Below, in pieces: positions 1-64,000 of a DNA stretch of 64,000 nt; positions within the stretch are counted from its first letter, which is position 1; each line of letters begins with the position of its first letter. The stretch is taken from positions 85,622-149,621 of the forward strand of contig NZ_SDJP01000004.1 in assembly GCF_004114995.1 (NCBI RefSeq), in the 5' to 3' direction. Below the pieces are notes generated by a model, which made no database searches, was not told the origin of the DNA, and saw nothing but the letters and a program-made list of their open reading frames with translations. Made by a program: the position numbers and the translations under genes. Source of the DNA: Halorubrum amylolyticum (GTDB lineage Archaea > Halobacteriota > Halobacteria > Halobacteriales > Haloferacaceae).

Positions 1-38
1 TCAAAACCGCAATAGATGATCCCTACAATGATACACCT

Positions 39-1427
39 ATGCAGGCGACGATAATCGACGGAGTTCTTGAATCCCTTCGTATCGGTGTCGGATTTCTCTG
101 GACGGCGGCGTGGGCGATCATCATGGGCCTCACGATTACGAGTCTCGTCCAGGTCTACGTCTCGAAGGAGCGGATGGCACAGGTGCTGGGTGAGGGCGAT
201 CTAACTGGACTTACCAAGGCGACTGTGTTCGGAGCAGCAAGCAGTGGCTGTAGTTTCGGCGCCGTCGCCATCGGGAAGGGCCTGTTCAAGAAGGGGGCGC
301 ACGCGGTGAACTTCCTCGCGTTCATGTTCGCGTCGACGAACCTCATCGTCGAACTAGGGCTGATGATTCTCATCCTGCTTGGCTGGGAGTTCCTCGTCGC
401 GGAACTGCTCGGCGGCCTGATTCTCATCGCCGTCATGGCCGCCATCGTCCACCTTACGCTTCCCGAAAACCTGTTTAACGAAGTCCGCGAGAAGCTCAAC
501 GAGCGCGACCGCCAGGCGGGCGTCACGGAAGATCCCACCTGCGGGATGGAGGGGAAAGACGAGTACACGCTCACGACCGACGGCGGTGAGACGCTCAAAT
601 TCTGCTCGGAGGGCTGTATGGAGACCTATCGCCAGGAGACGTCGAGTAGCGGCGGGTGGCGTGACGAGTTGCTGTCGTGGGGTGGCTGGTACAAGGTCGG
701 GAATCAGTACCGCAAGGAGTGGTCGATGATCTGGAAAGACATCGTCGCCGGCTTCCTTATTTCTGGGTTCGTCATCGTCTTCGTCCCGCAGTGGGTGTGG
801 AACACGCTGTTCATTCAGGGCGACGGCCTGCTCGTGACTGCCGAGAACGCCGTCATGGGCGTCATCATCGCCGTCCTCAGTTTCGTCGGCAGTATGGGCA
901 ACGTCCCGTTCGCCGTCGCGCTGTGGGGCGGTGGCGTCAGCTTCGCCGGGATCATCGCGTTCGTCTACGCCGACCTCATCACCGTGCCCGTGCTGAACGT
1001 CTACCGGAAGTACTACGGCTGGAAGATCATGCTGTACATCCTTGGCGTCTTCTTCGTGACGATGGCGTTCACTGGCTTCCTCATGGAGTTGCTGTTCGAC
1101 GCCCTCGGCATCGTACCAGATCTGGCCGGTGGCGAGACGGCGACCGAACAGACGTACTTCGAGCTCAACTACACGTTCTACCTCAATATTATCGCCTTCG
1201 CGCTCTCCGGGTTCCTCCTGTATGTCTACCGACGTGGAATCGGCGCACCAGGTCAGTATCGTGATCCGGTGTGTGGCATGCGGACCGACGATGAGGGGCC
1301 GAGTGCGTCCAATGATGGGATGACGTACTATTTTTGCTCGAAGACCTGTAAGCGGGCATTCGAGGAAGAGCCCACGGAATTTGCTGATCAAAGCCCGCAG
1401 ATAACAAACCACGATCACGATCACTGA
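39..1427 (+). CDS. Metal permease with two YHS domains (SO_0444-type)
   Basis: This 462-residue membrane protein looks like an efflux permease of the SO_0444/ArsP-like family, which export Cu/Zn or related ions. N-terminal helices (about 5-140) include a Ser-Gly-Cys-Ser motif near residue 71. A soluble YHS metal-binding domain follows at about 165-198 (CGM, then FCSxxC), then a second helical block at about 230-400. A second YHS domain lies near 407-446 (CGM, YFCSKTC), and the tail is His/Asp-rich (HDHDH). Two cytosolic YHS modules in one permease suggest metal loading or sensing. It opens a metal-resistance island. The family call is strong; the ion is inferred from context. Confidence 0.85.
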   Translation: MQATIIDGVLESLRIGVGFLWTAAWAIIMGLTITSLVQVYVSKERMAQVLGEGDLTGLTKATVFGAASSGCSFGAVAIGKGLFKKGAHAVNFLAFMFASTNLIVELGLMILILLGWEFLVAELLGGLILIAVMAAIVHLTLPENLFNEVREKLNERDRQAGVTEDPTCGMEGKDEYTLTTDGGETLKFCSEGCMETYRQETSSSGGWRDELLSWGGWYKVGNQYRKEWSMIWKDIVAGFLISGFVIVFVPQWVWNTLFIQGDGLLVTAENAVMGVIIAVLSFVGSMGNVPFAVALWGGGVSFAGIIAFVYADLITVPVLNVYRKYYGWKIMLYILGVFFVTMAFTGFLMELLFDALGIVPDLAGGETATEQTYFELNYTFYLNIIAFALSGFLLYVYRRGIGAPGQYRDPVCGMRTDDEGPSASNDGMTYYFCSKTCKRAFEEEPTEFADQSPQITNHDHDH

Positions 1428-1552
1428 TAGATGTACTGTGGTTCATCCGCTGTGAAGCACTTCATCATCGCACCTTCAATCCGCAATTGTCACACCTGTC
1501 GCGCCAAAATTGATTGTATGAGCAGTCAGATATCGAAACAAGGGGATGTCAT

Positions 1553-2134
1553 ATGAACCAACGTCCAGCGGATACCGTCGTTGGTGTGCTCCTTGGGTTC
1601 GTCCTCTTGGCTGGCGGACTACTCAGTTGGCGGGCCTATCAACAGCGTCGCGCTATCGAGCAGTCGATGGGGCCGATGATGGACTCGTCTATGGGGGCGA
1701 TTCACGGTCCAGATCCTCTCTGGTACGTGGTTGGAACCCTTCTGGTCGCAGGCAGTATCGGTGGCATCTATTACGTGGTTCGAGGGAATCTCATCGATTC
1801 GACAACCGACTCAGCGGATCACATCGACCCCGATCAGGTATCGGAGGCAACGCCTACATCGATAGACGATGACGCCTCGCCGGCGACGCCTATCAATCCT
1901 GAATCGGATCCGCAAGCGCGCGTTCTCGATCTCTTACCGGATGATGAACGACGCGTCCTTGAACCCGTCCTGAACTCGCCTGGAATCACGCAGATCGAAC
2001 TTCGGGATCGATCTGAGTTCTCAAAGAGTAAAGTGAGCCAGACCGTGAGTTCACTCGAGGAGCGCGGGCTGCTGTATCGGGAACGACAGGGTCGAACCTA
2101 CCGCGTGTATCCGAGTGATGACCTGCAGAACTAA
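1553..2134 (+). CDS. Membrane-anchored winged-helix regulator
   Basis: The protein has two N-terminal hydrophobic segments (about residues 7-24 and 50-72) separated by a Met-rich stretch. An acidic linker leads to a C-terminal MarR/TrmB-like winged helix (about 115-190), with the pattern ITQIELRDRSEFSKSKVS followed by an EERGLLYRERQ wing. I chose the ATG at 1553 over an upstream TTG at 1514 because a purine-rich GGGGAT precedes it and the hydrophobic segment then begins at once. The Met-rich periplasm-facing loop next to metal genes could sense copper at the membrane; that role is inference. Confidence 0.75.
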   Translation: MNQRPADTVVGVLLGFVLLAGGLLSWRAYQQRRAIEQSMGPMMDSSMGAIHGPDPLWYVVGTLLVAGSIGGIYYVVRGNLIDSTTDSADHIDPDQVSEATPTSIDDDASPATPINPESDPQARVLDLLPDDERRVLEPVLNSPGITQIELRDRSEFSKSKVSQTVSSLEERGLLYRERQGRTYRVYPSDDLQN

Positions 2135-2167
2135 CAGACGTAGAAATTCATACTAACACTACCCATC

Positions 2168-2872
2168 ATGTCACAAGCAACACTCGAAACTGATCGCATT
2201 AGCCGGGTTCTCAAGTCAAGCACGTGGCTCAATCTCCTCCTCGCCGCACAGTTGATCGCCGGGTTGGTGTACGCATATTTCACAGGAGATATGGGGAGCC
2301 GGTGGACCCATTTCGTCCTTCCATTTATTTGGTTCACCGCCTCAGTCTGGGTGATCTGGCACACTCGACCTGTAACGAAACGTCGAGTGTATCGTATTGG
2401 TGCCGCACTTGTCGTTGCTCTATATCTCATCGTGATGTTTTATTTTTCAGGATTACTTGGACCGAGCACCTCTCATTTCGGGCAGCTCACTGGACCAAGC
2501 GGCTTCGGAATAACGTGGGGTCGATCTTTGGGATGGAGTCCGGTCTTCGTCTATACAGGTGACCTGATCACGGTCTCGCTCATTCCTTACCAAGCGGTTG
2601 GCCTGTTCGCGCTGGCGTATCTCGTCTATGATGCATTGCTTGATTTCTCGCAGTCGGCAGTCGGAGGAATAGTCGGGATTGTGGCGTGCCCTGCCTGCGT
2701 TAGCCCGTTGTTTGCCGTACTACTTGCAGGCGGACTGAGTGGTTCTTCAACGATGTTATTGCTTGGTGCGTATGGCTACGAAATTGCGACCGTTCTGTTC
2801 CTCATGACAATTGGAATCCTCTACCATCGTCAGGCACTCACGAGGCAGTATCACCAGTTCCGAGGGAACTGA
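2168..2872 (+). CDS. Polytopic membrane protein with CPxC motif
   Basis: This 234-residue protein has about six hydrophobic segments and no soluble domain I recognise. A conserved-looking CPAC motif (about residues 178-181) sits in a helix, followed by a Gly/Ser-rich loop, which suggests a redox or metal-binding pair in the membrane. It follows the membrane-bound wHTH regulator by 33 bp on the same strand and is probably co-transcribed with it. Function is unknown; the setting suggests metal handling or thiol transport. Confidence 0.6.
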   Translation: MSQATLETDRISRVLKSSTWLNLLLAAQLIAGLVYAYFTGDMGSRWTHFVLPFIWFTASVWVIWHTRPVTKRRVYRIGAALVVALYLIVMFYFSGLLGPSTSHFGQLTGPSGFGITWGRSLGWSPVFVYTGDLITVSLIPYQAVGLFALAYLVYDALLDFSQSAVGGIVGIVACPACVSPLFAVLLAGGLSGSSTMLLLGAYGYEIATVLFLMTIGILYHRQALTRQYHQFRGN

Positions 2873-3144
2873 TCCATCTCGTTCGTGGTCAGCAATACCC
2901 GAGCCTCCCTCGCCGCCTGAACCGTGGTTATTGTCTGGATCGCCGCAATGAGGTGAACAGTCTCGACGGATCCCCTTTGCTCTCACCATTCCTCTGATCC
3001 TTTCGAATTCGGCAGGTATGAACGATCCCGTCAGTAGAAAACGTTTAGATGGCGTTATAGACGTTCTTGAACGCTCTCCTGTTTGAGTTCACTCCCACGA
3101 AGATAACTCCGAACCCACCGTATGACTACTTGAGGCGAAAAACA

Positions 3145-3462
3145 ATGACCAACCGAAACCTCGGACGATGGCTGCTCGTGGTGCTCGCGATTGTCGGACT
3201 CGCGTTTGCCGCCCCGGTAGTTAGCGCACACGGTGACGAACCGATCCAGGGGAACGAGACGGCAGCTGAAGGGACGCCAGCCGATGGTAGTGCAGCAGAC
3301 TGGGCGGCCTGGATGGAAGGTCACATGACCGACTACATGGGCCCGAATGCCGTTGACGAGATGGAAGCGCACATGGGCGTGACCGTCGACGAGATGGCCC
3401 AAGATATGGCGGACGACAATCACACCGCGACGGGGATGAACGGACAGGGGTACGGCTGCTAA
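3145..3462 (+). CDS. Small exported acidic protein
   Basis: The 105-residue protein begins with a Sec-type signal (MTNRNLGRW, then a hydrophobic run ending VVSA). The mature part is short, acidic, Met/His-rich and has a C-terminal YGC. The ATG at 3145 follows a GAGG element and puts the signal peptide at the terminus, so it is preferred over the upstream in-frame start at 3067. Repeated MEGHM/MEAHM-type stretches could bind copper. I do not recognise a family; the setting supports a periplasmic metal-binding role. Confidence 0.6.
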   Translation: MTNRNLGRWLLVVLAIVGLAFAAPVVSAHGDEPIQGNETAAEGTPADGSAADWAAWMEGHMTDYMGPNAVDEMEAHMGVTVDEMAQDMADDNHTATGMNGQGYGC

Positions 3463-3525
3463 CGATCCCTGTTCGGATCCTCGTCTGACACGATAGATAT
3501 TCGACTTACTGACTCAACGATCACA

Positions 3526-3873
3526 ATGACACACTACACCAACACTCTCGGGCGGACGACTCGTCGAATCGCAATACTAGCGGTTCCGCTGTTGATTGTA
3601 GCAACGGGCACCGCAGCGGCTCACGGTGGTGGAGGCTACGGCGGCGGTATGATGGGTAGCGGCGGTTGGGGGGTCTTCAGCGGTGGAATGGGCCTCTGGA
3701 GCTTCCTTTGGATGGGGCTCCTAATCGTCGTCCCGCTCTATCTCGTCTACTCACTCCTCAACAGAGATTCTGAGAGGAGTGATAGTCGGCCGCTTTCGGT
3801 TCTTCGTGAGCGTTACGCTCGCGGTGAACTCTCCGATGAAGAGTTCGAACGTCGACGAAAGCAACTCGAGTAG
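3526..3873 (+). CDS. Exported SHOCT-domain membrane protein
   Basis: This 115-residue protein has an N-terminal signal/TM segment ending in TAAAHGGGG, a Gly/Met-rich stretch (GGGMMGSGGWG), and a second TM segment (about 60-80). It ends in a canonical SHOCT motif (LRERYARGELSDEEFERRRKQLE). SHOCT modules are short oligomerisation or targeting tails common in membrane proteins. It is one of three SHOCT proteins within 2.2 kb (with 4402 and 4983). The Met/Gly/His-rich outer segment suggests copper contact, but this is inferred. Confidence 0.75.
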   Translation: MTHYTNTLGRTTRRIAILAVPLLIVATGTAAAHGGGGYGGGMMGSGGWGVFSGGMGLWSFLWMGLLIVVPLYLVYSLLNRDSERSDSRPLSVLRERYARGELSDEEFERRRKQLE

Positions 3874-3978
3874 TGCCCATGACCGAAATAGAAGGAGCAT
3901 CGTCGAGAAAAAATTCTCGTCTGCCAGTTGGGGCGACGGGACCGAACGCTTAAGTGCGTAAACAGGATACAGTATTAC

Positions 3979-4395
3979 ATGAGTTACACAATACAAACCA
4001 AGATTGATGGAGAGTTCGACGATGTCGTCGACGCAACGAATGCCGCGCTCAAAGACGAGGGATTCGGTGTTCTCTGTGACATCGACATTCAGGCGACGCT
4101 CAAGGAGAAACTCGGTGAGGAGTTCCGCCAGTATCGCATCCTCGGTGCGTGCAATCCTCCGCTGGCATACGAAGGGTTGAGTGTAGAAACTGAACTCGGT
4201 GCGCTCTTGCCCTGTAACGTCATCGTCTACGAGAACGATGGCGGCGTCATCGTGGTGAGTGCGGTCGACCCGGAACAGTTAGTCGGGATCGCTGATAACG
4301 ACGCGCTTGACTCCGTCGCGACCGAGGTCAGCGAACGATTCGACCGCGTACTGGCAGCCGTAACTGACGAGTTCGGATCCGCATCGGAGGCCTGA
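3979..4395 (+). CDS. DUF302 domain protein
   Basis: The 138-residue protein matches the DUF302 fold throughout (MSYTIQTKIDGEFDDVV at the start; ILGACNPPLAYEGL and LLPCNVIVYE motifs). DUF302 proteins often sit with thiosulfate/sulfur or copper-handling genes and their biochemistry is unsettled. I chose the ATG at 3979 because the 17 codons upstream lack family similarity. The next SHOCT gene starts 6 bp after the stop, so the two are likely one transcript. Confidence 0.85.
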   Translation: MSYTIQTKIDGEFDDVVDATNAALKDEGFGVLCDIDIQATLKEKLGEEFRQYRILGACNPPLAYEGLSVETELGALLPCNVIVYENDGGVIVVSAVDPEQLVGIADNDALDSVATEVSERFDRVLAAVTDEFGSASEA

Positions 4396-4401
4396 TCTCT
4401 G

Positions 4402-4755
4402 ATGGCATCATCGGATCAACTGGATACGACGACGATACTGCTCATCGTCCTCGGAGCGTTCATCCTCCTTCCCTTGCTCACAATGGGTATGGGGTTCGGT
4501 GGGATGATGGGATACGGAGGAATGATGGGCCAGTACGGTACCACAGGTGGTTGGTGGCCCCTCATCGGGATGCTCGTCCCGGTCATCTTCCTCCTTGCGC
4601 TTCTGGGCGGTGGATATCTCATCTTCCGGCGGATGAGCGAGACACAGACGTCTCATAATCCCGCGATGGAAGAGTTACGTCTGGCGTACGCTCGTGGCGA
4701 TCTCACGGACGAAGAGTTCGAAGCCCGACGAGAAAAGCTCGAACAATCAGAGTGA
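4402..4755 (+). CDS. SHOCT-domain membrane protein
   Basis: This 117-residue protein has two TM segments (about 10-30 and 50-73) around a Gly/Met-rich loop (GMGFGGMMGYGGMMGQYG) and a C-terminal SHOCT motif (LRLAYARGDLTDEEFEARREKLE). It has the same architecture as the gene at 3526 and is probably a paralogue. Tight spacing after DUF302 implies an operon. The MMG repeats resemble methionine-rich Cu(I) sites; function is not established. Confidence 0.75.
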   Translation: MASSDQLDTTTILLIVLGAFILLPLLTMGMGFGGMMGYGGMMGQYGTTGGWWPLIGMLVPVIFLLALLGGGYLIFRRMSETQTSHNPAMEELRLAYARGDLTDEEFEARREKLEQSE

Positions 4756-4982
4756 CCACTACCCAAACCGCGTTTCACCCGTTTGAACACCTGCGGATCG
4801 ACTCGAGGGTATCGAAACCAACCGTTCGGCAGCATCGTTCCGTTACATCGAAATGGTGTGCTCGATTCAGCATATGGTTATGAGTAGTAATGGGAACAAA
4901 CGACAAGTTCGGAGTGAGTCACGTCCGAAGTCTTCGCACCAGTATCGCGCGTAGCTACCCACCGAAGAATGATCCAGACAAC

Positions 4983-5738
4983 ATGACACATCACAGCCGA
5001 CGTCAATTCTTAGGCATTGTCGGTGCCAGCGCAGTCGCCAGCACCGGCTTTGCTCAGTCAGCGAACGCACAGGAGACGCCCATCGTGGAGATGGGAAACA
5101 ATTACTTCGACCCAATCGGCCTACGTGTTGATCCCGGGACAACCGTTCAATTTGAACTCGCAGCGGGGGCACATTCCGCTACGGCGTACGCAGATCGTAT
5201 TCCGGAGGGCGCTTCCGCCTTCGATAGTGGGACGATCTCAGACGGGAGCTTCGAATATACGTTCGAAACGCCAGGGACGTATGATTACTACTGCATCCCG
5301 CACAAGTCGATTGGGATGGTCGGACGGATCGTAGTTGGCAGTCCTGGCGGACCGGCAGAGGAGGATTCAATCCCGGATGGAGAGGTCCCATCGAGTGAGG
5401 CGATTGTTGACCAGGGTACAGTCGCCTACGGCTCAAGCAGCGATGGAAGCGGGAATACTGGTGGTGGAATGATGGGACGAGGTGGTTCTGGAATGATGAG
5501 TGGCCGCAACGGAGGTGGAGTTGGAGGGCTACCAGCTGTTGGTGGCGTACTCGGAATGCTGGGCGTTCTCGGTGGCGGGCTCTACTGGCTTGGAAACCAA
5601 AAATCTCCTCAATCGACTACCGACGACTCAGCCAGAAAAACGCTCCAGAACCGCTATGCCAGGGGCGAAATTGACGAGGAGGAGTATAGACGTCGCCGTG
5701 AGCGATTAGATGCTACTGATGAGGACATCTCCAACTGA
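4983..5738 (+). CDS. Halocyanin-like blue-copper protein fused to SHOCT
   Basis: The 251-residue protein starts with a twin-arginine signal (HHSRRQFLG, then a hydrophobic run ending SANA). A plastocyanin/halocyanin domain follows (about 33-120). Its type-1 copper ligands are visible as His64, Cys104, His107 and Met112. A Gly/Met-rich linker (MMGRGGSGMM), one TM segment (about 173-200) and a SHOCT tail (about 219-244) complete it. The protein would hold the cupredoxin outside the membrane with SHOCT in the cytosol. I took the ATG at 4983 because it places the RR motif at residues 6-7. The cupredoxin-TM-SHOCT fusion is unusual. Confidence 0.85.
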   Translation: MTHHSRRQFLGIVGASAVASTGFAQSANAQETPIVEMGNNYFDPIGLRVDPGTTVQFELAAGAHSATAYADRIPEGASAFDSGTISDGSFEYTFETPGTYDYYCIPHKSIGMVGRIVVGSPGGPAEEDSIPDGEVPSSEAIVDQGTVAYGSSSDGSGNTGGGMMGRGGSGMMSGRNGGGVGGLPAVGGVLGMLGVLGGGLYWLGNQKSPQSTTDDSARKTLQNRYARGEIDEEEYRRRRERLDATDEDISN

Positions 5739-5873
5739 TTGCCACCGTGAGAGGGTGAACTCACCGGGGTCAAGTGATTCGGGGATTAGAGAATACCGCC
5801 CTCACCGATACCTTTGATTTCAGAACGATCCCGTGACCTGTTTTGTTCCATTTATGACTGATTTCTCTTGTGA

Positions 5874-6626
5874 TCAACTCGCCTGTGTGGCTCGGTAGTA
5901 AACACCAATTGCGAGCACGGCTACGAGGAGAAGATATCCAGTAGCCCACACCAACGAGAGAGCCGTATCTACGTCGGTTGTGAGTCCGGTATCGACCATT
6001 ACACGGACTGGCCAATAGCCCGGAAAGAGTTTCATCCACCAATCAGGTTCAGATTGAATAAACAGCGGATCCTGAAACAGTCCGATATCGAGCATCGGGA
6101 GAATCAGCATCAGCCACATCCCGGCTAGGCGGTTGAAGACGGCCCCGACGAGCATCCCGATGAGACCATACGTGACCGAGACGACGAGCATCGCTGCGAC
6201 GAACCACCAGAGATACTCGGGCTGGAAATCGACGAGCATCACACCAACTGAGACACCGGTGACGATGAGAGTAATTGCTGCGAGAACCCCAAACCGGGCA
6301 GCGATTACCTGCCATGCACGATAGCCAGCGACTGCCAGACGACCGTCCGTGTCTTTGGCTTCTCGCATCAGGAACAACCCGGCGAGTCCGGCGATGAGAG
6401 CACTCGTAATCGGCGTCATGATCACGCCGTGGACCTCAGGCATCCCCCGCATGACCGTCGCCGTCTCACCGTCGACGAGCGTCCGAACCGGCATCTCGAC
6501 GTCCTGGGTGACTGCGAACGCCAACGTGATGAACGAGACCGGTAGGACGACCAGTAGAGCGACGAGGACGTAGTTACGCGCCTGTTCTTTGATGCCGATC
6601 GAGAACGCCGTTGTCGTACGGTTCAT
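5874..6626 (-). CDS. ABC exporter permease (NosY/ABC-2 type), second subunit
   Basis: This 250-residue protein has about six hydrophobic segments, typical of ABC-2/NosY-like permeases, with a large exterior loop after helix 1. The ATG at 6626 overlaps the stop of the upstream permease as ATGA, which signals translational coupling; a GTG at 6633-6635 is less likely. It is the last gene of an ATPase-permease-permease operon. The substrate is not visible from sequence; the copper-island setting makes metal or copper-protein maturation (as for NosDFY) plausible. Confidence 0.8.
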   Translation of the reverse strand: MNRTTTAFSIGIKEQARNYVLVALLVVLPVSFITLAFAVTQDVEMPVRTLVDGETATVMRGMPEVHGVIMTPITSALIAGLAGLFLMREAKDTDGRLAVAGYRAWQVIAARFGVLAAITLIVTGVSVGVMLVDFQPEYLWWFVAAMLVVSVTYGLIGMLVGAVFNRLAGMWLMLILPMLDIGLFQDPLFIQSEPDWWMKLFPGYWPVRVMVDTGLTTDVDTALSLVWATGYLLLVAVLAIGVYYRATQAS

Positions 6627-7360
6627 GCGGACCACCCACCACTGGTGCGCATCGTCACTCCGAACACTACGGTGACGAGCACGAGCAAGACGAGCAGGTA
6701 TCCGGCAACGAAGCCGAGGTCGCCCGTCGTATATGTACCTTGGAACATCGCCTCCTGAAGGAGTTCCTTCGGATGATAGAGCGGGAAGTATTCCACGAAC
6801 TCAGGAATGTCAGCAGCCAGCGGGCTGTCGCCACTGAGGAACGCGTCCATCATCGCGAGGAACACCACGACGAGCGAGCCTTCGAACAGTCGCGGAAGGA
6901 GTGCACCGACGAGCGCGCCAAGAAACGCATAGACGAGGCCGGCGAGGACGAGGAATACGAACGTCAGGACAGGGGCTTCCGGTGAAATCGTCAGCCAGAG
7001 CACGCCGTAGTTCACGGCAGCCACGACGACCGTGACCCCTCCGAGCGTCGCTAATCGAGTCGCAAGCAGTGTTCGGGGTGGATAGCCTGTCTGAACGAGT
7101 CGTCGATCGGCTGCACGCGCACTAATCATCTGGGCGAGTCCCATCAGGCCGGCGATGATGGCGACACCGAATATCGCTCCGAGGAGGCGACCCAGATCGA
7201 TCGGAATCGCCTCAACTGTCGGCATAGTTGGCAACCCCGCCATCGCTTGTCCCCAGCCTTCGATAACGACAACCGGAAGGAGGAGTGCTAAGACGACATT
7301 CAGGGGGGTCCTGAGGAAGGTGGAGACGTTCGTCCGGATCCCCGTTTGAATTCTATTCAT
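6623..7360 (-). CDS. ABC exporter permease (NosY/ABC-2 type), first subunit
   Basis: The 245-residue, six-helix protein is a distant paralogue of the downstream permease; both begin MNR and share helix spacing. The ATG at 7360 overlaps the 3' end of the ATPase gene by 8 bp, so ATPase, permease 1 and permease 2 form a coupled operon. Two different permease subunits with one ATPase suggest a heterodimeric channel. Substrate unknown. Confidence 0.8.
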   Translation of the reverse strand: MNRIQTGIRTNVSTFLRTPLNVVLALLLPVVVIEGWGQAMAGLPTMPTVEAIPIDLGRLLGAIFGVAIIAGLMGLAQMISARAADRRLVQTGYPPRTLLATRLATLGGVTVVVAAVNYGVLWLTISPEAPVLTFVFLVLAGLVYAFLGALVGALLPRLFEGSLVVVFLAMMDAFLSGDSPLAADIPEFVEYFPLYHPKELLQEAMFQGTYTTGDLGFVAGYLLVLLVLVTVVFGVTMRTSGGWSA

Positions 7361-8084
7361 CGGCCTTTCTCCTCCGTTCACCGGTCGTCGCTTCGGTCTC
7401 ACTTTCCCGCTCAGTCACGTCGTAGACGTGTCCATCACGAACCTCGTAGATACGGTCGAGACGGCTCTGCTCCTCGATCAAGTGTGAAATCATTACGACA
7501 GCTGTTCCGTCGGCAGCAAGTTCGTCGGCGAGGTCCCAGAAGGTGAGATATGTCTCCCAGTCGAACCCGGTGTAGGGCTCGTCTAGCATGAGGACGTCCG
7601 GATCATGCATTAGGGCGATACTGAGATTGATTTTTTGTCGGTTTCCACCGCTGAGTTGGTCGATTCGATAGTCAAGGTACTGCTCGAAATCGAGTTTCGA
7701 TGCGAATCGGCGTTTGGCCTCGTCGATTTCTTCGGCGGTCATTCCGTATCCGGAACCGAACAGGCGGAACGTCTCTGTGACCGTCAGGCGGTCGTAAAGC
7801 AGTGGTTCTTGTGGACACCAGCCAACCGTCCCTGTTCGTTCAACTGCTCCGGAATCCTGCTTGAGGACGCCGACGAGGATGTTCATAAGCGTGGATTTCC
7901 CCGAACCGTTCCCCCCGACGATTCCGACGATTTCTCCTGCTCGGATTTCCAGATTGGCACCGGTGAGGACGGGAACCGATCGTGTAAATGGGAGGTTTGA
8001 CCCGTACGTTTTTTCAATCTCATCAGCACGGACGAGTACCTCGCTGGTGGTAGCCTCTGTCGTGGAGGTTGTGGGCGCTTCCAT
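7353..8084 (-). CDS. ABC transporter ATP-binding protein
   Basis: All ABC ATPase motifs are present: Walker A GGNGSGKST (about 56-64 from the ATG), Q-loop CPQEPLLYD, signature LSGGNRQK, Walker B VLMLDEPYTGFD and the H-loop SH. The short, NosF/CcmA-like architecture fits exporters of the ABC-2 class. ATG 8084 is preferred over a GTG at 8094-8096. It is the first gene of the operon with the two permeases. Residues 1-25 are a Thr/Ala-rich extension. Confidence 0.9.
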   Translation of the reverse strand: MEAPTTSTTEATTSEVLVRADEIEKTYGSNLPFTRSVPVLTGANLEIRAGEIVGIVGGNGSGKSTLMNILVGVLKQDSGAVERTGTVGWCPQEPLLYDRLTVTETFRLFGSGYGMTAEEIDEAKRRFASKLDFEQYLDYRIDQLSGGNRQKINLSIALMHDPDVLMLDEPYTGFDWETYLTFWDLADELAADGTAVVMISHLIEEQSRLDRIYEVRDGHVYDVTERESETEATTGERRRKADE

Positions 8085-8423
8085 AGATGAATACACACGC
8101 TCCTCATTTACTGCGATTACTGTTTCAAATCTAAACTATCAGTAGCAACCCCGTGAATAATCAGAGATTGCATACAGAGCTGACGCTGGACTCAACGTGT
8201 TAGATACCTCTTGATTTTCTGAATACTGTCTCCTATAAGCTGTTTCACAGTTTACACGGGAAAGCTTCTGAATTGGATCACCAACAAGCCAGAACGCGAT
8301 ACAAACCCGCTTCAAGACAGCTGTTGAAGTTTCGCGTTGAAAAAGATGAGACGCGCGAAGGTGTATCCGAACCCATAGAGAAGCCGTCTGAACATCAGTT
8401 GCAGATCTACTGTATCTCTGAAT
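8085..8423. other. Intergenic region, 340 bp
   Basis: It should contain the promoter of the ABC operon near 8100-8150. On the minus strand at 8312-8395 is a 27-codon ORF (MFRRLLYGFGYTFARLIFF...) that reads like one TM helix; it may be a micropeptide or a gene remnant. Nothing else was recognised. Confidence 0.3.
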
Positions 8424-8918
8424 CTATACCTCAGTGTACTCAGCTCCGGCTTTATCGCCGTCAATAGCGTATATGCTTAACGAGCCATCTTTCTCTCCAC
8501 CCATCCCCGGTGTCCCAGATGGCATACCAGGGAGTGCAACTCCATCTATCGGTGGGTTTTCATCGAGAAGCCGGGCGATTACTTCGACCGGGACGTGTCC
8601 TTCTACGACGTAATCTGTGAGGACGAGTGTGTGACAGCTCTGGAGGTCTTCGGGGATCCCATATTCCTGCTTTACTGCTTGGATATCATCCGGTACGGTC
8701 TCTGAGAGGTCACCAGTGATATTCTCACGAAGATATGATGCATACTGCTCGCAACAGCTACATCCTGGTGAGTTAAATTGTTGTGCTGATGCCACTGCTA
8801 CTGGGTCATCAATATCCCATGAGTTCGTGCTTGAGCCACCTAGACAGCCTGTAAGACCTAGTATTCCGATTGTACCACTATGTTGAAGCACCCGACGACG
8901 ATTCCACGGTTGCGGCAT
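8424..8918 (-). CDS. DUF411 metal-binding lipoprotein
   Basis: This 164-residue protein has an N-terminal arginine cluster (NRRRVLQ), a hydrophobic run and a lipobox (LTGC), suggesting Tat/lipoprotein export. The body is a DUF411 domain with a CSCC cluster near residues 54-57, a SCHTLVL motif, GHVP, and the signature PGMPSGTPGM. DUF411 proteins are found with copper-resistance genes and are thought to bind metal. ATG 8918 is used because the upstream ATG adds no conserved sequence. It stands alone between the ABC operon and the DUF63 gene. Confidence 0.85.
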   Translation of the reverse strand: MPQPWNRRRVLQHSGTIGILGLTGCLGGSSTNSWDIDDPVAVASAQQFNSPGCSCCEQYASYLRENITGDLSETVPDDIQAVKQEYGIPEDLQSCHTLVLTDYVVEGHVPVEVIARLLDENPPIDGVALPGMPSGTPGMGGEKDGSLSIYAIDGDKAGAEYTEV

Positions 8919-9169
8919 TATTAGACGATACAACAGTAGTTCCCATACGCTTTACCCCTGTTACTAATAACCCGGAATGTGATCACAGTCGCCTTCGGTA
9001 GGATTGTCTATTCTAGGACACGCCGGTCCCACACTCCACTCTGTTTTCTTTCGAAACGGGAGTGATCCAGCAAGGCTACGCGCGGTGAACGCCTCAATCC
9101 ACCATCCCAGATACCGTTCGGCCGGTTTCGATTCTTAACAGAAAGCGCGGTACATCGCCGAGGCCGTTG

Positions 9170-10171
9170 TTAGGCCCCCAGTAGCATCCGAAGTGACCCG
9201 CGAACGCCCATCGGGAGCCCGATCGCTCCGATGAAGAACGTCATAAGCCACCACCATGTGTGGTTCATCTCCTCTTTCGCATCAGCGAGATACCACACGA
9301 TGCCGACAGTCACGACGAGTTTCAGCACGAACGTCGATCCGGCAAATCCAGTCGCCTGGTATACGAGATTCGTGACGACCAGCTTGGGGGAGTAGCCGAG
9401 AAACGTCACACCGATGAGGTTCTGTGCAGCGTCCCACAGCTGGCCAAAGACGGCCAGCAGAATCAGCGGGTGTCGAAGGTGTGTGACATTGACGAAACTC
9501 GCTCCCCAGTAGTAGAGCGCGGTCGCCCCGAGAGCAATCCCCGTCGTTGCGACAGGAACCCACAGACGGAGCGGGGTCGACGTCGAGAGGCCGTACCAAA
9601 GCACCCACCCGACAGCACCGACAGCCCACACCGACCCGATAAGCCCGACCGTTGACGGAATGGAACCGGTATTCCGATCACGCGCAAGTGCGCCGATGCC
9701 GAGCGCGAGGACGGTGACAGCGGTAACGACAAAGTAGATTGACGGCGTGATGAACCACACCGCGTAGTCCCCGAGTAGGCCGATGTCCTCGAGGGCGCGC
9801 ATCGCTCCGCCGGCGATAATGATCGGGGCGAACCCGTAGGCCAGTCGTGCGTCAAACGTGACGTCGAGTTGATCGAGATACACTCGTAGTCCGGGGAGGC
9901 TGTACACGACCGCCGCGAGGTAGGTTACGGTGTTCACCGCGTTGTAGCCCCGAACAGCACGAATCCCCTCATGCATGACTGGCTCACTGGCAGCGTCAGC
10001 GACGACTGGTCCCCAGAGGTACTGCCAAATGAACTGGTCGAAGACGAGGCCCGGGAACGCAAGGATTCCCGCACCGATGAGGACGGGCGGAGCAAGTAGG
10101 TACAGCGCCCACCACTCGCGTGAGCCTGTTTCCGGAAGGGCGGTTTCGACGCGTCGCGTGACAGTACTCAC
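9170..10171 (-). CDS. DUF63 family membrane protein
   Basis: This 333-residue membrane protein with roughly nine hydrophobic segments matches the archaeal DUF63 family (FIWQYLWGPVVAD, GAMRALEDIG motifs). The start is placed at GTG 10171 because it overlaps the stop of the upstream wHTH gene as GTGA; an earlier start at 10195 is possible. It is the last gene of a copA-wHTH-DUF63 string. The family has no known function. Placement behind copA suggests a role in copper transport or membrane sensing, which is inference. Confidence 0.8.
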   Translation of the reverse strand: MSTVTRRVETALPETGSREWWALYLLAPPVLIGAGILAFPGLVFDQFIWQYLWGPVVADAASEPVMHEGIRAVRGYNAVNTVTYLAAVVYSLPGLRVYLDQLDVTFDARLAYGFAPIIIAGGAMRALEDIGLLGDYAVWFITPSIYFVVTAVTVLALGIGALARDRNTGSIPSTVGLIGSVWAVGAVGWVLWYGLSTSTPLRLWVPVATTGIALGATALYYWGASFVNVTHLRHPLILLAVFGQLWDAAQNLIGVTFLGYSPKLVVTNLVYQATGFAGSTFVLKLVVTVGIVWYLADAKEEMNHTWWWLMTFFIGAIGLPMGVRGSLRMLLGA

Positions 10172-10392
10172 GACTCGTTCACCTCCAAGCGCCACGTCGT
10201 GCTCTTAGAGCGCCCCCACTGTTCGAGTGAGACGAGTGAGAGGTCGTCCTGAAGTTGGCTGAGGTATTGCGCGACAGCCTTCGGAGAGCCGTCAAGATCA
10301 CCGGCGATCTCGTGAGCCCGGAGGTACGTCGGTTCGCTACTGGCTGTCTCGACGAGGTACCTCCGAACCGTTTGGCGGGAAATATTCGACAT
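10168..10392 (-). CDS. Small winged-helix protein (DUF7123-like)
   Basis: This 74-residue protein begins MSNISRQTVRRYLVE and continues with a helix-turn-helix (LRAHEIAGDLDGSPKAVAQYLSQLQ) and a short wing (WGRSKSTTWRL). It resembles the small haloarchaeal wHTH family I know as DUF7123. The ATG at 10392 is 17 bp after the copA stop, and the stop overlaps the DUF63 start, so it is probably co-transcribed with both. It may be a local regulator. Confidence 0.7.
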   Translation of the reverse strand: MSNISRQTVRRYLVETASSEPTYLRAHEIAGDLDGSPKAVAQYLSQLQDDLSLVSLEQWGRSKSTTWRLEVNES

Positions 10393-10409
10393 TGAGATAG
10401 AGGCGACGG

Positions 10410-13022
10410 TTAGCGAAGGAACCCGAAGAGCTTGTAGTCGTGATCGGGGGTGTACCGCCGGAACAACAGGCTGTTCGTCAGCACCGACACCGACGAGAAC
10501 GCCATTGCTGCTGCAGCGAGCACCGGCTGGAGCAGCCCGAGCGACGCGAGGGGAATCATCGCGGTATTGTATCCGAGCGCCCACACGAGGTTCTGCTTGA
10601 TCTTCTGGAGTGTCGCGTCCGAGATTCGGATCGCCTTCACCACGTCGAGCGGGTCGTCGCGCATCAGCGTAAGGTCTGCAGCCTCGATGGCCACGTCCGT
10701 GCCGGAGCCGATGGCTGTCCCCACGTGCGCGACCGCGAGCGCGGGGGCGTCGTTGACGCCGTCTCCGACCATCATCGCCTGACGGCCCTCGTCTTGAATA
10801 CTGTCGACCGCGTTAGACTTGTCTTCGGGAAGGACCCCTGCTCGGACATTCTCCGGGTCGATACCCACCTGTTTGGCGACCGCACGAGCAGTTCGCTCGT
10901 TGTCGCCCGTAATCATCATTACGTCGACGCCCCGCTCTTGGAGGGCTGTAACGGCCTGCTTGGAGCTCTCTTTGATTGTGTCGGCGTCAGCCACTACACC
11001 AACCAGTTTGCCCTCGGAAGCGACAAGCATCGCCGTCTTCCCCTCGTTTTCGAGGCGTTCCATCGTCTCCTCGGCGGGTGACGGGTCGATGTCGTTGTCT
11101 CGCAGCAACTTGCGGTTGCCGACCAGTACCTCGTTGTCACCAACAACCGCTTTGATCCCGTGACCAGGAACGTTCTCGAAGTCGTCGGGCTCAGTCACGT
11201 CCAGCCCGCGTTCTTCAGCCCCGTCGACGATTGCCCGCGCGAGCGGGTGTTCGCTTCCGCTTTCTGCTATCGCCGCCAGCCGCAGCACGTCGTCCTCGGA
11301 GAGGCGCTCACGAGTGCTGATCTGTCCACCATCTGGCGTCGGCTCGCCACCGTCAGTCACTGCATTTCCATCGCTATCGAAGACGACCACATCGGTCAAT
11401 TCCATTTCACCCTCCGTGAGGGTGCCCGTCTTGTCGAAGACGACCGTGTCGACGTCTTTTGCGCGTTCGAGGATGTCACCGCCCTTGAACAGGACGCCGT
11501 TCTGGGCACCAATCGTCGTCCCGACCATCGTGGCTGCGGGCGTCGCCAGCCCCAGCGCACAGGGACAGGCGATGAGGATCGAGGACGCGAAGACAATAAT
11601 CGCGAACTCGAAGACGGAAACGGTCCCACCGACCGGGGCCGGGCCGCCAGCGACCTGACCCCACAGCGGGAGCCAGTCGACGAAGCCAGCCAGTACCTCC
11701 GGGAACAGGAACCAAACAATGCCCCAGAGGAGAGCGTTCGCGATGACCGCAGGCACGAAGTACGCGGAGATACGGTCCGCGAGGTTCTGGATGTCGGGCT
11801 GGCGCGACTGCGCCTCCTTGACAGTCTGAACGATCTGTTGAAGAGCCGTATCTTCTCCGACCTTTGTCGCCTCCACGACAAGGACGCCGTTCTCGTTAAT
11901 CGTCGAGCCGACGACCTCATCGCCCTCTTCCTTCTCTACAGGGACGGATTCACCAGTGACCATCGACTCGTCGACGGCGGACTGACCGTCGACAACGACG
12001 CCGTCTGTGGGAACCTTTTCACCCGGACGGATTTTCATCCGGTCACCCGTTGTGACTTCTTCGAGCGGAACTTCTTCTTCACTGCCGTCCTCGCGGATAA
12101 TGGTCGCCGTCTCGGCTTCCATTTCGAGGAGCTTCCGGAGGGCCTCGCCCGCTTGCCCCTTCGACCGAGCTTCGAGGTAGTTACCGAGCGTAATGAACAC
12201 GAGGATGAGCGCTGCCGTGTCGAAGTAGAGCCCACCTGCAATGAGTTCAGACAGGACTGCCACGGAGTAGAGATAGGCGGTTGTTGAACCGATTGCGATT
12301 AACACGTCCATATTGGCGCGGCCGTTTTTCACGATCGCCTTGTACGAGTTCTTATAGAACGGCCAGCCGAGGATCGCCTGCACCGGTGTGGCGAGGAGGA
12401 ACTCGAGCCACCCGATTTCAACGCCGAAGACGGCATCAGGGACGATCGCGCCACCGAGCAGAAATTTGTCGATGAGGAAGAAGAGCAACGGAGCCGACAA
12501 CACTGCCCCAAAGAGGGTCAGTCTGAGTTGCTTTTGGGTCTCAGCCTGTCGTGCGGCATCTCGTGCGTCTTGGCCCGACTCGTCGTCATCACCATCTTCG
12601 CGGATGGGCGAGTAGCCAGCGTCCTCAATAGCATCATACAGCGTATTGAGAGACACCTCTGCCGGATTGTAGGTGACCTGCGCTTCGTCAGTCGCGTAGT
12701 TGACTTCGGCGGTGACGACACCCGGTGTATTCTCGAGAGCAGTTTTGTTGGTCTCGGCGCAATTGGCACACGTCATATCGGAGATGGCAATAGACACCGT
12801 CTCCGAGACTATGCCGTAGCCCGCCTCATCGATCGCTTCATAGATTTCCTGGAGTGATACCTCATCGGGATCGTAGGTCACGGATCCCTCGTCGGTGGCG
12901 AAGTTCGCATCCGCCTTCGATACCCCGTCAAGGGATTCAAGGGTGTCCTGGATCGTTCCTGAACAGTTGGCACAGGACATCCCCGTAATATCGAGATGGG
13001 TTGTTCGGCTTGTCATGCTCAT
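10410..13022 (-). CDS. copA: Copper-exporting P1B-type ATPase
   Basis: The 870-residue CopA has two N-terminal heavy-metal domains (GMSCANC at 14-20; MTCANC at 83-88). The TGE phosphatase loop is at 357-359, the intramembrane CPC site at 486-488, the phosphorylated Asp530 in DKTGT, then SEHP and GDGVNDAP. The last helices carry GYN and MAFSSVSV, the Cu(I)-site pattern. It pumps Cu(I) out using ATP. A palindrome at 13091-13103 lies about 70 bp before the start. The Lrp-TRASH regulator gene lies immediately upstream on the same strand. Downstream wHTH and DUF63 genes look co-transcribed. Confidence 0.96.
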
Positions 13023-13090
13023 CTTACTATACGGGGTCTATGTTTAGGCGGTTTACTGTTTCGAGAAGGTGGTTATTGACACCAAGAAAA

Positions 13091-13103
13091 TTTGGAATCC
13101 AAA
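13091..13103. promoter_or_regulatory. Candidate copper operator upstream of copA
   Basis: TTTGGAATCCAAA is a perfect palindrome around one central base, in the gap between the TRASH regulator stop and copA. A near copy (TTTGGATTCTAAG, 11 of 13 matching in reverse orientation) is at 13781-13793 before copZ. Shared sites at copA and copZ fit a common copper-responsive regulator. Confidence 0.55.
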
Positions 13104-13110
13104 GAGCGTA

Positions 13111-13701
13111 CTATACACCCTCTTCGAGCCGCTGATAGCGGTCTTCAAACCGTGCGAGACAAGATGGGCAACAGAAGTGATAGATCTCGCCATCGATGCG
13201 CGTCGTCTCACCTTCATTGTCGACGGTATTGTTACATTCAGTGCAGGTGAGAGCAAATTCGACGCCGTCGATCGAAGGCGTCCATTCAGCTTCGTCGATC
13301 AAGGTGACTGAATATCCAGACATCCCAAGCCCATCAAACAGACTGTCTACCCACTGACGGACGTTCTGTGCCTCAACGCGGGCATAGAACCAGAGATCGC
13401 CTTCTGAGGTCGTGAAGACGTGTTCGATGCCGTCCGATTCCCGGACTCGCGTACGGGCCTCCTCGAGTGATTCCGGTTCGATTTCTGTTTGAATGAATAC
13501 TGGAACACCGGCCCGAAGGTGCGCCCGGTTTACATCGATCGTGAAATTGTTGATAATATCTGCTTCCTGTAATCGTTGGACTCGATCGGAAACAGCTGGC
13601 CCGGACAAATCAACTTCTTCGCCGATGGCGCTAAATGGACGACGGGCGTTTTCGGCTAGTAACGAGAGAATCTCCAGATCTGTTTCGTCTAGGTTGCGCA
13701 T
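13111..13701 (-). CDS. Lrp/AsnC regulator with TRASH metal-sensing domain
   Basis: The 196-residue protein starts with an AsnC-type helix-turn-helix (MRNLDETDLEILSLL; VDLSGPAVSDRVQRL). The Lrp ligand-binding-like domain follows, then a C-terminal TRASH zinc/copper-binding module with cysteines in CTEC and FCCPSC. Proteins of this type control copper ATPase genes in Halobacterium. It lies next to copA and divergent from copZ, so regulation of both is likely. ATG 13701 is preferred because the HTH begins there. Confidence 0.9.
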   Translation of the reverse strand: MRNLDETDLEILSLLAENARRPFSAIGEEVDLSGPAVSDRVQRLQEADIINNFTIDVNRAHLRAGVPVFIQTEIEPESLEEARTRVRESDGIEHVFTTSEGDLWFYARVEAQNVRQWVDSLFDGLGMSGYSVTLIDEAEWTPSIDGVEFALTCTECNNTVDNEGETTRIDGEIYHFCCPSCLARFEDRYQRLEEGV

Positions 13702-13780
13702 ACAATAGCGTCGCACCGCAGGATACATTATTGTTTCTCAAAATAAACCTTTGAGAGTGCGATTTTGAACTCAGAATGAC

Positions 13781-13793
13781 TTTGGATTCTAAG
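13781..13793. promoter_or_regulatory. Second copy of candidate copper operator, upstream of copZ
   Basis: TTTGGATTCTAAG lies in the divergent region between the regulator and copZ, about 43 bp before the copZ ATG. It matches the reverse of the copA palindrome at 11 of 13 positions. Confidence 0.45.
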
Positions 13794-13835
13794 CAGAAAA
13801 GCACATAGAATAGGGGGCCCTAATCATGTATGGAT

Positions 13836-14033
13836 ATGAGTCAGACCATCTCGGTCGAAGGAATGACCTGTGAACACTGTGAGCAAACTGTAGAGGAAGC
13901 ACTCAAAGAAGTCGACGGAGTCACATCGGCGACTGCGGATCGGGACTCGGAATCCGCGACAGTCGAAGGAACAGCTGAATCAGATGACCTCGTGACTGTG
14001 GTCGAAGACGCCGGGTACGACGCCTCTACGTAA
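13836..14033 (+). CDS. copZ: CopZ-like copper chaperone
   Basis: The 65-residue protein is a single heavy-metal-associated domain (MSQTISVEGMTCEHCEQTVEEAL) with the CxxC metal site in the first loop. It would carry Cu(I) to CopA. An in-frame ATG two codons earlier (13830) is an equally possible start. It is divergent from the TRASH regulator and has the candidate operator in its upstream region. Confidence 0.92.
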   Translation: MSQTISVEGMTCEHCEQTVEEALKEVDGVTSATADRDSESATVEGTAESDDLVTVVEDAGYDAST

Positions 14034-14087
14034 GCTATCACGTCACGACAGAAGGCGAGCGACGCCCCATCGTAGCGTATCTCGCCT

Positions 14088-14846
14088 TCACTGCTCCGAA
14101 CGTTGAGTTTGTGCCAAGTGGCTAAGTGCGTCTGAGATCGATTCAACGGGTGTCACGCGTAATCCCTCGATAGTTACATCTGAATCGGTATCGCTGGGAA
14201 CAATCAATTCGGTCGCTCCGAACGCCCGGGCACTCCGGGCCTTTGCTTTGATTCCGCCAACCGGGAGCAGCTTGCCATCGTCGGCAACGATTCCAGTGAT
14301 GAGGGTTTCAGACGACAGCGACTGCTGGCGAAGACTGGCAATAAAAGCAACCGTAAGGCCGGCTTCCCAGCTTTTTCCACGGAGTGTAAGAGTGCCCGTC
14401 TCAGGTGAGACGAATGATACGTGCGTAGCCGTATCTCCAAGTGAACGACCAGTAAGACGGGTAGCAGTTTGTCTCGCCTCATCCAGTGCACGCTGGAGGT
14501 CGTGGCGGATCTCGATACCGTTCAGATTGACAAACAGCTCACCGTTGCCATCAGAAAACTCGAAATTGGTCGCGATAATGAGACCCGAGTTAGCTGCATC
14601 CACTGCCGGAAGATGGAACTGTGTGTCCGGGAGAGAGGCCGCCCCGCCTGCCAGTGTCGCTAGTGACTGGAAATCGGTATCTGACCGCGTGAGAGCGACT
14701 GCTCCACCGGCACCGCCTATCGATCCGAGACCCAGTCCGGCAAGAAATTCTCTCCGCGAAAGGAGGTCTCGCTCGATGCGAGAGACGATGTCGTCACTTG
14801 AGTCAGACGTGGATGCGGACGTTGTCTCTCGTTCGGTAGGTGGCAT
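14088..14846 (-). CDS. Exported Lon-like (S16) serine protease domain protein
   Basis: This 252-residue protein carries a twin-arginine-like signal about 30 residues in (LSRREFLAGLG, then a Gly/Ala-rich hydrophobic stretch). The C-terminal half resembles the Lon proteolytic domain. GKSWEAGLTVAF corresponds to the catalytic-Ser loop and PVGGIKAKARSARAFGATELIVP to the catalytic-Lys strand. There is no AAA+ domain. Usual Lon is cytosolic or membrane-bound and faces inward, so an exported stand-alone S16 domain is unusual. The Ser-Lys dyad looks intact. Function unknown; copper-island protein turnover is possible. Confidence 0.7.
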   Translation of the reverse strand: MPPTERETTSASTSDSSDDIVSRIERDLLSRREFLAGLGLGSIGGAGGAVALTRSDTDFQSLATLAGGAASLPDTQFHLPAVDAANSGLIIATNFEFSDGNGELFVNLNGIEIRHDLQRALDEARQTATRLTGRSLGDTATHVSFVSPETGTLTLRGKSWEAGLTVAFIASLRQQSLSSETLITGIVADDGKLLPVGGIKAKARSARAFGATELIVPSDTDSDVTIEGLRVTPVESISDALSHLAQTQRSEQ

Positions 14847-15002
14847 ACTCTGGGAGTGTTTCGTGGGTAGTGATGGTACTATGTTACTTGGTAACGATTG
14901 TGAATATATAAGAATGGTGTCGGTCAGAAATTCGGCGCAAAAACGAGTATTCCCGTGTTAGATTCCACACGACTATCTTGACGCATCCCCAATTAGTCAG
15001 CC

Positions 15003-15180
15003 GTGTCCACCAGGTACCGCTCTCTCTTCGCACTTGTGGCGATCAGTGCTGTAGTGACAGGTGTCGGTGTCTGGATCGCGTATCAGGTTGAGCTTGTACT
15101 CCTACCGGCTACGACCTCTCGCACCGGAATACTTCTTGTCGGTCATCCGTCTTCAGTTAAGACTCACACCTCGGTTGTGT
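15003..15180 (+). pseudogene. 5' fragment of a membrane protein gene cut by an IS
   Basis: A GTG ORF starting STRYRSLFALVAISAVV encodes one TM helix and about 47 residues. It then runs into the left end of the ISH8-type element at 15144 and stops inside it. It is divergent from the Lon-like gene. No rest of the gene is visible on the other side of the IS, so the 3' part was lost. Confidence 0.6.
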
Positions 15181-16542
15181 AGCGGTAGCGAGTGTCTCTT
15201 GTAAGATTGGTCGTTGCTTGTGGACCTTTTGAGCGTCTTCGATCAGCCGGTCGAGCAGCGGCGGTGGTGAGTAGCCGAGGAACTCACCGAGTTCGTGGAG
15301 CAAAAGCTGGGCGTGCGACCGAAAGGTCGCCGCCCAGCGCTCTGTCGGAAACACAAGCTCATCATCCGCCTGCTCAGTGACTAGATCCAACAGATCGCGG
15401 CTTACAAGCAGCGACAGCAGCGCTGCGTACAATAAGATCCTCACCACGTGTTCGTCACTCGTGTCGAACTCGTCTAGTTCGTACTGTGTCTTCAGCTCCC
15501 GGAACAGCAACTCAACTTCCCACCGACAGCGGTAGATCTCCGCTAAATCCGCCGGAAAGAACTCTTTCCTCGCTAAATTCGTCATGTACAGGTGGTAGTC
15601 GTCGGCGTCCTCGTCGCGGACGCCGACGACGCGAAATCGCTTCGTATCTAGCGACTGCGTCCCATTATACGGCCCTCGTTTGAACTCTACTTCGACTTCT
15701 ACATCGATGTACTTCCGATCGAGATCGTTGAGAACAGCTCGGAGCTGCTTGCCCTCTAAGGGAATGGCGCGGCCGCGCCATTCCCGTAATTCTGCCGTAA
15801 TCACCGGGTTCGCGTTCTGCTTCAGCCGACTCACGAAGTAGCCGTCGTTCTCGTCGATCAGCGCAAACCGGCGGTACTTGAAGTAGGCGAGATCGAACAG
15901 CATGAGGCGATTCTCAAGCCACGGCCCTGTGTTGAACAAGGTGCTGTCGTGTGTTTTCTCGTCAGCAGTATCGATCCGTTCGATCGTCTGCTCTGTGGCA
16001 TTGTGGAGCAGGTGGAGCTTCGCTCCAGCCTGCTCCTCATGGCGGGCTTCGAACTGATCTGAAAGAAACTCATGTAACCGCAACACCGTTCCATCGGCGA
16101 TCATCACGTCTCTAAATCGGTCGATATCAGCGTCAACAGCATCAGGAACAGCGACCTCGTCGAGACCGCGCTCGACGAGGTCGCGGAGGTACTCCGCAAG
16201 CGTCGGCGTCAACCGCTGATAGAACCCGCTGGGCGAGATTGTCTCATCGGCAGTTGAGTTGTAAGATCGTCTGAACCCGGCGAGTGTTCGGCTTTCGCCT
16301 GCGGCGAAACCGAACACAAATGTCCAGACAAAGGCAGGGATCTGAAGCTTGCGGTCACGTTCGACCACGCCGAGTTCCTCGGCGTGCTCTTCGAGAAACT
16401 CAGAGGGAAACAGTGTAGTGAGCCGACGCATAATCCGAGATGAGGAGCCGTTGGGCACAAACTCGGCTTCCTCATTCCTTCCGAAAGATGTCTCGATAAG
16501 CCTCCGCTATCACGCGGTTTCTTGCTTAACTGAAGACGGATG
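15144..16542. mobile_element. ISH8-type insertion sequence, copy 1 (no target duplication)
   Basis: The ends are an 18-bp perfect inverted repeat (CATCCGTCTTCAGTTAAG at 15144-15161, its complement at 16525-16542). Length is 1399 bp, close to the 1402 bp of copy 2 at 56768. It contains one IS4-family transposase. The bases outside the two ends do not match, so no target-site duplication is present, unlike copy 2. A deletion or recombination after insertion is likely. Confidence 0.9.
15157..16458 (-). CDS. IS4-family transposase (ISH8 group)
   Basis: The 433-residue DDE transposase carries the IS4 YREK signature (IYRCRWEVELLFRELKTQ) near residues 310-330 and catalytic-region motifs VMIADGTVLRLHEF and MLFDLAYFKY. 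It is nearly identical to the 434-residue copy at 56852. A GTG at 16458 is the longest start; MRRL a few codons later is an alternative. The gene looks intact. Confidence 0.92.
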   Translation of the reverse strand: MPNGSSSRIMRRLTTLFPSEFLEEHAEELGVVERDRKLQIPAFVWTFVFGFAAGESRTLAGFRRSYNSTADETISPSGFYQRLTPTLAEYLRDLVERGLDEVAVPDAVDADIDRFRDVMIADGTVLRLHEFLSDQFEARHEEQAGAKLHLLHNATEQTIERIDTADEKTHDSTLFNTGPWLENRLMLFDLAYFKYRRFALIDENDGYFVSRLKQNANPVITAELREWRGRAIPLEGKQLRAVLNDLDRKYIDVEVEVEFKRGPYNGTQSLDTKRFRVVGVRDEDADDYHLYMTNLARKEFFPADLAEIYRCRWEVELLFRELKTQYELDEFDTSDEHVVRILLYAALLSLLVSRDLLDLVTEQADDELVFPTERWAATFRSHAQLLLHELGEFLGYSPPPLLDRLIEDAQKVHKQRPILQETLATATQPRCES

Positions 16543-16582
16543 GGGGAGTCTCATAGCATACTCCGAGAGCGGTGGGTGGCGA

Positions 16583-16999
16583 CTACGCGCTTGCGGGAGT
16601 ACCATCGGCGTCGCCGCTATCGATAAGCGGGTAGTCGATGTGGACCTCGATGCGGTCGAACGGAACGACGGGTTGAATTGCACCGCTGGGCCCGCCCTCT
16701 TCGAGCGTGAGGATGCCCAGTACTTCCAACTGCTTCAGGTCCGAGTGGACGTCGGACACGTCACGCTCGACGAGACGCGCTGCCTCGCGCATGCTCTCGG
16801 GCGCCTCTTTTGCGATCGCCCGGATGAGCTCAAGGCGCAGCGGCGTGAGACTGTCGACGAAGTCGTCGTAGGTGCCGAACTGAAGTGTTGCCTTTCCGTC
16901 CTGTTCGTCGAGATCGTCGGCCTCAACGTCTTGGACGAACTGGAGCGCGTCCTCACGGAGCTGTTCTCGGTTGCCGACGGTGATGTGGAGTGTGGTCAT
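16583..16999 (-). CDS. HVO_A0114-type wHTH protein (probable antitoxin)
   Basis: This 138-residue protein has a winged helix in its second half (LTPLRLELIRAIAKEAPESMREAARLVERDVSDVHSDLKQLEVLGIL). It matches the haloarchaeal HVO_A0114-type DNA-binding family. Its ATG at 16999 lies 28 bp after the TumE-like gene on the same strand. This pair is a recurrent haloarchaeal arrangement, with the wHTH partner as the likely antitoxin and repressor. The IS copy ends 40 bp beyond its stop. Confidence 0.8.
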   Translation of the reverse strand: MTTLHITVGNREQLREDALQFVQDVEADDLDEQDGKATLQFGTYDDFVDSLTPLRLELIRAIAKEAPESMREAARLVERDVSDVHSDLKQLEVLGILTLEEGGPSGAIQPVVPFDRIEVHIDYPLIDSGDADGTPASA

Positions 17000-17027
17000 G
17001 GTCGGGGTATCGTGTGTTGGTATTCGG

Positions 17028-17345
17028 TCAGTGCGGCCGGGGCGGCTTGCCGCCGACGGCGTCCCAGTACTCGTCTGCGCTCGCCCAGAACTCGACAAGC
17101 CGGTCCTCCATCCCGGGGAACTCGACGTCGTCGAGGTCGCCGGCTGCGGTGTGGTGTTCGTGGCCTTTCGTGTCCTCGTGGGAGTTGTCGTACCGGACGA
17201 GCGTGAGGTCGTCGAGAGTGCCCAGATGGAGCGTGTACTTCCAGCCCGAGGGGTACGTCTCGGTGTCGTCGGTCGGCCGAAGCACGACGTTCTCGACGAG
17301 ACCGGCCTCGACGTGTGTGTACTGGAACAGTGGTTCCTGGGCCAT
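17028..17345 (-). CDS. TumE/DUF6516-like putative toxin
   Basis: The 105-residue protein has the pattern TLVRYDNSHEDTKGHEHH, typical of the TumE (DUF6516) toxin family, followed by a Trp/Glu-rich C-terminus. It is first in a two-gene operon with the wHTH protein. A TATA element (GTATAAG) at 17374-17380 predicts initiation about 5 nt before the ATG. It sits between two identical inverted repeats that look like operators. Confidence 0.75.
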   Translation of the reverse strand: MAQEPLFQYTHVEAGLVENVVLRPTDDTETYPSGWKYTLHLGTLDDLTLVRYDNSHEDTKGHEHHTAAGDLDDVEFPGMEDRLVEFWASADEYWDAVGGKPPRPH

Positions 17346-17354
17346 CTCTCACCT

Positions 17355-17399
17355 GTTGGGACACCGGCCAACAGTATAAGCGTTGGGTAGAAGTCCAAC
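17355..17399 (-). promoter_or_regulatory. Promoter with two GTTGG-N8-CCAAC operators around TATA
   Basis: GTTGG 17355-17359 pairs with CCAAC 17368-17372, and GTTGG 17382-17386 pairs with CCAAC 17395-17399. Both have exactly 8 nt between arms and are offset by 27 bp. The TATA-like GTATAAG lies between them. One repeat would cover the start site and the other the BRE, ideal for autorepression by the wHTH antitoxin. Confidence 0.65.
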
Positions 17400-18041
17400 A
17401 CTGAACACAAAACCGCCTGCCGTTCGCCAGCAGCGGTCCGATCGACGCTACGAGCCATCTCATTAATGAGCAGGGAGCGGCGAGCCCTCAACTGCTCCCG
17501 AAACCCAACCTTCTCAGAGGGGCTGCCATAGTGTCATTTGTTGTTGAGATATAGTAATGCTACTTCGACTGTGTGAAACCAGCTGTTCGGGCGTAAGCCA
17601 GACTCGGGCTTGCCTGCTTTGAGCTTCCGAATTCGCTGACTCGCTCATCTTTTTAAGTAGCTTGTAGCCCTAATTGTGCCGCTTAGCCGTTTGAGTTTCC
17701 GATTTTCTTAACAAAGTCGGAAACTCAAAGTAGAGACAGATCGACGTCTACCATCTTCGAAATGAGCCCCTCCATCGAAATGTAATCAGATCTATTGGAT
17801 CTGTGGAACCCTATTCTTTAGACATACCTTCGCTGAAACAGCTCATTGCTAAATCATCTCAAATAAATTGAACTGGCGTATACTTAGTGTATGTTGTTCT
17901 CCGCTTGTTTTTACGGTGAAAATAAAGGTTCGGAGTTGTTGTTGACGAGTAAAGTGAAGAAGTGGATGTATTGATCGGTGAGTGTGATGATCTCGTAGCC
18001 AGTCGCTCCGAGATCGTCGAAGCCATCCTTACGGTGTTCGT
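17400..18041. other. Intergenic region, 640 bp, with one hairpin
   Basis: No gene was recognised. A 13-bp perfect inverted repeat (TTTGAGTTTCCGA at 17690-17702 and its complement at 17717-17729, 14-nt loop) lies in the middle and may be an end of a lost mobile element or a terminator. The rest is lower in GC than the flanking genes. Confidence 0.4.
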
Positions 18042-18608
18042 TCAATTAGACGTCTCGGAAGAGTCAGCCCCCTCCTTGTCATCCATTTCATTTTCTTTGT
18101 CTTCTTTCTCCTCTTGATCCGGAACGCACGTAACGCTGAGAGTACGGTCCAGTGAGACGCTTGCCGCCGATCCGCTTCCGACTACTTCGAACTTGAGTTT
18201 GACTACCTGCTTGGTAGAACAATTTAGCGTGACGATGACAGAACCAACACTACCTCGATCGAGGTGACCGGGGGCATCGAAGGTTTCGACGGTGGGCTCA
18301 GAACCTGTGCCTGCGCGGGAAACGTCGACGATCAAGGTGTCGAAATCAACACTGGCTCGGTTGTGGTACTCAATGGTGGCTGTAGGTTCCCCTGCGGTGA
18401 TTTCTTCATTCTCGTTGACGAGCGGATCGTAGCCGAGATAGGCTTTGTCGTCCTCAGCTACGCCCATCTCGACTCCGCGGTCAGCGTCCATAGTAGTGAA
18501 CCCGGTGGTGCCGAAGACAAGTCCACTCGCCGCCGTGAATGCGAGAAGGATGCTCAAGATGCGGAATTTGCCCACACGAATCGACAGCGTCCGGCTGATT
18601 GTACTCAT
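18042..18608 (-). CDS. Exported DUF1102/TasA-like protein
   Basis: This 188-residue protein has an N-terminal signal/TM segment (FRILSILLAFTAASGLVFG). The mature region (DADRGVEMGVAEDDKAYLGYDP) resembles the DUF1102 proteins encoded at 19642 and 20192. It has two Cys (NCST; TCVP) and an acidic tail (EEKEDKENEMDDKEG). A surface-fibre or envelope role is plausible by analogy with TasA/camelysin-like proteins. The ATG at 18608 is used; a GTG two codons earlier exists. The upstream regulator gene stops 2 bp before it. Confidence 0.65.
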   Translation of the reverse strand: MSTISRTLSIRVGKFRILSILLAFTAASGLVFGTTGFTTMDADRGVEMGVAEDDKAYLGYDPLVNENEEITAGEPTATIEYHNRASVDFDTLIVDVSRAGTGSEPTVETFDAPGHLDRGSVGSVIVTLNCSTKQVVKLKFEVVGSGSAASVSLDRTLSVTCVPDQEEKEDKENEMDDKEGADSSETSN

Positions 18609-18610
18609 TC

Positions 18611-19192
18611 TCACTTATAGAGTTCGGGTGGCTTCTCCGTATTGCCGAGTCGGGTACGCCGGCCGACAATGTGATGAACAACTGACGACATCCCGAAGGC
18701 AGTGACTGTGAAGATGCCCACTTCAAGCGGCTCGAGTGCGCCGAATATTGGTGCCTCAACTGCGACTGCGAGCAGGAGAGTGATCGCGACACCCGCGAGC
18801 CCGACGTAGTAGAGACTCCACGGGATCTCCTTGCTGCTGAGAGCTTCAATATAAATATCGAGGCTTTCCAGCTGGGGTGTGGGACGAACCATATTCTCTT
18901 CTTTGTCGATAGTCACGATGTTCTTTTTTTCTAGATTTGGTAGGTGGGTTCGCTGGAGCGTACTGTATACGCTTCGCTGTTTTTCGTAATCGACTTCCTC
19001 CAAGTCCACGCCAATTTCCCAGGCAGTGATGTACGCTGAGAGTTCAGAGATCTCGACCGGCCCTTCTCTACGTTTAAGCGCATGGATCACGAACCGTCGC
19101 CGACGGTTCGACAGGACGTCATATATTTCGTCATCAGACAGTTCACCTTTGTTTGAGTTCGATGTGTTCGCCGTTGTGGTGATCGGTAGCAT
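18611..19192 (-). CDS. DUF7344-type wHTH membrane regulator
   Basis: The 193-residue protein starts with a winged helix of the haloarchaeal DUF7344 type (LSDDEIYDVLSNRRRRFVIHALKRREGPVEISELS), with a QRTHLPNLEKKNIV wing. Two TM segments follow (about 122-142 and 148-168). It is directly upstream of the exported protein at 18042 and divergent from the two DUF1102 genes, so it probably controls the cluster from the membrane. Confidence 0.8.
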   Translation of the reverse strand: MLPITTTANTSNSNKGELSDDEIYDVLSNRRRRFVIHALKRREGPVEISELSAYITAWEIGVDLEEVDYEKQRSVYSTLQRTHLPNLEKKNIVTIDKEENMVRPTPQLESLDIYIEALSSKEIPWSLYYVGLAGVAITLLLAVAVEAPIFGALEPLEVGIFTVTAFGMSSVVHHIVGRRTRLGNTEKPPELYK

Positions 19193-19451
19193 TGAATCAT
19201 CCCCTCTTTGTCTGCTGGCTAAGGTATCCCAAACCCAACCTCTCGAGTGACAATTGCATTCTGAGTGAGCAGATACTATAAATAGATGTGATAGTTCATC
19301 TGTTAATGTTTTTATTATGGTATTTTCTGCCCTTCCTCGTTGGTTGTGAAGGCCACGATTGAAGCGTCACAGGATCACTCTCGAGTCTTCAGGCTGTCCT
19401 CAACCCGTCCGAAACGACATCCTGAATACTGCGAGATAGCGGATATTCTCT

Positions 19452-19490
19452 TCAAGCACTGCTTGATGTCCACAACAAGACGTGCTTGAA
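19452..19490. promoter_or_regulatory. Palindrome with extra half-site in divergent region
   Basis: TCAAGCACTGCTTGA (19452-19466) is a perfect palindrome about a central C. A third half-site, GTGCTTGAA (19482-19490), also pairs with TTCAAGCAC at 19451-19459. It lies in the 449-bp region between the DUF7344 regulator and the DUF1102 genes and is a candidate operator for that regulator. Confidence 0.45.
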
Positions 19491-19641
19491 CTATATCGAG
19501 TCGAGCATTCGATCCATCGAGCGCTCCACGATTTGGCCTCGAGGATCTCATAACGAAGTAGGTCCCTCCCCATGCCCTATTCGAGTACTTCCGACCCAAA
19601 CGGTGGGATTCGGAGGTACTAGAACACAGGTGAGATACGAC

Positions 19642-20187
19642 ATGGAACGTCGCAAATTCGTGATCGGTCTGGGTGCACTGGCTTCTGGAAGCGCAGCTGC
19701 TGTGGGTACGGGTGCGTTTACAAGCGTGACGGCCACGCGTGACATTGACGTTGAAGTTGCCGATGACGCTTCCGCCTACCTTCGACTCCAAGGAACTGGC
19801 GGCGCAAATTCGGATTACGTGACTGATGATGGGGATGGTGGAACGCTGGCGATCAGCCTAGATAGTGGTAACAGTAGTGACGTTGGCGATGGTGGCGGTG
19901 AAGGGGTCAATCCTGATGCTGTGACGAAGATTGATAATCTGTTCGACATTGAGAATCAGGGAACCCAGGAGGTTGATGTCTCCATCACTAAGACTGGAGA
20001 TAACAGTGACTTGGTGACCTTCCACCCGGGCGGCTACAGTAATTCTGCGCTCTCCAGTTCCGCTAAGACGCTCGGTACGGGGGGCGACACTGCGATCTAC
20101 GTCAAGGTCGATACGGAAGACGAAGGAGTCTCGGACGGGGATGAACTGCTCGACAGCGTGACGTTCACCGCGGAAGCTACGTCGTAG
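19642..20187 (+). CDS. DUF1102 family exported protein
   Basis: This 181-residue protein has the N-terminus MERRKFVIGLGALASG, a hydrophobic run, then TGAFTSVTATRDIDVEVADDASAYL, diagnostic of haloarchaeal DUF1102. The body is beta-rich with many Asp/Gly/Ser and a conserved IENQGTQEV motif. An AGGTGAG ribosome site precedes the ATG at 19642. It is paired with a paralogue starting 4 bp after the stop. Likely a secreted filament or surface-layer-associated protein. Confidence 0.8.
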   Translation: MERRKFVIGLGALASGSAAAVGTGAFTSVTATRDIDVEVADDASAYLRLQGTGGANSDYVTDDGDGGTLAISLDSGNSSDVGDGGGEGVNPDAVTKIDNLFDIENQGTQEVDVSITKTGDNSDLVTFHPGGYSNSALSSSAKTLGTGGDTAIYVKVDTEDEGVSDGDELLDSVTFTAEATS

Positions 20188-20191
20188 ACCA

Positions 20192-20782
20192 ATGGAACGA
20201 AGAAATTTCGTACTGGGTCTCGGCGCACTTGCGGCCGGCAGCGGTGCTGCGGTTGGTACCGGTGCGTTCAGCAGCGTCGAAGCGCAGCGGGATATCGGTA
20301 TCTCGGTGGCCGGTGACGCCGATTCATACCTGGCCATTGAGCCGGGTACGGAAAACGGTGAGTACCTCACCGGCGCCGACACGTCCGCAGCGGCACTCGA
20401 TTTCACGTCGAATAACTCACAAGTCACAGGCGACGGAAACGGGCTCAACGCGAACGCGCTGTCAACGTTCGCAGACGTGTTCAGTGTTCGGAATCAGGGG
20501 ACGCAAGATGTTGAGTTGAGAGTTACTCCATTGGTGTATACCGACGTTGATGCGAGCTGGTTTGGTGGTGTCGAGGCTGTCCTCGCGGTATTCCTCGTAC
20601 CAGTGAATCCAGATAATATTGAAGTGGATCTCCAATTTTTAGATCTCGACCTAATCAGTGTCAAAGATCTAACTCCAGGTGACGAACTGGAATTTGGAAT
20701 GGCTGCAATCGCATTCCCCGAAGAGTCGATCGATTCGTCCAGTATCAGTGAAGAACTCGAAATCACTGCGGAGGAGGTGTGA
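20192..20782 (+). CDS. DUF1102 family exported protein, paralogue
   Basis: The 196-residue protein shares the N-terminal pattern of the previous gene (MERRNFVLGLGALAAG; TGAFSSVEAQRDIGISVAGDADSYL) and the VRNQGTQDVELRV strand. The C-terminal third is longer and more hydrophobic (GGVEAVLAVFLVPV). It is in an operon with the gene before it and the 42-codon ORF after it. Confidence 0.8.
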   Translation: MERRNFVLGLGALAAGSGAAVGTGAFSSVEAQRDIGISVAGDADSYLAIEPGTENGEYLTGADTSAAALDFTSNNSQVTGDGNGLNANALSTFADVFSVRNQGTQDVELRVTPLVYTDVDASWFGGVEAVLAVFLVPVNPDNIEVDLQFLDLDLISVKDLTPGDELEFGMAAIAFPEESIDSSSISEELEITAEEV

Positions 20783-20784
20783 CA

Positions 20785-20913
20785 ATGGCCGAAGAATACA
20801 ATCCAACTCTGAGCGCGTACGAAAATGTCTTTGGGAGTACAATTAACCTAGGCCCAGTAGATATAACTGAAGAGGAAATGGACGCCGCTCTCAAAGAACT
20901 CCATAACGGCTGA
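20785..20913 (+). CDS. Short acidic protein, 42 residues
   Basis: ATG at 20785 follows a very strong ribosome site (GGAGGAGGTG), which overlaps the end of the DUF1102 gene 2 bp upstream. The 42 codons give an acidic peptide (MAEEYNPTLSAYENVFGS ... EEEMDAALKELHNG) with a predicted C-terminal helix. The strong Shine-Dalgarno and acidic composition argue that it is translated. Function unknown; perhaps a partner of the DUF1102 proteins. Confidence 0.6.
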   Translation: MAEEYNPTLSAYENVFGSTINLGPVDITEEEMDAALKELHNG

Positions 20914-21300
20914 GTGTTAAAGCCGTCTACCGCATTTTTGCCGGACGTCGTTATCAATCACGTACTCAATATTCTACCTAGGATGGACAGTGAGATCCTG
21001 TCTGTGAGTCCGTCGAGTGCTGTCACATTCTTGCGCCCCCTGTACGTAGTCTTCAATCAATTTGAGATGAACAAACTGTCTACAGCAACGTCTCCAGTAT
21101 GCGGTGTTTCGATCGTTTCCTCAAGACGACTGAATATCATGTCTGAGGACAAAATCCGGGTAGTTGGCAAGCACCACCTGAGTTATGGCCCCCGCAAAAT
21201 AGAATTGACTCGCAGTGCTGTGTCTGTAGCTTCTGTAATCGAATCGGTCTCTGATATTATTGACTCAAACTCAACTAGTCCGAGAGACCTAGATAAATAG
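20914..21300 (+). CDS. Doubtful ORF, 128 residues
   Basis: A GTG ORF begins right after the stop of the 42-codon gene. The protein is not acidic, has no recognisable domain, and its base composition is low in GC. If anything is translated, the part from an internal MSEDKIRVVGKHH is the more convincing segment. It may be a decayed gene. Confidence 0.2.
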   Translation: MLKPSTAFLPDVVINHVLNILPRMDSEILSVSPSSAVTFLRPLYVVFNQFEMNKLSTATSPVCGVSIVSSRRLNIMSEDKIRVVGKHHLSYGPRKIELTRSAVSVASVIESVSDIIDSNSTSPRDLDK

Positions 21301-21400
21301 GGTGGTCCAGAACTGTGGAACCACACTCCCCGATCCGGCTGGCATCGGCCCCAACACGGTCGGCCATGTTCAATCGATACGGATCTGACCGAGTCGCTGA

Positions 21401-22180
21401 TTACATCTGTGAGGTGATCTCGCTGGAGAGTGTTTTGAGATCAGCGTTAGCGATCTGATCAGATGCGATGAGTCGAAGGCGCGGGCGACCGATGTCGATC
21501 GGGACCTTTTCTGTGTCGATCAGGTCGGCGTCCTCGAGTGCTGATTTGGTTCGGGAGTACGTTGCCTTTGAAGCAATGCCGACCTCTTCGCCCCATTTCG
21601 AGATATCGTAGAGAAGGACCTCATTCCGTGCAGCGAGGAGGAGGGTGACCTCAACGATATCGAGGTATCCGGTCGTGTTAGATATCTCGTCAGCGTTGGA
21701 TAGCACTTCGTCGAGGTCGTCTGCGATATCATCACCAATGTCTTCTCGAAGTGTTTGCTTTACCTTCGAGATTGCCGGCGTCCGGAGACGGTAGCTCTCG
21801 GCGTCCTCGAAATGAGACTTGAAAGTGGAGTACAGGGATGAGGAAAGGTCGTGATCCGAAGACGATACACTGTGCCCGCCCATGAGGGGCACAACTATCT
21901 CAGATTCAGTTGCTAAGATGGTATTCTGGACTGGGTCGGTGAGCGTTCGAATGTCAAGTTGGTCCTGCTCAACTAGTTCGGCAATCTTCGACGCGGTGAT
22001 AAAGTTGTAGAGTGCGTCCTTGATCTCGTCGCTTTCCGCGAGTAGGTGAATCTCTGGGTGATCCTCAGCTGCTGTCAACTCTTCTGTGAGAGATGCGATC
22101 TGTCTTGAGTGAGGATTGAGATACAGTACTGGTTCTTCTCCATCAGGAAGCAGCTGAACGCTAGCGTGTTGTTGGCTCAT
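21401..22180 (-). CDS. TbsP/DUF5821-like transcriptional regulator
   Basis: This 259-residue protein resembles the haloarchaeal DUF5821/TbsP type. An N-terminal alpha/beta part (VLYLNPHSRQIASL; IHLLAESDEIKDALYNFITASKIAELV) precedes a C-terminal winged helix (WGEEVGIASKATYSRTKSALEDADLI; IGRPRLRL). TbsP in Haloferax acts with TrmB in glucose-dependent control. ATG 22180 is preferred; the longer upstream reading has no family character. Regulated genes here are not evident. Confidence 0.6.
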   Translation of the reverse strand: MSQQHASVQLLPDGEEPVLYLNPHSRQIASLTEELTAAEDHPEIHLLAESDEIKDALYNFITASKIAELVEQDQLDIRTLTDPVQNTILATESEIVVPLMGGHSVSSSDHDLSSSLYSTFKSHFEDAESYRLRTPAISKVKQTLREDIGDDIADDLDEVLSNADEISNTTGYLDIVEVTLLLAARNEVLLYDISKWGEEVGIASKATYSRTKSALEDADLIDTEKVPIDIGRPRLRLIASDQIANADLKTLSSEITSQM

Positions 22181-22501
22181 ATTTATATAATTTACAGAGG
22201 CGCACTTAGTAGATTTGGAATCTGATAGTTGTTGAGAAAACACAGTCTGTTCAAATGACGAATACAGAAATAGATGGTGCGCTCTTATGTAGTTCATTGT
22301 TGATGGACTGCGGTCTAGCGATTTGCGGTTGCGTGAATTAACTCGAGAGTCCACGGTAGAGGTGTTTAGAAGAGCAATTAGCGCTCCCAACCAGCTAGTG
22401 ATGACAACCACAATTTCCTACCGGAGAACGATCAAAATCATTGAGAATTCCGTCAGAGTCAGATCAGTAGTATTTCAAAACTTGAATACGAAAATTACGA
22501 C

Positions 22502-22783
22502 ATGTACGACCTCACTGGCTTTCAGCGAGACCTGCTGTACGTAATTGCCGGCCTCGATGACCCTCACGGGCTTGCGATTAAAGACGAACTTGAGGACTAC
22601 TACGAAAAGGAGATCCACCATGGTCGGCTCTATCCGAATCTCGACACGCTTGTTGAGAAGGGACTTGTCGAGAAAAGTCAGCGTGATCGACGAACCAACG
22701 AGTACACCATGACCCGCCGAGGCACCAGAGAGATTGAGGCGCGGGCCGAATGGGAAGCCGAGTATATTGACCACGACGGCTGA
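22502..22783 (+). CDS. PadR-family regulator
   Basis: The 93-residue protein is a minimal PadR winged helix (MYDLTGFQRDLLYVIAGL; AIKDELEDYYEKEIHHGRLYPNLDTLVEKGLVEK; NEYTMTRRGTREIEAR). It lacks the C-terminal dimerisation helix domain of larger PadR proteins, as is common in haloarchaea. It stands alone, so its target is probably its own or a neighbouring promoter. Confidence 0.85.
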   Translation: MYDLTGFQRDLLYVIAGLDDPHGLAIKDELEDYYEKEIHHGRLYPNLDTLVEKGLVEKSQRDRRTNEYTMTRRGTREIEARAEWEAEYIDHDG

Positions 22784-22891
22784 CTGAACTGCCGCACTCG
22801 AGGACAGTTCGATCCCGAAAATTCACAGACACTTCGCGTGAGCTCCACTCAGAACCTCTAGTATCTGGACTATTTGGTCTGAGAGACAGTG

Positions 22892-23239
22892 CTACAGTAT
22901 CGATTCCACTTGGTCTTCCCACCCTTCCTCACTATATACATCATCATCCGGGGCATTTTCGAACAGCCGTACCACAGCATCAATCGATTCGAGTCTGTGT
23001 TTGAGTTCTGTTGCGCGCTCTGGGTCGACGTAGTAAGTGTTCTCAGAATGGCAGATGAGCTGGTGTTCGAGTAGGTTCTCCATCGTTTCGGAGATGTCAC
23101 CCTCCCTCACACTCGTCTGCTCGACGATGTTACGTGAAGTAAAGCTCTCGCCGCTGTTCCGGACGAGAAAGCTGAGGATAGTATGCTCGTCAGTATCTGG
23201 AAGCACTGGAAACGGTGTGTCGTTACTGGATTCACCCAT
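22892..23239 (-). CDS. Small winged-helix regulator
   Basis: The 115-residue acidic protein has a winged helix in its first two thirds (HTILSFLVRNSGESFTSRNIVEQTSVREGDISETMENLLEHQLI) and a C-terminal acidic helix (LKHRLESIDAVVRLFENAPDDD). This is the layout of haloarchaeal MarR-like single-domain regulators. It is a single gene in a low-GC stretch. Target unknown. Confidence 0.65.
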   Translation of the reverse strand: MGESSNDTPFPVLPDTDEHTILSFLVRNSGESFTSRNIVEQTSVREGDISETMENLLEHQLICHSENTYYVDPERATELKHRLESIDAVVRLFENAPDDDVYSEEGWEDQVESIL

Positions 23240-23639
23240 AATTAGTTGCGTTTTACACTAGGGGTTCGCCAACCTTCGACTACTGCTTCGTAGAATGGAC
23301 AGCCACCAAGTCCTCCCGCTTGATTGTTGAGTACCATATCCCGATCGGTTACAGCTTTTAGGGGAATGAGGGGAGCGTGTGACACTGCTCGGAGCTGGAC
23401 CGTCCTCAGCGAAGTCTGCTCCGCCCCTCTGTAGCGATATAACTAGCCATCCTCCTTATACTTCAGGTAGACAAAATGAAAGCAGAGCAATTCGCACTAA
23501 GCGTGTTGGGTTCATTGTGGGCACTATCTGAGCCACCGGTATACCATACTATGGCCCTGTGAGTGGGTGAATGAGTGTCCCACGTAGTCTGGACGGAACA
23601 TGCGAGGATGGGCAAGGCACCCTCAGCGACTTTGCGTCG
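23240..23639. other. Intergenic region, 400 bp
   Basis: No convincing gene. A 28-codon ORF at 23476-23562 (+, MKAEQFALSVLGSLWALSE...) has an AGGT before its ATG and could be a micropeptide, but there is no other support. Confidence 0.25.
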
Positions 23640-23885
23640 CTACAGTTCGTATTTGATGAATTCCCAGGGTCGCCAAAATACGAGAATTACAAACAAGATG
23701 AATACAGTGACCCCAAATATAGCTGCGGCTGGCTGGTATTCGTGTAGAGCGATTATATCTGATATTGAAAGACCTGTATAAACTGCCACAATAACCGCAA
23801 CAGCTTCGATGAGCTGGTTTTTTAGTGTTCTCAGCTCAGGTTGTTTGTTTGCTTCAAGCTCTAGAAATCGCTCGTAAAGAGACAT
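23640..23885 (-). CDS. Small two-helix membrane protein, unknown
   Basis: The 81-residue protein has a charged N-terminal helix (MSLYERFLELEANKQPELR) followed by two TM segments (about 25-43 and 50-70) and a short charged tail. It is the last of three tightly packed genes; its start is 8 bp after the previous stop. No family recognised. The operon is low in GC compared with the adjacent parA genes. Confidence 0.6.
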   Translation of the reverse strand: MSLYERFLELEANKQPELRTLKNQLIEAVAVIVAVYTGLSISDIIALHEYQPAAAIFGVTVFILFVILVFWRPWEFIKYEL

Positions 23886-23893
23886 TTATCGGG

Positions 23894-24637
23894 TTATTTG
23901 AGTTTATACCACGTTGTCGCCGATGCAACTCCTACAACGGCTAGGAAGGCGAGCAGTGCTCCAAATAGGACCCCACCAATTGTTCCCTGCGTATAGAACG
24001 TCCAGAACAGCGCTATGAAGAGTATCGACGTAACCGCAGCTCGCAGGCTAAAAGAGGCAAAGCTCGGGTATGGCGGATTGACACCCGAATTGCTGCCTGC
24101 TGGCTGCCCCATATCTTCAATATACGCCTCCAGCTCCCTAACTCTTCCCGCTATATCTGAGCGGAATGAATTGAATTCTGTTTCGACTTCTGCTACTGTT
24201 CTTTGAACTGTGTCTAAGTTCTCACTCAGTTCTTCTATAGAATTATTGGTATTAGTGACATCTGCCAATCTTCGACTTAGTTCACTCTGTGTCGTCTCTA
24301 TTTGACTCAGTTCTTCTTCTAATTGGTTCACTTGCTCAGTTGTATAGTACAATTGCTGCCGGTTTGCTTGAAGAAGCCTATCTACCGTCTCAAAATCAAG
24401 ATCTATTTGGGCCTCACCGCTCCGTTTTGGCGACCATCTACGCGAGTCTGCTGGATGCTGTCGGCCACTGGTTTGAATTGTAAATTCGTCTTCTGGGGGA
24501 TCTTCCTCAGCCACTTGGGCTTCAGTTATATTATTAGGGCTCCCACGGGTGCTATCTCCTGGAAGCGTATTTTGAAACGGTTTGTTTTCTGTACCATCAG
24601 AGCTGCTGATGAATGAGGGTGGTGCTGGTTCACTCAT
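23894..24637 (-). CDS. Coiled-coil protein with C-terminal membrane anchor, unknown
   Basis: This 247-residue protein has a disordered N-terminal region rich in Ser/Pro/Glu. A long predicted coiled coil follows (about residues 85-165; VNQLEEELSQIETTQSELSR then further heptads), and two TM segments end the protein (about 190-240). The topology puts the coiled coil in the cytosol. The ATG at 24637 overlaps the upstream gene by 8 bp, so the two are translationally linked. No family recognised. Confidence 0.65.
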   Translation of the reverse strand: MSEPAPPSFISSSDGTENKPFQNTLPGDSTRGSPNNITEAQVAEEDPPEDEFTIQTSGRQHPADSRRWSPKRSGEAQIDLDFETVDRLLQANRQQLYYTTEQVNQLEEELSQIETTQSELSRRLADVTNTNNSIEELSENLDTVQRTVAEVETEFNSFRSDIAGRVRELEAYIEDMGQPAGSNSGVNPPYPSFASFSLRAAVTSILFIALFWTFYTQGTIGGVLFGALLAFLAVVGVASATTWYKLK

Positions 24638-25475
24638 TGTCTGGGTCTCTTTCTTCGGCACCTTCCAATAACTCCTCAACAATCTCTTCTCTGTCCTCCA
24701 TTTCTATGTCCATTCCTGACTGCTTAACCGCTTCTTCAATAGCAATCATCTGCCCTCGCACTTGTTTGAAATATTCAGGGTTGATCACCTTGTCTGGTTG
24801 TTCGAATGCGATCTCTATCGCATCCATCATCTCGCTCAAAAAGTGTTCAATTAAAACCCAATCTGAGTGAGCGGATGAGTCAATATTGACGTCACGCTGT
24901 CTATCTATCGTGAAGGTGTGTGTATGTTTTAATGTGCCCTCTTTTATGACTCGCTCAGTTTGGATGAAACTCCACCAGTCTTTCCCTTGTGTATTATGAA
25001 AGTTCATACGCTGCATATCCGGACCGTAGTCGAGAATTGAATCAATTAGGAAATGCTGTATCCCAGATGACCCATCGTATTCCGCGAGTTCCTCAACGAA
25101 CTCGGCGTTCATCAAAATCAGACTGTGAATATAGGCTATGATCGCACGATTAAGTGATTCCCAATCGTCTTCACCGTAGTCGCTGGTCTCCTCGGTTCCG
25201 GTGATTGCGATTACTATATTGGTGTGTAGTCTCCCAGGCACATTCTGCATTTCATAATTTTCAAGCGCTGATTCTACCGCTTTCTCTATCTGCTTATCTC
25301 GCTGTATGAACAGCTCTTGATGCTTCACCAGAGCTTCTAGATTTTCAGCGGGATCGGAGGTTTCCAACGGTGTATATGATAGGTTGCGTTCGTCCGTCTC
25401 ATTGACCATGGTTGGCGGTATATTCGAGGATAGGTCAATCTTTGGACGTTTGTAATCAAGCGTCTGACGCACCAT
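24630..25475 (-). CDS. Soluble protein of unknown function, first gene of operon
   Basis: This 281-residue, mostly alpha-helical acidic protein has no signal, no TM segment and no motif I recognise. Notable stretches are a Trp-rich middle (GKDWWSFIQTERV) and a highly acidic C-terminal tail. The ATG at 25475 has a GGAGAG element 11 nt upstream; the ATG at 25409 lacks one. The gene is divergent from parA across only 45 bp, so their promoters overlap. With the two membrane proteins it may form a membrane-bound complex. Confidence 0.6.
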   Translation of the reverse strand: MVRQTLDYKRPKIDLSSNIPPTMVNETDERNLSYTPLETSDPAENLEALVKHQELFIQRDKQIEKAVESALENYEMQNVPGRLHTNIVIAITGTEETSDYGEDDWESLNRAIIAYIHSLILMNAEFVEELAEYDGSSGIQHFLIDSILDYGPDMQRMNFHNTQGKDWWSFIQTERVIKEGTLKHTHTFTIDRQRDVNIDSSAHSDWVLIEHFLSEMMDAIEIAFEQPDKVINPEYFKQVRGQMIAIEEAVKQSGMDIEMEDREEIVEELLEGAEERDPDNE

Positions 25476-25498
25476 TAAGGCTCTCCGACATCTTTCCC

Positions 25499-26440
25499 CT
25501 CTTTGAGGACAAAGACATCTATGAGGATCGGAGTCACCAACCAGAAAGGAGGTGCCGGGAAGACGACCACGACACTGAATGTTGCCGGCGCGCTGAACCA
25601 GCGCGGCCACGACGTGCTCGTCATCGACCTCGACCCGCAAGGCCACGCGACCGAGGGGCTCGGTTTCGAGGATCTCTATGACGATCCCGACCGCGACTCG
25701 CTGTTCGACGTCCTCCCAGATATCGACCGGATGGACGACCTGGAGCAACTAGTCGTCGAGCACCAGGAGGTCGACGTCGTCCCGAGCCACGAGCGCATGA
25801 TCAACGCCGAAGATGAGCTCGCGAACGTGATGAAGCGCGAGGAGCGACTCAACATGCTCCTCGACGAGAGCGGCGCCAACCAGCGTTGGGACTTCGTTCT
25901 CGTCGACTGCCCGCCGAACCTCGGCGTGCTCACCGACAACGCGATCGTCGCGACGGGGAACGTCCTGATCCCCGCGCAGGCGAAGTCGACCAGCATCCGC
26001 GCGATCGAACTCCTGTTCAAGCAGCTCCGGAGCATCGAATCCGCGTTCGGCGCCGTCGACGAGGTCGCACTCGTCGCGAACGAGGTCGGCGTCGATGGCG
26101 AGGCCGAGGAGATGATGGAGTGGTTCAAAGATGTCTTTGAGGACAGAGAGAATTGCGAGGTCTTTGAGATAAGAAAACGAGTCGCTCTCCAGCGTGCGTG
26201 GAACGCCGGTGTGTCCATTTTCGAGCACGACGAGGATAGCGACATGGAGTCGGTCTACTTGGAGGTCGCCGAGCATCTGGAGGACTACCCTCATGACTGA
26301 CGGTGACGGTAAGCGGGACCGGAACCCCTGGGATGATCGCTATGACCGCGACGATGACGACGATGATCGCGACGATGCCGCCCTCGAGGGCGCGTCGTCA
26401 ACCTCGGAAACATCGGATATATCAAAGACCTCAAAGAGAG
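25499..26440. repeat. Scattered TCTTTGAG motifs in the parA locus
   Basis: Related sites occur at 25499-25508 (CTCTTTGAGG, before the parA ATG), 26133-26142 (GTCTTTGAGG) and 26159-26169 (GGTCTTTGAGA, inside parA). Two inverted sites lie at 26421-26431 and 26429-26440, inside the next gene. The coding stretches that hold them are AT-rich in otherwise GC-rich genes. They may be ParB-like binding or centromere sites. Confidence 0.4.
25521..26300 (+). CDS. parA: ParA-family partition ATPase
   Basis: The 259-residue protein has the deviant Walker A QKGGAGKTTT near residues 8-17, a Walker A' region IDLDPQGHATEGLG, and Walker B VLVDCPPNLG. It is a ParA/Soj-type ATPase for plasmid or chromosome segregation. 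I chose ATG 25521 over a TTG at 25503 because the Walker A then has the usual N-terminal spacing. The last 50 codons contain an AT-rich patch with two TCTTTGAG motifs. The next gene overlaps its end by 8 bp. Confidence 0.92.
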   Translation: MRIGVTNQKGGAGKTTTTLNVAGALNQRGHDVLVIDLDPQGHATEGLGFEDLYDDPDRDSLFDVLPDIDRMDDLEQLVVEHQEVDVVPSHERMINAEDELANVMKREERLNMLLDESGANQRWDFVLVDCPPNLGVLTDNAIVATGNVLIPAQAKSTSIRAIELLFKQLRSIESAFGAVDEVALVANEVGVDGEAEEMMEWFKDVFEDRENCEVFEIRKRVALQRAWNAGVSIFEHDEDSDMESVYLEVAEHLEDYPHD

Positions 26441-26703
26441 AAAAGACAACAGAGATGGCTAAGAGCGAAAAGACCGCAGAGAGCGAAGAGAGCAGCGGAA
26501 CTGTCCGGGAGCGGAAGAACGTGAACATGTACTTGCCAGAGGGTCTCGTCGACGACCTCCAGTTACGGTACTCGGAGCTGAACGTTGAGTGGCGGCGCCG
26601 TCACGGCGAGGACATGCCGAAGAACGAGGAGTTCTACCCAGCAGCGATTCGGTCGGCGCTGGGAGAGTCGTCGATCGAGGAAGAGCTCGGCCTCGAGGAG
26701 TAG
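26293..26703 (+). CDS. ParA-linked small protein, putative centromere-binding partner
   Basis: The 136-residue protein has an acidic, disordered first half with runs of Asp/Arg (DRDDDDDDRDD) and Lys/Thr/Ser. A folded C-terminal half (NVNMYLPEGLVDDLQLRYSELN) reads like a ribbon-helix-helix strand plus helices. Its ATG overlaps the parA stop (ATGACTGA). Small DNA-binding partners encoded after parA are usual in archaeal plasmids, so a ParB-like role is inferred. Confidence 0.6.
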   Translation: MTDGDGKRDRNPWDDRYDRDDDDDDRDDAALEGASSTSETSDISKTSKREKTTEMAKSEKTAESEESSGTVRERKNVNMYLPEGLVDDLQLRYSELNVEWRRRHGEDMPKNEEFYPAAIRSALGESSIEEELGLEE

Positions 26704-26713
26704 TTGCTGCGGC

Positions 26714-26881
26714 TCAGAAGTCGATCTGGTCTGCCATCCATTTTTCGACCGCTTTTTCAACTTTCGTATACTGGCGCATGAAGCTGTGAGAAAATAGTTC
26801 TTCGAATTCGATCTCGTTTTCCCCATCGACTAATTCTAGCGAGTCCTCAAGATCGTCGAAGCCGCTCGTGTCAAAACCCAT
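26714..26881 (-). CDS. Short acidic protein, 55 residues
   Basis: An ATG at 26881 opens a 55-codon ORF (MGFDTSGFDDLEDSLELVDG ... KAVEKWMADQIDF) with the strong acidic bias of haloarchaeal proteins and no stop-rich frame competition. The start MGFDTSGFDDLE resembles the first residues of a larger haloarchaeal family of small acidic proteins, so this may be a shortened member. It converges on the parA operon. Confidence 0.6.
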   Translation of the reverse strand: MGFDTSGFDDLEDSLELVDGENEIEFEELFSHSFMRQYTKVEKAVEKWMADQIDF

Positions 26882-26921
26882 GTATGTCACGTTCTGTCAC
26901 AAGAATAAAAATCCTGCGCCG

Positions 26922-26954
26922 CAGAAGTTGAGACTGGTGTTCTCAATGCATATG
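26922..26954 (+). repeat. Conserved hairpin, orphan copy A
   Basis: CAGAAGTTGAGACTGGTG continues into TTCTCAATGCATATG, with the stem TTGAGA/TCTCAA. The same unit is at 32863, 40167 and 49754, where it lies 200-206 bp after related transposase genes or remnants. No transposase lies beside this copy. Confidence 0.6.
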
Positions 26955-27083
26955 ATCCCAATCATCCACCCCACCAATCAATTTTAATTGTACTACATCA
27001 ATTCTATTGGGGAAGTTTTATGTGACAGCCTTCACCACCAGATATTGCGGTCAAAATCGAGAGACACCACATATGGGGTTAAG

Positions 27084-27095
27084 ATCCTAGAGGAT
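27084..27095. promoter_or_regulatory. Candidate operator before nrdR
   Basis: ATCCT-AG-AGGAT lies 16-27 bp before the nrdR ATG and is flanked by TTAA on both sides (TTAAG before, TTAAG after). Position near the transcription start suggests repression, possibly by NrdR itself. It does not match the bacterial NrdR box well. Confidence 0.35.
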
Positions 27096-27110
27096 TAAGC
27101 AGTGACAACT

Positions 27111-27599
27111 ATGAACTGCCCGGACTGCGGGAACGAGCGAACACGCGTCATCGATACAGGGACCAGTGCTGACGGAACCTCCGTCCGACGGCGCCGCGAG
27201 TGTCAACGCTGTTCGTTCCGCTTTACGACCTACGAACGTCCGGAGTGGGAGTCCCTCCAAGTGAAAAAACGCGACGGAACCATCGAATCGTTCGACCGAC
27301 AGAAACTCCGCGCAGGGATCGAGCGAGCCGTTGAGAAGCGGGATGTAACCGAGACAACAGTGACTGCTCTCGTCGACGATATCGAGAGCGAACTGCAAGG
27401 TCGAGAGGCACGTATCGTCTCTTCGAGTCTCATCGGCGAACTCGTCTCTGAGAACCTCCGCACGCTCGATAAGGTAGCCTACATTCGATTTGTCTCCGTT
27501 TACAAAGCATTCTCTGAGCCGCAGGAATTCCTGAGAGAACTTGATGCAGTCTTGGATGCAGAACTTGATGACTTCGAAGCCTCGAACAGCTCACTATGA
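27111..27599 (+). CDS. nrdR: NrdR transcriptional repressor
   Basis: The 162-residue protein has the N-terminal zinc ribbon (MNCPDCGNERTRVIDTG; RRECQRCSFRFTTYER) and the ATP-cone (VKKRDGTIESFDRQKLRAGIERAVEKR; AYIRFVSVYKAF) of NrdR. NrdR senses ATP/dATP and represses ribonucleotide reductase genes. ATG 27111 puts the first Cys at residue 3; a GTG at 27102 is also in frame. The stop overlaps the next ORF as ATGA, so it is in one operon with nrdB and nrdA. Confidence 0.94.
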   Translation: MNCPDCGNERTRVIDTGTSADGTSVRRRRECQRCSFRFTTYERPEWESLQVKKRDGTIESFDRQKLRAGIERAVEKRDVTETTVTALVDDIESELQGREARIVSSSLIGELVSENLRTLDKVAYIRFVSVYKAFSEPQEFLRELDAVLDAELDDFEASNSSL

Positions 27600-27736
27600 C
27601 ACAAACATACGCAGATCAAACGAATGTTCGGTCAATTCTTGACCGGGCGAGCATGGCCCACGTCCAGACGTACAGAGAACGACGGAAACAGAAACCAACC
27701 AACAGAGGACGATTCCTCCGGAGTACGTGCCAATGA
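27596..27736 (+). CDS. 46-residue basic protein between nrdR and nrdB
   Basis: The ATG overlaps the nrdR stop (ATGA) and the stop overlaps the nrdB ATG (ATGA), so ribosomes could pass through all three. The peptide (MTQTYADQTNVRSILDRASM ... RRKQKPTNRGRFLRSTCQ) is basic, unusual for this organism. The C-terminal Arg/Lys cluster could bind nucleic acid or nucleotides. It may instead be just a translational bridge. No family recognised. Confidence 0.55.
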   Translation: MTQTYADQTNVRSILDRASMAHVQTYRERRKQKPTNRGRFLRSTCQ

Positions 27737-28743
27737 CTGAAAACAAAACCACAGGCGGAGATCCGGAGACCGACATCTTCTCCGAACGAACGCAGCTCAA
27801 ACCGTACGAGTACCCCGACGTCCTCGAGTACAAAGACGCGATACGGAACAGCTACTGGGTTCACACGGAGTTCAACTTCTCGGGAGACGTGCAGGACTTC
27901 AAGGTCAACACGACTCCGGCCGAAAAGACCGTCATCAAGCGGACGATGCTGGCCATCGCGCAGATCGAGGTCCAGGTCAAGACCTTCTGGGCAGAAATCT
28001 ACGACGAGATGCCCAAAGCGGAGGTTGGGAACGTCGGCATGACCTTCGCCGAGAGCGAGGTCAGACACATGGACGCGTACAGCCACCTCCTCGACATCCT
28101 GGGGATCACGGAGGACTTCGAGGAGGTGACCGACGTCCCCGCAATCGAGGAGCGGATCGACTACCTCGACGAGTACCTCGAGAAGAGCGAGAGCGACGAC
28201 ACACAGGAGTACGTGATGAGTCTCCTGCTGTTCTCCACGTTCGTCGAGCACGTCTCGCTGTTCTCGCAGTTCCTCATCATGACGAGCTTCGACAAACACG
28301 AAAAGAAGTTCAAGGGAATCGCGAACGCCGTCGAAGCGACCAGCAAGGAGGAGCAGATTCACGGACTGTTCGGTGTCGAACTCGTAGAGATGATTCGCGA
28401 GGAGAATCCGGATCTCTTCGACGAGGACTTCGAAGAAGAGGTCCAAGCGGCCTGTCAGCAGGCGTTTGAGGCAGAGATGAAGATACTGGACTGGATCTTC
28501 GGTGAGGGCGAACTGGAGTTTCTTCCCCGGGCGCACGTCGACGCGTTCCTGCGGGACCGGTTCAACCAGAGCCTCGAGAACGTCGGTGTCGAGCCGATAT
28601 TCGACCCGGACGATGACCTGCTCGAGGAGACACGGTGGTTCGACGAGGACATCATGATGACGAAGGACAACGACTTCTTCAGCAAGCGGTCGACCACGTA
28701 CAACAAACACGCACAGAGCATCACCGCGGAGGACATGTTCTAA
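27733..28743 (+). CDS. nrdB: Ribonucleotide reductase small (beta) subunit
   Basis: The 336-residue protein has the metal-ligand pattern of R2 proteins: IEVQVKTFW (first Glu), SEVRHMDAY (Glu and His), TFVEHVSLF and EEQIHGLFG. It holds the di-metal/radical cofactor of class I reductase. The C-terminal segment WFDEDIMMTKDNDFF and the SITAEDMF tail would bind the alpha subunit. ATG 27733 is coupled to the preceding small ORF; nrdA starts 2 bp after the stop. Confidence 0.93.
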   Translation: MTENKTTGGDPETDIFSERTQLKPYEYPDVLEYKDAIRNSYWVHTEFNFSGDVQDFKVNTTPAEKTVIKRTMLAIAQIEVQVKTFWAEIYDEMPKAEVGNVGMTFAESEVRHMDAYSHLLDILGITEDFEEVTDVPAIEERIDYLDEYLEKSESDDTQEYVMSLLLFSTFVEHVSLFSQFLIMTSFDKHEKKFKGIANAVEATSKEEQIHGLFGVELVEMIREENPDLFDEDFEEEVQAACQQAFEAEMKILDWIFGEGELEFLPRAHVDAFLRDRFNQSLENVGVEPIFDPDDDLLEETRWFDEDIMMTKDNDFFSKRSTTYNKHAQSITAEDMF

Positions 28744-28745
28744 CG

Positions 28746-30440
28746 ATGGCACAAACAGAACCAGCACTCGACGAGGTCAACCAGCAGCACGAGGAACCGT
28801 TCTACTGGCTGAACGAGGACAGCCGAGCGTTCCTCGACGAGGGGTACCTGATCGAGGGTGTCACGGCCGAGGAGCGTGTCAGGGAGATCGCGGAGCGGGC
28901 CGAGGAGATCCTGGACGACGACGGCTTCGCGGACAAGTTCTACGACTACATGAGTCGGGGCTTCTACAGCCTCGCGAGTCCGGTGTGGTCGAACTTCGGT
29001 CTGGACCGAGGCCTGCCCATCAGCTGCTTCGGTAGCTACATGGAGGACAACATGGAGAGCATCCTCTACACGCAGGCCGAAGTAGGCGAGATGACCAAGC
29101 TGGGCGGCGGGACCAGCGGGTACTTCGGCGAGATCCGGCCCCGAGGCAGCCCGATCACGAACAACGGCAAGAGCAACGGAAGCTACAGCTTCACCGAGCT
29201 GTTCGACACGATCATCAACGTCGTCAGCCAGGGCGAGACGCGGCGCGGCCAGTTCGCGGGGTACATAGACGTTGAACACGACGACCTGGACGAGTGGCTC
29301 AACATCAAGACCGAGGGCGACCCCGTACAGGACATCTACTACGGCGTTATCATCGGTGACGACTGGTTCCGGGCGATGGTCGACGGCGACGAGGAGAAGC
29401 GAGAGACGTGGGCAGAAATCATTGAGGCGCGGATCAACATCGGTGTCCCGTACATCATTTTCCGGGACAACATGAACGAAGGTAAGCCACAGGTCTACAA
29501 GGACAAGGGCTACGAAATCAATGCCTCCAACCTGTGTACCGAGATTGCACTGCCAGCCACGCCAGATGAGAGTTTCGTCTGTTGTCTCTCATCGATGAAT
29601 GCGCTCCACTATGACGAGTGGAAGGATACCGACGCAGTGGAAACGCTGACGCGGTTCCTTGATACCGTCATGGAGGAGTTTATTCAAGAGGCGGAGGGGA
29701 CGCAGTTCATGGATCGCCCGGTGCGGTTTGCGAAACGGCACAGGGCGATCGGCATCGGCGTCCTCGGCTGGCACAGCTACCTCCAGAGCGAGATGATTCC
29801 GTTCGACAGCATGGAGGCGATGGAGAAAAACGAGGCAATCTTCCGCACCATCAAGGAGCGAAGTTACGAGGAGAGTCGTCGGCTCGCCGACGAGTTCGGC
29901 GAGCCGGAGGTGCTCGAGGGCTACGGTCGCCGGAACGCGACGACGATGAGCGTGGCCCCGACGAAATCCAGCAGTGTCATTTTGGGGCAGGTCAGTCCGA
30001 GCATCGAACCGCTGAAATCGAATTACTTCGTCCGCGACGGTGCGAAGCTGAAATCGACGCAGAAGAACCGGTTCCTCGAGGCGATACTGAAACAGCGAGG
30101 CAGAGACGAACGCGAGGTCTGGGACAGCATCGCACAGAACGACGGGAGCGTGCAACACCTCGACTGCCTGACCGACGAGGAGAAGGAGGTGTTCAAGACC
30201 TTCGCCGAGATCCCACAGATGGCGATCATCAACCAGGCAGCGCAGCGGCAGAAACACATCGATCAGGCACAGAGTCTGAACGTCTCGATCGATCCGAGCG
30301 AAGTGAGCGTCAAGGAGATAAACCAGCTCTACATCGAGGCTTGGAAGAAAGGGGTGAAGAGTCTCTACTACCAACACAGCGTGAACGCCGCACAGAAGTT
30401 CAGCCGAGACATCCTCGAATGCAAGGCCTGTGAGAGCTGA
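28746..30440 (+). CDS. nrdA: Ribonucleotide reductase large (alpha) subunit
   Basis: The 564-residue alpha subunit is compact. It starts close to the catalytic barrel and has no N-terminal ATP cone, so overall activity control by dATP would be absent. Redox cysteines are visible at Cys94 (PISCFGSY), in NLCTEI (radical Cys) and SFVCCLSS. The radical-transfer tyrosines are in SLYYQHS and the C-terminal CKAC shuttle pair ends the protein. It converts ribonucleoside diphosphates to deoxy forms with NrdB. Confidence 0.93.
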   Translation: MAQTEPALDEVNQQHEEPFYWLNEDSRAFLDEGYLIEGVTAEERVREIAERAEEILDDDGFADKFYDYMSRGFYSLASPVWSNFGLDRGLPISCFGSYMEDNMESILYTQAEVGEMTKLGGGTSGYFGEIRPRGSPITNNGKSNGSYSFTELFDTIINVVSQGETRRGQFAGYIDVEHDDLDEWLNIKTEGDPVQDIYYGVIIGDDWFRAMVDGDEEKRETWAEIIEARINIGVPYIIFRDNMNEGKPQVYKDKGYEINASNLCTEIALPATPDESFVCCLSSMNALHYDEWKDTDAVETLTRFLDTVMEEFIQEAEGTQFMDRPVRFAKRHRAIGIGVLGWHSYLQSEMIPFDSMEAMEKNEAIFRTIKERSYEESRRLADEFGEPEVLEGYGRRNATTMSVAPTKSSSVILGQVSPSIEPLKSNYFVRDGAKLKSTQKNRFLEAILKQRGRDEREVWDSIAQNDGSVQHLDCLTDEEKEVFKTFAEIPQMAIINQAAQRQKHIDQAQSLNVSIDPSEVSVKEINQLYIEAWKKGVKSLYYQHSVNAAQKFSRDILECKACES

Positions 30441-30502
30441 TCCCCCATCGGCCGGTATGATAGAGTGGTCCATGTAAACTACGCCACCCTACCCCTCGGC
30501 GT

Positions 30503-30870
30503 ATGCGTGCCTCGGTCCTTGACGGCTTAGGCGTGGATCTCATCAAACAGATTTGGTCGGAGAATCCCAACGTGTGGACCGACGAGTTCGGCGACGAAGT
30601 AGTCGACCTGATTACCGAAACGGTCGAGTTAGAGAGAATTACACCTACGAGGCGTGTCCTGACGAAATACTTGGCATGAGTGCCGAGCAGTTCGCCGAGG
30701 ACGTCGAACACATCACCGACCGGCGCCTTGGACAACTCAACTTACCGGACCAGTACGGGACTGACAATCCGTTCCCGTGGATGTCCGAGTAAGTCAACCT
30801 GAACAAGGAAGAGAATCCCTTCGAGACGCAGGTGACCGAATACCAGAGCGGGGGTAGCCTCAATTGGTAA
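30503..30870 (+). pseudogene. Remnant of a second nrdB (C-terminal part)
   Basis: Reading LGVDLIKQIWSENPNVWTDE, then a frameshift near 30635, then NYTYEACPDEILGMSAEQF and LNLPDQYGTDNPFPWMSE, an in-frame TAA at 30790, and TQVTEYQSGGSLNW. These are the C-terminal motifs of the E. coli-like class Ia beta subunit (YGTENPFPWMSE ... TEYQ.GGSL). They differ from the tail of the intact nrdB here. One frameshift, one nonsense codon and the missing N-terminus show decay. Confidence 0.85.
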
Positions 30871-30983
30871 CATCCGACCGCGTTCCGCATAGCAACGTGG
30901 TCCCCTAGCTGTCTTCGAAGCATGGCTGTACCTCCTGACCGAGGAGACCTTACAGCGTCTCTCGGACGGATTATTCTCGACTA

Positions 30984-32660
30984 ATGTCATCAACAGAGCA
31001 ATCACGACAGGATGTCTTTCGGACTATCGCACAGTTACAGCACGTCGAGTGGCCTGCATACGGGTCGACACCACTATACGACCGGAGTTCAGTATCCGCT
31101 CTCCAATCGGACATTCGAACCGTCGCTAGAGTCTGGTTCGATCACGACGCCCACGAGTCGATTGCGGAGTTCATATGTCAGTATCCGCTGAAATACGTCG
31201 ATTTCGAACCGCATGACGAGTATTTTGGCTCTACGCGGTATCAGATGCCGCAGTTGGTGCGGTTGTTCTTGCTCAAAGAGATTCACGGCTGGGACCACGA
31301 AACGGCACTTTTGACGTTCCTCCAACAGCGACCGGCACTTCGACGAGACCTCGGTTTTGAGCGTATGCCGAATCAATCGACGGTATGGCGCAGTTGGCAC
31401 GAGCGGTTCTCTGTCGACCTACGCGAGGCCGTCCAAACGGCAGCTCGAACGATCTTGATCAAGGCCCAGAATGCGGGTATCGAGATTCCACGAGAACTAG
31501 AGCGGAAGCTCAGCTATCGGAACGATAATGAAGACGACTCAGTACCGGACGATCGGACCGTTCTGGAGCGGACAAAGAAAATCACCGACCACGTCAGTCG
31601 CATCATCTTCCCAGCATTCTCGCTGGATCGTAGAGACGGCTGTGAGATCCACGAGAACGCATACTGGAACTTACAAACGTATCTCGGACTTCGCGAGCGG
31701 CTGGCTGCGAACGAAGGAGCCCGCAGTTACATTCATGAGTCAACGCGGGATCGAACACCACTCGGACACGCCCACCGCAGCCACATTCGCGATCTCTCTA
31801 TCGAGCAGACTCGCGAGATGTACCGACAGGCGATCCGGCACCTCATCGACGAGATTGCAGAGACAGAGGAGTTCTTCCGCGCAGGCATCGTCGCAATCGA
31901 TATCACCGAAGCCGATCCTTTCACCGGCGACAGGACCGGGCACGAGGACGAGATCATCGGGACAAAAGAGAACACCGAGGAGTACGCCTACCAATGGGCG
32001 ACGGTCCAGTTGGTTGGCAATGCCGTCCCAATCGTACTGGACGCGCGCCCCGTCCGAAAGGGGGAGACACGACTGGAAATCGTTGAGGATCTGCTTGACT
32101 CCGCCGAAGAGCTCGTTCACGTCGATAACGTCTTGATGGATCGGGAGTTCGATAGTCAGCACGTTCTGGAGATGATCAGTCAGCGTGGACTCTCGTACGT
32201 CGTTCCGAAGCGGATGCAGACCAGCGAGAAGGCTCAGGCGAAGCGATTGCTCCAGCGTGACCAGGACCGATATGAAACCGATCGCAAGCTCCATCTCGGC
32301 AAGAACGAATGGCACGAGACGACGCTGATCTACCGGCGGAAAGAGGACTTCGAGCACGACGATCACCGGCAGTACTCGGTGTTTATGACGAATCGAGGGA
32401 GCGGGCACCTCACAGAGTACGACTACCGGTGGGAGATCGAGAGTGGGTACAAGTCGATCAAGCGGTTCATGGCCGCCACGACGTCGAAGCACTTCGGGTT
32501 GCGGTTCTTCTACTTCGCGTTCGCCTGTTTGTTGTACTCGATTTGGCGAGCAGTGGATTTGCTTGTGCAGGTTGAGTTGACTGGCGAATACGAACACTCG
32601 CCAATCGTGACCGCAGATAACACGCTCACGCTGTTGAAGAAGGAGACTGGAATTGGGTAG
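30984..32660 (+). CDS. DDE transposase, IS4 superfamily (558 residues)
   Basis: The protein has the DDE pattern in VAIDITEADPF, NVLMDREFDS and the IS4-type Y-2-R-3-E-6-K motif (YDYRWEIESGYKSIK, near residue 480). The N-terminal 150 residues hold a DNA-binding region (STVWRSWHERF). The reading frame is intact. The C-terminal 110 residues are nearly identical to the remnant at 39494 and similar to the fragment at 49415. Confidence 0.9.
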   Translation: MSSTEQSRQDVFRTIAQLQHVEWPAYGSTPLYDRSSVSALQSDIRTVARVWFDHDAHESIAEFICQYPLKYVDFEPHDEYFGSTRYQMPQLVRLFLLKEIHGWDHETALLTFLQQRPALRRDLGFERMPNQSTVWRSWHERFSVDLREAVQTAARTILIKAQNAGIEIPRELERKLSYRNDNEDDSVPDDRTVLERTKKITDHVSRIIFPAFSLDRRDGCEIHENAYWNLQTYLGLRERLAANEGARSYIHESTRDRTPLGHAHRSHIRDLSIEQTREMYRQAIRHLIDEIAETEEFFRAGIVAIDITEADPFTGDRTGHEDEIIGTKENTEEYAYQWATVQLVGNAVPIVLDARPVRKGETRLEIVEDLLDSAEELVHVDNVLMDREFDSQHVLEMISQRGLSYVVPKRMQTSEKAQAKRLLQRDQDRYETDRKLHLGKNEWHETTLIYRRKEDFEHDDHRQYSVFMTNRGSGHLTEYDYRWEIESGYKSIKRFMAATTSKHFGLRFFYFAFACLLYSIWRAVDLLVQVELTGEYEHSPIVTADNTLTLLKKETGIG

Positions 32661-32862
32661 ACAGCTGCTCAAACCACCAGAACGCCTGATTTCTGAGTGG
32701 CTACACTGGCCGCAGTCGCTGCAAATCCATAGAATAGTTGATTTCTAGACAAGAGTGGCGTCCACAGCGGGACTCGAAACCAGACCTCGAGAATAGATTC
32801 GTCCAATATTGCGCATCACAGCCCCGCTAAACCCGGTGTAGTCTCAACTTCCAAACTCCCCC

Positions 32863-32894
32863 CAGAAGTTGAGACTGGTCGTCTCAATGCATAC
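32863..32894 (+). repeat. Conserved hairpin, copy B
   Basis: CAGAAGTTGAGACTGGTCGT then CTCAATGCATAC, stem TTGAGAC/GTCTCAA with a 5-nt loop. It lies 203 bp after the transposase stop and 58 bp from the convergent bioD stop. Confidence 0.65.
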
Positions 32895-32951
32895 GGCTCT
32901 GAGACGGATCAATCCCGGAATCTATCAACCCCTCTGCGTCCGTCGTAGGCG

Positions 32952-33611
32952 CTATTCAGGTAATACGCTCGGCGGAAGGTTTTCCTTTACCGCTGTCACC
33001 GCTTCGCCCGGCGTTTCCAGGTCGAGTCCCGGCACTGTGTACACTGGCAGATCGACCATTGATTCGAGTACGTCGGGGTTCGTCCGCTCGGCGAGCGTTT
33101 CGCCAGCGTAATCGTTGAGGACGACACCGCACACGTCAAGACCGCGTCGTTCGAGAGCCTTGACGGTCAGCGCGCTGTGATTGAGCGTGCCGAGTCCCGA
33201 GCGCGCGACTACGAGCGTCGGTAATCCGAGATCGGCGGCTAGGTCGACGACCTCCATCCCCTCAGCGAGCGGCACCCGGAGACCGCCAATCCCTTCGACG
33301 ACACCCGGGTCGGCAGCGTCTAGTTCGCGCCGACAACCCTGTAGGATCTCGTCGTAAGAGAGGGCGACATTTTCTACGTCTGCGGCAACTGCCGGGGCAA
33401 GCGCGGGTTCGAGATAGCGCAGGCAGACACTGGCGTCCTCGCTTCCCGCGGCTTCGGCGACGAAGCCGGCGTCGTCGTCCGGTGGAAAGCCGGTCTGTGC
33501 GGGCTTGATACCGACCGCATCGCGGCCGCGATCGCGGAGACAGCCCACGAGACCGGCGGTGATGACGGTCTTGCCGACACCTGTGCCGGTGCCAAGCACG
33601 AAGAGACTCAT
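32952..33611 (-). CDS. bioD: Dethiobiotin synthase
   Basis: The 219-residue protein has the P-loop GTGTGVGKT (about 7-15), GIKPAQTG and EGIGGLRVPL motifs of BioD. It carboxylates and closes 7,8-diaminopelargonate to dethiobiotin using ATP. Its start overlaps the bioF stop by 4 bp. Last gene of the bio operon. Confidence 0.94.
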   Translation of the reverse strand: MSLFVLGTGTGVGKTVITAGLVGCLRDRGRDAVGIKPAQTGFPPDDDAGFVAEAAGSEDASVCLRYLEPALAPAVAADVENVALSYDEILQGCRRELDAADPGVVEGIGGLRVPLAEGMEVVDLAADLGLPTLVVARSGLGTLNHSALTVKALERRGLDVCGVVLNDYAGETLAERTNPDVLESMVDLPVYTVPGLDLETPGEAVTAVKENLPPSVLPE

Positions 33612-34810
33612 CGCAACCCTACCTCCTCACCGGCGGCCTCGAACGCGTCAAGACAGCGGTCGAGTTGCTCGCACGTGTGTGCGGCTGTGGGAGCGACGCG
33701 CAGCCGTGACATTCCCACGGGAACGGTCGGCGGGCGGATGACAGGGGCGAGCACCCCGCGGTCGCAGAGCGCTTCATCGAGCGCGACCGCATCCTCCCGG
33801 TCTCCGACCAGCACGGGCAGGATGTGGGTCTCACCGAGCACCTCGAAGCCGAGGTCCTCAAACCCCGACCGGAGGTAATCGGCGTGATCCTGGAGCGTCT
33901 GGGGGCGGTCCGTCTCCCGTGCGATACGTAGCGCCTCCTGTGCGGCACCCGCCGCAGGCGGGGAAAGCCCGGTCGAGAAGACGAACGAACGGGCCGCATT
34001 CGCTAGGTACTCGATGAGCATCTCATTCCCGGCGACGAACCCGCCTTGGGCACCGAGCGCCTTCGAGAGGGTCCCCAACTGGACATGAATCCGGTCTTCG
34101 AGTCCCAGCTGACCGACCATGCCGCCGTCGTACACGCCCGTCGCGTGGGCTTCGTCGACCATCACCCACGCGTCGTGGCGCTCGGCGGCCGAACATATCA
34201 TTCTGAGTGGAGCGATGTCGCCATCCATGCTGAATACCGAATCTGTCACGACCAGCCAGGACTCCTCCCTATCTGCTTCGCGGGCACGGCGATCCATGGT
34301 CGCCCGGAGGTCGCTGGCGTCACAGTGGTCGTACACCTCGATATCGGCGCCGGAGAGCCGGCAGCCGTCGATGATGGAGGCATGGTTGAGTTCGTCGGAG
34401 AAGATCGCGTCGGGGGCGAGCGCCGTAATCGTCCCAATGTTGGCGGCGTACCCCGAGGAGAACGCCAGCGCACGCTCGGTTTCTTTCGATTTGACGAGTG
34501 CGTGTTCGAGCTTGCGGTGAGCGGATGTATCGCCCACGACGAGCCGGCTGGCGCCCGCGCCAGTGCCGACTTCATGGGCTGTTCGGGCGGCTGCCTCGGC
34601 CAGTCTGGCGTCTCCCGCGAGCCCGAGGTAGTCGTTGGCTGCGAACACCAGCATTTCCTCGGCATCGGCGTCGAAGGCCGGTACGTCGGCACCGGGGTCG
34701 GGCACCCGGCGAGCCCTCGGCTCGACACGGTCGACAGGAGCGAGGTCGCGACGGAGCCCACGCTCTTCCCGGGACTGGAGGCGTGCTTCGAGGTCGAACC
34801 CTCGATCCAT
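33608..34810 (-). CDS. bioF: 8-amino-7-oxononanoate synthase
   Basis: The 400-residue PLP enzyme has the motif TLSKALGAQGGF with the cofactor lysine, VDEAHATGVYD and DELNHASIIDG. It condenses a pimeloyl thioester with alanine to give KAPA. A GTG at 34820-34822 is an alternative start; ATG 34810 fits the usual N-terminus. It lies 15 bp after the upstream BioU-like gene and overlaps bioD. Confidence 0.94.
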   Translation of the reverse strand: MDRGFDLEARLQSREERGLRRDLAPVDRVEPRARRVPDPGADVPAFDADAEEMLVFAANDYLGLAGDARLAEAAARTAHEVGTGAGASRLVVGDTSAHRKLEHALVKSKETERALAFSSGYAANIGTITALAPDAIFSDELNHASIIDGCRLSGADIEVYDHCDASDLRATMDRRAREADREESWLVVTDSVFSMDGDIAPLRMICSAAERHDAWVMVDEAHATGVYDGGMVGQLGLEDRIHVQLGTLSKALGAQGGFVAGNEMLIEYLANAARSFVFSTGLSPPAAGAAQEALRIARETDRPQTLQDHADYLRSGFEDLGFEVLGETHILPVLVGDREDAVALDEALCDRGVLAPVIRPPTVPVGMSRLRVAPTAAHTCEQLDRCLDAFEAAGEEVGLR

Positions 34811-34825
34811 CTGCTGCTGCACGGT

Positions 34826-35872
34826 TCAGAACCCGGGCATGAGCTCGGCAGGCCCGTAGACGCCGTAATCGCCGGTCCAGTTGCGGCGGACGGCGGCCTT
34901 CAGGTAGCCGAGTGCAGGGCCGTTCACGTTGGCTTCCATGCTCGTGTCGTCGTCGAGTTCGAACGTGTTGGTACCGACCTCGCCATCGAACGTGCGACCG
35001 GTGACTTTGACGGTCGTCGTTGTGGGCTTCTCGTCGTTGCGAAGGTCAAGGACGCCGCCGACGGTCACGTCCTCAGCGTCGCAGATACCCGCCCGTTCGA
35101 GAAGCACGTCGTCGGCGTGCTCCATGTCGTTGAACTCGATGACGCTGTCGTGAGCGTCGACGATCTCCTCGATCTCCTCGTCCGAAAGGGCGCGTGCCGA
35201 TTCGATATCGTAGTCGGGGAGGTGGGCGATGTCCTCCCGGACGGTGCCGCGGTTGTCCTCGTAGCCGGATTTGAGGCCGACGCCCCACCAGATTTCGACC
35301 TCCTCGATCTCGATGAACGACTGGGCGGCGAGTGCCGCCGCGCCCGTGAGGAGGCCGGGTGTCGCGCCCGCACCGCAGACAAATGTGATGCCTGATTCTT
35401 CCAGTTGTTCCTCGCGGTCGTCGAGCATGCCGATGACACGTGAACGCTTGAGCACGTCGACGAGGACGCCCTCGTAGCCTGCGTTCGCGAAGCGCTCGGC
35501 GACAGTCGGAATGAAGTCGTGTTCGAGGTTCGGCAGCGCGATGAGTACCGCGTCGATGGCCTCGTGTTCGGCGATGATGTCCTCGATGGGCGTCTCCGTC
35601 GGCTCGGCCTGTGTGGAGGCGACGACGCCCTTGTCGTCGCCGTGTTCCTTGATGTCGTCACCGCCGGATTCAACGGTAGTCCCGCCGTCGGAAGCGATGT
35701 TCCCCTCCGTTGCGGCCAGCAGTTCGTCCACATCAAGGCCGTCGTGGTTGACGGCAACCCCATGGCGGTCGCAGGCTGCGATAGGGGTGAGTTCGTCTTT
35801 GTCCGCGGAGACTTCGAGTGCGCGACGGCCGATACCACCAGTGCCGAGAACGGCGAAGTTGATGTCGTTCAT
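34826..35872 (-). CDS. bioU: BioU-like single-turnover diaminopelargonate-forming enzyme
   Basis: This 348-residue protein has an N-terminal Rossmann fold (FAVLGTGGIGRRAL) and a saccharopine-dehydrogenase-like body. It lies between bioB and bioF in a cluster with no bioA. That is the context of BioU, described in cyanobacteria and haloarchaea, where a lysine of the enzyme itself donates the amino group to KAPA using NAD(P)H. Lys142 in the VDVLKRSR segment is my candidate for the spent lysine, by position only. A plain oxidoreductase is the alternative. Confidence 0.75.
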   Translation of the reverse strand: MNDINFAVLGTGGIGRRALEVSADKDELTPIAACDRHGVAVNHDGLDVDELLAATEGNIASDGGTTVESGGDDIKEHGDDKGVVASTQAEPTETPIEDIIAEHEAIDAVLIALPNLEHDFIPTVAERFANAGYEGVLVDVLKRSRVIGMLDDREEQLEESGITFVCGAGATPGLLTGAAALAAQSFIEIEEVEIWWGVGLKSGYEDNRGTVREDIAHLPDYDIESARALSDEEIEEIVDAHDSVIEFNDMEHADDVLLERAGICDAEDVTVGGVLDLRNDEKPTTTTVKVTGRTFDGEVGTNTFELDDDTSMEANVNGPALGYLKAAVRRNWTGDYGVYGPAELMPGF

Positions 35873-35893
35873 AGCTGTTGCTGTATCTCTGTG

Positions 35894-37009
35894 TTAGCCA
35901 TCAGACACTTCCGCCTTGCTCGTGGCTGTCCCGACCGCCGTATCCGCGGGGTCGGCCGAGTCGCCATCACGGGATTTCACTTCTTCCGGGTCGAAATCGT
36001 TGACCTCGGTATTGGGCTCCATGCCGGCCTGCTCCATCATCTCGATGTCGTCGCCGGGCGACTGGCCCTCGGTTGTGAGGTAGTTCCCGGTGAGGATGCC
36101 ATCCGCGCCGGCCTCGAAGGGAAGGTGTTGCTCGTCCTCAGCGAAGTTGACCTCGCGACCGCCGGTGAGCCGCACTCGCGCGTGCGGGTGGAGCAGTCGG
36201 TAGACCGCGATGGTCTTGATGGTCTCCGCCGTGGAGATGAGTGCTTCCTCTCGGTCGTTGAACATCGTCCCGGCGACCGGATTGAGGATGTTGACGGGGA
36301 GCGAGGAGACCCCGATGTCCTGGAGCGCGATGGCCGCGTCCACGCGGTCGGTAGGCGATTCGCCCATGCCCAGGATAACGCCGGCACAGAGGTCCATACC
36401 GGCTTCCTTGGCGACTTCGAGCGTCTTCACGCGGTCTTCGAAGTCATGGGTCCCGACGATTTCGGGGAAGAAACGCGGCGAGGTTTCGATGTTGTGGTTG
36501 TAGTGATTGAGCCCTTCGTCCGCGAGAATCGCAGCCTCTTCTTCGGTGAGGATCCCGAGGGAGGCGTCGACTTCGACGTCGGTTTCGTCTCGTACTAAGC
36601 GGATTGCGCGGATGACGTCGTCCCACTCGTCGGGGCGTTTTTCCTTGGAGACGCCTTTCTCGGCGACGACGACGCCAAAGCGCTGGGCGCCGTCGCGTTC
36701 GGCTTGCTTGGCCGCCTTGAGGATTTGTTCGGGGTCGAGAAAGCCGTAGGTGTCGATACCAGTGTCGAAGTGGACTGACTGCGCACAGAACCCACAGTCC
36801 TCTGCGCAGTTGCCCGCCTTCGCGTTCACGATAGAACACGCGTCGACAGTGTCGTCGCCGAGCTGGGAGCGGACGTAGTCCGCTCCCTTGGCGAGGGGCT
36901 CGACCGGCTGGGCAATCAGTGCGAGTCCATCCCGGCGGTCGAGTGTCTCGCCGTCGAGTACGCGGGCGACAGCGTCGTCGACGGTGCGATTTCCTATCTC
37001 GTAAACCAC
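35894..37009 (-). CDS. bioB: Biotin synthase
   Basis: The 371-residue radical-SAM enzyme has the CxxxCxxC cluster (NCAEDCGFCAQS), YNHNIET and GMGESPTDR motifs, and inserts sulfur into dethiobiotin. It has a C-terminal extension of about 40 acidic residues. The GTG at 37009 (MVYEIGNRTVDD) is chosen because homology begins there and a TATA-like element is 27 nt upstream, implying a leaderless message. It heads the operon bioB-bioU-bioF-bioD. Confidence 0.94.
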   Translation of the reverse strand: MVYEIGNRTVDDAVARVLDGETLDRRDGLALIAQPVEPLAKGADYVRSQLGDDTVDACSIVNAKAGNCAEDCGFCAQSVHFDTGIDTYGFLDPEQILKAAKQAERDGAQRFGVVVAEKGVSKEKRPDEWDDVIRAIRLVRDETDVEVDASLGILTEEEAAILADEGLNHYNHNIETSPRFFPEIVGTHDFEDRVKTLEVAKEAGMDLCAGVILGMGESPTDRVDAAIALQDIGVSSLPVNILNPVAGTMFNDREEALISTAETIKTIAVYRLLHPHARVRLTGGREVNFAEDEQHLPFEAGADGILTGNYLTTEGQSPGDDIEMMEQAGMEPNTEVNDFDPEEVKSRDGDSADPADTAVGTATSKAEVSDG

Positions 37010-37030
37010 ACTAGCCAAGCCAGTTGACGA

Positions 37031-37040
37031 AGATATAATT
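37031..37040 (-). promoter_or_regulatory. bio operon promoter (TATA box)
   Basis: The reverse strand reads AATTATATCT, centred about 27 nt before the bioB GTG. This is the right distance for archaeal initiation at or next to the start codon. Confidence 0.6.
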
Positions 37041-37082
37041 CTTGGGTTTCCATTCACGGCAGTGCTCAGATAAGGATGGAGG

Positions 37083-37500
37083 GTGAGGCGGAGCGAGGTC
37101 GAGGCGATTGATCTTGCGGAGACAGTGAGTGCTGGCAGACCATTCCAACAGCCGATACGACGCTGGTCACCGACACAGAGCAAACGATTCAGGCTGATGC
37201 GAGTCAGCTCCGGCAAGTAGTAGAGAATTTGATTCGGAATGCGGTCGGATACGGGAGTGCGGACGTGACCGTGACGATTGGTGAGTTGGAGGATAGCTTC
37301 TACGTGGCAGCCGATGGGCCGGGTATCTCTGAAGACGTAGGTGAGCAGGTGTTTGAATCGGAGGACTCAACCAACGGTGAGGGCCTGGGCTGTATATCGT
37401 CAAGCAGTTCGTTGACGCTCACGGGTGGGAGATCACCGTGACCGACAGCGACGAGGGAGGCGCACGATTCGAAATCACTAGTGTCCAGACTGATAGATAG
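37083..37500 (+). pseudogene. Histidine kinase fragment (HATPase part)
   Basis: Three frames joined by two frameshifts (near 37135 and 37390) read EVEAIDLAETVSAG, then QADASQLRQVVENLIRNAVG and AADGPGISEDVGEQVFE, then LYIVKQFVDAHGWEITV and DEGGARFEI. These are N-, G1- and G2-box regions of a haloarchaeal histidine kinase. The sensor and phosphoacceptor parts are missing. Confidence 0.8.
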
Positions 37501-37641
37501 ACGCTCTGAGTCGGTCACGCTACAATGGTTGAAATAGACCGAGAAGAATCGCTAAGTACAGGATACATAGTCAGCACAGGTTTTGAAGTCGCGATCACTC
37601 GTATTGAGTGGCCCAAAAATAAATTTCAGAACTGTTGAAGG

Positions 37642-39090
37642 TTAATCGTCTGCGTGTGATTCTGCAGGAGTAAATGCGACACCATTGATTTCGACTTCAT
37701 CAGGAACGCGACTCGTGTCGTGGGTTCCAACCGGGGGGAGGTTCACTTCCGCAGATGACGAAGCGTCAAGATCGGTCTCATCATCAATCGAAGACATCTC
37801 ACCGTCGGCATCCCGTGCGTCTTGGTCGATCCGCATCGAGCAAAACTCGACACCACACATCGAGCAGAAACGAGCTTCCTTGTAGTTGTCGCCAGGCAAT
37901 GTCTGATCGTGGTATTCTTGGGCACGCTCGGGATCCAGTGCGAGTTCGAATTGCCTGCGCCAATCGAACTCGTAGCGCGCTTCGGAAAGTGCATCATCCC
38001 AGTCACGTGCACCCGGAAGATCATTCGCGACGTCAGCAGCGTGGGCTGCAATCCGATAGGCTGCGAGACCGTCTCTCACGTCCTCTTCGTCAGGGAGACC
38101 GAGATGTTCCTTCGGTGTAACATAACACAACATCGCCGCTCCTGCACGAGCAGCCTCGGTCGCCCCAATCGCGCTTGTGATATGATCGTAGCCCGGCGCG
38201 ACATCGGTGACTAGCGGGCCGAGGACGTAGAATGGTGCACCGTCACAGACGTCTTGTTGGCGTTCGACGTTATCGGCGATCTCGTCTATTGGGACGTGTC
38301 CGGGGCCTTCAACCATGACTTGAACGCCGTGGTCCCATGCGGTCCGAGTCAGTTCGCCGAGTGTGTCGAGTTCGGCGAACTGGGCTTCGTCGCTCGCATC
38401 TGCGAGACAACCGGGACGGAGGCCATCGCCCAATGAGAACGTCACGTCGTGTTCCGCGAAGATTTCGCAGATTTCCTCGAATTTCGTGTACAGCGGGTTC
38501 TGCATCCCATTCTCTTCGATCCACTGGGATAATATAGACCCCCCTCGCGAGACGATTCCAGTCTTTCGGCCGTCTGTCAGTGGAAGATGTTCCATCAGCA
38601 CGCCTGCATGGATAGTCATATAATCGACGCCCTGCCTGGCTTGCTTCTCGATAATGTCGAGCAGCAGTTCGTGGGTGATCTCGGCGGGACTGTCAACACG
38701 CTTGACAGCCTCGTAAATCGGGACGGTTCCGACCGGCACGGGTGAATGCTCGATATTAGCGCTACGGATGTCATCAAGATCCTCGCCGGTTGAAAGGTCC
38801 ATCACAGTGTCGGCACCATAGTGGACCGCAGTGTGGAGTTTCTGGAGTTCGCCTTCGATACCACTAGTCGTGTCGCTATTGCCAATGTTCGCGTTGACCT
38901 TTGTAGAAAATTCCCGTCCGATAATCATCGGGTCAAGCGATTCGTGCGCATGATTGTTCGGAATGATGGCTTGTCCGTCGGCAACCTGCTGTCGAACAAA
39001 GTCCGGATCACAGTTTTCGCGCTCGGCAACTCGTTTCATAGCAGATGTGATTTCGCCTGCTTTGGCCTGCTGAAGCTGAGTCTCTGCCAT
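37642..39090 (-). CDS. thiC: Phosphomethylpyrimidine synthase
   Basis: This 482-residue enzyme has ThiC motifs ([48 protein letters not shown]) and the C-terminal CxxCxxxxC cluster ([11 protein letters not shown]). It makes HMP-P for thiamine from AIR with radical SAM chemistry. Start ATG 39090 ([15 protein letters not shown]) agrees with the family. The C-terminal 50 residues are an acidic extension. It is a single gene with no riboswitch visible upstream. Confidence 0.95.
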
Positions 39091-39101
39091 CAATAACCAA
39101 G

Positions 39102-39121
39102 TTATACTACTAAGTAATATA
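39102..39121 (-). promoter_or_regulatory. thiC promoter/operator candidate
   Basis: TTATACTACTAAGTAATATA is AT-rich and partly palindromic (TACT ... AGTA). It contains a TATA-like stretch at about the right distance for initiation near the thiC ATG. A regulator such as the haloarchaeal ThiR could bind here; this is inference. Confidence 0.4.
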
Positions 39122-39493
39122 GCCATGGGAAGGACGACTTGTATTCGCCACTCTGTAGCGGAGTGAGATTTGAGTAAAACTACTTTCTGCGAGCGTGTCA
39201 TAGAAAAGTTCACGCACAGTTTCTTTCGGGGTAGTAACTAGCGAATCTCCTGCTAAACTCTCCCGCACACCGACCGTTTGCTGCAGTCGCTCGCGTTGCT
39301 CGCTCCTTGGCAAAAGCTCGACCAAAAGCCTGCGAGCCTCCCGATGGTCGGCTCTTGGCCTCGCCTTCGGCGAGAGAACCGGCGACCTTCCGGGTCCTCC
39401 GGACCGCTCGGTCGCCGGACAGCTGCGGTAACTAGATCCTCTATACTGATCAGTTAGACGGATTCTTGGCCGGGTCGTGGCCAGTATCTCGTA
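39122..39493. other. Intergenic region with GC-rich hairpins
   Basis: It contains CTCGCC-TTC-GGCGAG (39360-39374) and a 9-bp stem CCGGCGACC/GGTCGCCGG (39379-39387 with 39410-39418) that encloses smaller CCGG-type repeats. A minus-strand open frame (39110-39325) has no recognisable domain. The end of this stretch is the left side of the deleted transposon. Confidence 0.4.
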
Positions 39494-39967
39494 GTGGTTG
39501 CGACCTGGGAGTCACAGCGCACGGTCTTTCGACGAATCGCTCAACAGCCGTACGTCCAGTGGCCAGTCTATGATTCGACGCCGTTGTACGATCAAACCTC
39601 ACTCGCCGGATTAGAATCGGATATTCAAATCGTCTCGGAAGTCTGGTTTACTCACCACGAACACGACGACCACGGGCAATATTCGGTGTTCATGACAAAC
39701 CGAGGAAGTGGCCTTCTCACTGAGTATGGCTATCGTTGGGAGATCGAGAGCGGCTACAAATCGATCAAACGGTTCATGGCCGCTACAACGTCGAAGCACT
39801 TCGGCCTGCGGTTCTTCTACTTCGCGTTCGCCTGTTTGCTGTACTCGATCTGGCGAGCGGTCGATCTACTCGTGCAGGTCGAGTTGAACGGTGAGTATGA
39901 ACACTCGCCGATCGTGACGGCTGATAACACGCTGACGCTGGTGAAGAAAGAAACCGGAATCGGATAG
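39494..39967 (+). pseudogene. Internally deleted IS4-type transposase
   Basis: The 157-residue frame is open but joins the first about 52 residues of the 558-residue transposase directly to its last about 100 (VWFTHHEHDDHGQYSVF). The DNA-binding region and the two catalytic aspartates are lost; the YREK segment (YGYRWEIESGYKSIK) remains. At the joint the intact copy has CACGACG on both sides of the lost segment, so a microhomology deletion is likely. A TTG or GTG would be the start; no function as transposase is possible. Confidence 0.85.
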
Positions 39968-40166
39968 TAATGGGGCTCTCCCCGTGGTAGCGCAGCATCT
40001 GAGTGACAACGCTGTCGGACGTCTCCGAAATTCGCGTATATGGTTGTAAGTTCAACAAGACAGGCCGTTTGGTGAGGAATCTGAGTCAGTCTCCACTAAT
40101 TGAACCGGCCAAATTCACGCATCACAGCCCCGCTAAACCAGGTATAGGCTCAACTTCCAGGCCCGA

Positions 40167-40196
40167 CAGTAGTTGAGGCCGGCCTTCTCAATGTAC
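40167..40196 (+). repeat. Conserved hairpin, copy C
   Basis: CAGTAGTTGAGGCCGGCC then TTCTCAATGTAC; the stem is degraded relative to the other copies. It lies 200 bp after the deleted transposase stop. Like copy B it is preceded by ATCACAGCCCCGCTAAACC and CTCAACTTCCA, the shared 3' module of this IS type. Confidence 0.6.
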
Positions 40197-40257
40197 AGAG
40201 ACAATATCGGTTTGAGTCAATTACATCACATCACGTCTTCCTCCCATCATCACTGTC

Positions 40258-41046
40258 TCACTCAAGGAGGGGAACAGCATCGGTCCACAGTCGTTGGAAG
40301 TACTGCTCAAACTCGGAGACTACTTGCGAATCTTTGATCCCGATCACACCGATCCTGTCTTCACCAGATACTGGATGTAGCACATCGATCGTTGTCTCCA
40401 CATTGTCCACGATATCAAACGAAAGCGCAATCTCAGGAGCCGTTCTGACAGTTATGTCTGCGAGCTGGTTTTCAATTAGATGTGGGAATCGGTCGGGGAG
40501 TACGGTAACTGCTTTTTCACTGAAGAGGAGGTCGACAGACAAATCCGTATTAGCACCCTCGAAAAAGCCTTCCACTTCAGATTGGAGTGTCTCCCACGTC
40601 GCATCCTCGTAAGGAGGCCCGACGGCTGCTTTGACAACGCTCTCCGCGGTTCGCATATGCTGCTGGAGTGCTGTACTCATTTCGTCACTCCCGAGCGATC
40701 CAAGCCAGAAACTACTCTCTGTTGGTGGTGTCGGCAAAAGGTTCGAACGAACTGTTTCTGCTTTCTCGCGGTAACGATCCCACTCTTGTTTCAGTTCATA
40801 CGCTCGTTCAGCCAGAAGCCTATCGACGACGGTTTCTGGCTGTACGGCGACGTACTGATTTGGATCGCTTGACTGTCTCCAGATCAGCTTGCGAGCTTCA
40901 AGACCGTTTAGTACGTCGTAGATACGGCCTTTTGGAACCCCACTAGTATCAGAGAGTTCAGCTGCCGTCACTGCTCCTGTTACGAGAAGGGTTCGATAGG
41001 TCTTCTCCTCGTAACTTGAGAGTCCAAGCTCGCCCAATTCCGTCAT
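40258..41046 (-). CDS. TrmB-family transcriptional regulator
   Basis: The 262-residue protein has the TrmB winged helix at its start (LGLSSYEEKTYRTLLVTGAVTAAELSDTSGVPKGRIYDVLNGLE) and a coiled-coil linker (about 85-105). The C-terminal PLD-like ligand domain follows (ESSFWLGSLGSDEMSTALQQHM; VKAAVGPPYED). It is divergent from the SMR transporter across 83 bp and probably controls it. The sugar-binding TrmB tail is not evident. Confidence 0.85.
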   Translation of the reverse strand: MTELGELGLSSYEEKTYRTLLVTGAVTAAELSDTSGVPKGRIYDVLNGLEARKLIWRQSSDPNQYVAVQPETVVDRLLAERAYELKQEWDRYREKAETVRSNLLPTPPTESSFWLGSLGSDEMSTALQQHMRTAESVVKAAVGPPYEDATWETLQSEVEGFFEGANTDLSVDLLFSEKAVTVLPDRFPHLIENQLADITVRTAPEIALSFDIVDNVETTIDVLHPVSGEDRIGVIGIKDSQVVSEFEQYFQRLWTDAVPLLE

Positions 41047-41129
41047 GCTTTGTCATTGTGCCTCCAAACAAATTGTAAGTGCTGTTTTGTTTCAGTAGTC
41101 GTATATCGGGGGCTTCGAGACCTAACGAT

Positions 41130-41462
41130 ATGCATCCGTACGTACTGCTCGCTGGTGCAATACTCTCCGAATTATTCGGGACCACTGCCCTCAAACTCTC
41201 CGATGGATTTTCACAACCTGCTCCCAGTATCGGTGTTATCCTCGGATATGGGGCGGCGTTCTATCTACTATCCCTGACGTTAGAAGAATTACCGATGGGT
41301 GTCGTCTATGGGACATGGGCAGCATTGGGTATTGTCGGTGTGGCAGGTATTGGGGCCGTTGTTTTTGATGAACCAGTTGATCTGGCAGGCCTTCTCGGAA
41401 TTGGCCTCATTATCAGTGGCGTCTACTTCGTCAACGTGGTGTCACAGATGTCTGCCCACTAA
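41130..41462 (+). CDS. SMR-family small multidrug transporter
   Basis: This 110-residue protein has four TM helices and the SMR signature: ILSELFGTTALKLSDGF with the essential Glu in helix 1, then GVVYGTWAALGIVGVAG. It exports cationic drugs or guanidinium-like compounds by proton antiport as a dimer. ATG 41130 is chosen because the Glu-containing helix then starts the protein. It is divergent from the TrmB-type gene. Confidence 0.9.
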   Translation: MHPYVLLAGAILSELFGTTALKLSDGFSQPAPSIGVILGYGAAFYLLSLTLEELPMGVVYGTWAALGIVGVAGIGAVVFDEPVDLAGLLGIGLIISGVYFVNVVSQMSAH

Positions 41463-41556
41463 GATGGTGGGCACCGGGCCTGTGTAGAAACAACCGAAAA
41501 GTGGCACTGTGTTCCAACATCTTGTTCGTCCGCTCTTGAGTAGTTGTTCTCCAACG

Positions 41557-41805
41557 ATGTCAAACAGGTATGATGTGATCATCGCTGGGGCAGGTCCAGC
41601 GGGGGCGCAGTGTGCACGAGATCTAGCTGACCGTGGGTACGATGTTGTCGTCTTAGAAACCGAAGGAGAAGATGAGTTCCCAGCTCAAAGTAACAAATCT
41701 ACCGGCGGAACGTTTGCGTCAATGATGACCTCCTTCGGCATCCCGGACGATGTCGTTATGTACGCGACTGAATCAGTAGTTCTTGAATCTCCAAATGAAC
41801 ACTCC
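41557..41805 (+). pseudogene. 5' fragment of a geranylgeranyl-reductase-type FAD enzyme
   Basis: MSNRYDVIIAGAGPAGAQCA is the FAD-binding start, followed by DVVVLETEGEDEFPAQSNKSTGG, typical of the archaeal geranylgeranyl reductase family. After about residue 83 homology stops at the junction with an oppositely oriented TFB remnant. The rest of the enzyme (about 300 residues) is missing. Confidence 0.8.
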
Positions 41806-42268
41806 TATCCGCAGATGAGCGTCGTCGGAAGCGCTCATCCCACCGTCGGAGGCGGCGCATCTGTTGTCGCTCTTCCCCTGACAGCGCGTTCCCCTACGCA
41901 TCGGTGTTTTGCCACCCGATCATCGTTGACAACCCCTTATCGTGTAAGAGGTTCGTGCTTGCTGGTCCGACGCGGGAGTCCTGATCGCCGGTGCCGTTCG
42001 GCGTGTACAGTTTGATGTTCGTATCAAGCGTCGCATCTGAAACGACGAGTCCACAGTCGTCACAGACCGCATCAACCTCATCATCGGCTCGACGAAGTCG
42101 TCCGTGACACTCCGTACACGTAGTCTGACTGTGCCGTTCGTCCCCATTCTCTTCCGAAACGGAGTCGGTAACAGACTGTCCGTCGCCGGTTTCGCTCGAT
42201 GAGGGCTCATCAGTACCGGTTCTGCGGGAAACTGTGTTCAGCCGCTCTTCGTTAGTGCGCTCGTTCAT
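41806..42268 (-). pseudogene. 5' part of a TFB (TFIIB-like) gene with nonsense codon
   Basis: The frame has the TFB zinc ribbon (CTECHGRLRRADDEVDAVCDDCG) and B-finger (RVGPASTNLLHDKGLSTMIGWQ). A TAG at 41894-41896 replaces the Tyr of the usual DAYG; beyond it the same frame still reads GNALSGEERQQMRRLRRWDERF. The cyclin-fold repeats are absent because the sequence abuts the FAD-enzyme fragment. A truncated factor could in principle be made from 42268. Confidence 0.85.
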
Positions 42269-42336
42269 CACGTGGCATCACCTCTCGTGACTGGGACGGG
42301 ACAGACGCGTTCGACTATGTGTCTGGCCAGTACTGT

Positions 42337-42705
42337 TCATTGTGAGCTCTGAGCCGGAGCTGAGTCGCTGATCCTGATACCATGCGCGGTAACTCTCGTA
42401 GCAACGGCAGATGGAACTGACCACACTGTCTCAGTGGGCACGGTTACCTCATCGATCGCTAGACAGACGAGTTTCCCTTGTCCCCGTCGCGCCGCAATGA
42501 CAAATTCAAACTGGCGTGATAGGTTGTCAGTCGCTGTCACGTGGACCGTTGAGAGCCCGTTCGCGCTCTCCCATGTTGTCGTGTCGACGACGCTGAGATC
42601 GCCTGCGGGAGTGACAGCAGTCGAGCCACAGGCTGGACAGGACCCGTCGTGCGGGGCCGCTCCGAGGTACCCGTAGTCGGTCTCACACGCAAAGCAGTGT
42701 TCCAT
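42337..42705 (-). CDS. Zinc-ribbon protein, unknown
   Basis: The 122-residue protein begins with a rubredoxin-like zinc ribbon (CFACETDYGYLGAAPHDGSC then PACGS), followed by an about 80-residue beta-rich domain. I do not recognise a family. It is next to another small zinc protein and sufB on the same strand, so metal or Fe-S handling is possible. Confidence 0.6.
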   Translation of the reverse strand: MEHCFACETDYGYLGAAPHDGSCPACGSTAVTPAGDLSVVDTTTWESANGLSTVHVTATDNLSRQFEFVIAARRGQGKLVCLAIDEVTVPTETVWSVPSAVATRVTAHGIRISDSAPAQSSQ

Positions 42706-42714
42706 GGTCTGAGA

Positions 42715-42855
42715 CTAGTATCGGTCCACGATCGTCTCTGCGATGTGTGCCCGACCGGAACATGCTGGACAGGCAACTACGTCACCACCGTCTAACCCGA
42801 ACACGGTCACAAATTGTTGTGAGACGTGTGCTCCGCAGTGGGCGCACTCCGGCAT
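42715..42855 (-). CDS. Short zinc-finger protein (DUF7563-like), 46 residues
   Basis: The ORF MPECAHCGAHVSQQFVTVFG continues with DGGDVVACPACSGRAHIAETI. The two CxxC knuckles form a small treble-clef or ribbon, as in the haloarchaeal DUF7563 proteins. The ATG lies 4 bp after the sufB stop, so it is likely translated with sufB. Confidence 0.75.
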   Translation of the reverse strand: MPECAHCGAHVSQQFVTVFGLDGGDVVACPACSGRAHIAETIVDRY

Positions 42856-42859
42856 CGGA

Positions 42860-44290
42860 TTACCCCAGCGAGCCCTCCATTTCGAGTTCGACGAGCCGGT
42901 TGAGCTCGACGGCGTACTCGATGGGCAGCTCCTCCGTGATGGGCTCGATGAACCCTGAGACGATCATCTGCTTGGCGTCGTCGTCGTCCAGCCCGCGCGA
43001 CTGGAGGTAGAAGATGTCCTCGTCGCCGATCTTGCCCACGGTCGCCTCGTGGGCGACGTCGACCTTCGACTCGTTGATCTCCATGTACGGCATCGTGTCC
43101 GACGTCGACTCGTTGTCGAACATCAGCGCGTCGCACTCCACGGCGGTCGAGGAGTTCTCCGCGCCGTCCGCGATGTGGACGAGTCCGCGGTAGTTGGTGC
43201 GGCCGCCGTCCTTCGCGATCGACTTCGACTCGACGGTGGACTTGGTGTCCGGCGCGTTGTGGTACACCTTCGCGCCGGTGTCGATGTCCTGGCCCTCGCC
43301 CGCGAAGGCGATGGTGATGTGGTTGTCGGAGGCGCCGCGGCCCTTCAGGATCGTCGACGGGTACAGCATCGTCGCCTTCGACCCCATCGAGCCGGAGATC
43401 CACTCCATGCGCCCGCCCTTCTCGGCGATGGCGCGCTTCGTGTTGAGGTTGTACGTGTTCTTCGACCAGTTCTGGACGGTCGAGTACTGGACGTGGGCGT
43501 CCTCGTCGACGAACACTTCCACGCCGCCGCAGTGGAGGTTGAACTTCGAGTACTTCGGCGCGGAACAGCCCTCGATGTAGTGAACTTCGGAGCCCTCCTC
43601 GGCGATGATGAGCGTGTGCTCGAACTGGCCCATCCCCTCGGAGTTCATCCGGAAGTACGCCTGGACCGGCATGTCGACAGTAGTGTTTTCGGGGATGTAG
43701 ACGAACGAGCCGCCGGACCAGATGGCGCCGTGAAGCGCCGCGAACTTGTTGTCGCTCGGGGGGACGCACTTCGTCATGAAGTGCTCGCGGACGAGCTCTT
43801 CGTGCTCTTGGACCGCCTCGTCCATGTTACAGAAGATGACGCCCTTCTCCTCCCAGCGCTCCTGCATGTTCTGGTAGACGACCTCCGATTCGTACTGCGC
43901 GCCGACGCCGGAGAGTGCGTTCTTCTCGGCCTCGGGGATGCCCAGCTTGTCGAAGGTGTCCTTGATGTCGTCCGGGAGCTCCGTCCAGTCGTCGACGCCG
44001 GCACGAACGTCGACGTCCGGGCGGATGTAAGGAACGATCTCGTCGACATCGACCTCGCTCAAATCCGGCTGGCCGGGCCAGTCGGTCGGCATCGGCATCT
44101 CTTGAAACTGTTCGAGCGCGCGCAGTCGGCGCTCCAGCATCCACTCCGGTTCGTCTTTGTCCTCCGAGATGACGCGGACCGTCTCCTCGGTGAGGCCCTT
44201 CTCGCTTTTGAAAGCAGACTTCTCCTCCTTTTTGAACTCGAAGCGGGCCTCGGTGTTCGTCTCCTTGAGGTCGTCTTGTTTTGAACTCAT
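42860..44290 (-). CDS. sufB: Fe-S cluster scaffold protein SufB
   Basis: This 476-residue protein has SufB motifs throughout (WMLERRLRALEQFQEMPMP; GSFVYIPENTTVDMPVQAYFRMN; HYIEGCSAPKYSKFNLHCGGVEVF; RGLDDDDAKQMIVSGFIEPI). SufB builds Fe-S clusters with SufC and SufD. Neither partner is encoded in this window. GC content is clearly higher than in flanking genes. A TATA-like CTTATATT is about 30 nt upstream. This may be a second copy or a displaced gene. Confidence 0.93.
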   Translation of the reverse strand: MSSKQDDLKETNTEARFEFKKEEKSAFKSEKGLTEETVRVISEDKDEPEWMLERRLRALEQFQEMPMPTDWPGQPDLSEVDVDEIVPYIRPDVDVRAGVDDWTELPDDIKDTFDKLGIPEAEKNALSGVGAQYESEVVYQNMQERWEEKGVIFCNMDEAVQEHEELVREHFMTKCVPPSDNKFAALHGAIWSGGSFVYIPENTTVDMPVQAYFRMNSEGMGQFEHTLIIAEEGSEVHYIEGCSAPKYSKFNLHCGGVEVFVDEDAHVQYSTVQNWSKNTYNLNTKRAIAEKGGRMEWISGSMGSKATMLYPSTILKGRGASDNHITIAFAGEGQDIDTGAKVYHNAPDTKSTVESKSIAKDGGRTNYRGLVHIADGAENSSTAVECDALMFDNESTSDTMPYMEINESKVDVAHEATVGKIGDEDIFYLQSRGLDDDDAKQMIVSGFIEPITEELPIEYAVELNRLVELEMEGSLG

Positions 44291-44464
44291 CAAAGTATTC
44301 TTCAGAGACTACGAATATAAGTGTGGTGCGCTGGAACACCCTTTAGTAACTTATACTGGTTTCTTCAACGAAAATGAATAACCTTCCGTAGTTTAATTTG
44401 GTTTCTCTACCTAGTAGAATTTAATATGTACAGAGAGGGCTATACCGTACAAACAGAATCATCG

Positions 44465-44761
44465 TCACTCGTTTGCGAGAACGACTCGACAGCACTCGAC
44501 CGCTGCTTCGATGTGGCGGTCAGCGACCACGTCGTCCGTTTCGTCAGCCGACTCAAGCAGTGTAGCAACTTGCCGAACCCGTTTCTGTCTGGTTTGCGTG
44601 TCAAGATCGTCACTGGTAGCATCGCGGGCGACGGCTTCAGCCTCTCCGAGCCATCGGTTCGTCGCTGGCGGAACTGGGCGATCTGCGGTCGCAGTTAGAT
44701 GGGCCGCTAGTGCGTCGACCGCAGCCCGCGGCTCGGTTGGGATGTCGATTTCGTCCGTCAT
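44465..44761 (-). CDS. Small helical protein, unknown
   Basis: The 98-residue acidic protein is mostly helical (PRAAVDALAAHLTATADRPV; RWLGEAEAVARD; VRQVATLLESADETDD). ATG 44761 is used because the upstream extension is not conserved-looking. Short helical proteins like this are widespread and uncharacterised in haloarchaea. It is divergent from the DsbD_2-like gene. Confidence 0.6.
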   Translation of the reverse strand: MTDEIDIPTEPRAAVDALAAHLTATADRPVPPATNRWLGEAEAVARDATSDDLDTQTRQKRVRQVATLLESADETDDVVADRHIEAAVECCRVVLANE

Positions 44762-44943
44762 CGTCTGTGTATTGGCGCCTACTGTGAAGAATTGTTGCGC
44801 CAAGCTACACTCCAGATGCTTTCGAACGTCTCCAGCCGAGTGCGACCTCTTGTTCGCCTACCGTGACACGTCCTCGGTATCTGTCCGGGCTCGTTCGAGA
44901 GACACACCAGACGACACAAATCCGTACGCAACCGAGAACGACT

Positions 44944-45744
44944 ATGATCGAGTCGCTCCTCCGGATTGACGTCGTCCTCTTCGTTCTCATCGGCGTGCTC
45001 GGCGGCGCACACTGTATCGGGATGTGCGGTCCACTTGTGACGATGTACTCGAAGCAGATGACGCCGCAACCTGACGGCGGGGCGGTGACGGCCAACGACG
45101 GGCGTTCCGGTCATCTCACGACCTACGAGGTTCGCCAACACTTCCTGTTCAACGTCGGCCGGGCGACGACGTACGCGATTCTCGGGACCGTCTTCGGCGC
45201 GCTCGGAAGCGTCGTGTTCGTCACCGCTGACCAGTTGACACCGATCGCTGACCTCCTGCGAGGTGTTGTCGGTCTTGCGGTCGGAGGGTTCATTGTAGCG
45301 ACCGGCGTTCGATATGTCATTGGAGGAAGCGGAGCTGATATTCGAATACCCGGCGTCCAGCGCGTTACGTCGTGGCTCGCGGCGAGAGTTCACCGACACG
45401 TGAACAGCCCGAGTATTGTCGGTCTCGGCGCCGTCCACGCGTTTCTTCCCTGCCCGATGCTGTATCCCGCCTATCTGTTCGCCTTCGCGAGCGGCTCCCC
45501 CACCACTGGAGGAATCGCTCTCGGTGCCCTCGGCATTGGAACGATTCCGGCTGTCTTCCTCTATGGAACCATCATCCAGTCGATCGATGTCGCCCACCGC
45601 CGTCGCGTCCATCGGTTGCTTGGCGTCGTGTTCGTTGTGCTGGGATACGTGTTGTTCGCACACGGATTGATGGCACTCGGTGTTCACCTTCCACACCCGA
45701 TGTTCCCGCATTATCAGCCTCTTGGGGGCGCAATGGGGCACTGA
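44944..45744 (+). CDS. DsbD_2/TauE-SafE-like membrane protein
   Basis: This 266-residue protein has six to seven TM segments and the HCIGMCGPLV motif with two cysteines in helix 1, followed by FNVGRATTYAILG. It matches the DsbD_2 (UreH/SafE-like) family often found with cytochrome oxidase maturation genes. The Cys-containing helix could move electrons or copper. It is close to a SCO-like gene and cydAB; a role in respiratory assembly is inferred. Confidence 0.75.
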   Translation: MIESLLRIDVVLFVLIGVLGGAHCIGMCGPLVTMYSKQMTPQPDGGAVTANDGRSGHLTTYEVRQHFLFNVGRATTYAILGTVFGALGSVVFVTADQLTPIADLLRGVVGLAVGGFIVATGVRYVIGGSGADIRIPGVQRVTSWLAARVHRHVNSPSIVGLGAVHAFLPCPMLYPAYLFAFASGSPTTGGIALGALGIGTIPAVFLYGTIIQSIDVAHRRRVHRLLGVVFVVLGYVLFAHGLMALGVHLPHPMFPHYQPLGGAMGH

Positions 45745-45849
45745 CAGAGCACTAGACACTTTTCGCTGGCTCGATATCGGCGACGGGCTCCAGTCAACAA
45801 CTACGATGCGGAAAACGACAGTAGCTGGCCTCCCGGAACCCACAACCCG

Positions 45850-46536
45850 TCACGCGGTGGCCACTCGTTCAAGCTCGTCGACGAGACGTTCGATGTCGGT
45901 TTGCGGGCCCCGTGGGTACGCCCGCTCGATAATCCCTTGCTTATTGGCGAGGATGATGAGCCCGTAGTGCGGGAAGCGATACTCTAGGTTCTCGATATCA
46001 TCTGCCGGTTGCTTCTCAATCTTCAGACCGAAGTGCTCATCGTGTATCTCTTGGGCCCGCTCGTAGGTCTCTGGGCGGAGGAAGTGCCAGTTACCCGCAT
46101 CGAGGTTGACCCCCTGCTGGCCAGCGTACTCACGGAGCGTCTCGGCGGTGTCGCGCTCTGGATCGAACGTGATGGGGAGAAACGTGACCTGGTCGCTATA
46201 CCCTTCCTCGGCAGCGGCTTCCTGTCCGCGACGGAGCCGGAGAATAAGTGCGGGACACACCCCGTCCGGACAGTTGGTGTAAAATGACGTCCACAGCACC
46301 GCGCGCTCGCCCTCGAACTGGCCTGTCGATATCACCTCGCCGTGAATCGGGTCGGGGACGGTGAACTCAGGCATGTCGTCACCGTAGCTCGGAAACGATG
46401 CCTCGCTGAGGTCTCGCTCCGGCGGTCCGAGAACAGTTCCTTCGGCGCCACTACTGCCAAGAACACCAAGACAGCCGGCAGTGCTGGCGGTGACTCCCGC
46501 GACGCCGGCCCTTTCACAGAAACTCCGTCGGTCCAT
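45850..46536 (-). CDS. SCO1/SenC-like lipoprotein
   Basis: The 228-residue protein has a signal with a Cys lipobox (ASTAGC) and a thioredoxin fold. The SCO metal site is visible: Cys89 and Cys94 (NCPDGVC) and a distal His in FRFPHYGL-type context. SCO proteins deliver copper to the CuA site of heme-copper oxidases. The gene is convergent with the DsbD_2-like gene and divergent from cydA. Cytochrome bd has no copper, so its real partner oxidase is probably elsewhere. Confidence 0.85.
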   Translation of the reverse strand: MDRRSFCERAGVAGVTASTAGCLGVLGSSGAEGTVLGPPERDLSEASFPSYGDDMPEFTVPDPIHGEVISTGQFEGERAVLWTSFYTNCPDGVCPALILRLRRGQEAAAEEGYSDQVTFLPITFDPERDTAETLREYAGQQGVNLDAGNWHFLRPETYERAQEIHDEHFGLKIEKQPADDIENLEYRFPHYGLIILANKQGIIERAYPRGPQTDIERLVDELERVATA

Positions 46537-46878
46537 AAGTTCGCGTATCGGTCTCGCGGTCTTGAGGTATCTGGTGTGACCTTCGAATGCGCCACTCCCG
46601 TCCAATCAGGGCGGGTCTAGCCAGTCAGTTCTTTATATACACCAGGGTGTTGGCAACCGATTAAGGTGCCTGGTGATGCTCAACAAAGTGTACAGGTACT
46701 GAAAATCCCCAGCACCAAGGACATGAAACGGTGTTCTGAGCTCCGCCTCCGGCGCTACCCGTGACCGTCTCGTATTGACTACAGAAGCTACGGCTCTGCG
46801 GATATAAACCACCGTAGTACAGTCCTCGAACGGGGGAATTATACAACTTCTCTTTTATTTCCGTGATCAAATATACCT
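46537..46878. other. Divergent promoter region for sco-like gene and cydAB
   Basis: No gene is seen. An AT-rich TTTTATTT element (46850-46857) lies about 28 nt before the cydA ATG, consistent with a TATA box and a near-leaderless message. Confidence 0.4.
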
Positions 46879-48327
46879 ATGTTCTCGACGGTGCTTCCCG
46901 ACGTCTTGATTCAGGGATGGGCGCTACAGCTCTCGCCGGAGCTTGCGAGCCGTGCGCAGTTCGGCTGGACGATCAGCGTTCACATAATTTTCGCCTCGCT
47001 CTCGGTCGGGCTGGCGCCGTTCATCGTCTACTTTACTTGGAAGGACGTTCGGACCGACGACGAGCGGTTCACACGGCTGCGATCATTCTGGGTAAAGGTG
47101 TTCGCCGCCGGATTCGTCATGGGAACGGTCACTGGCATCCCGATGAGCTTCCAATTCGGGACGAACTTCCCGCAGTTCGCCGAGGTGGCTGGAGAGCTGA
47201 TCGGTGGGCCGCTCGCATTCGAAGCGAAGATGGCGTTCTTCCTTGAGGCTGTTTTCCTCGGGGTATTGCTGTTCGGTCAGGAACGCGTCAGCGATCGGAC
47301 CTACATTCTCTCGTCGGTACTGGTGGGAGTCGGGGCTTGGCTGTCGGCCTTCTGGATCCTGATCGTCAACGCTTGGATGCAGACTCCACAGGGCTTCGAG
47401 ATGATCACGCGTAACGGTATGGAGGTCGCAAAGCTAACCGACCCGCTGGCTGCGTTCTTCACGCCCCGGATGCCGTGGATGTATGTACACATGGTCAATG
47501 CGTCGGTTATTTCTGTCGCGCTGCTGGTCGCCGGGGTCTCGGCGTACATCGTCTGGAAGAAGCGCGATGCCGCTGCGTGGAACACTGCGTTGAAACTCGC
47601 GGTTATCATCCTGCTCGTCACCGCTCCTCTGCAGGCAGTCCATGGTGACGCGTATGGGCGTCACGTCGCAGATACACAGCCACAGAAGTTCGCAGCCATG
47701 GAAGCTCACTACGATACCGGCACGGCGGACTTACACCTGCTCGCGTTCCCAAAGAGCATTGACGCAATCACCGATCCGAAAGCCGAGAACCTCTTTACTG
47801 TGAGTCTTCCGGGGGTCGGGTCGTTCCTCGCTACCGGTGGTGACTTTGACGCCGAAGTGCTTGGATTAAACGAGTATGAGGAGAACCCGCCCGTAGCGAT
47901 AGTGTTCTGGTCGTTCCGGTTCATGGTCGGACTCGGATTCCTGTTCATCGGGCTGGCACTATGGGGCGGGTATCTCATCTACAACGGACGCCTCTCGGAG
48001 AGCAGTCGATTCCTGAAGACGATGATCGCCGCGTCGCCGCTCGGCTACGCGGCGCTTCTCACGGGGTGGTACGTCACCGAGATCGGCCGACAACCGTGGG
48101 TCATTCAGGGCGAACTCAGAACTAGTGAGGCCGTTTCCTCGACATTGAGCGGAACCGAAGCGACTCTGACGCTCGTCGGCTTCGTCGTTATCTATATCGG
48201 ATTGATCTTGGTAGCCCTTCATGTGCTGCGGTGGCTGGTCGAAGACGAGCTCAGTGAGCTCGGAGTGAGGGCATCGGACGACGATCGCTGGTACGGTCCG
48301 ATCCCGAAGGTGAGCGACGATGACTGA
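46879..48327 (+). CDS. cydA: Cytochrome bd oxidase subunit I
   Basis: The 482-residue protein has about nine TM helices and CydA motifs: ASRAQFGWTISVHIIFASLS with the heme His in helix 1, GTVTGIPMSFQFGTNFP, and FWSFRFMVG. It binds hemes b and d (or b) and oxidises quinol with O2. The Q-loop is of the short type. The last 8 bp overlap the cydB start (ATGACTGA), so the two genes are coupled. Confidence 0.95.
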   Translation: MFSTVLPDVLIQGWALQLSPELASRAQFGWTISVHIIFASLSVGLAPFIVYFTWKDVRTDDERFTRLRSFWVKVFAAGFVMGTVTGIPMSFQFGTNFPQFAEVAGELIGGPLAFEAKMAFFLEAVFLGVLLFGQERVSDRTYILSSVLVGVGAWLSAFWILIVNAWMQTPQGFEMITRNGMEVAKLTDPLAAFFTPRMPWMYVHMVNASVISVALLVAGVSAYIVWKKRDAAAWNTALKLAVIILLVTAPLQAVHGDAYGRHVADTQPQKFAAMEAHYDTGTADLHLLAFPKSIDAITDPKAENLFTVSLPGVGSFLATGGDFDAEVLGLNEYEENPPVAIVFWSFRFMVGLGFLFIGLALWGGYLIYNGRLSESSRFLKTMIAASPLGYAALLTGWYVTEIGRQPWVIQGELRTSEAVSSTLSGTEATLTLVGFVVIYIGLILVALHVLRWLVEDELSELGVRASDDDRWYGPIPKVSDDD

Positions 48328-49321
48328 GCTAGTGTTGCTCGTCGACGCGTATCTTGTCGACGCGCTCCCCGAGATCTGGTTCGGTGCCGTCATGTTTGCG
48401 CTGGCGATGTACATAATCCTCGACGGGTTCGACTTCGGAATCGGAATGCTGTACGCGACTCGCGACAACGAACACGAGAAGGAGACATTTTTGACGGCGT
48501 TCGGTCCGGTTTGGGACGCAAACGAGGTATGGGTTGTCGCCTTCGGAACGATGCTGCTAGCGGCGTTCCCGCCGGTGTACTCGCGAGTCTTGGCGGACCA
48601 CTACCTGCTCGCGATTGGGTTCGTGCTCGCGCTGCTGTTCCGCGGGCTCGGCCCGGAAATGCGCGAACAGCGCGACGACGAGCGCTGGAAGCGGTACTGG
48701 GATTACTCCTTTATCGGAGGGAGCTTTCTCGCGCCGCTGCTGTTCGGTACTCTCGCTGGTCGGTGGATCTTTGACGCGCCGACACTATCGCTGCCGGCAC
48801 TGCTGACTGGTGTCGGCCTGGTAACCGTCTCGGTCGCCACCGGTGCGGCCTTTCTGACAGCTAAAACCAAGTCACGGCTGGCGTCCGACCTGCGCACGTA
48901 CGGAATTATTGCGACGCTGGCGTACTTGTTCGGAGTTGTCGCTCTGCTGACTACTGTCGTCGTAACTGATGCCGGAGGTGCTGCTGAAATGGTTCTTTCG
49001 CTTCCCGTAGGTGCGATTGTCGTCTTGTCGGTTGTTGCGGGAGGAGGGGGAAGTGTTCTTGCCCTGCGTGGCAAGTACCGTGCTTGGCTGGTGAGCGCAC
49101 TCGGGCTTCCTGCGCTGTTGAGCCTGCTGGTCGCGCTCCTGCTGTATCCGACGATCTATCCGCCAACTGGCTTGACGGTTCGAGAAGCGGTTGTCTCACC
49201 GTTAGCGCTGAATCTCGTGACGATTCTCGGATTTCCGGCGCTTCTCCTTGTACTGTGGTACTTCAAATTCCTCTATGGCGTGTTTAGTGGTCCGATCGAG
49301 GGTGAGGGATACAAAAATTGA
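48320..49321 (+). CDS. cydB: Cytochrome bd oxidase subunit II
   Basis: The 333-residue, eight- to nine-helix protein has the CydB N-terminal signature (LPEIWFGAVMFALAMYIILDGFDFGIGML) and FGPVWDANEVWVVAFGTMLL. It pairs with CydA in the membrane. The start overlaps cydA by 8 bp. No CydX-like ORF or cydCD genes were seen nearby. Confidence 0.94.
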   Translation: MTELVLLVDAYLVDALPEIWFGAVMFALAMYIILDGFDFGIGMLYATRDNEHEKETFLTAFGPVWDANEVWVVAFGTMLLAAFPPVYSRVLADHYLLAIGFVLALLFRGLGPEMREQRDDERWKRYWDYSFIGGSFLAPLLFGTLAGRWIFDAPTLSLPALLTGVGLVTVSVATGAAFLTAKTKSRLASDLRTYGIIATLAYLFGVVALLTTVVVTDAGGAAEMVLSLPVGAIVVLSVVAGGGGSVLALRGKYRAWLVSALGLPALLSLLVALLLYPTIYPPTGLTVREAVVSPLALNLVTILGFPALLLVLWYFKFLYGVFSGPIEGEGYKN

Positions 49322-49414
49322 ACGTGGATACAACCGCGTTGGCACCAACGTTCTTTTTGACATCTGTTCGGACGTGGACCGTTGCGACGGTAAGCTAGAT
49401 ACAGACCTGCTAGG

Positions 49415-49548
49415 TGGTGTACAATATCTGGCGGCTCACCGACTTCCTGCTGAAAGCGGACATCGACGGCGAGATGGACTACGCACCTGTGATTACTGCG
49501 GGTGAGTGTGTTGAGCTCGTTGCCTCGGCGTTGATCCCGCACGACTAA
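49415..49548 (+). pseudogene. C-terminal fragment of an IS4-type transposase
   Basis: VYNIWRLTDFLLKADIDGEM then DYAPVITAGECVELVASALI matches the C-terminal strand of the 558-residue transposase (YSIWRAVDLLVQVELTGEYE; SPIVTADNTLTLL). A conserved hairpin follows 206 bp later, as in the other copies. The upstream part is lost. Confidence 0.75.
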
Positions 49549-49753
49549 TCGGCTGAGCTCTCGCTGGGTCCGCCGTTCGAGAGTGACAACCCTATCCAAC
49601 TGTACTGAAATCCACGCAATTTCGTACGGTCGTCCCGCAGTACGGCCACATGAATTCAAAATCAGTGCTTGATCGGTGAGAGTCACCACGAATAGATTTC
49701 GACTCGAGCTAAAACTGGCCTATCCTCCGAAACTGTGGCAGAGCGAGACTCGA

Positions 49754-49786
49754 CAGAAGTTGAGACCGGTTGTCTCAATGCGTATG
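49754..49786 (+). repeat. Conserved hairpin, copy D
   Basis: CAGAAGTTGAGACCGGTTGT then CTCAATGCGTATG, stem TTGAGAC/GTCTCAA. It lies 206 bp after the transposase fragment and 26 bp from the convergent Fic stop. Confidence 0.65.
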
Positions 49787-49811
49787 CCTCAAGCCCTCTC
49801 TGCTCAGCCGT

Positions 49812-50984
49812 TCAGAGCTGATCGATCGGCTTGTTGATGATCTGGAAGACTTCGCTCGCCCGGTAGAACCGATTCCGATCTTTCCCGGTGAGTTCTTCGA
49901 GTATTCCGTCATCTTCGAGCTGTCCGATCAGTCGGTTAGCCGTGCTGTATTCGACATCCAACCAGTCGGCTGCTGTGTTCACGTCCAGGTACGGATCTTC
50001 GAAGAGCCGCATCACCAGTTCAAGGATATTCTCAGACCGCTCGCTCTGATAGCGCTGTTGATAGTCTTCTCGGAGGTCGACTAGCAGGTTGGCCCGCTGG
50101 TGGGCCTCATCTGCTTGCGACTGCACGCCACGCAGGAAAAACAGGAGCCACTCTTCCCATTCACCGTGCTGACTGACTGACAAGAGATGATCAACGTAAT
50201 CTGACCGTCGTGCGTTGAAATACGAACTCAGGTAGAGATACGGCTCGGGCAAGAGACCATCACGTTGCAGAAGGAGACTGATCAATAGCCGCCCGAGTCG
50301 TCCGTTCCCATCGAGAAACGGGTGAATCGTCTCGAACTGGTAGTGGATCAGCCCGATTCGGAGAAGTGGATGCAGATTTGTCTCTTGGTTCGCATACTTG
50401 AGCAAGTCTTCGAGAAGGCCGGGGATCTCGTTCGGGGGCGGCGGCACGTACCTGGCGTCTTGGATGTATGGCGTACTGCCGATAAAGTTCTGAGTCGTAC
50501 GGAGTTCTCCTGGGTCAGCCTCATCCCCACGGACACCCGAAAGCAACCGGTCGTGCATCTCGCATAGCAATTCGACGGTGATTGGATCGCCAGCTGTGAT
50601 CGCATCCAATCCGTGCGTCAGCGCGTGTAGATAGTTCACGACTTCTTGGGTGCCCTGCTGCCTGTCTTCGTCGATGAGAGCCTCCTGTCCAGCCTCATAG
50701 GCGTAGATGTCTGAAAGAGTAGCATGTGTGCCCTCGATTTGCGAGGACTCCAGCGCTTCTTTTCGGATGAACGGCTCGATCAGGATCTCCCTTGAGCCGA
50801 CACGTGGACCGATGCCGTGAAGTCGACCAAGTGCCTGTGTCGCCTCGGCCAGCGGTGTAATGAGTTCCTCAGTACTGATTGAGGGAGGAAGAGGGTCAGG
50901 CTGAAACGCCGAATACGTTCCCTTTGGTGTCGTCGTGGGAATGATTTCACCGGGGGCCGTCTCGTCGAAGTCATCTCGCTCCAT
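49812..50984 (-). CDS. Fic-family protein with internal antitoxin motif
   Basis: The 390-residue protein has the Fic motif HPFLDGNGRLGR at 221-232 (ETIHPFLDGNGRL), which AMPylates or otherwise modifies target proteins. An inhibitory motif SSQIEG lies at 80-85 in the N-terminal helix, as in class II self-inhibited Fic proteins. A C-terminal winged helix (WLDVEYSTANRLIGQLEDDGIL) suggests DNA binding. ATG 50984 places the N-terminus as in homologues. Target unknown. Confidence 0.88.
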   Translation of the reverse strand: MERDDFDETAPGEIIPTTTPKGTYSAFQPDPLPPSISTEELITPLAEATQALGRLHGIGPRVGSREILIEPFIRKEALESSQIEGTHATLSDIYAYEAGQEALIDEDRQQGTQEVVNYLHALTHGLDAITAGDPITVELLCEMHDRLLSGVRGDEADPGELRTTQNFIGSTPYIQDARYVPPPPNEIPGLLEDLLKYANQETNLHPLLRIGLIHYQFETIHPFLDGNGRLGRLLISLLLQRDGLLPEPYLYLSSYFNARRSDYVDHLLSVSQHGEWEEWLLFFLRGVQSQADEAHQRANLLVDLREDYQQRYQSERSENILELVMRLFEDPYLDVNTAADWLDVEYSTANRLIGQLEDDGILEELTGKDRNRFYRASEVFQIINKPIDQL

Positions 50985-51339
50985 TAGTGGTATCTCTCCA
51001 AATACGCTGAATGCTATTGGCATTTCCGGGGCTAAATCAAAATAGCGTGGTGGCTGATTGCACTGACACAACTACTGAGGCTAGATCTGGATACACATAT
51101 ATCTCTTTTCTGACTTGTTTATATAATTTTCTTCAGACACATTTTTCTCCGAAACAGCTGTTCGCTGAAGACTGCGTAGTAACCGTCTAAGTTTCTACCA
51201 TTTTAACTATCTATTGTTGTAGTCGTGCGAGATATAGCGCGCATATCGGTCACGAAGATTCAACCAATTGTGGCTGGGATGAATCGGTCAGTATAGAGTT
51301 CTCATACAGCACTGACTGTCGGTGTCAGTCATATTTGAA
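50985..51339. other. Intergenic region, 355 bp
   Basis: AT-rich, no gene seen. A segment at about 51235-51255 (GCGCGCATATCGGTCA) is similar to one at 56695-56710 (GGGCGCGTATCGGTCA), which may be a small shared remnant. Confidence 0.3.
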
Positions 51340-52647
51340 TTAGGGCCAGAGCCCTCGCGCCTTGTGGGCCTCAGCAATACGTGTGAGTGCCACGATGTAG
51401 GCTGCATCTCGCCAGGTGATGTCTCGGTGTTCGAACTCTGTCTGGACGGCCTGCCAAGCGGCCTGCATCTCCGTTTCGAGTTCGTCGTTCACCCGTTCGA
51501 GCGACCAAGACCGTCGATTAATGTCCTGGAGCCACTCGAAATAGCTCACCGTCACGCCGCCCGCATTGGCGAGAATATCGGGAATCACCGCGATATCTCG
51601 CTCTGCGAGGATCGAATCGGCCGTCGAGGTCGTCGGGCCATTAGCGCCTTCGACGACGATGTCTGCAGCGACCGCCTCCGCATTCTCTTCGGTGATCACA
51701 TTCCCCAATGCTGCTGGAATGAGTACGTCGACGTCGAGCGTGAGCAACTCGCCGTTCGAGATTACGGTGTCCGCATATGTGGTGACGGCTTCCGGTTCCT
51801 CATCGTGCGACGGGACAGAAGCTGTATCGATCCCCTCAGGATCGTACATCGCCCCGTTCACGTCGCTGATCGCGACGATGGTCGCGCCCCACTCGTCGAG
51901 CAATCGTGCGGCATTCGCCCCGACGCTCCCGTAGCCCTGGACTGCGACGGTCGTGTCCGTGAGTTCCCGGTCATAGTACTCGCAGACTAACTTCGTAATA
52001 ATCGCGACACTCCGACCAGGGGCTTCTTCTCGCCCCTCACTGCCGCCAACGATCGGCGGTTTGCCGGTGACGACACCCGGTGTCGTCTCACCTTCCTGCA
52101 TCGAGTACGCGTCCATCAACCACGCCATGGTTTGTGGATCCGTCCCCATGTCGGGGGCTGGAATATCCTGATTGGGGCCGACGGCATCGCGAAGTTCCTG
52201 CGCGAACCGACGAGTGAGTCGCTCCTTTTCGTCCGAACTCAGGTCCTTTGGATTGACAGCGACGCCGCCTTTGGCCCCGCCGAAGGGCAGGTCCATAACG
52301 GCACATTTCCAGGTCATCCACATACCGAGTCCGACACACTCGTCTCTGGTGACGTGTGGGTGGTACCGAAGCCCACCTTTGTACGGACCTCTGACGCTGT
52401 CGTGTTGGGCTCGATAGCCCGTGAACACTTCGACAGTTCCGTCGTCCCGCTTGATGGGGATCGTCACCTCGTGAACCTTTTTCGGGTGTTTGAGACGCTC
52501 GACGACGTTCGGATCAATGTCGAGGTGATCGGCAGCTTGGTACAGCTGGCGACGGGCCGTTTCGAGCGCAGATTCCGACTCGATCGATGATTCCGCATCG
52601 TCGCCTGACTCGTCGCGGGTAGTATCGGCTTTGGAGGCCATAGTCAT
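51340..52647 (-). CDS. gdhB: Glutamate dehydrogenase
   Basis: The 435-residue enzyme has the catalytic-lysine motif [13 protein letters not shown], the glutamate site [11 protein letters not shown] and the NAD(P)-binding [15 protein letters not shown]. It interconverts glutamate and 2-oxoglutarate. The ATG at 52647 overlaps the stop of the small zinc protein before it as ATGA, so that start is used. The N-terminal 25 residues are an acidic/Ser-rich extension. Confidence 0.93.
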
Positions 52648-52787
52648 TCGAGCGGCATTTGACGGTTTCGCATCGATCCACTACAGTCGGGACACTGTCC
52701 GGGGCCTGTCTCTGCGATGATGATTTTCCCACACTCAAAACACTCGTACGTGGCTTCTTCGTCTGTTTCAGGGTCGATATCTTTCAT
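52644..52787 (-). CDS. Rubrerythrin-like zinc-ribbon protein, 47 residues
   Basis: [20 protein letters not shown] then [18 protein letters not shown] is the haloarchaeal rubrerythrin-like (DUF7129-type) pattern with two CxxC knuckles. It is coupled to gdhB by an ATGA overlap. Such small proteins often precede or follow metabolic or stress genes; function unknown. Confidence 0.85.
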
Positions 52788-52864
52788 GGTGAGTTCACGA
52801 GTGCCAGCACCAGACCAGGGCACTCTACATACGGATAATAAGTGTATAAGGGAATATTGGGGTG

Positions 52865-52907
52865 TTGAATAACAAACCATCTAAAAAATTCGTGGTTTGT
52901 TATTCAA
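52865..52907. promoter_or_regulatory. 15-bp perfect inverted repeat upstream of the gdh operon
   Basis: TTGAATAACAAACCA (52865-52879) pairs with TGGTTTGTTATTCAA (52893-52907), 13-nt AT-rich loop. It covers the stop codon of the sensor-regulator gene and lies 78 bp before the small zinc protein ATG. It could be a terminator hairpin for the upstream gene or a binding site for control of the gdh operon. Confidence 0.5.
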
Positions 52908-55782
52908 TAATATTAGTAGAAGCAGCGATAGGGAGGTTGTTCTCTTCAAAAAGCGTCGCAAACAGTTTGCGTTGGACGGTCCGAGCGTGTGTATAGAAGG
53001 CAGGCGGAGAAATTCCTAACGTCGCTGCAACGTCTTCTCCGGTGCTCTCGCGTGGCGACTCGAAATACCCGCTGTAGTATGCGGTTTGGATCACCTCGAG
53101 TTGTCGCTCGGTTAGCTTGTCGAGGAACCTCGAATAGAGATCGTGTGCAGCGGTCTGATCGAGGGACTGTTTGGCACGGAGTTCGACAGTGGAGAACGTC
53201 TCGCGCACGAGTTGCGTGATCGTTCGGACGTCGATACTGTCAGGGATATCGATGACGAGCGTCGTCGTGGTCGGATCAGCCGTCGCTCCGCGAAACACGG
53301 CGCCGTGATCGGCCAGTTCTAAGGCGAGAAACGGCTGTGTAAGCCGGAGTCGTAGAACGCCGCCTTCATCCTCGGTACTGATCGTCTGGACATCACCGAT
53401 AGCAACCAGCTGCGAGGCGGCTTCTACGACGTCCTCCAGCGATGAGTCTTCAACGTTGACGAATACGTAGCTTCCCTCTGTGGATTGCTGGACTCCTCCC
53501 TGATACGAGAGAGTACACTCGGCGTCCTTCGCAAGCCGTGAGAGGACGAATGCCGGATCATCGATGCTGAACTCGACACGCGTCATCGATGTCGTGAGGA
53601 GTGCATTCTTCCGCTCGATCGCACTGAGAGCAGACGCAATTGTTTCGCCGAGTTCGGCTAGGACGGTCTTCGTCGTGTCGTCGAACGCATCTTGGGTCGG
53701 CGCGTAGACCGTCAGGACGCCGTGCGTGAGGTCGTTGTATACGAGGGGAATGCTCAATACAGATAGGTAGTCGCGAGCGACGGCGTCTTTGCGCCATAGT
53801 TCGTCACGGATCCCGGCAGCGACGTTCGAGACCATCGTCACGTCGCCGGTGGCCGTGGTTTGTCCAGCTGGCTCTGTATTTCCCACGTCGACAGCAAATG
53901 ACTGACTATCCAAATATCCCTGCTCGGTGCCTGCCCAGGCCCGTGGCTCGATGGTGTCGGTCGCCGGGTCAACCGTGCCTATCCAGGCGAACCTGAACCG
54001 ATCATCGGCAGTCAACAGTTCACAGACTGTCTGATCAATCTCATCCCGCGTTTCGGCTTGTACGACTGCTTGATCGATCTCACGAATCGTCTCGTTGATG
54101 CGGTTCAGAGCGGTGAGCTGTTCGTTTTGCTGCTGGAGTGTGCGATCCTGTTCACGGAGTCGGGACTCTCGTGTAATGCGGTCGAGGGCTGCCTCAGCGG
54201 TTGCGGCGAGTAGATCGGCCAGCTCTCGGGTCACGTCGTCGAAGACGCCAACGTGGTCTGAACCAACGATGAATACACCGTGGTTGCCAAGTGGAATGTA
54301 GGCTGCACTGCGAAGGTCAGTCGCCCGGTTTTCGAGTCGCTCTGTCTCGTGGACATCGTCGAAAAACAACGCTTCGTCCTCGACAAAACTGTAACTCGGA
54401 AGCGTTTCTCCGTCGGCATGAACGGTGGGGAGCGGTCCGTTGAATTCTTTCATTGTGGCCGAGTGCGCTGCGGGACGGAGATTGCTGGTATCGGTATCAA
54501 AGAGGTAGACCGCACTCGCATCCAGATTTAGTACACTCGGTGTATCGTCGACGATATGCTGGGCAATTTCTTGGTGGGTCTCGGCGTAGAGGAAATCGCG
54601 GGCCGTCTCATGGAGCGTTGCGAGTGCTTCCTCGCGCTGCTTGCGTTTCGTGATATCTCGACAGCTGAATAGGAGGCTTCCGTCCTGAATCGAGACTTCG
54701 CGGATGTTAACGAGGAGTGTGTGCTCGCGACCTGCTTTGTCAGTCGCGGTCGTCTCAATGTTTTTGAGTACTCCCTCAGCCGCGAGTTCGGCACGATCGA
54801 AGAGATCCTCACCCAAGAGGTCGTCAATTGTCCCTTGCTCGTGAATCTCATCAGCCGTGTAGCCGAAGATGAAGTGGACGTTGGGACAGACGTAGGTGTA
54901 CCTGCCGTCTTCGTTCGTGATGAGAACCGTGTCAGTCATGTTGTTCAGCGTAACACGATGGAGTTCCTCTGATTGACGGAGGTCACGTTCGAGGTCAACA
55001 CGCTCGGTGATATCAACGCCTTCAACGACAATTGAAACGATCTCTCCACTTTCGTTCTTGACTGGGCGCATGGAGAGATCGATGACGCGCGAGTCCTCGA
55101 TGTGTGGCGGCTGTGTGACGACCGCGTTGCCGAATTTGCCGTCGAGTGCGTTCTCCACGATTTGTTGTACGTCCGTGTTCGTTGCATCGGGCTCTACCCA
55201 CCACGGAAGCGTCTCGAAGGGCTCGCCAACGACCGATTCGACGTCTGCATCGATCATCTCCCGTGCGGTTTCGTTCACACGGGTGAGTGCACCATCCTGG
55301 TCAAGCACCCACGTTGCGGTCCGCAAATCGTTAAATATCGCGTCAAACTGTCTGGCTCGCTCCCGTTGTGTGGCCGACCGCTGAGCAGATCGGAGGACAC
55401 ACTCAGTTCGCTCGATGAGTTCGTCGGCCATCTCCTCAACTGGTTCCACGAGTGCGATGTAATCGGTGACACCGGCTCCGATCGCCTCGCTGGCAATGGC
55501 CTCGTTCCCGGCAGTAGTACCCAGTAGTACTGGTAGCGCAGTCGTTTCCTCGCGGATCTCTCTAAGGAGATCGAGTCCGGTCATCTCTTTGAGTGCGTAC
55601 TCACTAATGAGACAGTCAGCGGTCCCCTTTTCCACGATATCAAGCGCCTCCGTTTTGCCCTCGACTGTATGCACAGTCGCGTTAGTCCGTGCCTCGAGCG
55701 TCGTGGCGAATCGCGTGAGCCAGTCGTCTGTTCCGACGAGCAACACCGTCGACGAATCGATGACTGGGGAAGAAGCGATCAT
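52900..55782 (-). CDS. PAS/GAF sensor with bacterio-opsin-activator HTH_10
   Basis: The 960-residue soluble protein starts with a receiver-like domain (about 10-120), then PAS domains (about 150-260; 275-390), GAF domains (about 400-550; 570-740), the bacterio-opsin-activator C-terminal domain, and an HTH_10 winged helix (LTERQLEVIQTAYYSGYFESPRESTGEDVAATLGIS). In the receiver the phospho-Asp position is Glu61 (ISEYALKEMTG) and the Lys motif is absent, so it cannot be phosphorylated normally. No heme or light-binding motif is certain. It likely regulates nearby gdh genes or a stress regulon. Confidence 0.88.
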   Translation of the reverse strand: MIASSPVIDSSTVLLVGTDDWLTRFATTLEARTNATVHTVEGKTEALDIVEKGTADCLISEYALKEMTGLDLLREIREETTALPVLLGTTAGNEAIASEAIGAGVTDYIALVEPVEEMADELIERTECVLRSAQRSATQRERARQFDAIFNDLRTATWVLDQDGALTRVNETAREMIDADVESVVGEPFETLPWWVEPDATNTDVQQIVENALDGKFGNAVVTQPPHIEDSRVIDLSMRPVKNESGEIVSIVVEGVDITERVDLERDLRQSEELHRVTLNNMTDTVLITNEDGRYTYVCPNVHFIFGYTADEIHEQGTIDDLLGEDLFDRAELAAEGVLKNIETTATDKAGREHTLLVNIREVSIQDGSLLFSCRDITKRKQREEALATLHETARDFLYAETHQEIAQHIVDDTPSVLNLDASAVYLFDTDTSNLRPAAHSATMKEFNGPLPTVHADGETLPSYSFVEDEALFFDDVHETERLENRATDLRSAAYIPLGNHGVFIVGSDHVGVFDDVTRELADLLAATAEAALDRITRESRLREQDRTLQQQNEQLTALNRINETIREIDQAVVQAETRDEIDQTVCELLTADDRFRFAWIGTVDPATDTIEPRAWAGTEQGYLDSQSFAVDVGNTEPAGQTTATGDVTMVSNVAAGIRDELWRKDAVARDYLSVLSIPLVYNDLTHGVLTVYAPTQDAFDDTTKTVLAELGETIASALSAIERKNALLTTSMTRVEFSIDDPAFVLSRLAKDAECTLSYQGGVQQSTEGSYVFVNVEDSSLEDVVEAASQLVAIGDVQTISTEDEGGVLRLRLTQPFLALELADHGAVFRGATADPTTTTLVIDIPDSIDVRTITQLVRETFSTVELRAKQSLDQTAAHDLYSRFLDKLTERQLEVIQTAYYSGYFESPRESTGEDVAATLGISPPAFYTHARTVQRKLFATLFEENNLPIAASTNIIE

Positions 55783-56257
55783 TATTCGACCACAGAGATA
55801 CAGCAATTGGTCCTCTCGGTGCCGATTCGAACTCGCCACCAGTTCTGCTGCTGGCCCAAGTCGGAATACCGGTACATAGATTGTTTACTATCAAACAGTC
55901 CTAGAACAAAGATGTTTGCTACCTAACCCTCAGAAGTATGCGGAGCGGTATGTAAGGTTATAGTACCGAGCGGATGATTCACCAATAGAAACGTGAAATA
56001 ATTGGGGAAATACTGGGCTCACCCTCTGTATCTTGCACTGATCAACCTACCAAATCCTGAATACATACCGCTGTTTCACTATCTCTCTGTACTGGTCAGC
56101 TGATCTCAAGATTCGTCGAGAAGGAAGTGCTATACACAAAACCGCAGTAACCCCCACTTGGTTAATACAATAGCACGTCCTCGAAAACATATCACTCTCT
56201 AAGGATTTCAACAGAGCCCCTTAGTATTAAATTACGAGAGAAGAACAATTCGGGAGT
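55783..56257. other. Intergenic region, 475 bp, AT-rich
   Basis: No gene is seen. Near the right end TATTAAAT (about 56226-56233) lies about 30 nt before the ATG at 56258, with GGGAG as ribosome site, giving a plausible promoter. Divergent promoter of the large sensor gene is expected near 55800. Confidence 0.35.
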
Positions 56258-56506
56258 ATGAGTGATGAGTTCCAAGATGCCATACAGAACGCTTTTGGAG
56301 AACCACAGCGGGCAGCACGCGCAGCTTCGATGTTTCACGAAATGAGACAACAAGATGGTCTGGAGTATCTAAACGACTGGTCTCCGGACGAATTGTCGAG
56401 TAAGCTGAAAAGCTTCGCTGATGGAGGGAACATCAAAACGGGTTGGAACAAATGGGCGGCTATTCAAGGCGGATCAGGGGTTGATACCTCTGAGTATAAG
56501 TTCTGA
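56258..56506 (+). CDS. Small protein, unknown
   Basis: The 82-residue protein (MSDEFQDAIQNAFGEPQRAA; WSPDELSSKLKSFADGG; GWNKWAAIQGGSG) is mainly helical, with a Trp-rich C-terminal half. A GGGAG ribosome site and a TATA-like element precede it. It is in a low-GC stretch. No family recognised. Confidence 0.55.
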   Translation: MSDEFQDAIQNAFGEPQRAARAASMFHEMRQQDGLEYLNDWSPDELSSKLKSFADGGNIKTGWNKWAAIQGGSGVDTSEYKF

Positions 56507-56767
56507 TCCAGTTCAGAGGAGTTCCACCGAGCCGGAATCACCCCTAAAATCTAGAGCCAGTTGACCTTCTCTCGCGCTCACCGGTGCGCCGCCGGCGTCT
56601 CGCGGAACTTGTCTCCTTTGTCCTCCGATTCCCGGACAGGTCTCTAGGAAACAATCCCTTGTTGATGGATTTTAGCGGCCGTGGTGAATAGTGGGCGCGT
56701 ATCGGTCATAGAACCGAACGGGAACATTCCCGTTCAACTTGTGGGGTACACCAATGACCCTTCAGCG
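56507..56767. other. Intergenic region before IS copy 2, with palindrome
   Basis: GAACGGGAA-CA-TTCCCGTTC (56716-56735) is a perfect inverted repeat with a 2-nt spacer, a possible regulator site. The 11 bp before the IS (ACCCTTCAGCG, 56757-56767) are the left target duplicate. No gene is seen. Confidence 0.4.
56757..56767 (+). repeat. Target-site duplication, left copy
   Basis: ACCCTTCAGCG directly abuts the left end of the IS at 56768 and is repeated exactly at 58170-58180. Confidence 0.9.
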
Positions 56768-58169
56768 CATCCGTCTTCAGTTAAGCAAGAAACCGCGTAA
56801 CTGCGGTGGTTTATCGGGACATCTTTCGGAAGGAATGAGGAAGTCCAGTCTGTGCACGACAAGGACTCCTCATCTCGAATTATGCGTCGGCTCACTACAC
56901 TGTTTCCCTCTGAGTTCCTCAAACAGCACGCCGAGGAACTCGGCGTGGTCGAACGTGACCGAAAGCTTCAGATTCCTGCCTTCGTCTGGACATTCGTGTT
57001 CGGCTTCGCCGCAGGCGAAAGCCGAACACTCGCCGGGTTTAGACGCTGTTACAACTCGACTGCCGATGAGACGATCTCACCGAGTGGGTTCTATCAGCGG
57101 TTGACTCCGACGCTTGCGGAGTACCTCCGCGACCTCGTCGAGCGCGGTCTCGACGAGGTCGCTGTTCCTGACGCGACAGCTGCTGATATCGACCGGTTCA
57201 GAGATGTGATGATCGCTGATGGAACGGTGTTGCGGTTACATGAGTTTCTTTCAGATCAGTTCGAAGCCCCCCATGAGGAGCAGGCTGGAGCGAAGCTCCA
57301 CCTGCTCCATAATGCCACAAAGCAGACGATCGAACAGATTGATACTGCTGACGAGAAAGCACACGACAGCACCCTGTTCAAGACAGGGCCATGGCTTGAG
57401 AACCGTCTCATGCTGTTCGATCTCGCCTACTTCAAGTACCGCCGGTTTGCGCTGATCGACGAGAACGACGGCTACTTCGTCAGCCGGTTGAAGAAGAACG
57501 CGAACCCGGTGATTACGGCAGAATTACGGGAATGGCGCGGCCGCGCCATTCCCTTGGAGGGCAAGCAGCTCCGAGCTGTTCTCGACGATCTTGACCGGAG
57601 GTACATCGATGTAGAGGTCGAAGTGGAGTTCAAACGAGGACCGTACAACGGGACGCAGTCGTTGGATACGAAGAGGTTCCGCGTCGTCGGCGTCCGCAAC
57701 GAGGACGCCGACGACTACCATCTGTATATGACGAATTTGACGAGGAAGGAGTTTTTTCCGGCTGATTTAGCGCAGATCTACCGATGTCGGTGGGAAGTTG
57801 AGTTGTTGTTCCGTGAGCTGAAGACGCAGTACAACTTGGATGAGTTCGACACGAGCGACGAACACGTGGTGAAGATCTTACTATACGCAGCACTGCTGTC
57901 GCTGCTTGTAAGCCGCGATTTATTGGATCTGGTCACTGAACAGGCGGATGATGAGCTCGTGTTTCCGACAGAGCGCTGGGCGGCGACCTTCCGGTCGCAC
58001 GCCCAGCTTTTCCTCCACAAACTGGGTGAGTACCTCGGCTACTCACCACCGCCGCTGCTTGAACGACTGATCGAAGACGCTCAAAAGATCCACAGGCAGC
58101 GACCGATCTTACAAGAGACGCTCGCTACCGCTACACGTCCGAGGTGTGAGTCTTAACTGAAGACGAATG
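56768..58169. mobile_element. ISH8-type insertion sequence, copy 2 (intact)
   Basis: The element is 1402 bp, the length known for ISH8. Its ends are CATCCGTCTTCAGTTAAG and an inverted CATTCGTCTTCAGTTAAG (one mismatch), and it carries an 11-bp direct duplication of target DNA. It is opposite in orientation to copy 1. The transposase frame is complete, so it may be active. Confidence 0.93.
56852..58156 (+). CDS. IS4-family transposase (ISH8 group)
   Basis: The 434-residue protein is nearly identical to copy 1 and has the same YREK signature (IYRCRWEVELLFRELKTQ). The frame is unbroken. The GTG at 56852 gives the longest protein; ATG at 56882 (MRRLTTLFPS) is an alternative start. Confidence 0.92.
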   Translation: MHDKDSSSRIMRRLTTLFPSEFLKQHAEELGVVERDRKLQIPAFVWTFVFGFAAGESRTLAGFRRCYNSTADETISPSGFYQRLTPTLAEYLRDLVERGLDEVAVPDATAADIDRFRDVMIADGTVLRLHEFLSDQFEAPHEEQAGAKLHLLHNATKQTIEQIDTADEKAHDSTLFKTGPWLENRLMLFDLAYFKYRRFALIDENDGYFVSRLKKNANPVITAELREWRGRAIPLEGKQLRAVLDDLDRRYIDVEVEVEFKRGPYNGTQSLDTKRFRVVGVRNEDADDYHLYMTNLTRKEFFPADLAQIYRCRWEVELLFRELKTQYNLDEFDTSDEHVVKILLYAALLSLLVSRDLLDLVTEQADDELVFPTERWAATFRSHAQLFLHKLGEYLGYSPPPLLERLIEDAQKIHRQRPILQETLATATRPRCES

Positions 58170-58180
58170 ACCCTTCAGCG
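58170..58180 (+). repeat. Target-site duplication, right copy
   Basis: ACCCTTCAGCG follows the right end of the IS and matches 56757-56767 exactly. Confidence 0.9.
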
Positions 58181-58213
58181 CCGTATCGGGGAAGTCCAAA
58201 ACATGGAAAACCT

Positions 58214-58221
58214 AATATAAT
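58214..58221 (+). promoter_or_regulatory. Promoter of the NucS-like gene
   Basis: AATATAAT, centred about 25 nt before ATG 58242, predicts a leaderless transcript and supports that ATG over the GTG at 58230. Confidence 0.55.
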
Positions 58222-58241
58222 ATCAGTCTGTGAAGGCCACT

Positions 58242-59363
58242 ATGCGTGTTTTTCAATTCGACCAGCACCCAGACAGACCACAGACGCTGGAATTAGATCG
58301 TGAAGCAGTCGAGACGGAATGGCAGTTAGAGTCCTGGCTTCACGCGAATCCTGAAGTCATCTTGAATGAACCACTGTTGATTTTCGGGCGGCAGTACGGA
58401 TTGGACACCGGCATTCCTGACCTGCTCGCGCTCGACCAGTGGGGCAATGTCGTTGTCGTTGAACTCAAGAAAGGACAAAGCGGATCTGGAAGCGCCAGCG
58501 AGGAAACAATCCTCAGCCAGCCACAGAACTACGCTCAGTCCCTCAGCGGCTACGATTACGATGACCTGGAAGAGATCTACCTCGAGTACAAGAGGAACCT
58601 TCGTGACGGCGAGTGGGATATTGGCGACACAGCGGTCGTGGAGGAGTCGCTCAAAGAGGCTCACGAAACAGCATTCGGTGGCGGCGTCGACGAGTTCAAT
58701 ACCCACCAGCGGATGGTAATCCTCGCCGAAGAGATTACCTCACGCACCGAGAACAATGCCAAGTACCTCCTTGAACAAGGACTGGCCGTCCAGTGTGTTG
58801 CCGTACAGTGGTTCCAGTTCCCCGACAATACAGCGATGAATCAATCGTTGTTGGTGTCTTCAACGGTCGTGGACTATCCACTGTCACGGGTCCAACCAGA
58901 AGACAGTAAGGTCGACTACTCCACCATCATTCGGCAAGTCCGGGACCGCATGTATGATGAAATTGGGGAGATGACCCACCATTCGAGTCCAGCAGACATC
59001 AGTGGGCCGGCATCTCGCAGACTGGGATTTGACTCGAAACATCCTGACCATCCAGATATGGTCCTGTATCGGTTTAAACCTCACATGGTAGAGCGAGGGA
59101 AGGCAGTCGTGAGTATCGGTCTCTTTGGATCGGATGAACAAGAAAAAGACAGAGTTCGTGACGTTATTGCGGAAAATGCCGACCAGTTAGAAGGGTTCCA
59201 AACGAGCGACGAGCACCGCCCGAACAGCGATTTGGTGTACATAGAGTTCGAGCAACTGGACCGCGAACCTGACGAGGAATTCGTCGACACAGTTGTAGAG
59301 TCGATGACGGAACTTGTCAGGCACTACCACCCAAAACTCATCGAGGAAGTGGACCCAGAGTGA
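58242..59363 (+). CDS. NucS/PD-(D/E)XK nuclease-like protein
   Basis: The 373-residue protein has an N-terminal PD-(D/E)XK core: ESWLHANPEVIL, GIPDLLALDQWGNVVVVELKKGQ, with Asp in the PDLLALD strand and Glu-x-Lys in VVELKKG. This is the pattern of NucS/DUF91 endonucleases. The C-terminal 200 residues are not the usual NucS domain and have no assignment. It may be a mismatch-repair or defence nuclease. Confidence 0.7.
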   Translation: MRVFQFDQHPDRPQTLELDREAVETEWQLESWLHANPEVILNEPLLIFGRQYGLDTGIPDLLALDQWGNVVVVELKKGQSGSGSASEETILSQPQNYAQSLSGYDYDDLEEIYLEYKRNLRDGEWDIGDTAVVEESLKEAHETAFGGGVDEFNTHQRMVILAEEITSRTENNAKYLLEQGLAVQCVAVQWFQFPDNTAMNQSLLVSSTVVDYPLSRVQPEDSKVDYSTIIRQVRDRMYDEIGEMTHHSSPADISGPASRRLGFDSKHPDHPDMVLYRFKPHMVERGKAVVSIGLFGSDEQEKDRVRDVIAENADQLEGFQTSDEHRPNSDLVYIEFEQLDREPDEEFVDTVVESMTELVRHYHPKLIEEVDPE

Positions 59364-59531
59364 TGGGCCGGTGATGGTGTAGACTGGACCGGTACATCGT
59401 CTGTATCTCGCACGGAGCTTGTGTCATTTGAGAAGAATTACGACAGAGTCGTCGATATGGATATCCTGCTCACTGGGACCCCCCACCCACCACACCCCGA
59501 GTGCTTTACCAGTTGAGAAGAGTCCTCAACT

Positions 59532-60959
59532 ATGAGCTCAATCGGGAGTCACGGTCGACTCCTCATTATCGTGGGGATCGTCCTCCTCGCGGGCTGTTCA
59601 GGGGCGGTTCCTGGCGATCCGTCCGCGAGTACCCCAGACACCGGAAACGAGTCGACACCGACAGCAAACGGAACTGTCGAAGTCCATTACATCAACGTCG
59701 GCCAGTCAGTGAGTACACTCATCGTTGGTTCCGACGGCGACACCATGCTCGTCGATACTGGGCACTACAACGATGACGGCGAACACGTCCTCGAGTATCT
59801 CCAAGCACAAGACATCACACGAATCGATCACCTCGTTACCTCACACAACGACGCCGACCACATCGGTGGGAACGCCGCGATCATCGAGTACTACGAAACA
59901 GAAGCCGACGGGATCGGGGCGGTGTACGACCCCGGTATCGCGTCAAGCACACAAACCTACGCCGAGTATCTCGACGCGATCGAAGCACACGACGTGACAC
60001 TGTACGAAACGCGCGAAGGCGACACAATCGACTTTGGTGATGTCGACGTCGCTGTCCTTGGCCCACCGGATCCGCACCTCGAAAACGAAGATCGCAACGA
60101 GAACAGCATTGTCCTCAAGCTCACCCACGGCAAAACGAGCTTCTTGCTCTCAGGTGATGCCGAAGACGACCAGGAAGCGTACCTCGTCGACGAATACGGG
60201 TCAGAGCTGGAGTCGACAATTCTGAAAGCCGGCCACCACGGCTCTGCGAGCTCGTCAAGTGGAGCGTTTCTTGATGCGGTCGATCCGCAAACAGTCGTAA
60301 TCTCGAGCGCATATGATTCCCAATACGGACATCCCCACGAGGAGGTCCTCCAGCGACTTGCTGAGCGTTCACTCCCAGCGTACTGGACCGCCACGCACGG
60401 CAACATCGTCTTGACTAGCGACGGACAGACCGTTACTGTCCAAACCCAGCGAGACGCCCCGACTGATCCGAGTACGCTCCGCGAGGGCGATCCGATCGAC
60501 GTTGGAGTGCCTGACGCTGTTAGTGACCGTGCCCGCATTGAGAGCGATGGGACAACCAGTATCGACACTGGTAGCAACGACACTCCCGATGACACGGACA
60601 GTGGGACAGATGAGACGGCAGCTGAAGCCGGCCTGACAGTCGCCGATATCCACGCGGATGCGGCTGGTGATGACCGTGATAATCTGAACGACGAATACGT
60701 TGTCTTTGAGAACACCGGTAATGAGACGCTGGATCTGTCTGGCTGGACAATCGAAGACGAAGTAGGCCAGAGGTATACTGTTCCCGAGGAGTTCGAGCTT
60801 GCTCCCAGCCAAACGGTGACACTACACACAGGCAGTGGTACGAGTACAACTACTGAGTTGTACTGGGGTTCTGGGTCGCCGATTTGGAACAACGACGGGG
60901 ACACCGTGATCGTCAGTACTCCTAACGGGGAGCGTGTCCTAGAGGAGACATATTCATGA
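59532..60959 (+). CDS. Exported metallo-beta-lactamase lipoprotein with lamin-tail domain
   Basis: The 475-residue protein has a lipobox (LLAGC, Cys22), then a ComEC/Rec2-like metallo-beta-lactamase domain: VDTGHYNDDG, HNDADHIGG (metal motif at 105-110), SGDAEDDQEAYL and GHHGSASSSS. A Thr/Asp-rich linker leads to a lamin-tail-like domain (about 365-470; VVFENTGNETLDLSGW, IWNNDGDTVIV). The family hydrolyses DNA or nucleotides outside the cell. Its stop overlaps the DUF3006 gene. Confidence 0.87.
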   Translation: MSSIGSHGRLLIIVGIVLLAGCSGAVPGDPSASTPDTGNESTPTANGTVEVHYINVGQSVSTLIVGSDGDTMLVDTGHYNDDGEHVLEYLQAQDITRIDHLVTSHNDADHIGGNAAIIEYYETEADGIGAVYDPGIASSTQTYAEYLDAIEAHDVTLYETREGDTIDFGDVDVAVLGPPDPHLENEDRNENSIVLKLTHGKTSFLLSGDAEDDQEAYLVDEYGSELESTILKAGHHGSASSSSGAFLDAVDPQTVVISSAYDSQYGHPHEEVLQRLAERSLPAYWTATHGNIVLTSDGQTVTVQTQRDAPTDPSTLREGDPIDVGVPDAVSDRARIESDGTTSIDTGSNDTPDDTDSGTDETAAEAGLTVADIHADAAGDDRDNLNDEYVVFENTGNETLDLSGWTIEDEVGQRYTVPEEFELAPSQTVTLHTGSGTSTTTELYWGSGSPIWNNDGDTVIVSTPNGERVLEETYS

Positions 60960-61255
60960 CTGATCTAGTTGATCTGGACAACGGCGAATATACAGCCGTG
61001 GTGGACTCAATCGAAGATGGGTTCGCTACCGTGTTTTTCGAACGAGACGGCGAGGAGGTGGGGAATGCTATCTTGGAAGCTGATCGGCTCCCTGAGGACG
61101 GGAACCACGCCGATGCGATTCTCACAGTCACCGTCGTCGACGGCGATCTGGATACAGCGCAGTATGAACCCGAGCGAACCACAAAGCGATCAGAGGCAGC
61201 ACAGAACCGATTTGATCAGCTCTCAAAACGCCCGCCGTCAGAAGACGACTCGTAG
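60956..61255 (+). CDS. DUF3006 domain protein
   Basis: The 99-residue protein has a DUF3006 fold (YTAVVDSIEDGFATVFFERDGEEVGNAILEADRLPE) followed by an acidic, helical tail. It is coupled to the MBL/lamin-tail gene by ATGA. DUF3006 proteins commonly accompany ComEC-like MBL proteins, so a helper role is likely. Confidence 0.85.
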   Translation: MTDLVDLDNGEYTAVVDSIEDGFATVFFERDGEEVGNAILEADRLPEDGNHADAILTVTVVDGDLDTAQYEPERTTKRSEAAQNRFDQLSKRPPSEDDS

Positions 61256-61265
61256 GACCCTCAGG

Positions 61266-62141
61266 TTACGTCACAAGGCGGTTGCCCGGTTTCTTAGTCC
61301 ATTGCTGGCCGACGTACTCCGCGATGAGCACGAGTACAGTAACGATCATACCGGTCGCAAACCCTGTTCCATGAGCGATTACGCTGACAAATCGCCCCGT
61401 TTCATCCAGTTGGACTTGGAATAGCTGCGAAAGGAGTACGACCACTACTACACAGCCAACTACGATAGACAGGAGTCCATCACGCTGTGACCAGGCCCAT
61501 GCCCGCCACGTCGGAATTTTAGGCCTGTTTCTGACAATCCAGATTCCGATCGCGAAGGCTGCAATCGTACAAAGGACGACAGCTACAGACGGAGACAGCA
61601 CAGCAGACGTTATTGCGAGCGCGGAGAGCGCTCCGAGGACAATTGTTCCCGTCGTCGCGACGCCGGCGGCATAGCCATACCTCGCGGTCACTGTACGTGC
61701 GAGTGAGACGTACAGCAATCCACCGAACGCACTCACGACCCCGGAAAATCCACGTGCCGTCGTCGCGTCCGCAACAAGATTCCACTGAAGCCTCAACAGC
61801 CAGTAATCCACGAGTTTTGTCACTAGCGGCGCGAGCACGAGACACCCGACTACAGCGAACCAGAACGGACGTCGACGCTCCCACGTTGTAGTGAGTGCGT
61901 ACGCCGATCCCATCACGATCGCGTACCACGTTACGCTGGACGCTAGATGTGAAACGCTATCGTGGAGGAATGCCGCGGTCCAGGCCGAGACAACAGTGGG
62001 CTCGCCGTACGTGAACAGGAACTGCGAGCGGAGTGATTCGGGGACGAAGAAATGAACAACGATGAGAACACCAGCAACCCCAGAGAGTAGGGCAATCTCC
62101 GCTGTTTGGGTTGGTGTTAGGGCCTCTCGCCGTCGAGACAT
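61266..62141 (-). CDS. Rhomboid-like intramembrane protein
   Basis: This 291-residue protein has about seven to eight TM segments. The rhomboid pattern is visible: AAFLHDSVSHLASSVTWY (loop-1 HxxxSH region), GFSGVVSAFGGLL with the candidate catalytic Ser, and IAHGTGFATGMIV with the candidate His. It lacks the classical WR loop. It is convergent with the DUF3006 gene. It could cleave membrane anchors; activity is inferred. Confidence 0.7.
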   Translation of the reverse strand: MSRRREALTPTQTAEIALLSGVAGVLIVVHFFVPESLRSQFLFTYGEPTVVSAWTAAFLHDSVSHLASSVTWYAIVMGSAYALTTTWERRRPFWFAVVGCLVLAPLVTKLVDYWLLRLQWNLVADATTARGFSGVVSAFGGLLYVSLARTVTARYGYAAGVATTGTIVLGALSALAITSAVLSPSVAVVLCTIAAFAIGIWIVRNRPKIPTWRAWAWSQRDGLLSIVVGCVVVVVLLSQLFQVQLDETGRFVSVIAHGTGFATGMIVTVLVLIAEYVGQQWTKKPGNRLVT

Positions 62142-62238
62142 TCACGCTGGGTTGTCTAGGAGCAAGTAAAAAGGAACAGATCGGTCCACTCGTGAGGAGT
62201 TCGAATCTTTGGAAGTTGGGTGGCGATCGAGCACAATC

Positions 62239-62276
62239 TTAACCAACAAAGTAGAGAAAGGGCGCATGTTGGTTAA
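62239..62276. promoter_or_regulatory. 10-bp inverted repeat in intergenic region
   Basis: TTAACCAACA (62239-62248) pairs with TGTTGGTTAA (62267-62276), 18-nt loop, between the rhomboid-like gene start and the small zinc gene. A regulator site or a structured RNA is possible. Confidence 0.45.
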
Positions 62277-62406
62277 TCGGACTAGTAGCCTACATCCACC
62301 GGAAACCTAGTGTGTTTGGCCCGCAAAGCCGCCAAAGGCTTAGGTTCAAGACCAGCAGATATCCATTTGGAAGGAATACTGTCACACGCTCCTTCCACCC
62401 CTTCGC

Positions 62407-62559
62407 ATGAACGCTGATGAATCGTTCCTCGGTCGGTGTCCGAGATGTGGTGAGGACATATCCGAAGCATGGATCCTCGTTGAGTACGAGAAGGACGACG
62501 GCACAAAGGGCGTGTGGACCGAGTGTCCGGCGTGTGAGAACGTTGTAGCGCCGGAGTAG
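62407..62559 (+). CDS. Short zinc-ribbon protein (DUF7837-like), 50 residues
   Basis: The ORF MNADESFLGRCPRCGEDISE continues AWILVEYEKDDGTKGVWTEC then PACENVVAPE. The CPRC and CPAC knuckles and the IEYEKDDG-type strand match the small haloarchaeal DUF7837 zinc proteins. It precedes the TRAM protein by 53 bp. Confidence 0.75.
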   Translation: MNADESFLGRCPRCGEDISEAWILVEYEKDDGTKGVWTECPACENVVAPE

Positions 62560-62612
62560 GGAGACAGCAGAATAATGTGTGGTTCGTCGCGTATGGGAGT
62601 GTACAGTCTATA

Positions 62613-63026
62613 ATGGAGATCTCAGATCAACTTCGGTGTCTGTTCTCAGGGAAAGTCGAAGAGCGGAACGGATCATATGTGATTGAGGTACCGGAGCAAG
62701 AGCTCCACCTGGGCGACCTAGAGGCAGACGAAACGTACCGTGTCGCTGTGTTGCCGTCACCCACCACTAACGAGTCCACCACTACTGGCGCCGATCCACA
62801 GCCCGAGCAGGCGTCACAGACGCCCCCTGTTGAGAAAGGAGAACAACGCACTGTCGAAATCGAAGACATTGGTGACCAAGGCGACGGCATCACCCGAGTT
62901 GAGCGCGGGTTCGTCGTTATTGTTCCCGATACCAAACAGAGCGAGCGTGTCACTATCGAGATCACCGATGTCCGGGAGAATATCGCCTTCGCGGAAGTTG
63001 TCGACCGCGTTAGCTACTACGAGTAG
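62613..63026 (+). CDS. TRAM-domain protein
   Basis: The 137-residue protein has a C-terminal TRAM fold (VEKGEQRTVEIEDIGDQGDG; GFVVIVPDTKQSERV), typical of archaeal RNA-binding proteins and of the small stand-alone TRAM proteins proposed as RNA chaperones. The N-terminal 40 residues form a separate small beta motif, joined by a Thr/Ser/Gln linker. ATG 62613 is preferred. Confidence 0.88.
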   Translation: MEISDQLRCLFSGKVEERNGSYVIEVPEQELHLGDLEADETYRVAVLPSPTTNESTTTGADPQPEQASQTPPVEKGEQRTVEIEDIGDQGDGITRVERGFVVIVPDTKQSERVTIEITDVRENIAFAEVVDRVSYYE

Positions 63027-63096
63027 TTTGCAGCGTTCATTCTCTTCGTCTGAGGACGGGGTCCGGGTGAACGTTACAGGAGATTCACTTATGTTG

Positions 63097-63252
63097 TTCC
63101 GTGGGGTTTGAGCTTGCTCTCGACGAAATAGGACACTTCACACAGGAAGGGGAATGAGTACAACTACAGAGTTGTACTGAGCATCTGTCTAGCCGATTTA
63201 GAACAACGACAGGGATACCGTGATCATCACCATAGCGGTGAGCGTATCTTAG
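63097..63252 (+). pseudogene. Decayed copy of the lamin-tail domain end
   Basis: The DNA matches the 3' end of the gene at 59532 (about 60785-60950): TTGAGCTTGCTC, CACACAGG, ATGAGTACAACTAC, GAGTTGTACTG, GGAACAACGAC-like and ACCGTGATC. Stops and frameshifts occur. It is a duplicate that has decayed, lying about 2.3 kb from its parent. Confidence 0.75.
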
Positions 63253-64000
63253 GTGGTGCTAGGCGCTGGCCAGTCGGATGTAATGCCGACCAGCTCGGCA
63301 CTCATTTCCCAGAGCCGCTGTCGTACCGCCTGGTTCGTCGCCTCGGATGCGGGATCAGCGGGACCATCTTTGCCAACGTATTGGCCACTTACGGAGCCAT
63401 ACCGAGGGTCCACCAGAAGCGTTTGGAGGCGTTCAGCGGCCGCCTGCTTTGAGGTGGCGACACCCGGAATCAGTCCGGCGATCCGAACCAGCAGCCGCGT
63501 TGGGAGCGACGCCTCGCGAAACAGCTCCGTCGAGGGAACGAACCCCGGATGAACGCAGTTGACCGTGACCGCAGAGTCATCTGGGAGCCGGTCATCAAGT
63601 TCGACCGTGAACGCGATGTTCGCCAGCTTCGAACGGGCGTAGGCTTCGAGTGAATCGTACCCGTCCGTCAGCTGGAGGTCGTCGAGATCGAGTGTCGCGC
63701 GCCGATGGATGTCTGAGGCGGTAATGACAACACGCGGATCGGGTGCGTCACGGAGATGGTCGAGCAATTCGTATGTCAGGAGGTAGGGGCCCAAGTGGTT
63801 CACCGCGAGCGTAATTTCGATCCCGTCCAGACTCTCACGCCGTGACCCAGCCGAGAGTCCGGCGTTGTGAGCGAGGACGTCAATCTGGTCATACTCGCGT
63901 TTTACGGTTGTGGCGAGCGATCTGACGGTGGATTGGGAGGCGAGGTCGGCCTGATGGAACGCGATCGTTCCGGCAAGGTCACTGGACCGTTCTACGAGGG
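63249..64000 (-). CDS. Short-chain dehydrogenase/reductase (partial, runs off window)
   Basis: The visible 250 residues are the C-terminal part of a WW-domain-oxidoreductase/retinol-dehydrogenase-like SDR: HNAGLSAGSR, NHLGPYLLTYELLDHL, VVITASDIH with the Ser, and YARSKLANIAF with the YxxxK pair. The N-terminal Rossmann Gly motif lies beyond 64000. Substrate unknown. Confidence 0.88.
   Translation of the reverse strand, partial: LVERSSDLAGTIAFHQADLASQSTVRSLATTVKREYDQIDVLAHNAGLSAGSRRESLDGIEITLAVNHLGPYLLTYELLDHLRDAPDPRVVITASDIHRRATLDLDDLQLTDGYDSLEAYARSKLANIAFTVELDDRLPDDSAVTVNCVHPGFVPSTELFREASLPTRLLVRIAGLIPGVATSKQAAAERLQTLLVDPRYGSVSGQYVGKDGPADPASEATNQAVRQRLWEMSAELVGITSDWPAPSTT

What the first reader, a model, noticed from the sequence alone, without database searches (positions are those of the whole stretch)
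23640..25475. Uncharacterised three-gene membrane/coiled-coil operon facing parA
Three overlapping or nearly touching genes encode a soluble acidic protein (281 aa), a long cytosolic coiled coil with two C-terminal TM helices (247 aa) and a small two-TM protein (81 aa). None matches a family I know. They share a 45-bp divergent promoter region with parA and are lower in GC, so they look acquired together. A membrane platform linked to partition or defence is possible.
Basis: partly seen in the sequence, partly recalled or inferred. Interest (0 to 1): 0.62.

Follow-up and report, generated by a model that had tools for sequence, protein, structure and literature searches.

The report
Archaeal COMMD-like three-gene toxin module
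Three neighbouring genes in a salt-loving archaeon look like a mobile toxin or immunity module whose first protein appears to be a distant relative of the COMMD proteins, a family reported as absent from archaea and bacteria, and which in other archaea is paired with different toxins or DNA-cutting enzymes.

Summary
The three genes are real, co-oriented and tightly packed; gene A probably starts at 25409 (259 aa). No family library claims A. Profile searches found 11 archaeal homologues. Two AlphaFold2 models and sequence profiles agree that A has the HN+COMM architecture of chlamydial CT584/Cpn0803 and eukaryotic COMMD proteins (profile vs PDB sequences E about 3e-6, next hit 0.16; the better model's top 14 Foldseek hits are all CT584/Cpn0803/COMMD). 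The only residue invariant in 12 homologues is a Trp at the start of COMM-like strand 1; COMMDs too have one strictly conserved Trp. COMMDs were reported absent from Archaea and Bacteria. A is always first, followed by exchangeable partners: coiled-coil/TM protein plus small 2-TM protein (window), Cap4/LmuA-like nuclease plus small protein (5 loci), linker plus PIN RNase, or DUF7387 protein plus HicA toxin. Nearly identical parA loci in sister genomes lack A-B-C; five carry a VapBC-like pair there instead. Best reading: a mobile tripartite toxin-antitoxin or defence module with a COMMD-like regulator, not a partition component. Toxicity, trigger and A-B-C contacts are untested.

The parts
24630..25409 (-). 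Gene A, COMMD/CT584-like protein, 259 aa from the probable start (281 aa from the ATG at 25475): helical N-domain, 3-strand COMM-like sheet, C-terminal helices; residue numbers used in this report are for the 281-aa form
   Evidence: AF2 models, Foldseek PDB, profile vs PDB sequences, start site (103)
24972..24974 (-). Codon of Trp168, the only residue invariant in all 12 homologues, at the start of COMM-like strand 1
   Evidence: Alignment A14, model secondary structure
23894..24637 (-). Gene B, 247 aa: low-complexity N-terminus, coiled coil about 75-180, two C-terminal TM segments
   Evidence: homologue in G227 28% identical (E 3e-6); similar layout in G039
23640..23885 (-). Gene C, 81 aa, two TM segments, candidate membrane toxin/effector
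   Evidence: small 2-TM protein in the same place in G227 and G039, no clear sequence similarity
25461..25469 (.). CGTCTGACG palindrome in the parA promoter region; conserved before parA in sister loci and in G227, so it belongs to parA rather than to A
25521..26300 (+). Divergent parA (context, not part of the module)
   Evidence: Pfam AAA_31 1.5e-40; orthologues without A-B-C
26293..26703 (+). parB-like gene after parA (context)
   Evidence: 31% identity over 78 aa to its G227 counterpart
22813..25458 (.). Variable slot between the PadR-type regulator and parA: holds A-B-C here, a MazE/AbrB-PIN (VapBC-like) pair of about 0.9 kb in sister loci

Best explanation
A-B-C is a mobile three-gene conflict module (antiviral abortive infection and/or plasmid addiction) organised like a tripartite toxin-antitoxin system. 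A is the conserved core: a soluble COMMD/CT584-like protein expected to form dimers through its COMM-like domain and probably larger rings. B is the connector: a flexible N-terminus and coiled coil that bind A, anchored by two TM helices. C is a small two-TM effector. In the resting state the A-B assembly holds C inactive. When A senses infection or is lost or displaced, B-C assemble and disrupt membrane integrity or potential, stopping growth. In related loci the same kind of A stands before a Cap4/LmuA-like nuclease, a PIN RNase or a HicA toxin. Shown: genes, operon order, A's fold class and distant homology, partner exchange, swap with a VapBC-like pair. Inferred: oligomerisation, A-B-C contacts, C toxicity, trigger.
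For: A's fold: two models, with Foldseek top hits only Cpn0803/CT584/COMMD; sequence-only profile hits CT584/Cpn0803 at 1e-6 to 7e-6, next hit 0.16-0.54; invariant Trp168 at strand 1, compared with the COMMD Trp (114). Partners in one position: TM pair in G227 and G039; nuclease with Cap4 0.006, HamA 2e-5, LmuA 1e-8 and 6e-10 and invariant E/D/K; PIN 1.8e-11; DUF7387 1.6e-20 plus HicA 4e-8. Mobility: A has lower GC than its surroundings in 12 of 12 loci; some homologues sit beside integrases, prophage tail genes and a type IIG restriction enzyme. Slot exchange with a VapBC-like pair beside parA.
Against: No experiment shows toxicity, defence or interaction. C has no recognisable toxin family. 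The window locus is not in an obvious defence island. B of the window has no antitoxin domain, so its role is by analogy with G232 and, weakly, G393. No homologue was found in the plasmid, phage or viral collections. The family is rare (about 2% of haloarchaeal genomes sampled). Whole-model TM-scores are modest (at most 0.56), perhaps because domain orientations differ.
Confidence: 0.62

Rival explanations
1. A-B-C is an accessory of plasmid partition: a membrane platform that anchors the ParA/ParB complex.
For: A-B-C lies divergent to parA-parB in the window and again in G227, where ParA is only 42% identical.
Against: Eight sister loci with 91-94% identical ParA lack A; G039, G393 and the nuclease-type loci have no similar parA within the stretches read. 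In sister loci the slot beside parA is used by VapBC-like or unrelated genes.
Confidence: 0.06
2. A pure plasmid-addiction (post-segregational killing) module rather than antiviral defence; same parts, but the trigger is loss of a labile A or B.
For: It occupies the slot that holds a VapBC-like pair in sister loci; HicA and PIN toxins in related loci.
Against: Several homologues are on large contigs or in prophage/integrated elements, and the Cap4/LmuA-like nuclease variant is typical of defence.
Confidence: 0.2
3. A housekeeping membrane scaffold or trafficking-like complex in which A works as COMMDs do with coiled-coil partners, with no toxic role.
For: COMMD rings are bound by unstructured linkers of coiled-coil proteins CCDC22/CCDC93; B combines a flexible N-terminus with a coiled coil.
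Against: Patchy distribution, low GC, mobile contexts, and replacement of the partner by nuclease, PIN or HicA.
Confidence: 0.1
4. The COMMD/CT584 resemblance is superficial; A is an unrelated helical protein with a small sheet.
For: The Pfam CT_584-like and COMM_domain models do not reach their cut-offs in the eleven genomes tested; model 1 has pTM 0.52; TM-scores at most 0.56.
Against: Sequence-only profiles rank the two chlamydial proteins first with a gap of four to five orders of magnitude and low composition bias; two models agree; matching invariant Trp.
Confidence: 0.08

Closest known systems
Chlamydial CT584/Cpn0803 (Pfam CT_584-like)
   Same: HN-like helical domain + COMM-like domain; detectable sequence similarity over the C-terminal half (E about 3e-6) and best structural match
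   Different: Described as found only in chlamydia, hexameric, function unknown (PMC6089597); the Pfam model does not detect A; the position of the invariant Trp is not Trp in CT584 (alignment)
Eukaryotic COMMD proteins of the Commander/CCC complex
   Same: Same domain order and topology by Foldseek; a single strictly conserved Trp in the COMM domain; partnership with coiled-coil proteins that have an unstructured segment (PMC10187114)
   Different: No significant sequence match found here; reported as eukaryote-only; function is endosomal recycling; A is a single gene rather than ten paralogues
Tripartite toxin-antitoxin-chaperone (TAC) systems, e.g. CmdTAC
   Same: Three-gene module with toxin, toxin-binding partner and a third regulator; CmdC senses phage capsid protein (PMC11618068)
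   Different: TAC regulators are SecB-like chaperones; A is not SecB-like and its gene is first; the window's presumed effector is a membrane protein
Lamassu / CBASS Cap4 nuclease systems
   Same: The nuclease-type relatives carry a Cap4/LmuA-like nuclease; effector exchange is typical of Lamassu (PMC10586767)
   Different: No SMC-like LmuB or CD-NTase seen in these operons; the window module has no nuclease
VapBC / HicBA type II toxin-antitoxin pairs
   Same: A VapBC-like pair occupies the same slot beside parA in sister loci; a HicA toxin with a DUF7387 protein, or a PIN toxin, follows A in G232 and G393
   Different: Two-gene systems without A; soluble RNase toxins, whereas B-C are membrane proteins

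Membership tests
HN+COMM superfamily (CT584/COMMD) | All-helical N-terminal HN domain | tested here: met
   Helices 42-163 in A, 9-128 in its homologue; Foldseek alignments of 160-210 columns span both domains
HN+COMM superfamily (CT584/COMMD) | COMM domain: three strands then a helix | tested here: met
   E168-178, E181-190, E194-201, H202-223; same order
HN+COMM superfamily (CT584/COMMD) | Significant sequence similarity to known members | tested here: met
   To CT584/Cpn0803 only: E 1e-6 to 7e-6; no significant COMMD sequence match
COMMD family proper | Strictly conserved Trp in the COMM domain near the strand 1-2 loop | tested here: met
   W168 invariant in 12 of 12, about 11 residues before the strand 1-2 turn; COMMD5 W157/S166 and COMMD7 W139/S148. 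Position equivalence inferred, not superposed
COMMD family proper | Match to Pfam COMM_domain PF07258 above cut-off | tested here: not met
   none of 11 genomes above cut-off
CT_584-like Pfam family | Match to PF17435 above cut-off | tested here: not met
   none; one homologue shows a sub-threshold hit, E 0.12
HN+COMM superfamily (CT584/COMMD) | COMM-mediated dimer and ring/hexamer | not testable with these tools
   No multimer prediction available
Tripartite TA (TAC) | SecB-like chaperone as third component | tested here: not met
   A is HN+COMM-like; no SecB model hit
Type II toxin-antitoxin (partner genes) | Recognisable toxin next to the A gene | tested here: inconclusive
   Met in G232 (HicA) and G393 (PIN); in the window C has no family
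Lamassu | SMC-like LmuB in the operon | tested here: not met
   Nuclease-type operons hold A, nuclease and a small protein only
ParABS accessory | Conserved linkage to parA | tested here: not met

The most novel reading that the evidence does not exclude
Archaea encode a previously undescribed family of HN+COMM proteins, prokaryotic kin of COMMD proteins beyond the chlamydial ones, which serve as the common regulator of tripartite immune/toxin modules with interchangeable effectors (membrane protein pair, Cap4/LmuA-like nuclease, PIN, HicA). The COMMD family, thought to have arisen on the eukaryotic stem, would then have older prokaryotic relatives in biological-conflict systems.
Probability: 0.55. 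Interest if true: 0.85.

Novelty: new variant of a known kind. Interest (0 to 1): 0.72.

Why it matters
COMMD proteins build the ten-subunit ring of the human Commander complex and were reported to have no sequence homologues in Archaea or Bacteria (PMC10187114); the clearest look-alike known was a chlamydial protein of unknown function (PMC6089597). An archaeal family with the same architecture gives simple single-gene models for COMM assembly, makes the origin of COMMDs testable, and suggests a new regulator class for archaeal toxin/defence modules that current defence-system libraries miss.

Tried and rejected
Direct family searches (Pfam, PADLOC, NCBIfam, PHROGs): B's many weak hits are generic coiled-coil matches, including the PADLOC LmuB/DndD/Jet hits. 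Pattern scans of genome contigs and viral contigs with A alone found nothing, and with alignments only three known loci in genomes and none in viruses. tblastn against plasmids and phages: none. The viral structure library gave no significant fold match. Weak phylum hits in G060, G441, G465, G629 and G745/G746/G748/G752 were short and were not counted (the G060 stretch was read and showed no A-like ORF). A tree of A proteins does not resolve the deep order (an 11-row tree had suggested more), so no number of partner exchanges is claimed. A profile of the COMM half alone, made to pull out COMMD sequences directly, found only the chlamydial proteins.

Full report
OBSERVATION. The three genes are present as described. 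A and B overlap by 8 bp, and the same 8-bp overlap is found in the homologous operons of G227 and G039. Their GC is far below that of parA. The start of A is probably Met23 at 25409: the G227 homologue starts there and the ATG at 25475 lies against a palindrome (CGTCTGACG) kept before parA in sister loci without A. The G177 homologue shows some similarity upstream of that Met, so the longer form is not excluded.

WHAT A IS. No library model claims A. A search of 391 class-level genomes gave six homologues, and profile searches of genus, family, phylum and another class added G393, G584, G693, G848 and G232. The window's own branch (window, G177, G227) is 42-46% identical; the rest are about 10-25% identical to A. 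AlphaFold2 of A (pLDDT 67, pTM 0.52) and of the G329 homologue (pLDDT 82, pTM 0.61) both give a helical N-domain, three strands and C-terminal helices. Foldseek against PDB returned Cpn0803/CT584 and human COMMD proteins as the top 13 for A and the top 14 for the homologue (best E 1.3e-5, then a drop to 0.04). Both models come from overlapping alignments, so they are not fully independent. Sequence-only profiles built from archaeal proteins alone put Cpn0803 and CT584 first in PDB at 0.003 (8 sequences), 1e-6 (10), 5e-6 to 7e-6 (11), 3e-6 to 6e-6 (12), and 4e-6 to 5e-6 for the C-terminal half only with bias at most 0.5 bits. From then on the next hits are at 0.16 or above.

A residue-level check agrees. 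Over 12 homologues only Trp168 is invariant, at the start of strand 1, about 11 residues before the strand 1-2 turn. For COMMD proteins the literature states that a Trp is the only strictly conserved residue (COMMD5 W157, COMMD7 W139), stacking on a Ser of the neighbouring subunit's strand 1-2 loop that is numbered nine residues higher in each chain (W157/S166, W139/S148) (PMC10187114). Equivalence of position is inferred; I could not superpose the structures. The Pfam models for CT_584-like and COMM_domain do not reach cut-off in these genomes, so A is a distant relative, not a member of those curated families.

PARTNERS. A is the first gene at every locus. TM type: window, G227 and G039 have A, a linker plus coiled-coil or helical protein with C-terminal TM segment(s), and a small 2-TM protein; G177 is cut by the contig end. 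Nuclease type: G329, G299 (Haloarcula pellucida), G156 (Halomarina rubra), G693 and G848 have A, a 330-357 aa nuclease and a 135-169 aa protein. The nuclease matches Cap4 (0.006), HamA (2e-5) and LmuA (1e-8, 6e-10) weakly to clearly, with invariant E43, D48 and K67. PIN type: G393 has A, a 137-aa protein and a PIN RNase (1.8e-11). HicA type: G232 has A, a 226-aa protein ending in DUF7387 (1.6e-20; HicB-like by its place before HicA, my inference) and a HicA toxin (4e-8). The G393 middle protein has a weak match to the same DUF7387 (0.016). G584 has A, a coiled-coil/winged-helix protein and two small proteins of unknown kind. The plan A - connector - toxin is therefore seen with recognisable toxins in G232 and G393, which is the main reason to read C as the effector in the window.

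MOBILITY AND PARTITION. A's GC is below its surroundings in all 12 loci. ParA orthologues at 91-94% identity occur in eight loci of seven other genomes of the genus, and none of those genomes has A. Similarity to the window resumes at 25459-25462 in all eight. In five of them a MazE/AbrB + PIN pair lies upstream of parA, in four of these directly between the PadR gene and parA; the other three carry unrelated sequence. G227 also has A-B-C divergent from a parA, but that ParA is 42% identical, so adjacency arose with a different parA or is old; with two cases it may reflect a preferred plasmid slot. A partition role is not supported.

MECHANISM. Most likely A forms COMM-mediated dimers and perhaps rings (established for CT584 and COMMDs, PMC6089597 and PMC10187114; inferred here), binds B's flexible N-terminus and coiled coil, and keeps the B-C membrane effector silent until a trigger frees it. 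CmdTAC offers a precedent in which the third component senses a phage capsid protein and releases a toxin (PMC11618068). Whether the trigger is a virus or loss of the element is open. The analogy between B and CCDC22/CCDC93, whose linkers wind through the COMMD ring, is a lead only.

NOVELTY. Published analyses state that CT584/Cpn0803 are found only in chlamydia and that COMMDs have no sequence homologues in Archaea or Bacteria. Paper searches found no description of archaeal COMM proteins or of this module, but that library lacks preprints and most subscription papers. PADLOC has no model for A. I file it as a new variant of a known kind: the plan (tripartite toxin or effector module) is known, the regulator is not.

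Noticed in passing
L041, L042, L043, L044, L046 upstream of parA: A MazE/AbrB + PIN (VapBC-like) pair lies next to a nearly identical parA in sister genomes; the slot looks like a site of exchange for stability modules.
   Followed up: yes
window 25461-25469: Palindrome CGTCTGACG just upstream of parA, kept in most sister loci and in G227 with a 42% identical ParA: candidate ParA/ParB operator or centromere-like site (single copy in the window).
   Followed up: partly
L061 8493-10705, L071 6496-8837: A + Cap4/LmuA-like nuclease + small protein operon outside the window's class, in L061 between prophage tail genes and a type IIG-like restriction enzyme, in L071 near an AAA ATPase: probable undescribed nuclease defence system.
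   Followed up: partly
L060 7694-9238: A homologue followed by a coiled-coil/winged-helix protein with a weak EAP30/Vps36 match (1.6e-4, below cut-off) and two 62-63 aa proteins of unknown kind.
   Followed up: no
window 27102-30792: NrdR-like regulator and ribonucleotide reductase genes directly follow parA-parB.
   Followed up: no
window 15157-16458, 56852-58156, 30984-32660, 39494-39967: Several transposase-like genes, including two very similar copies and one truncated copy, frame this region of the contig.
   Followed up: no
window 37642-39213 and 42860-44293: ThiC (Pfam 1.9e-187) and a SufB/D protein (2.9e-83) are carried on the same parA-bearing contig, suggesting a chromid-like replicon.
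   Followed up: no
window 21401-22411: TbsP-type transcriptional regulator (Pfam 2e-43) beside the PadR gene that borders the variable slot; homologues stand there in L041 and L042 too.
   Followed up: partly
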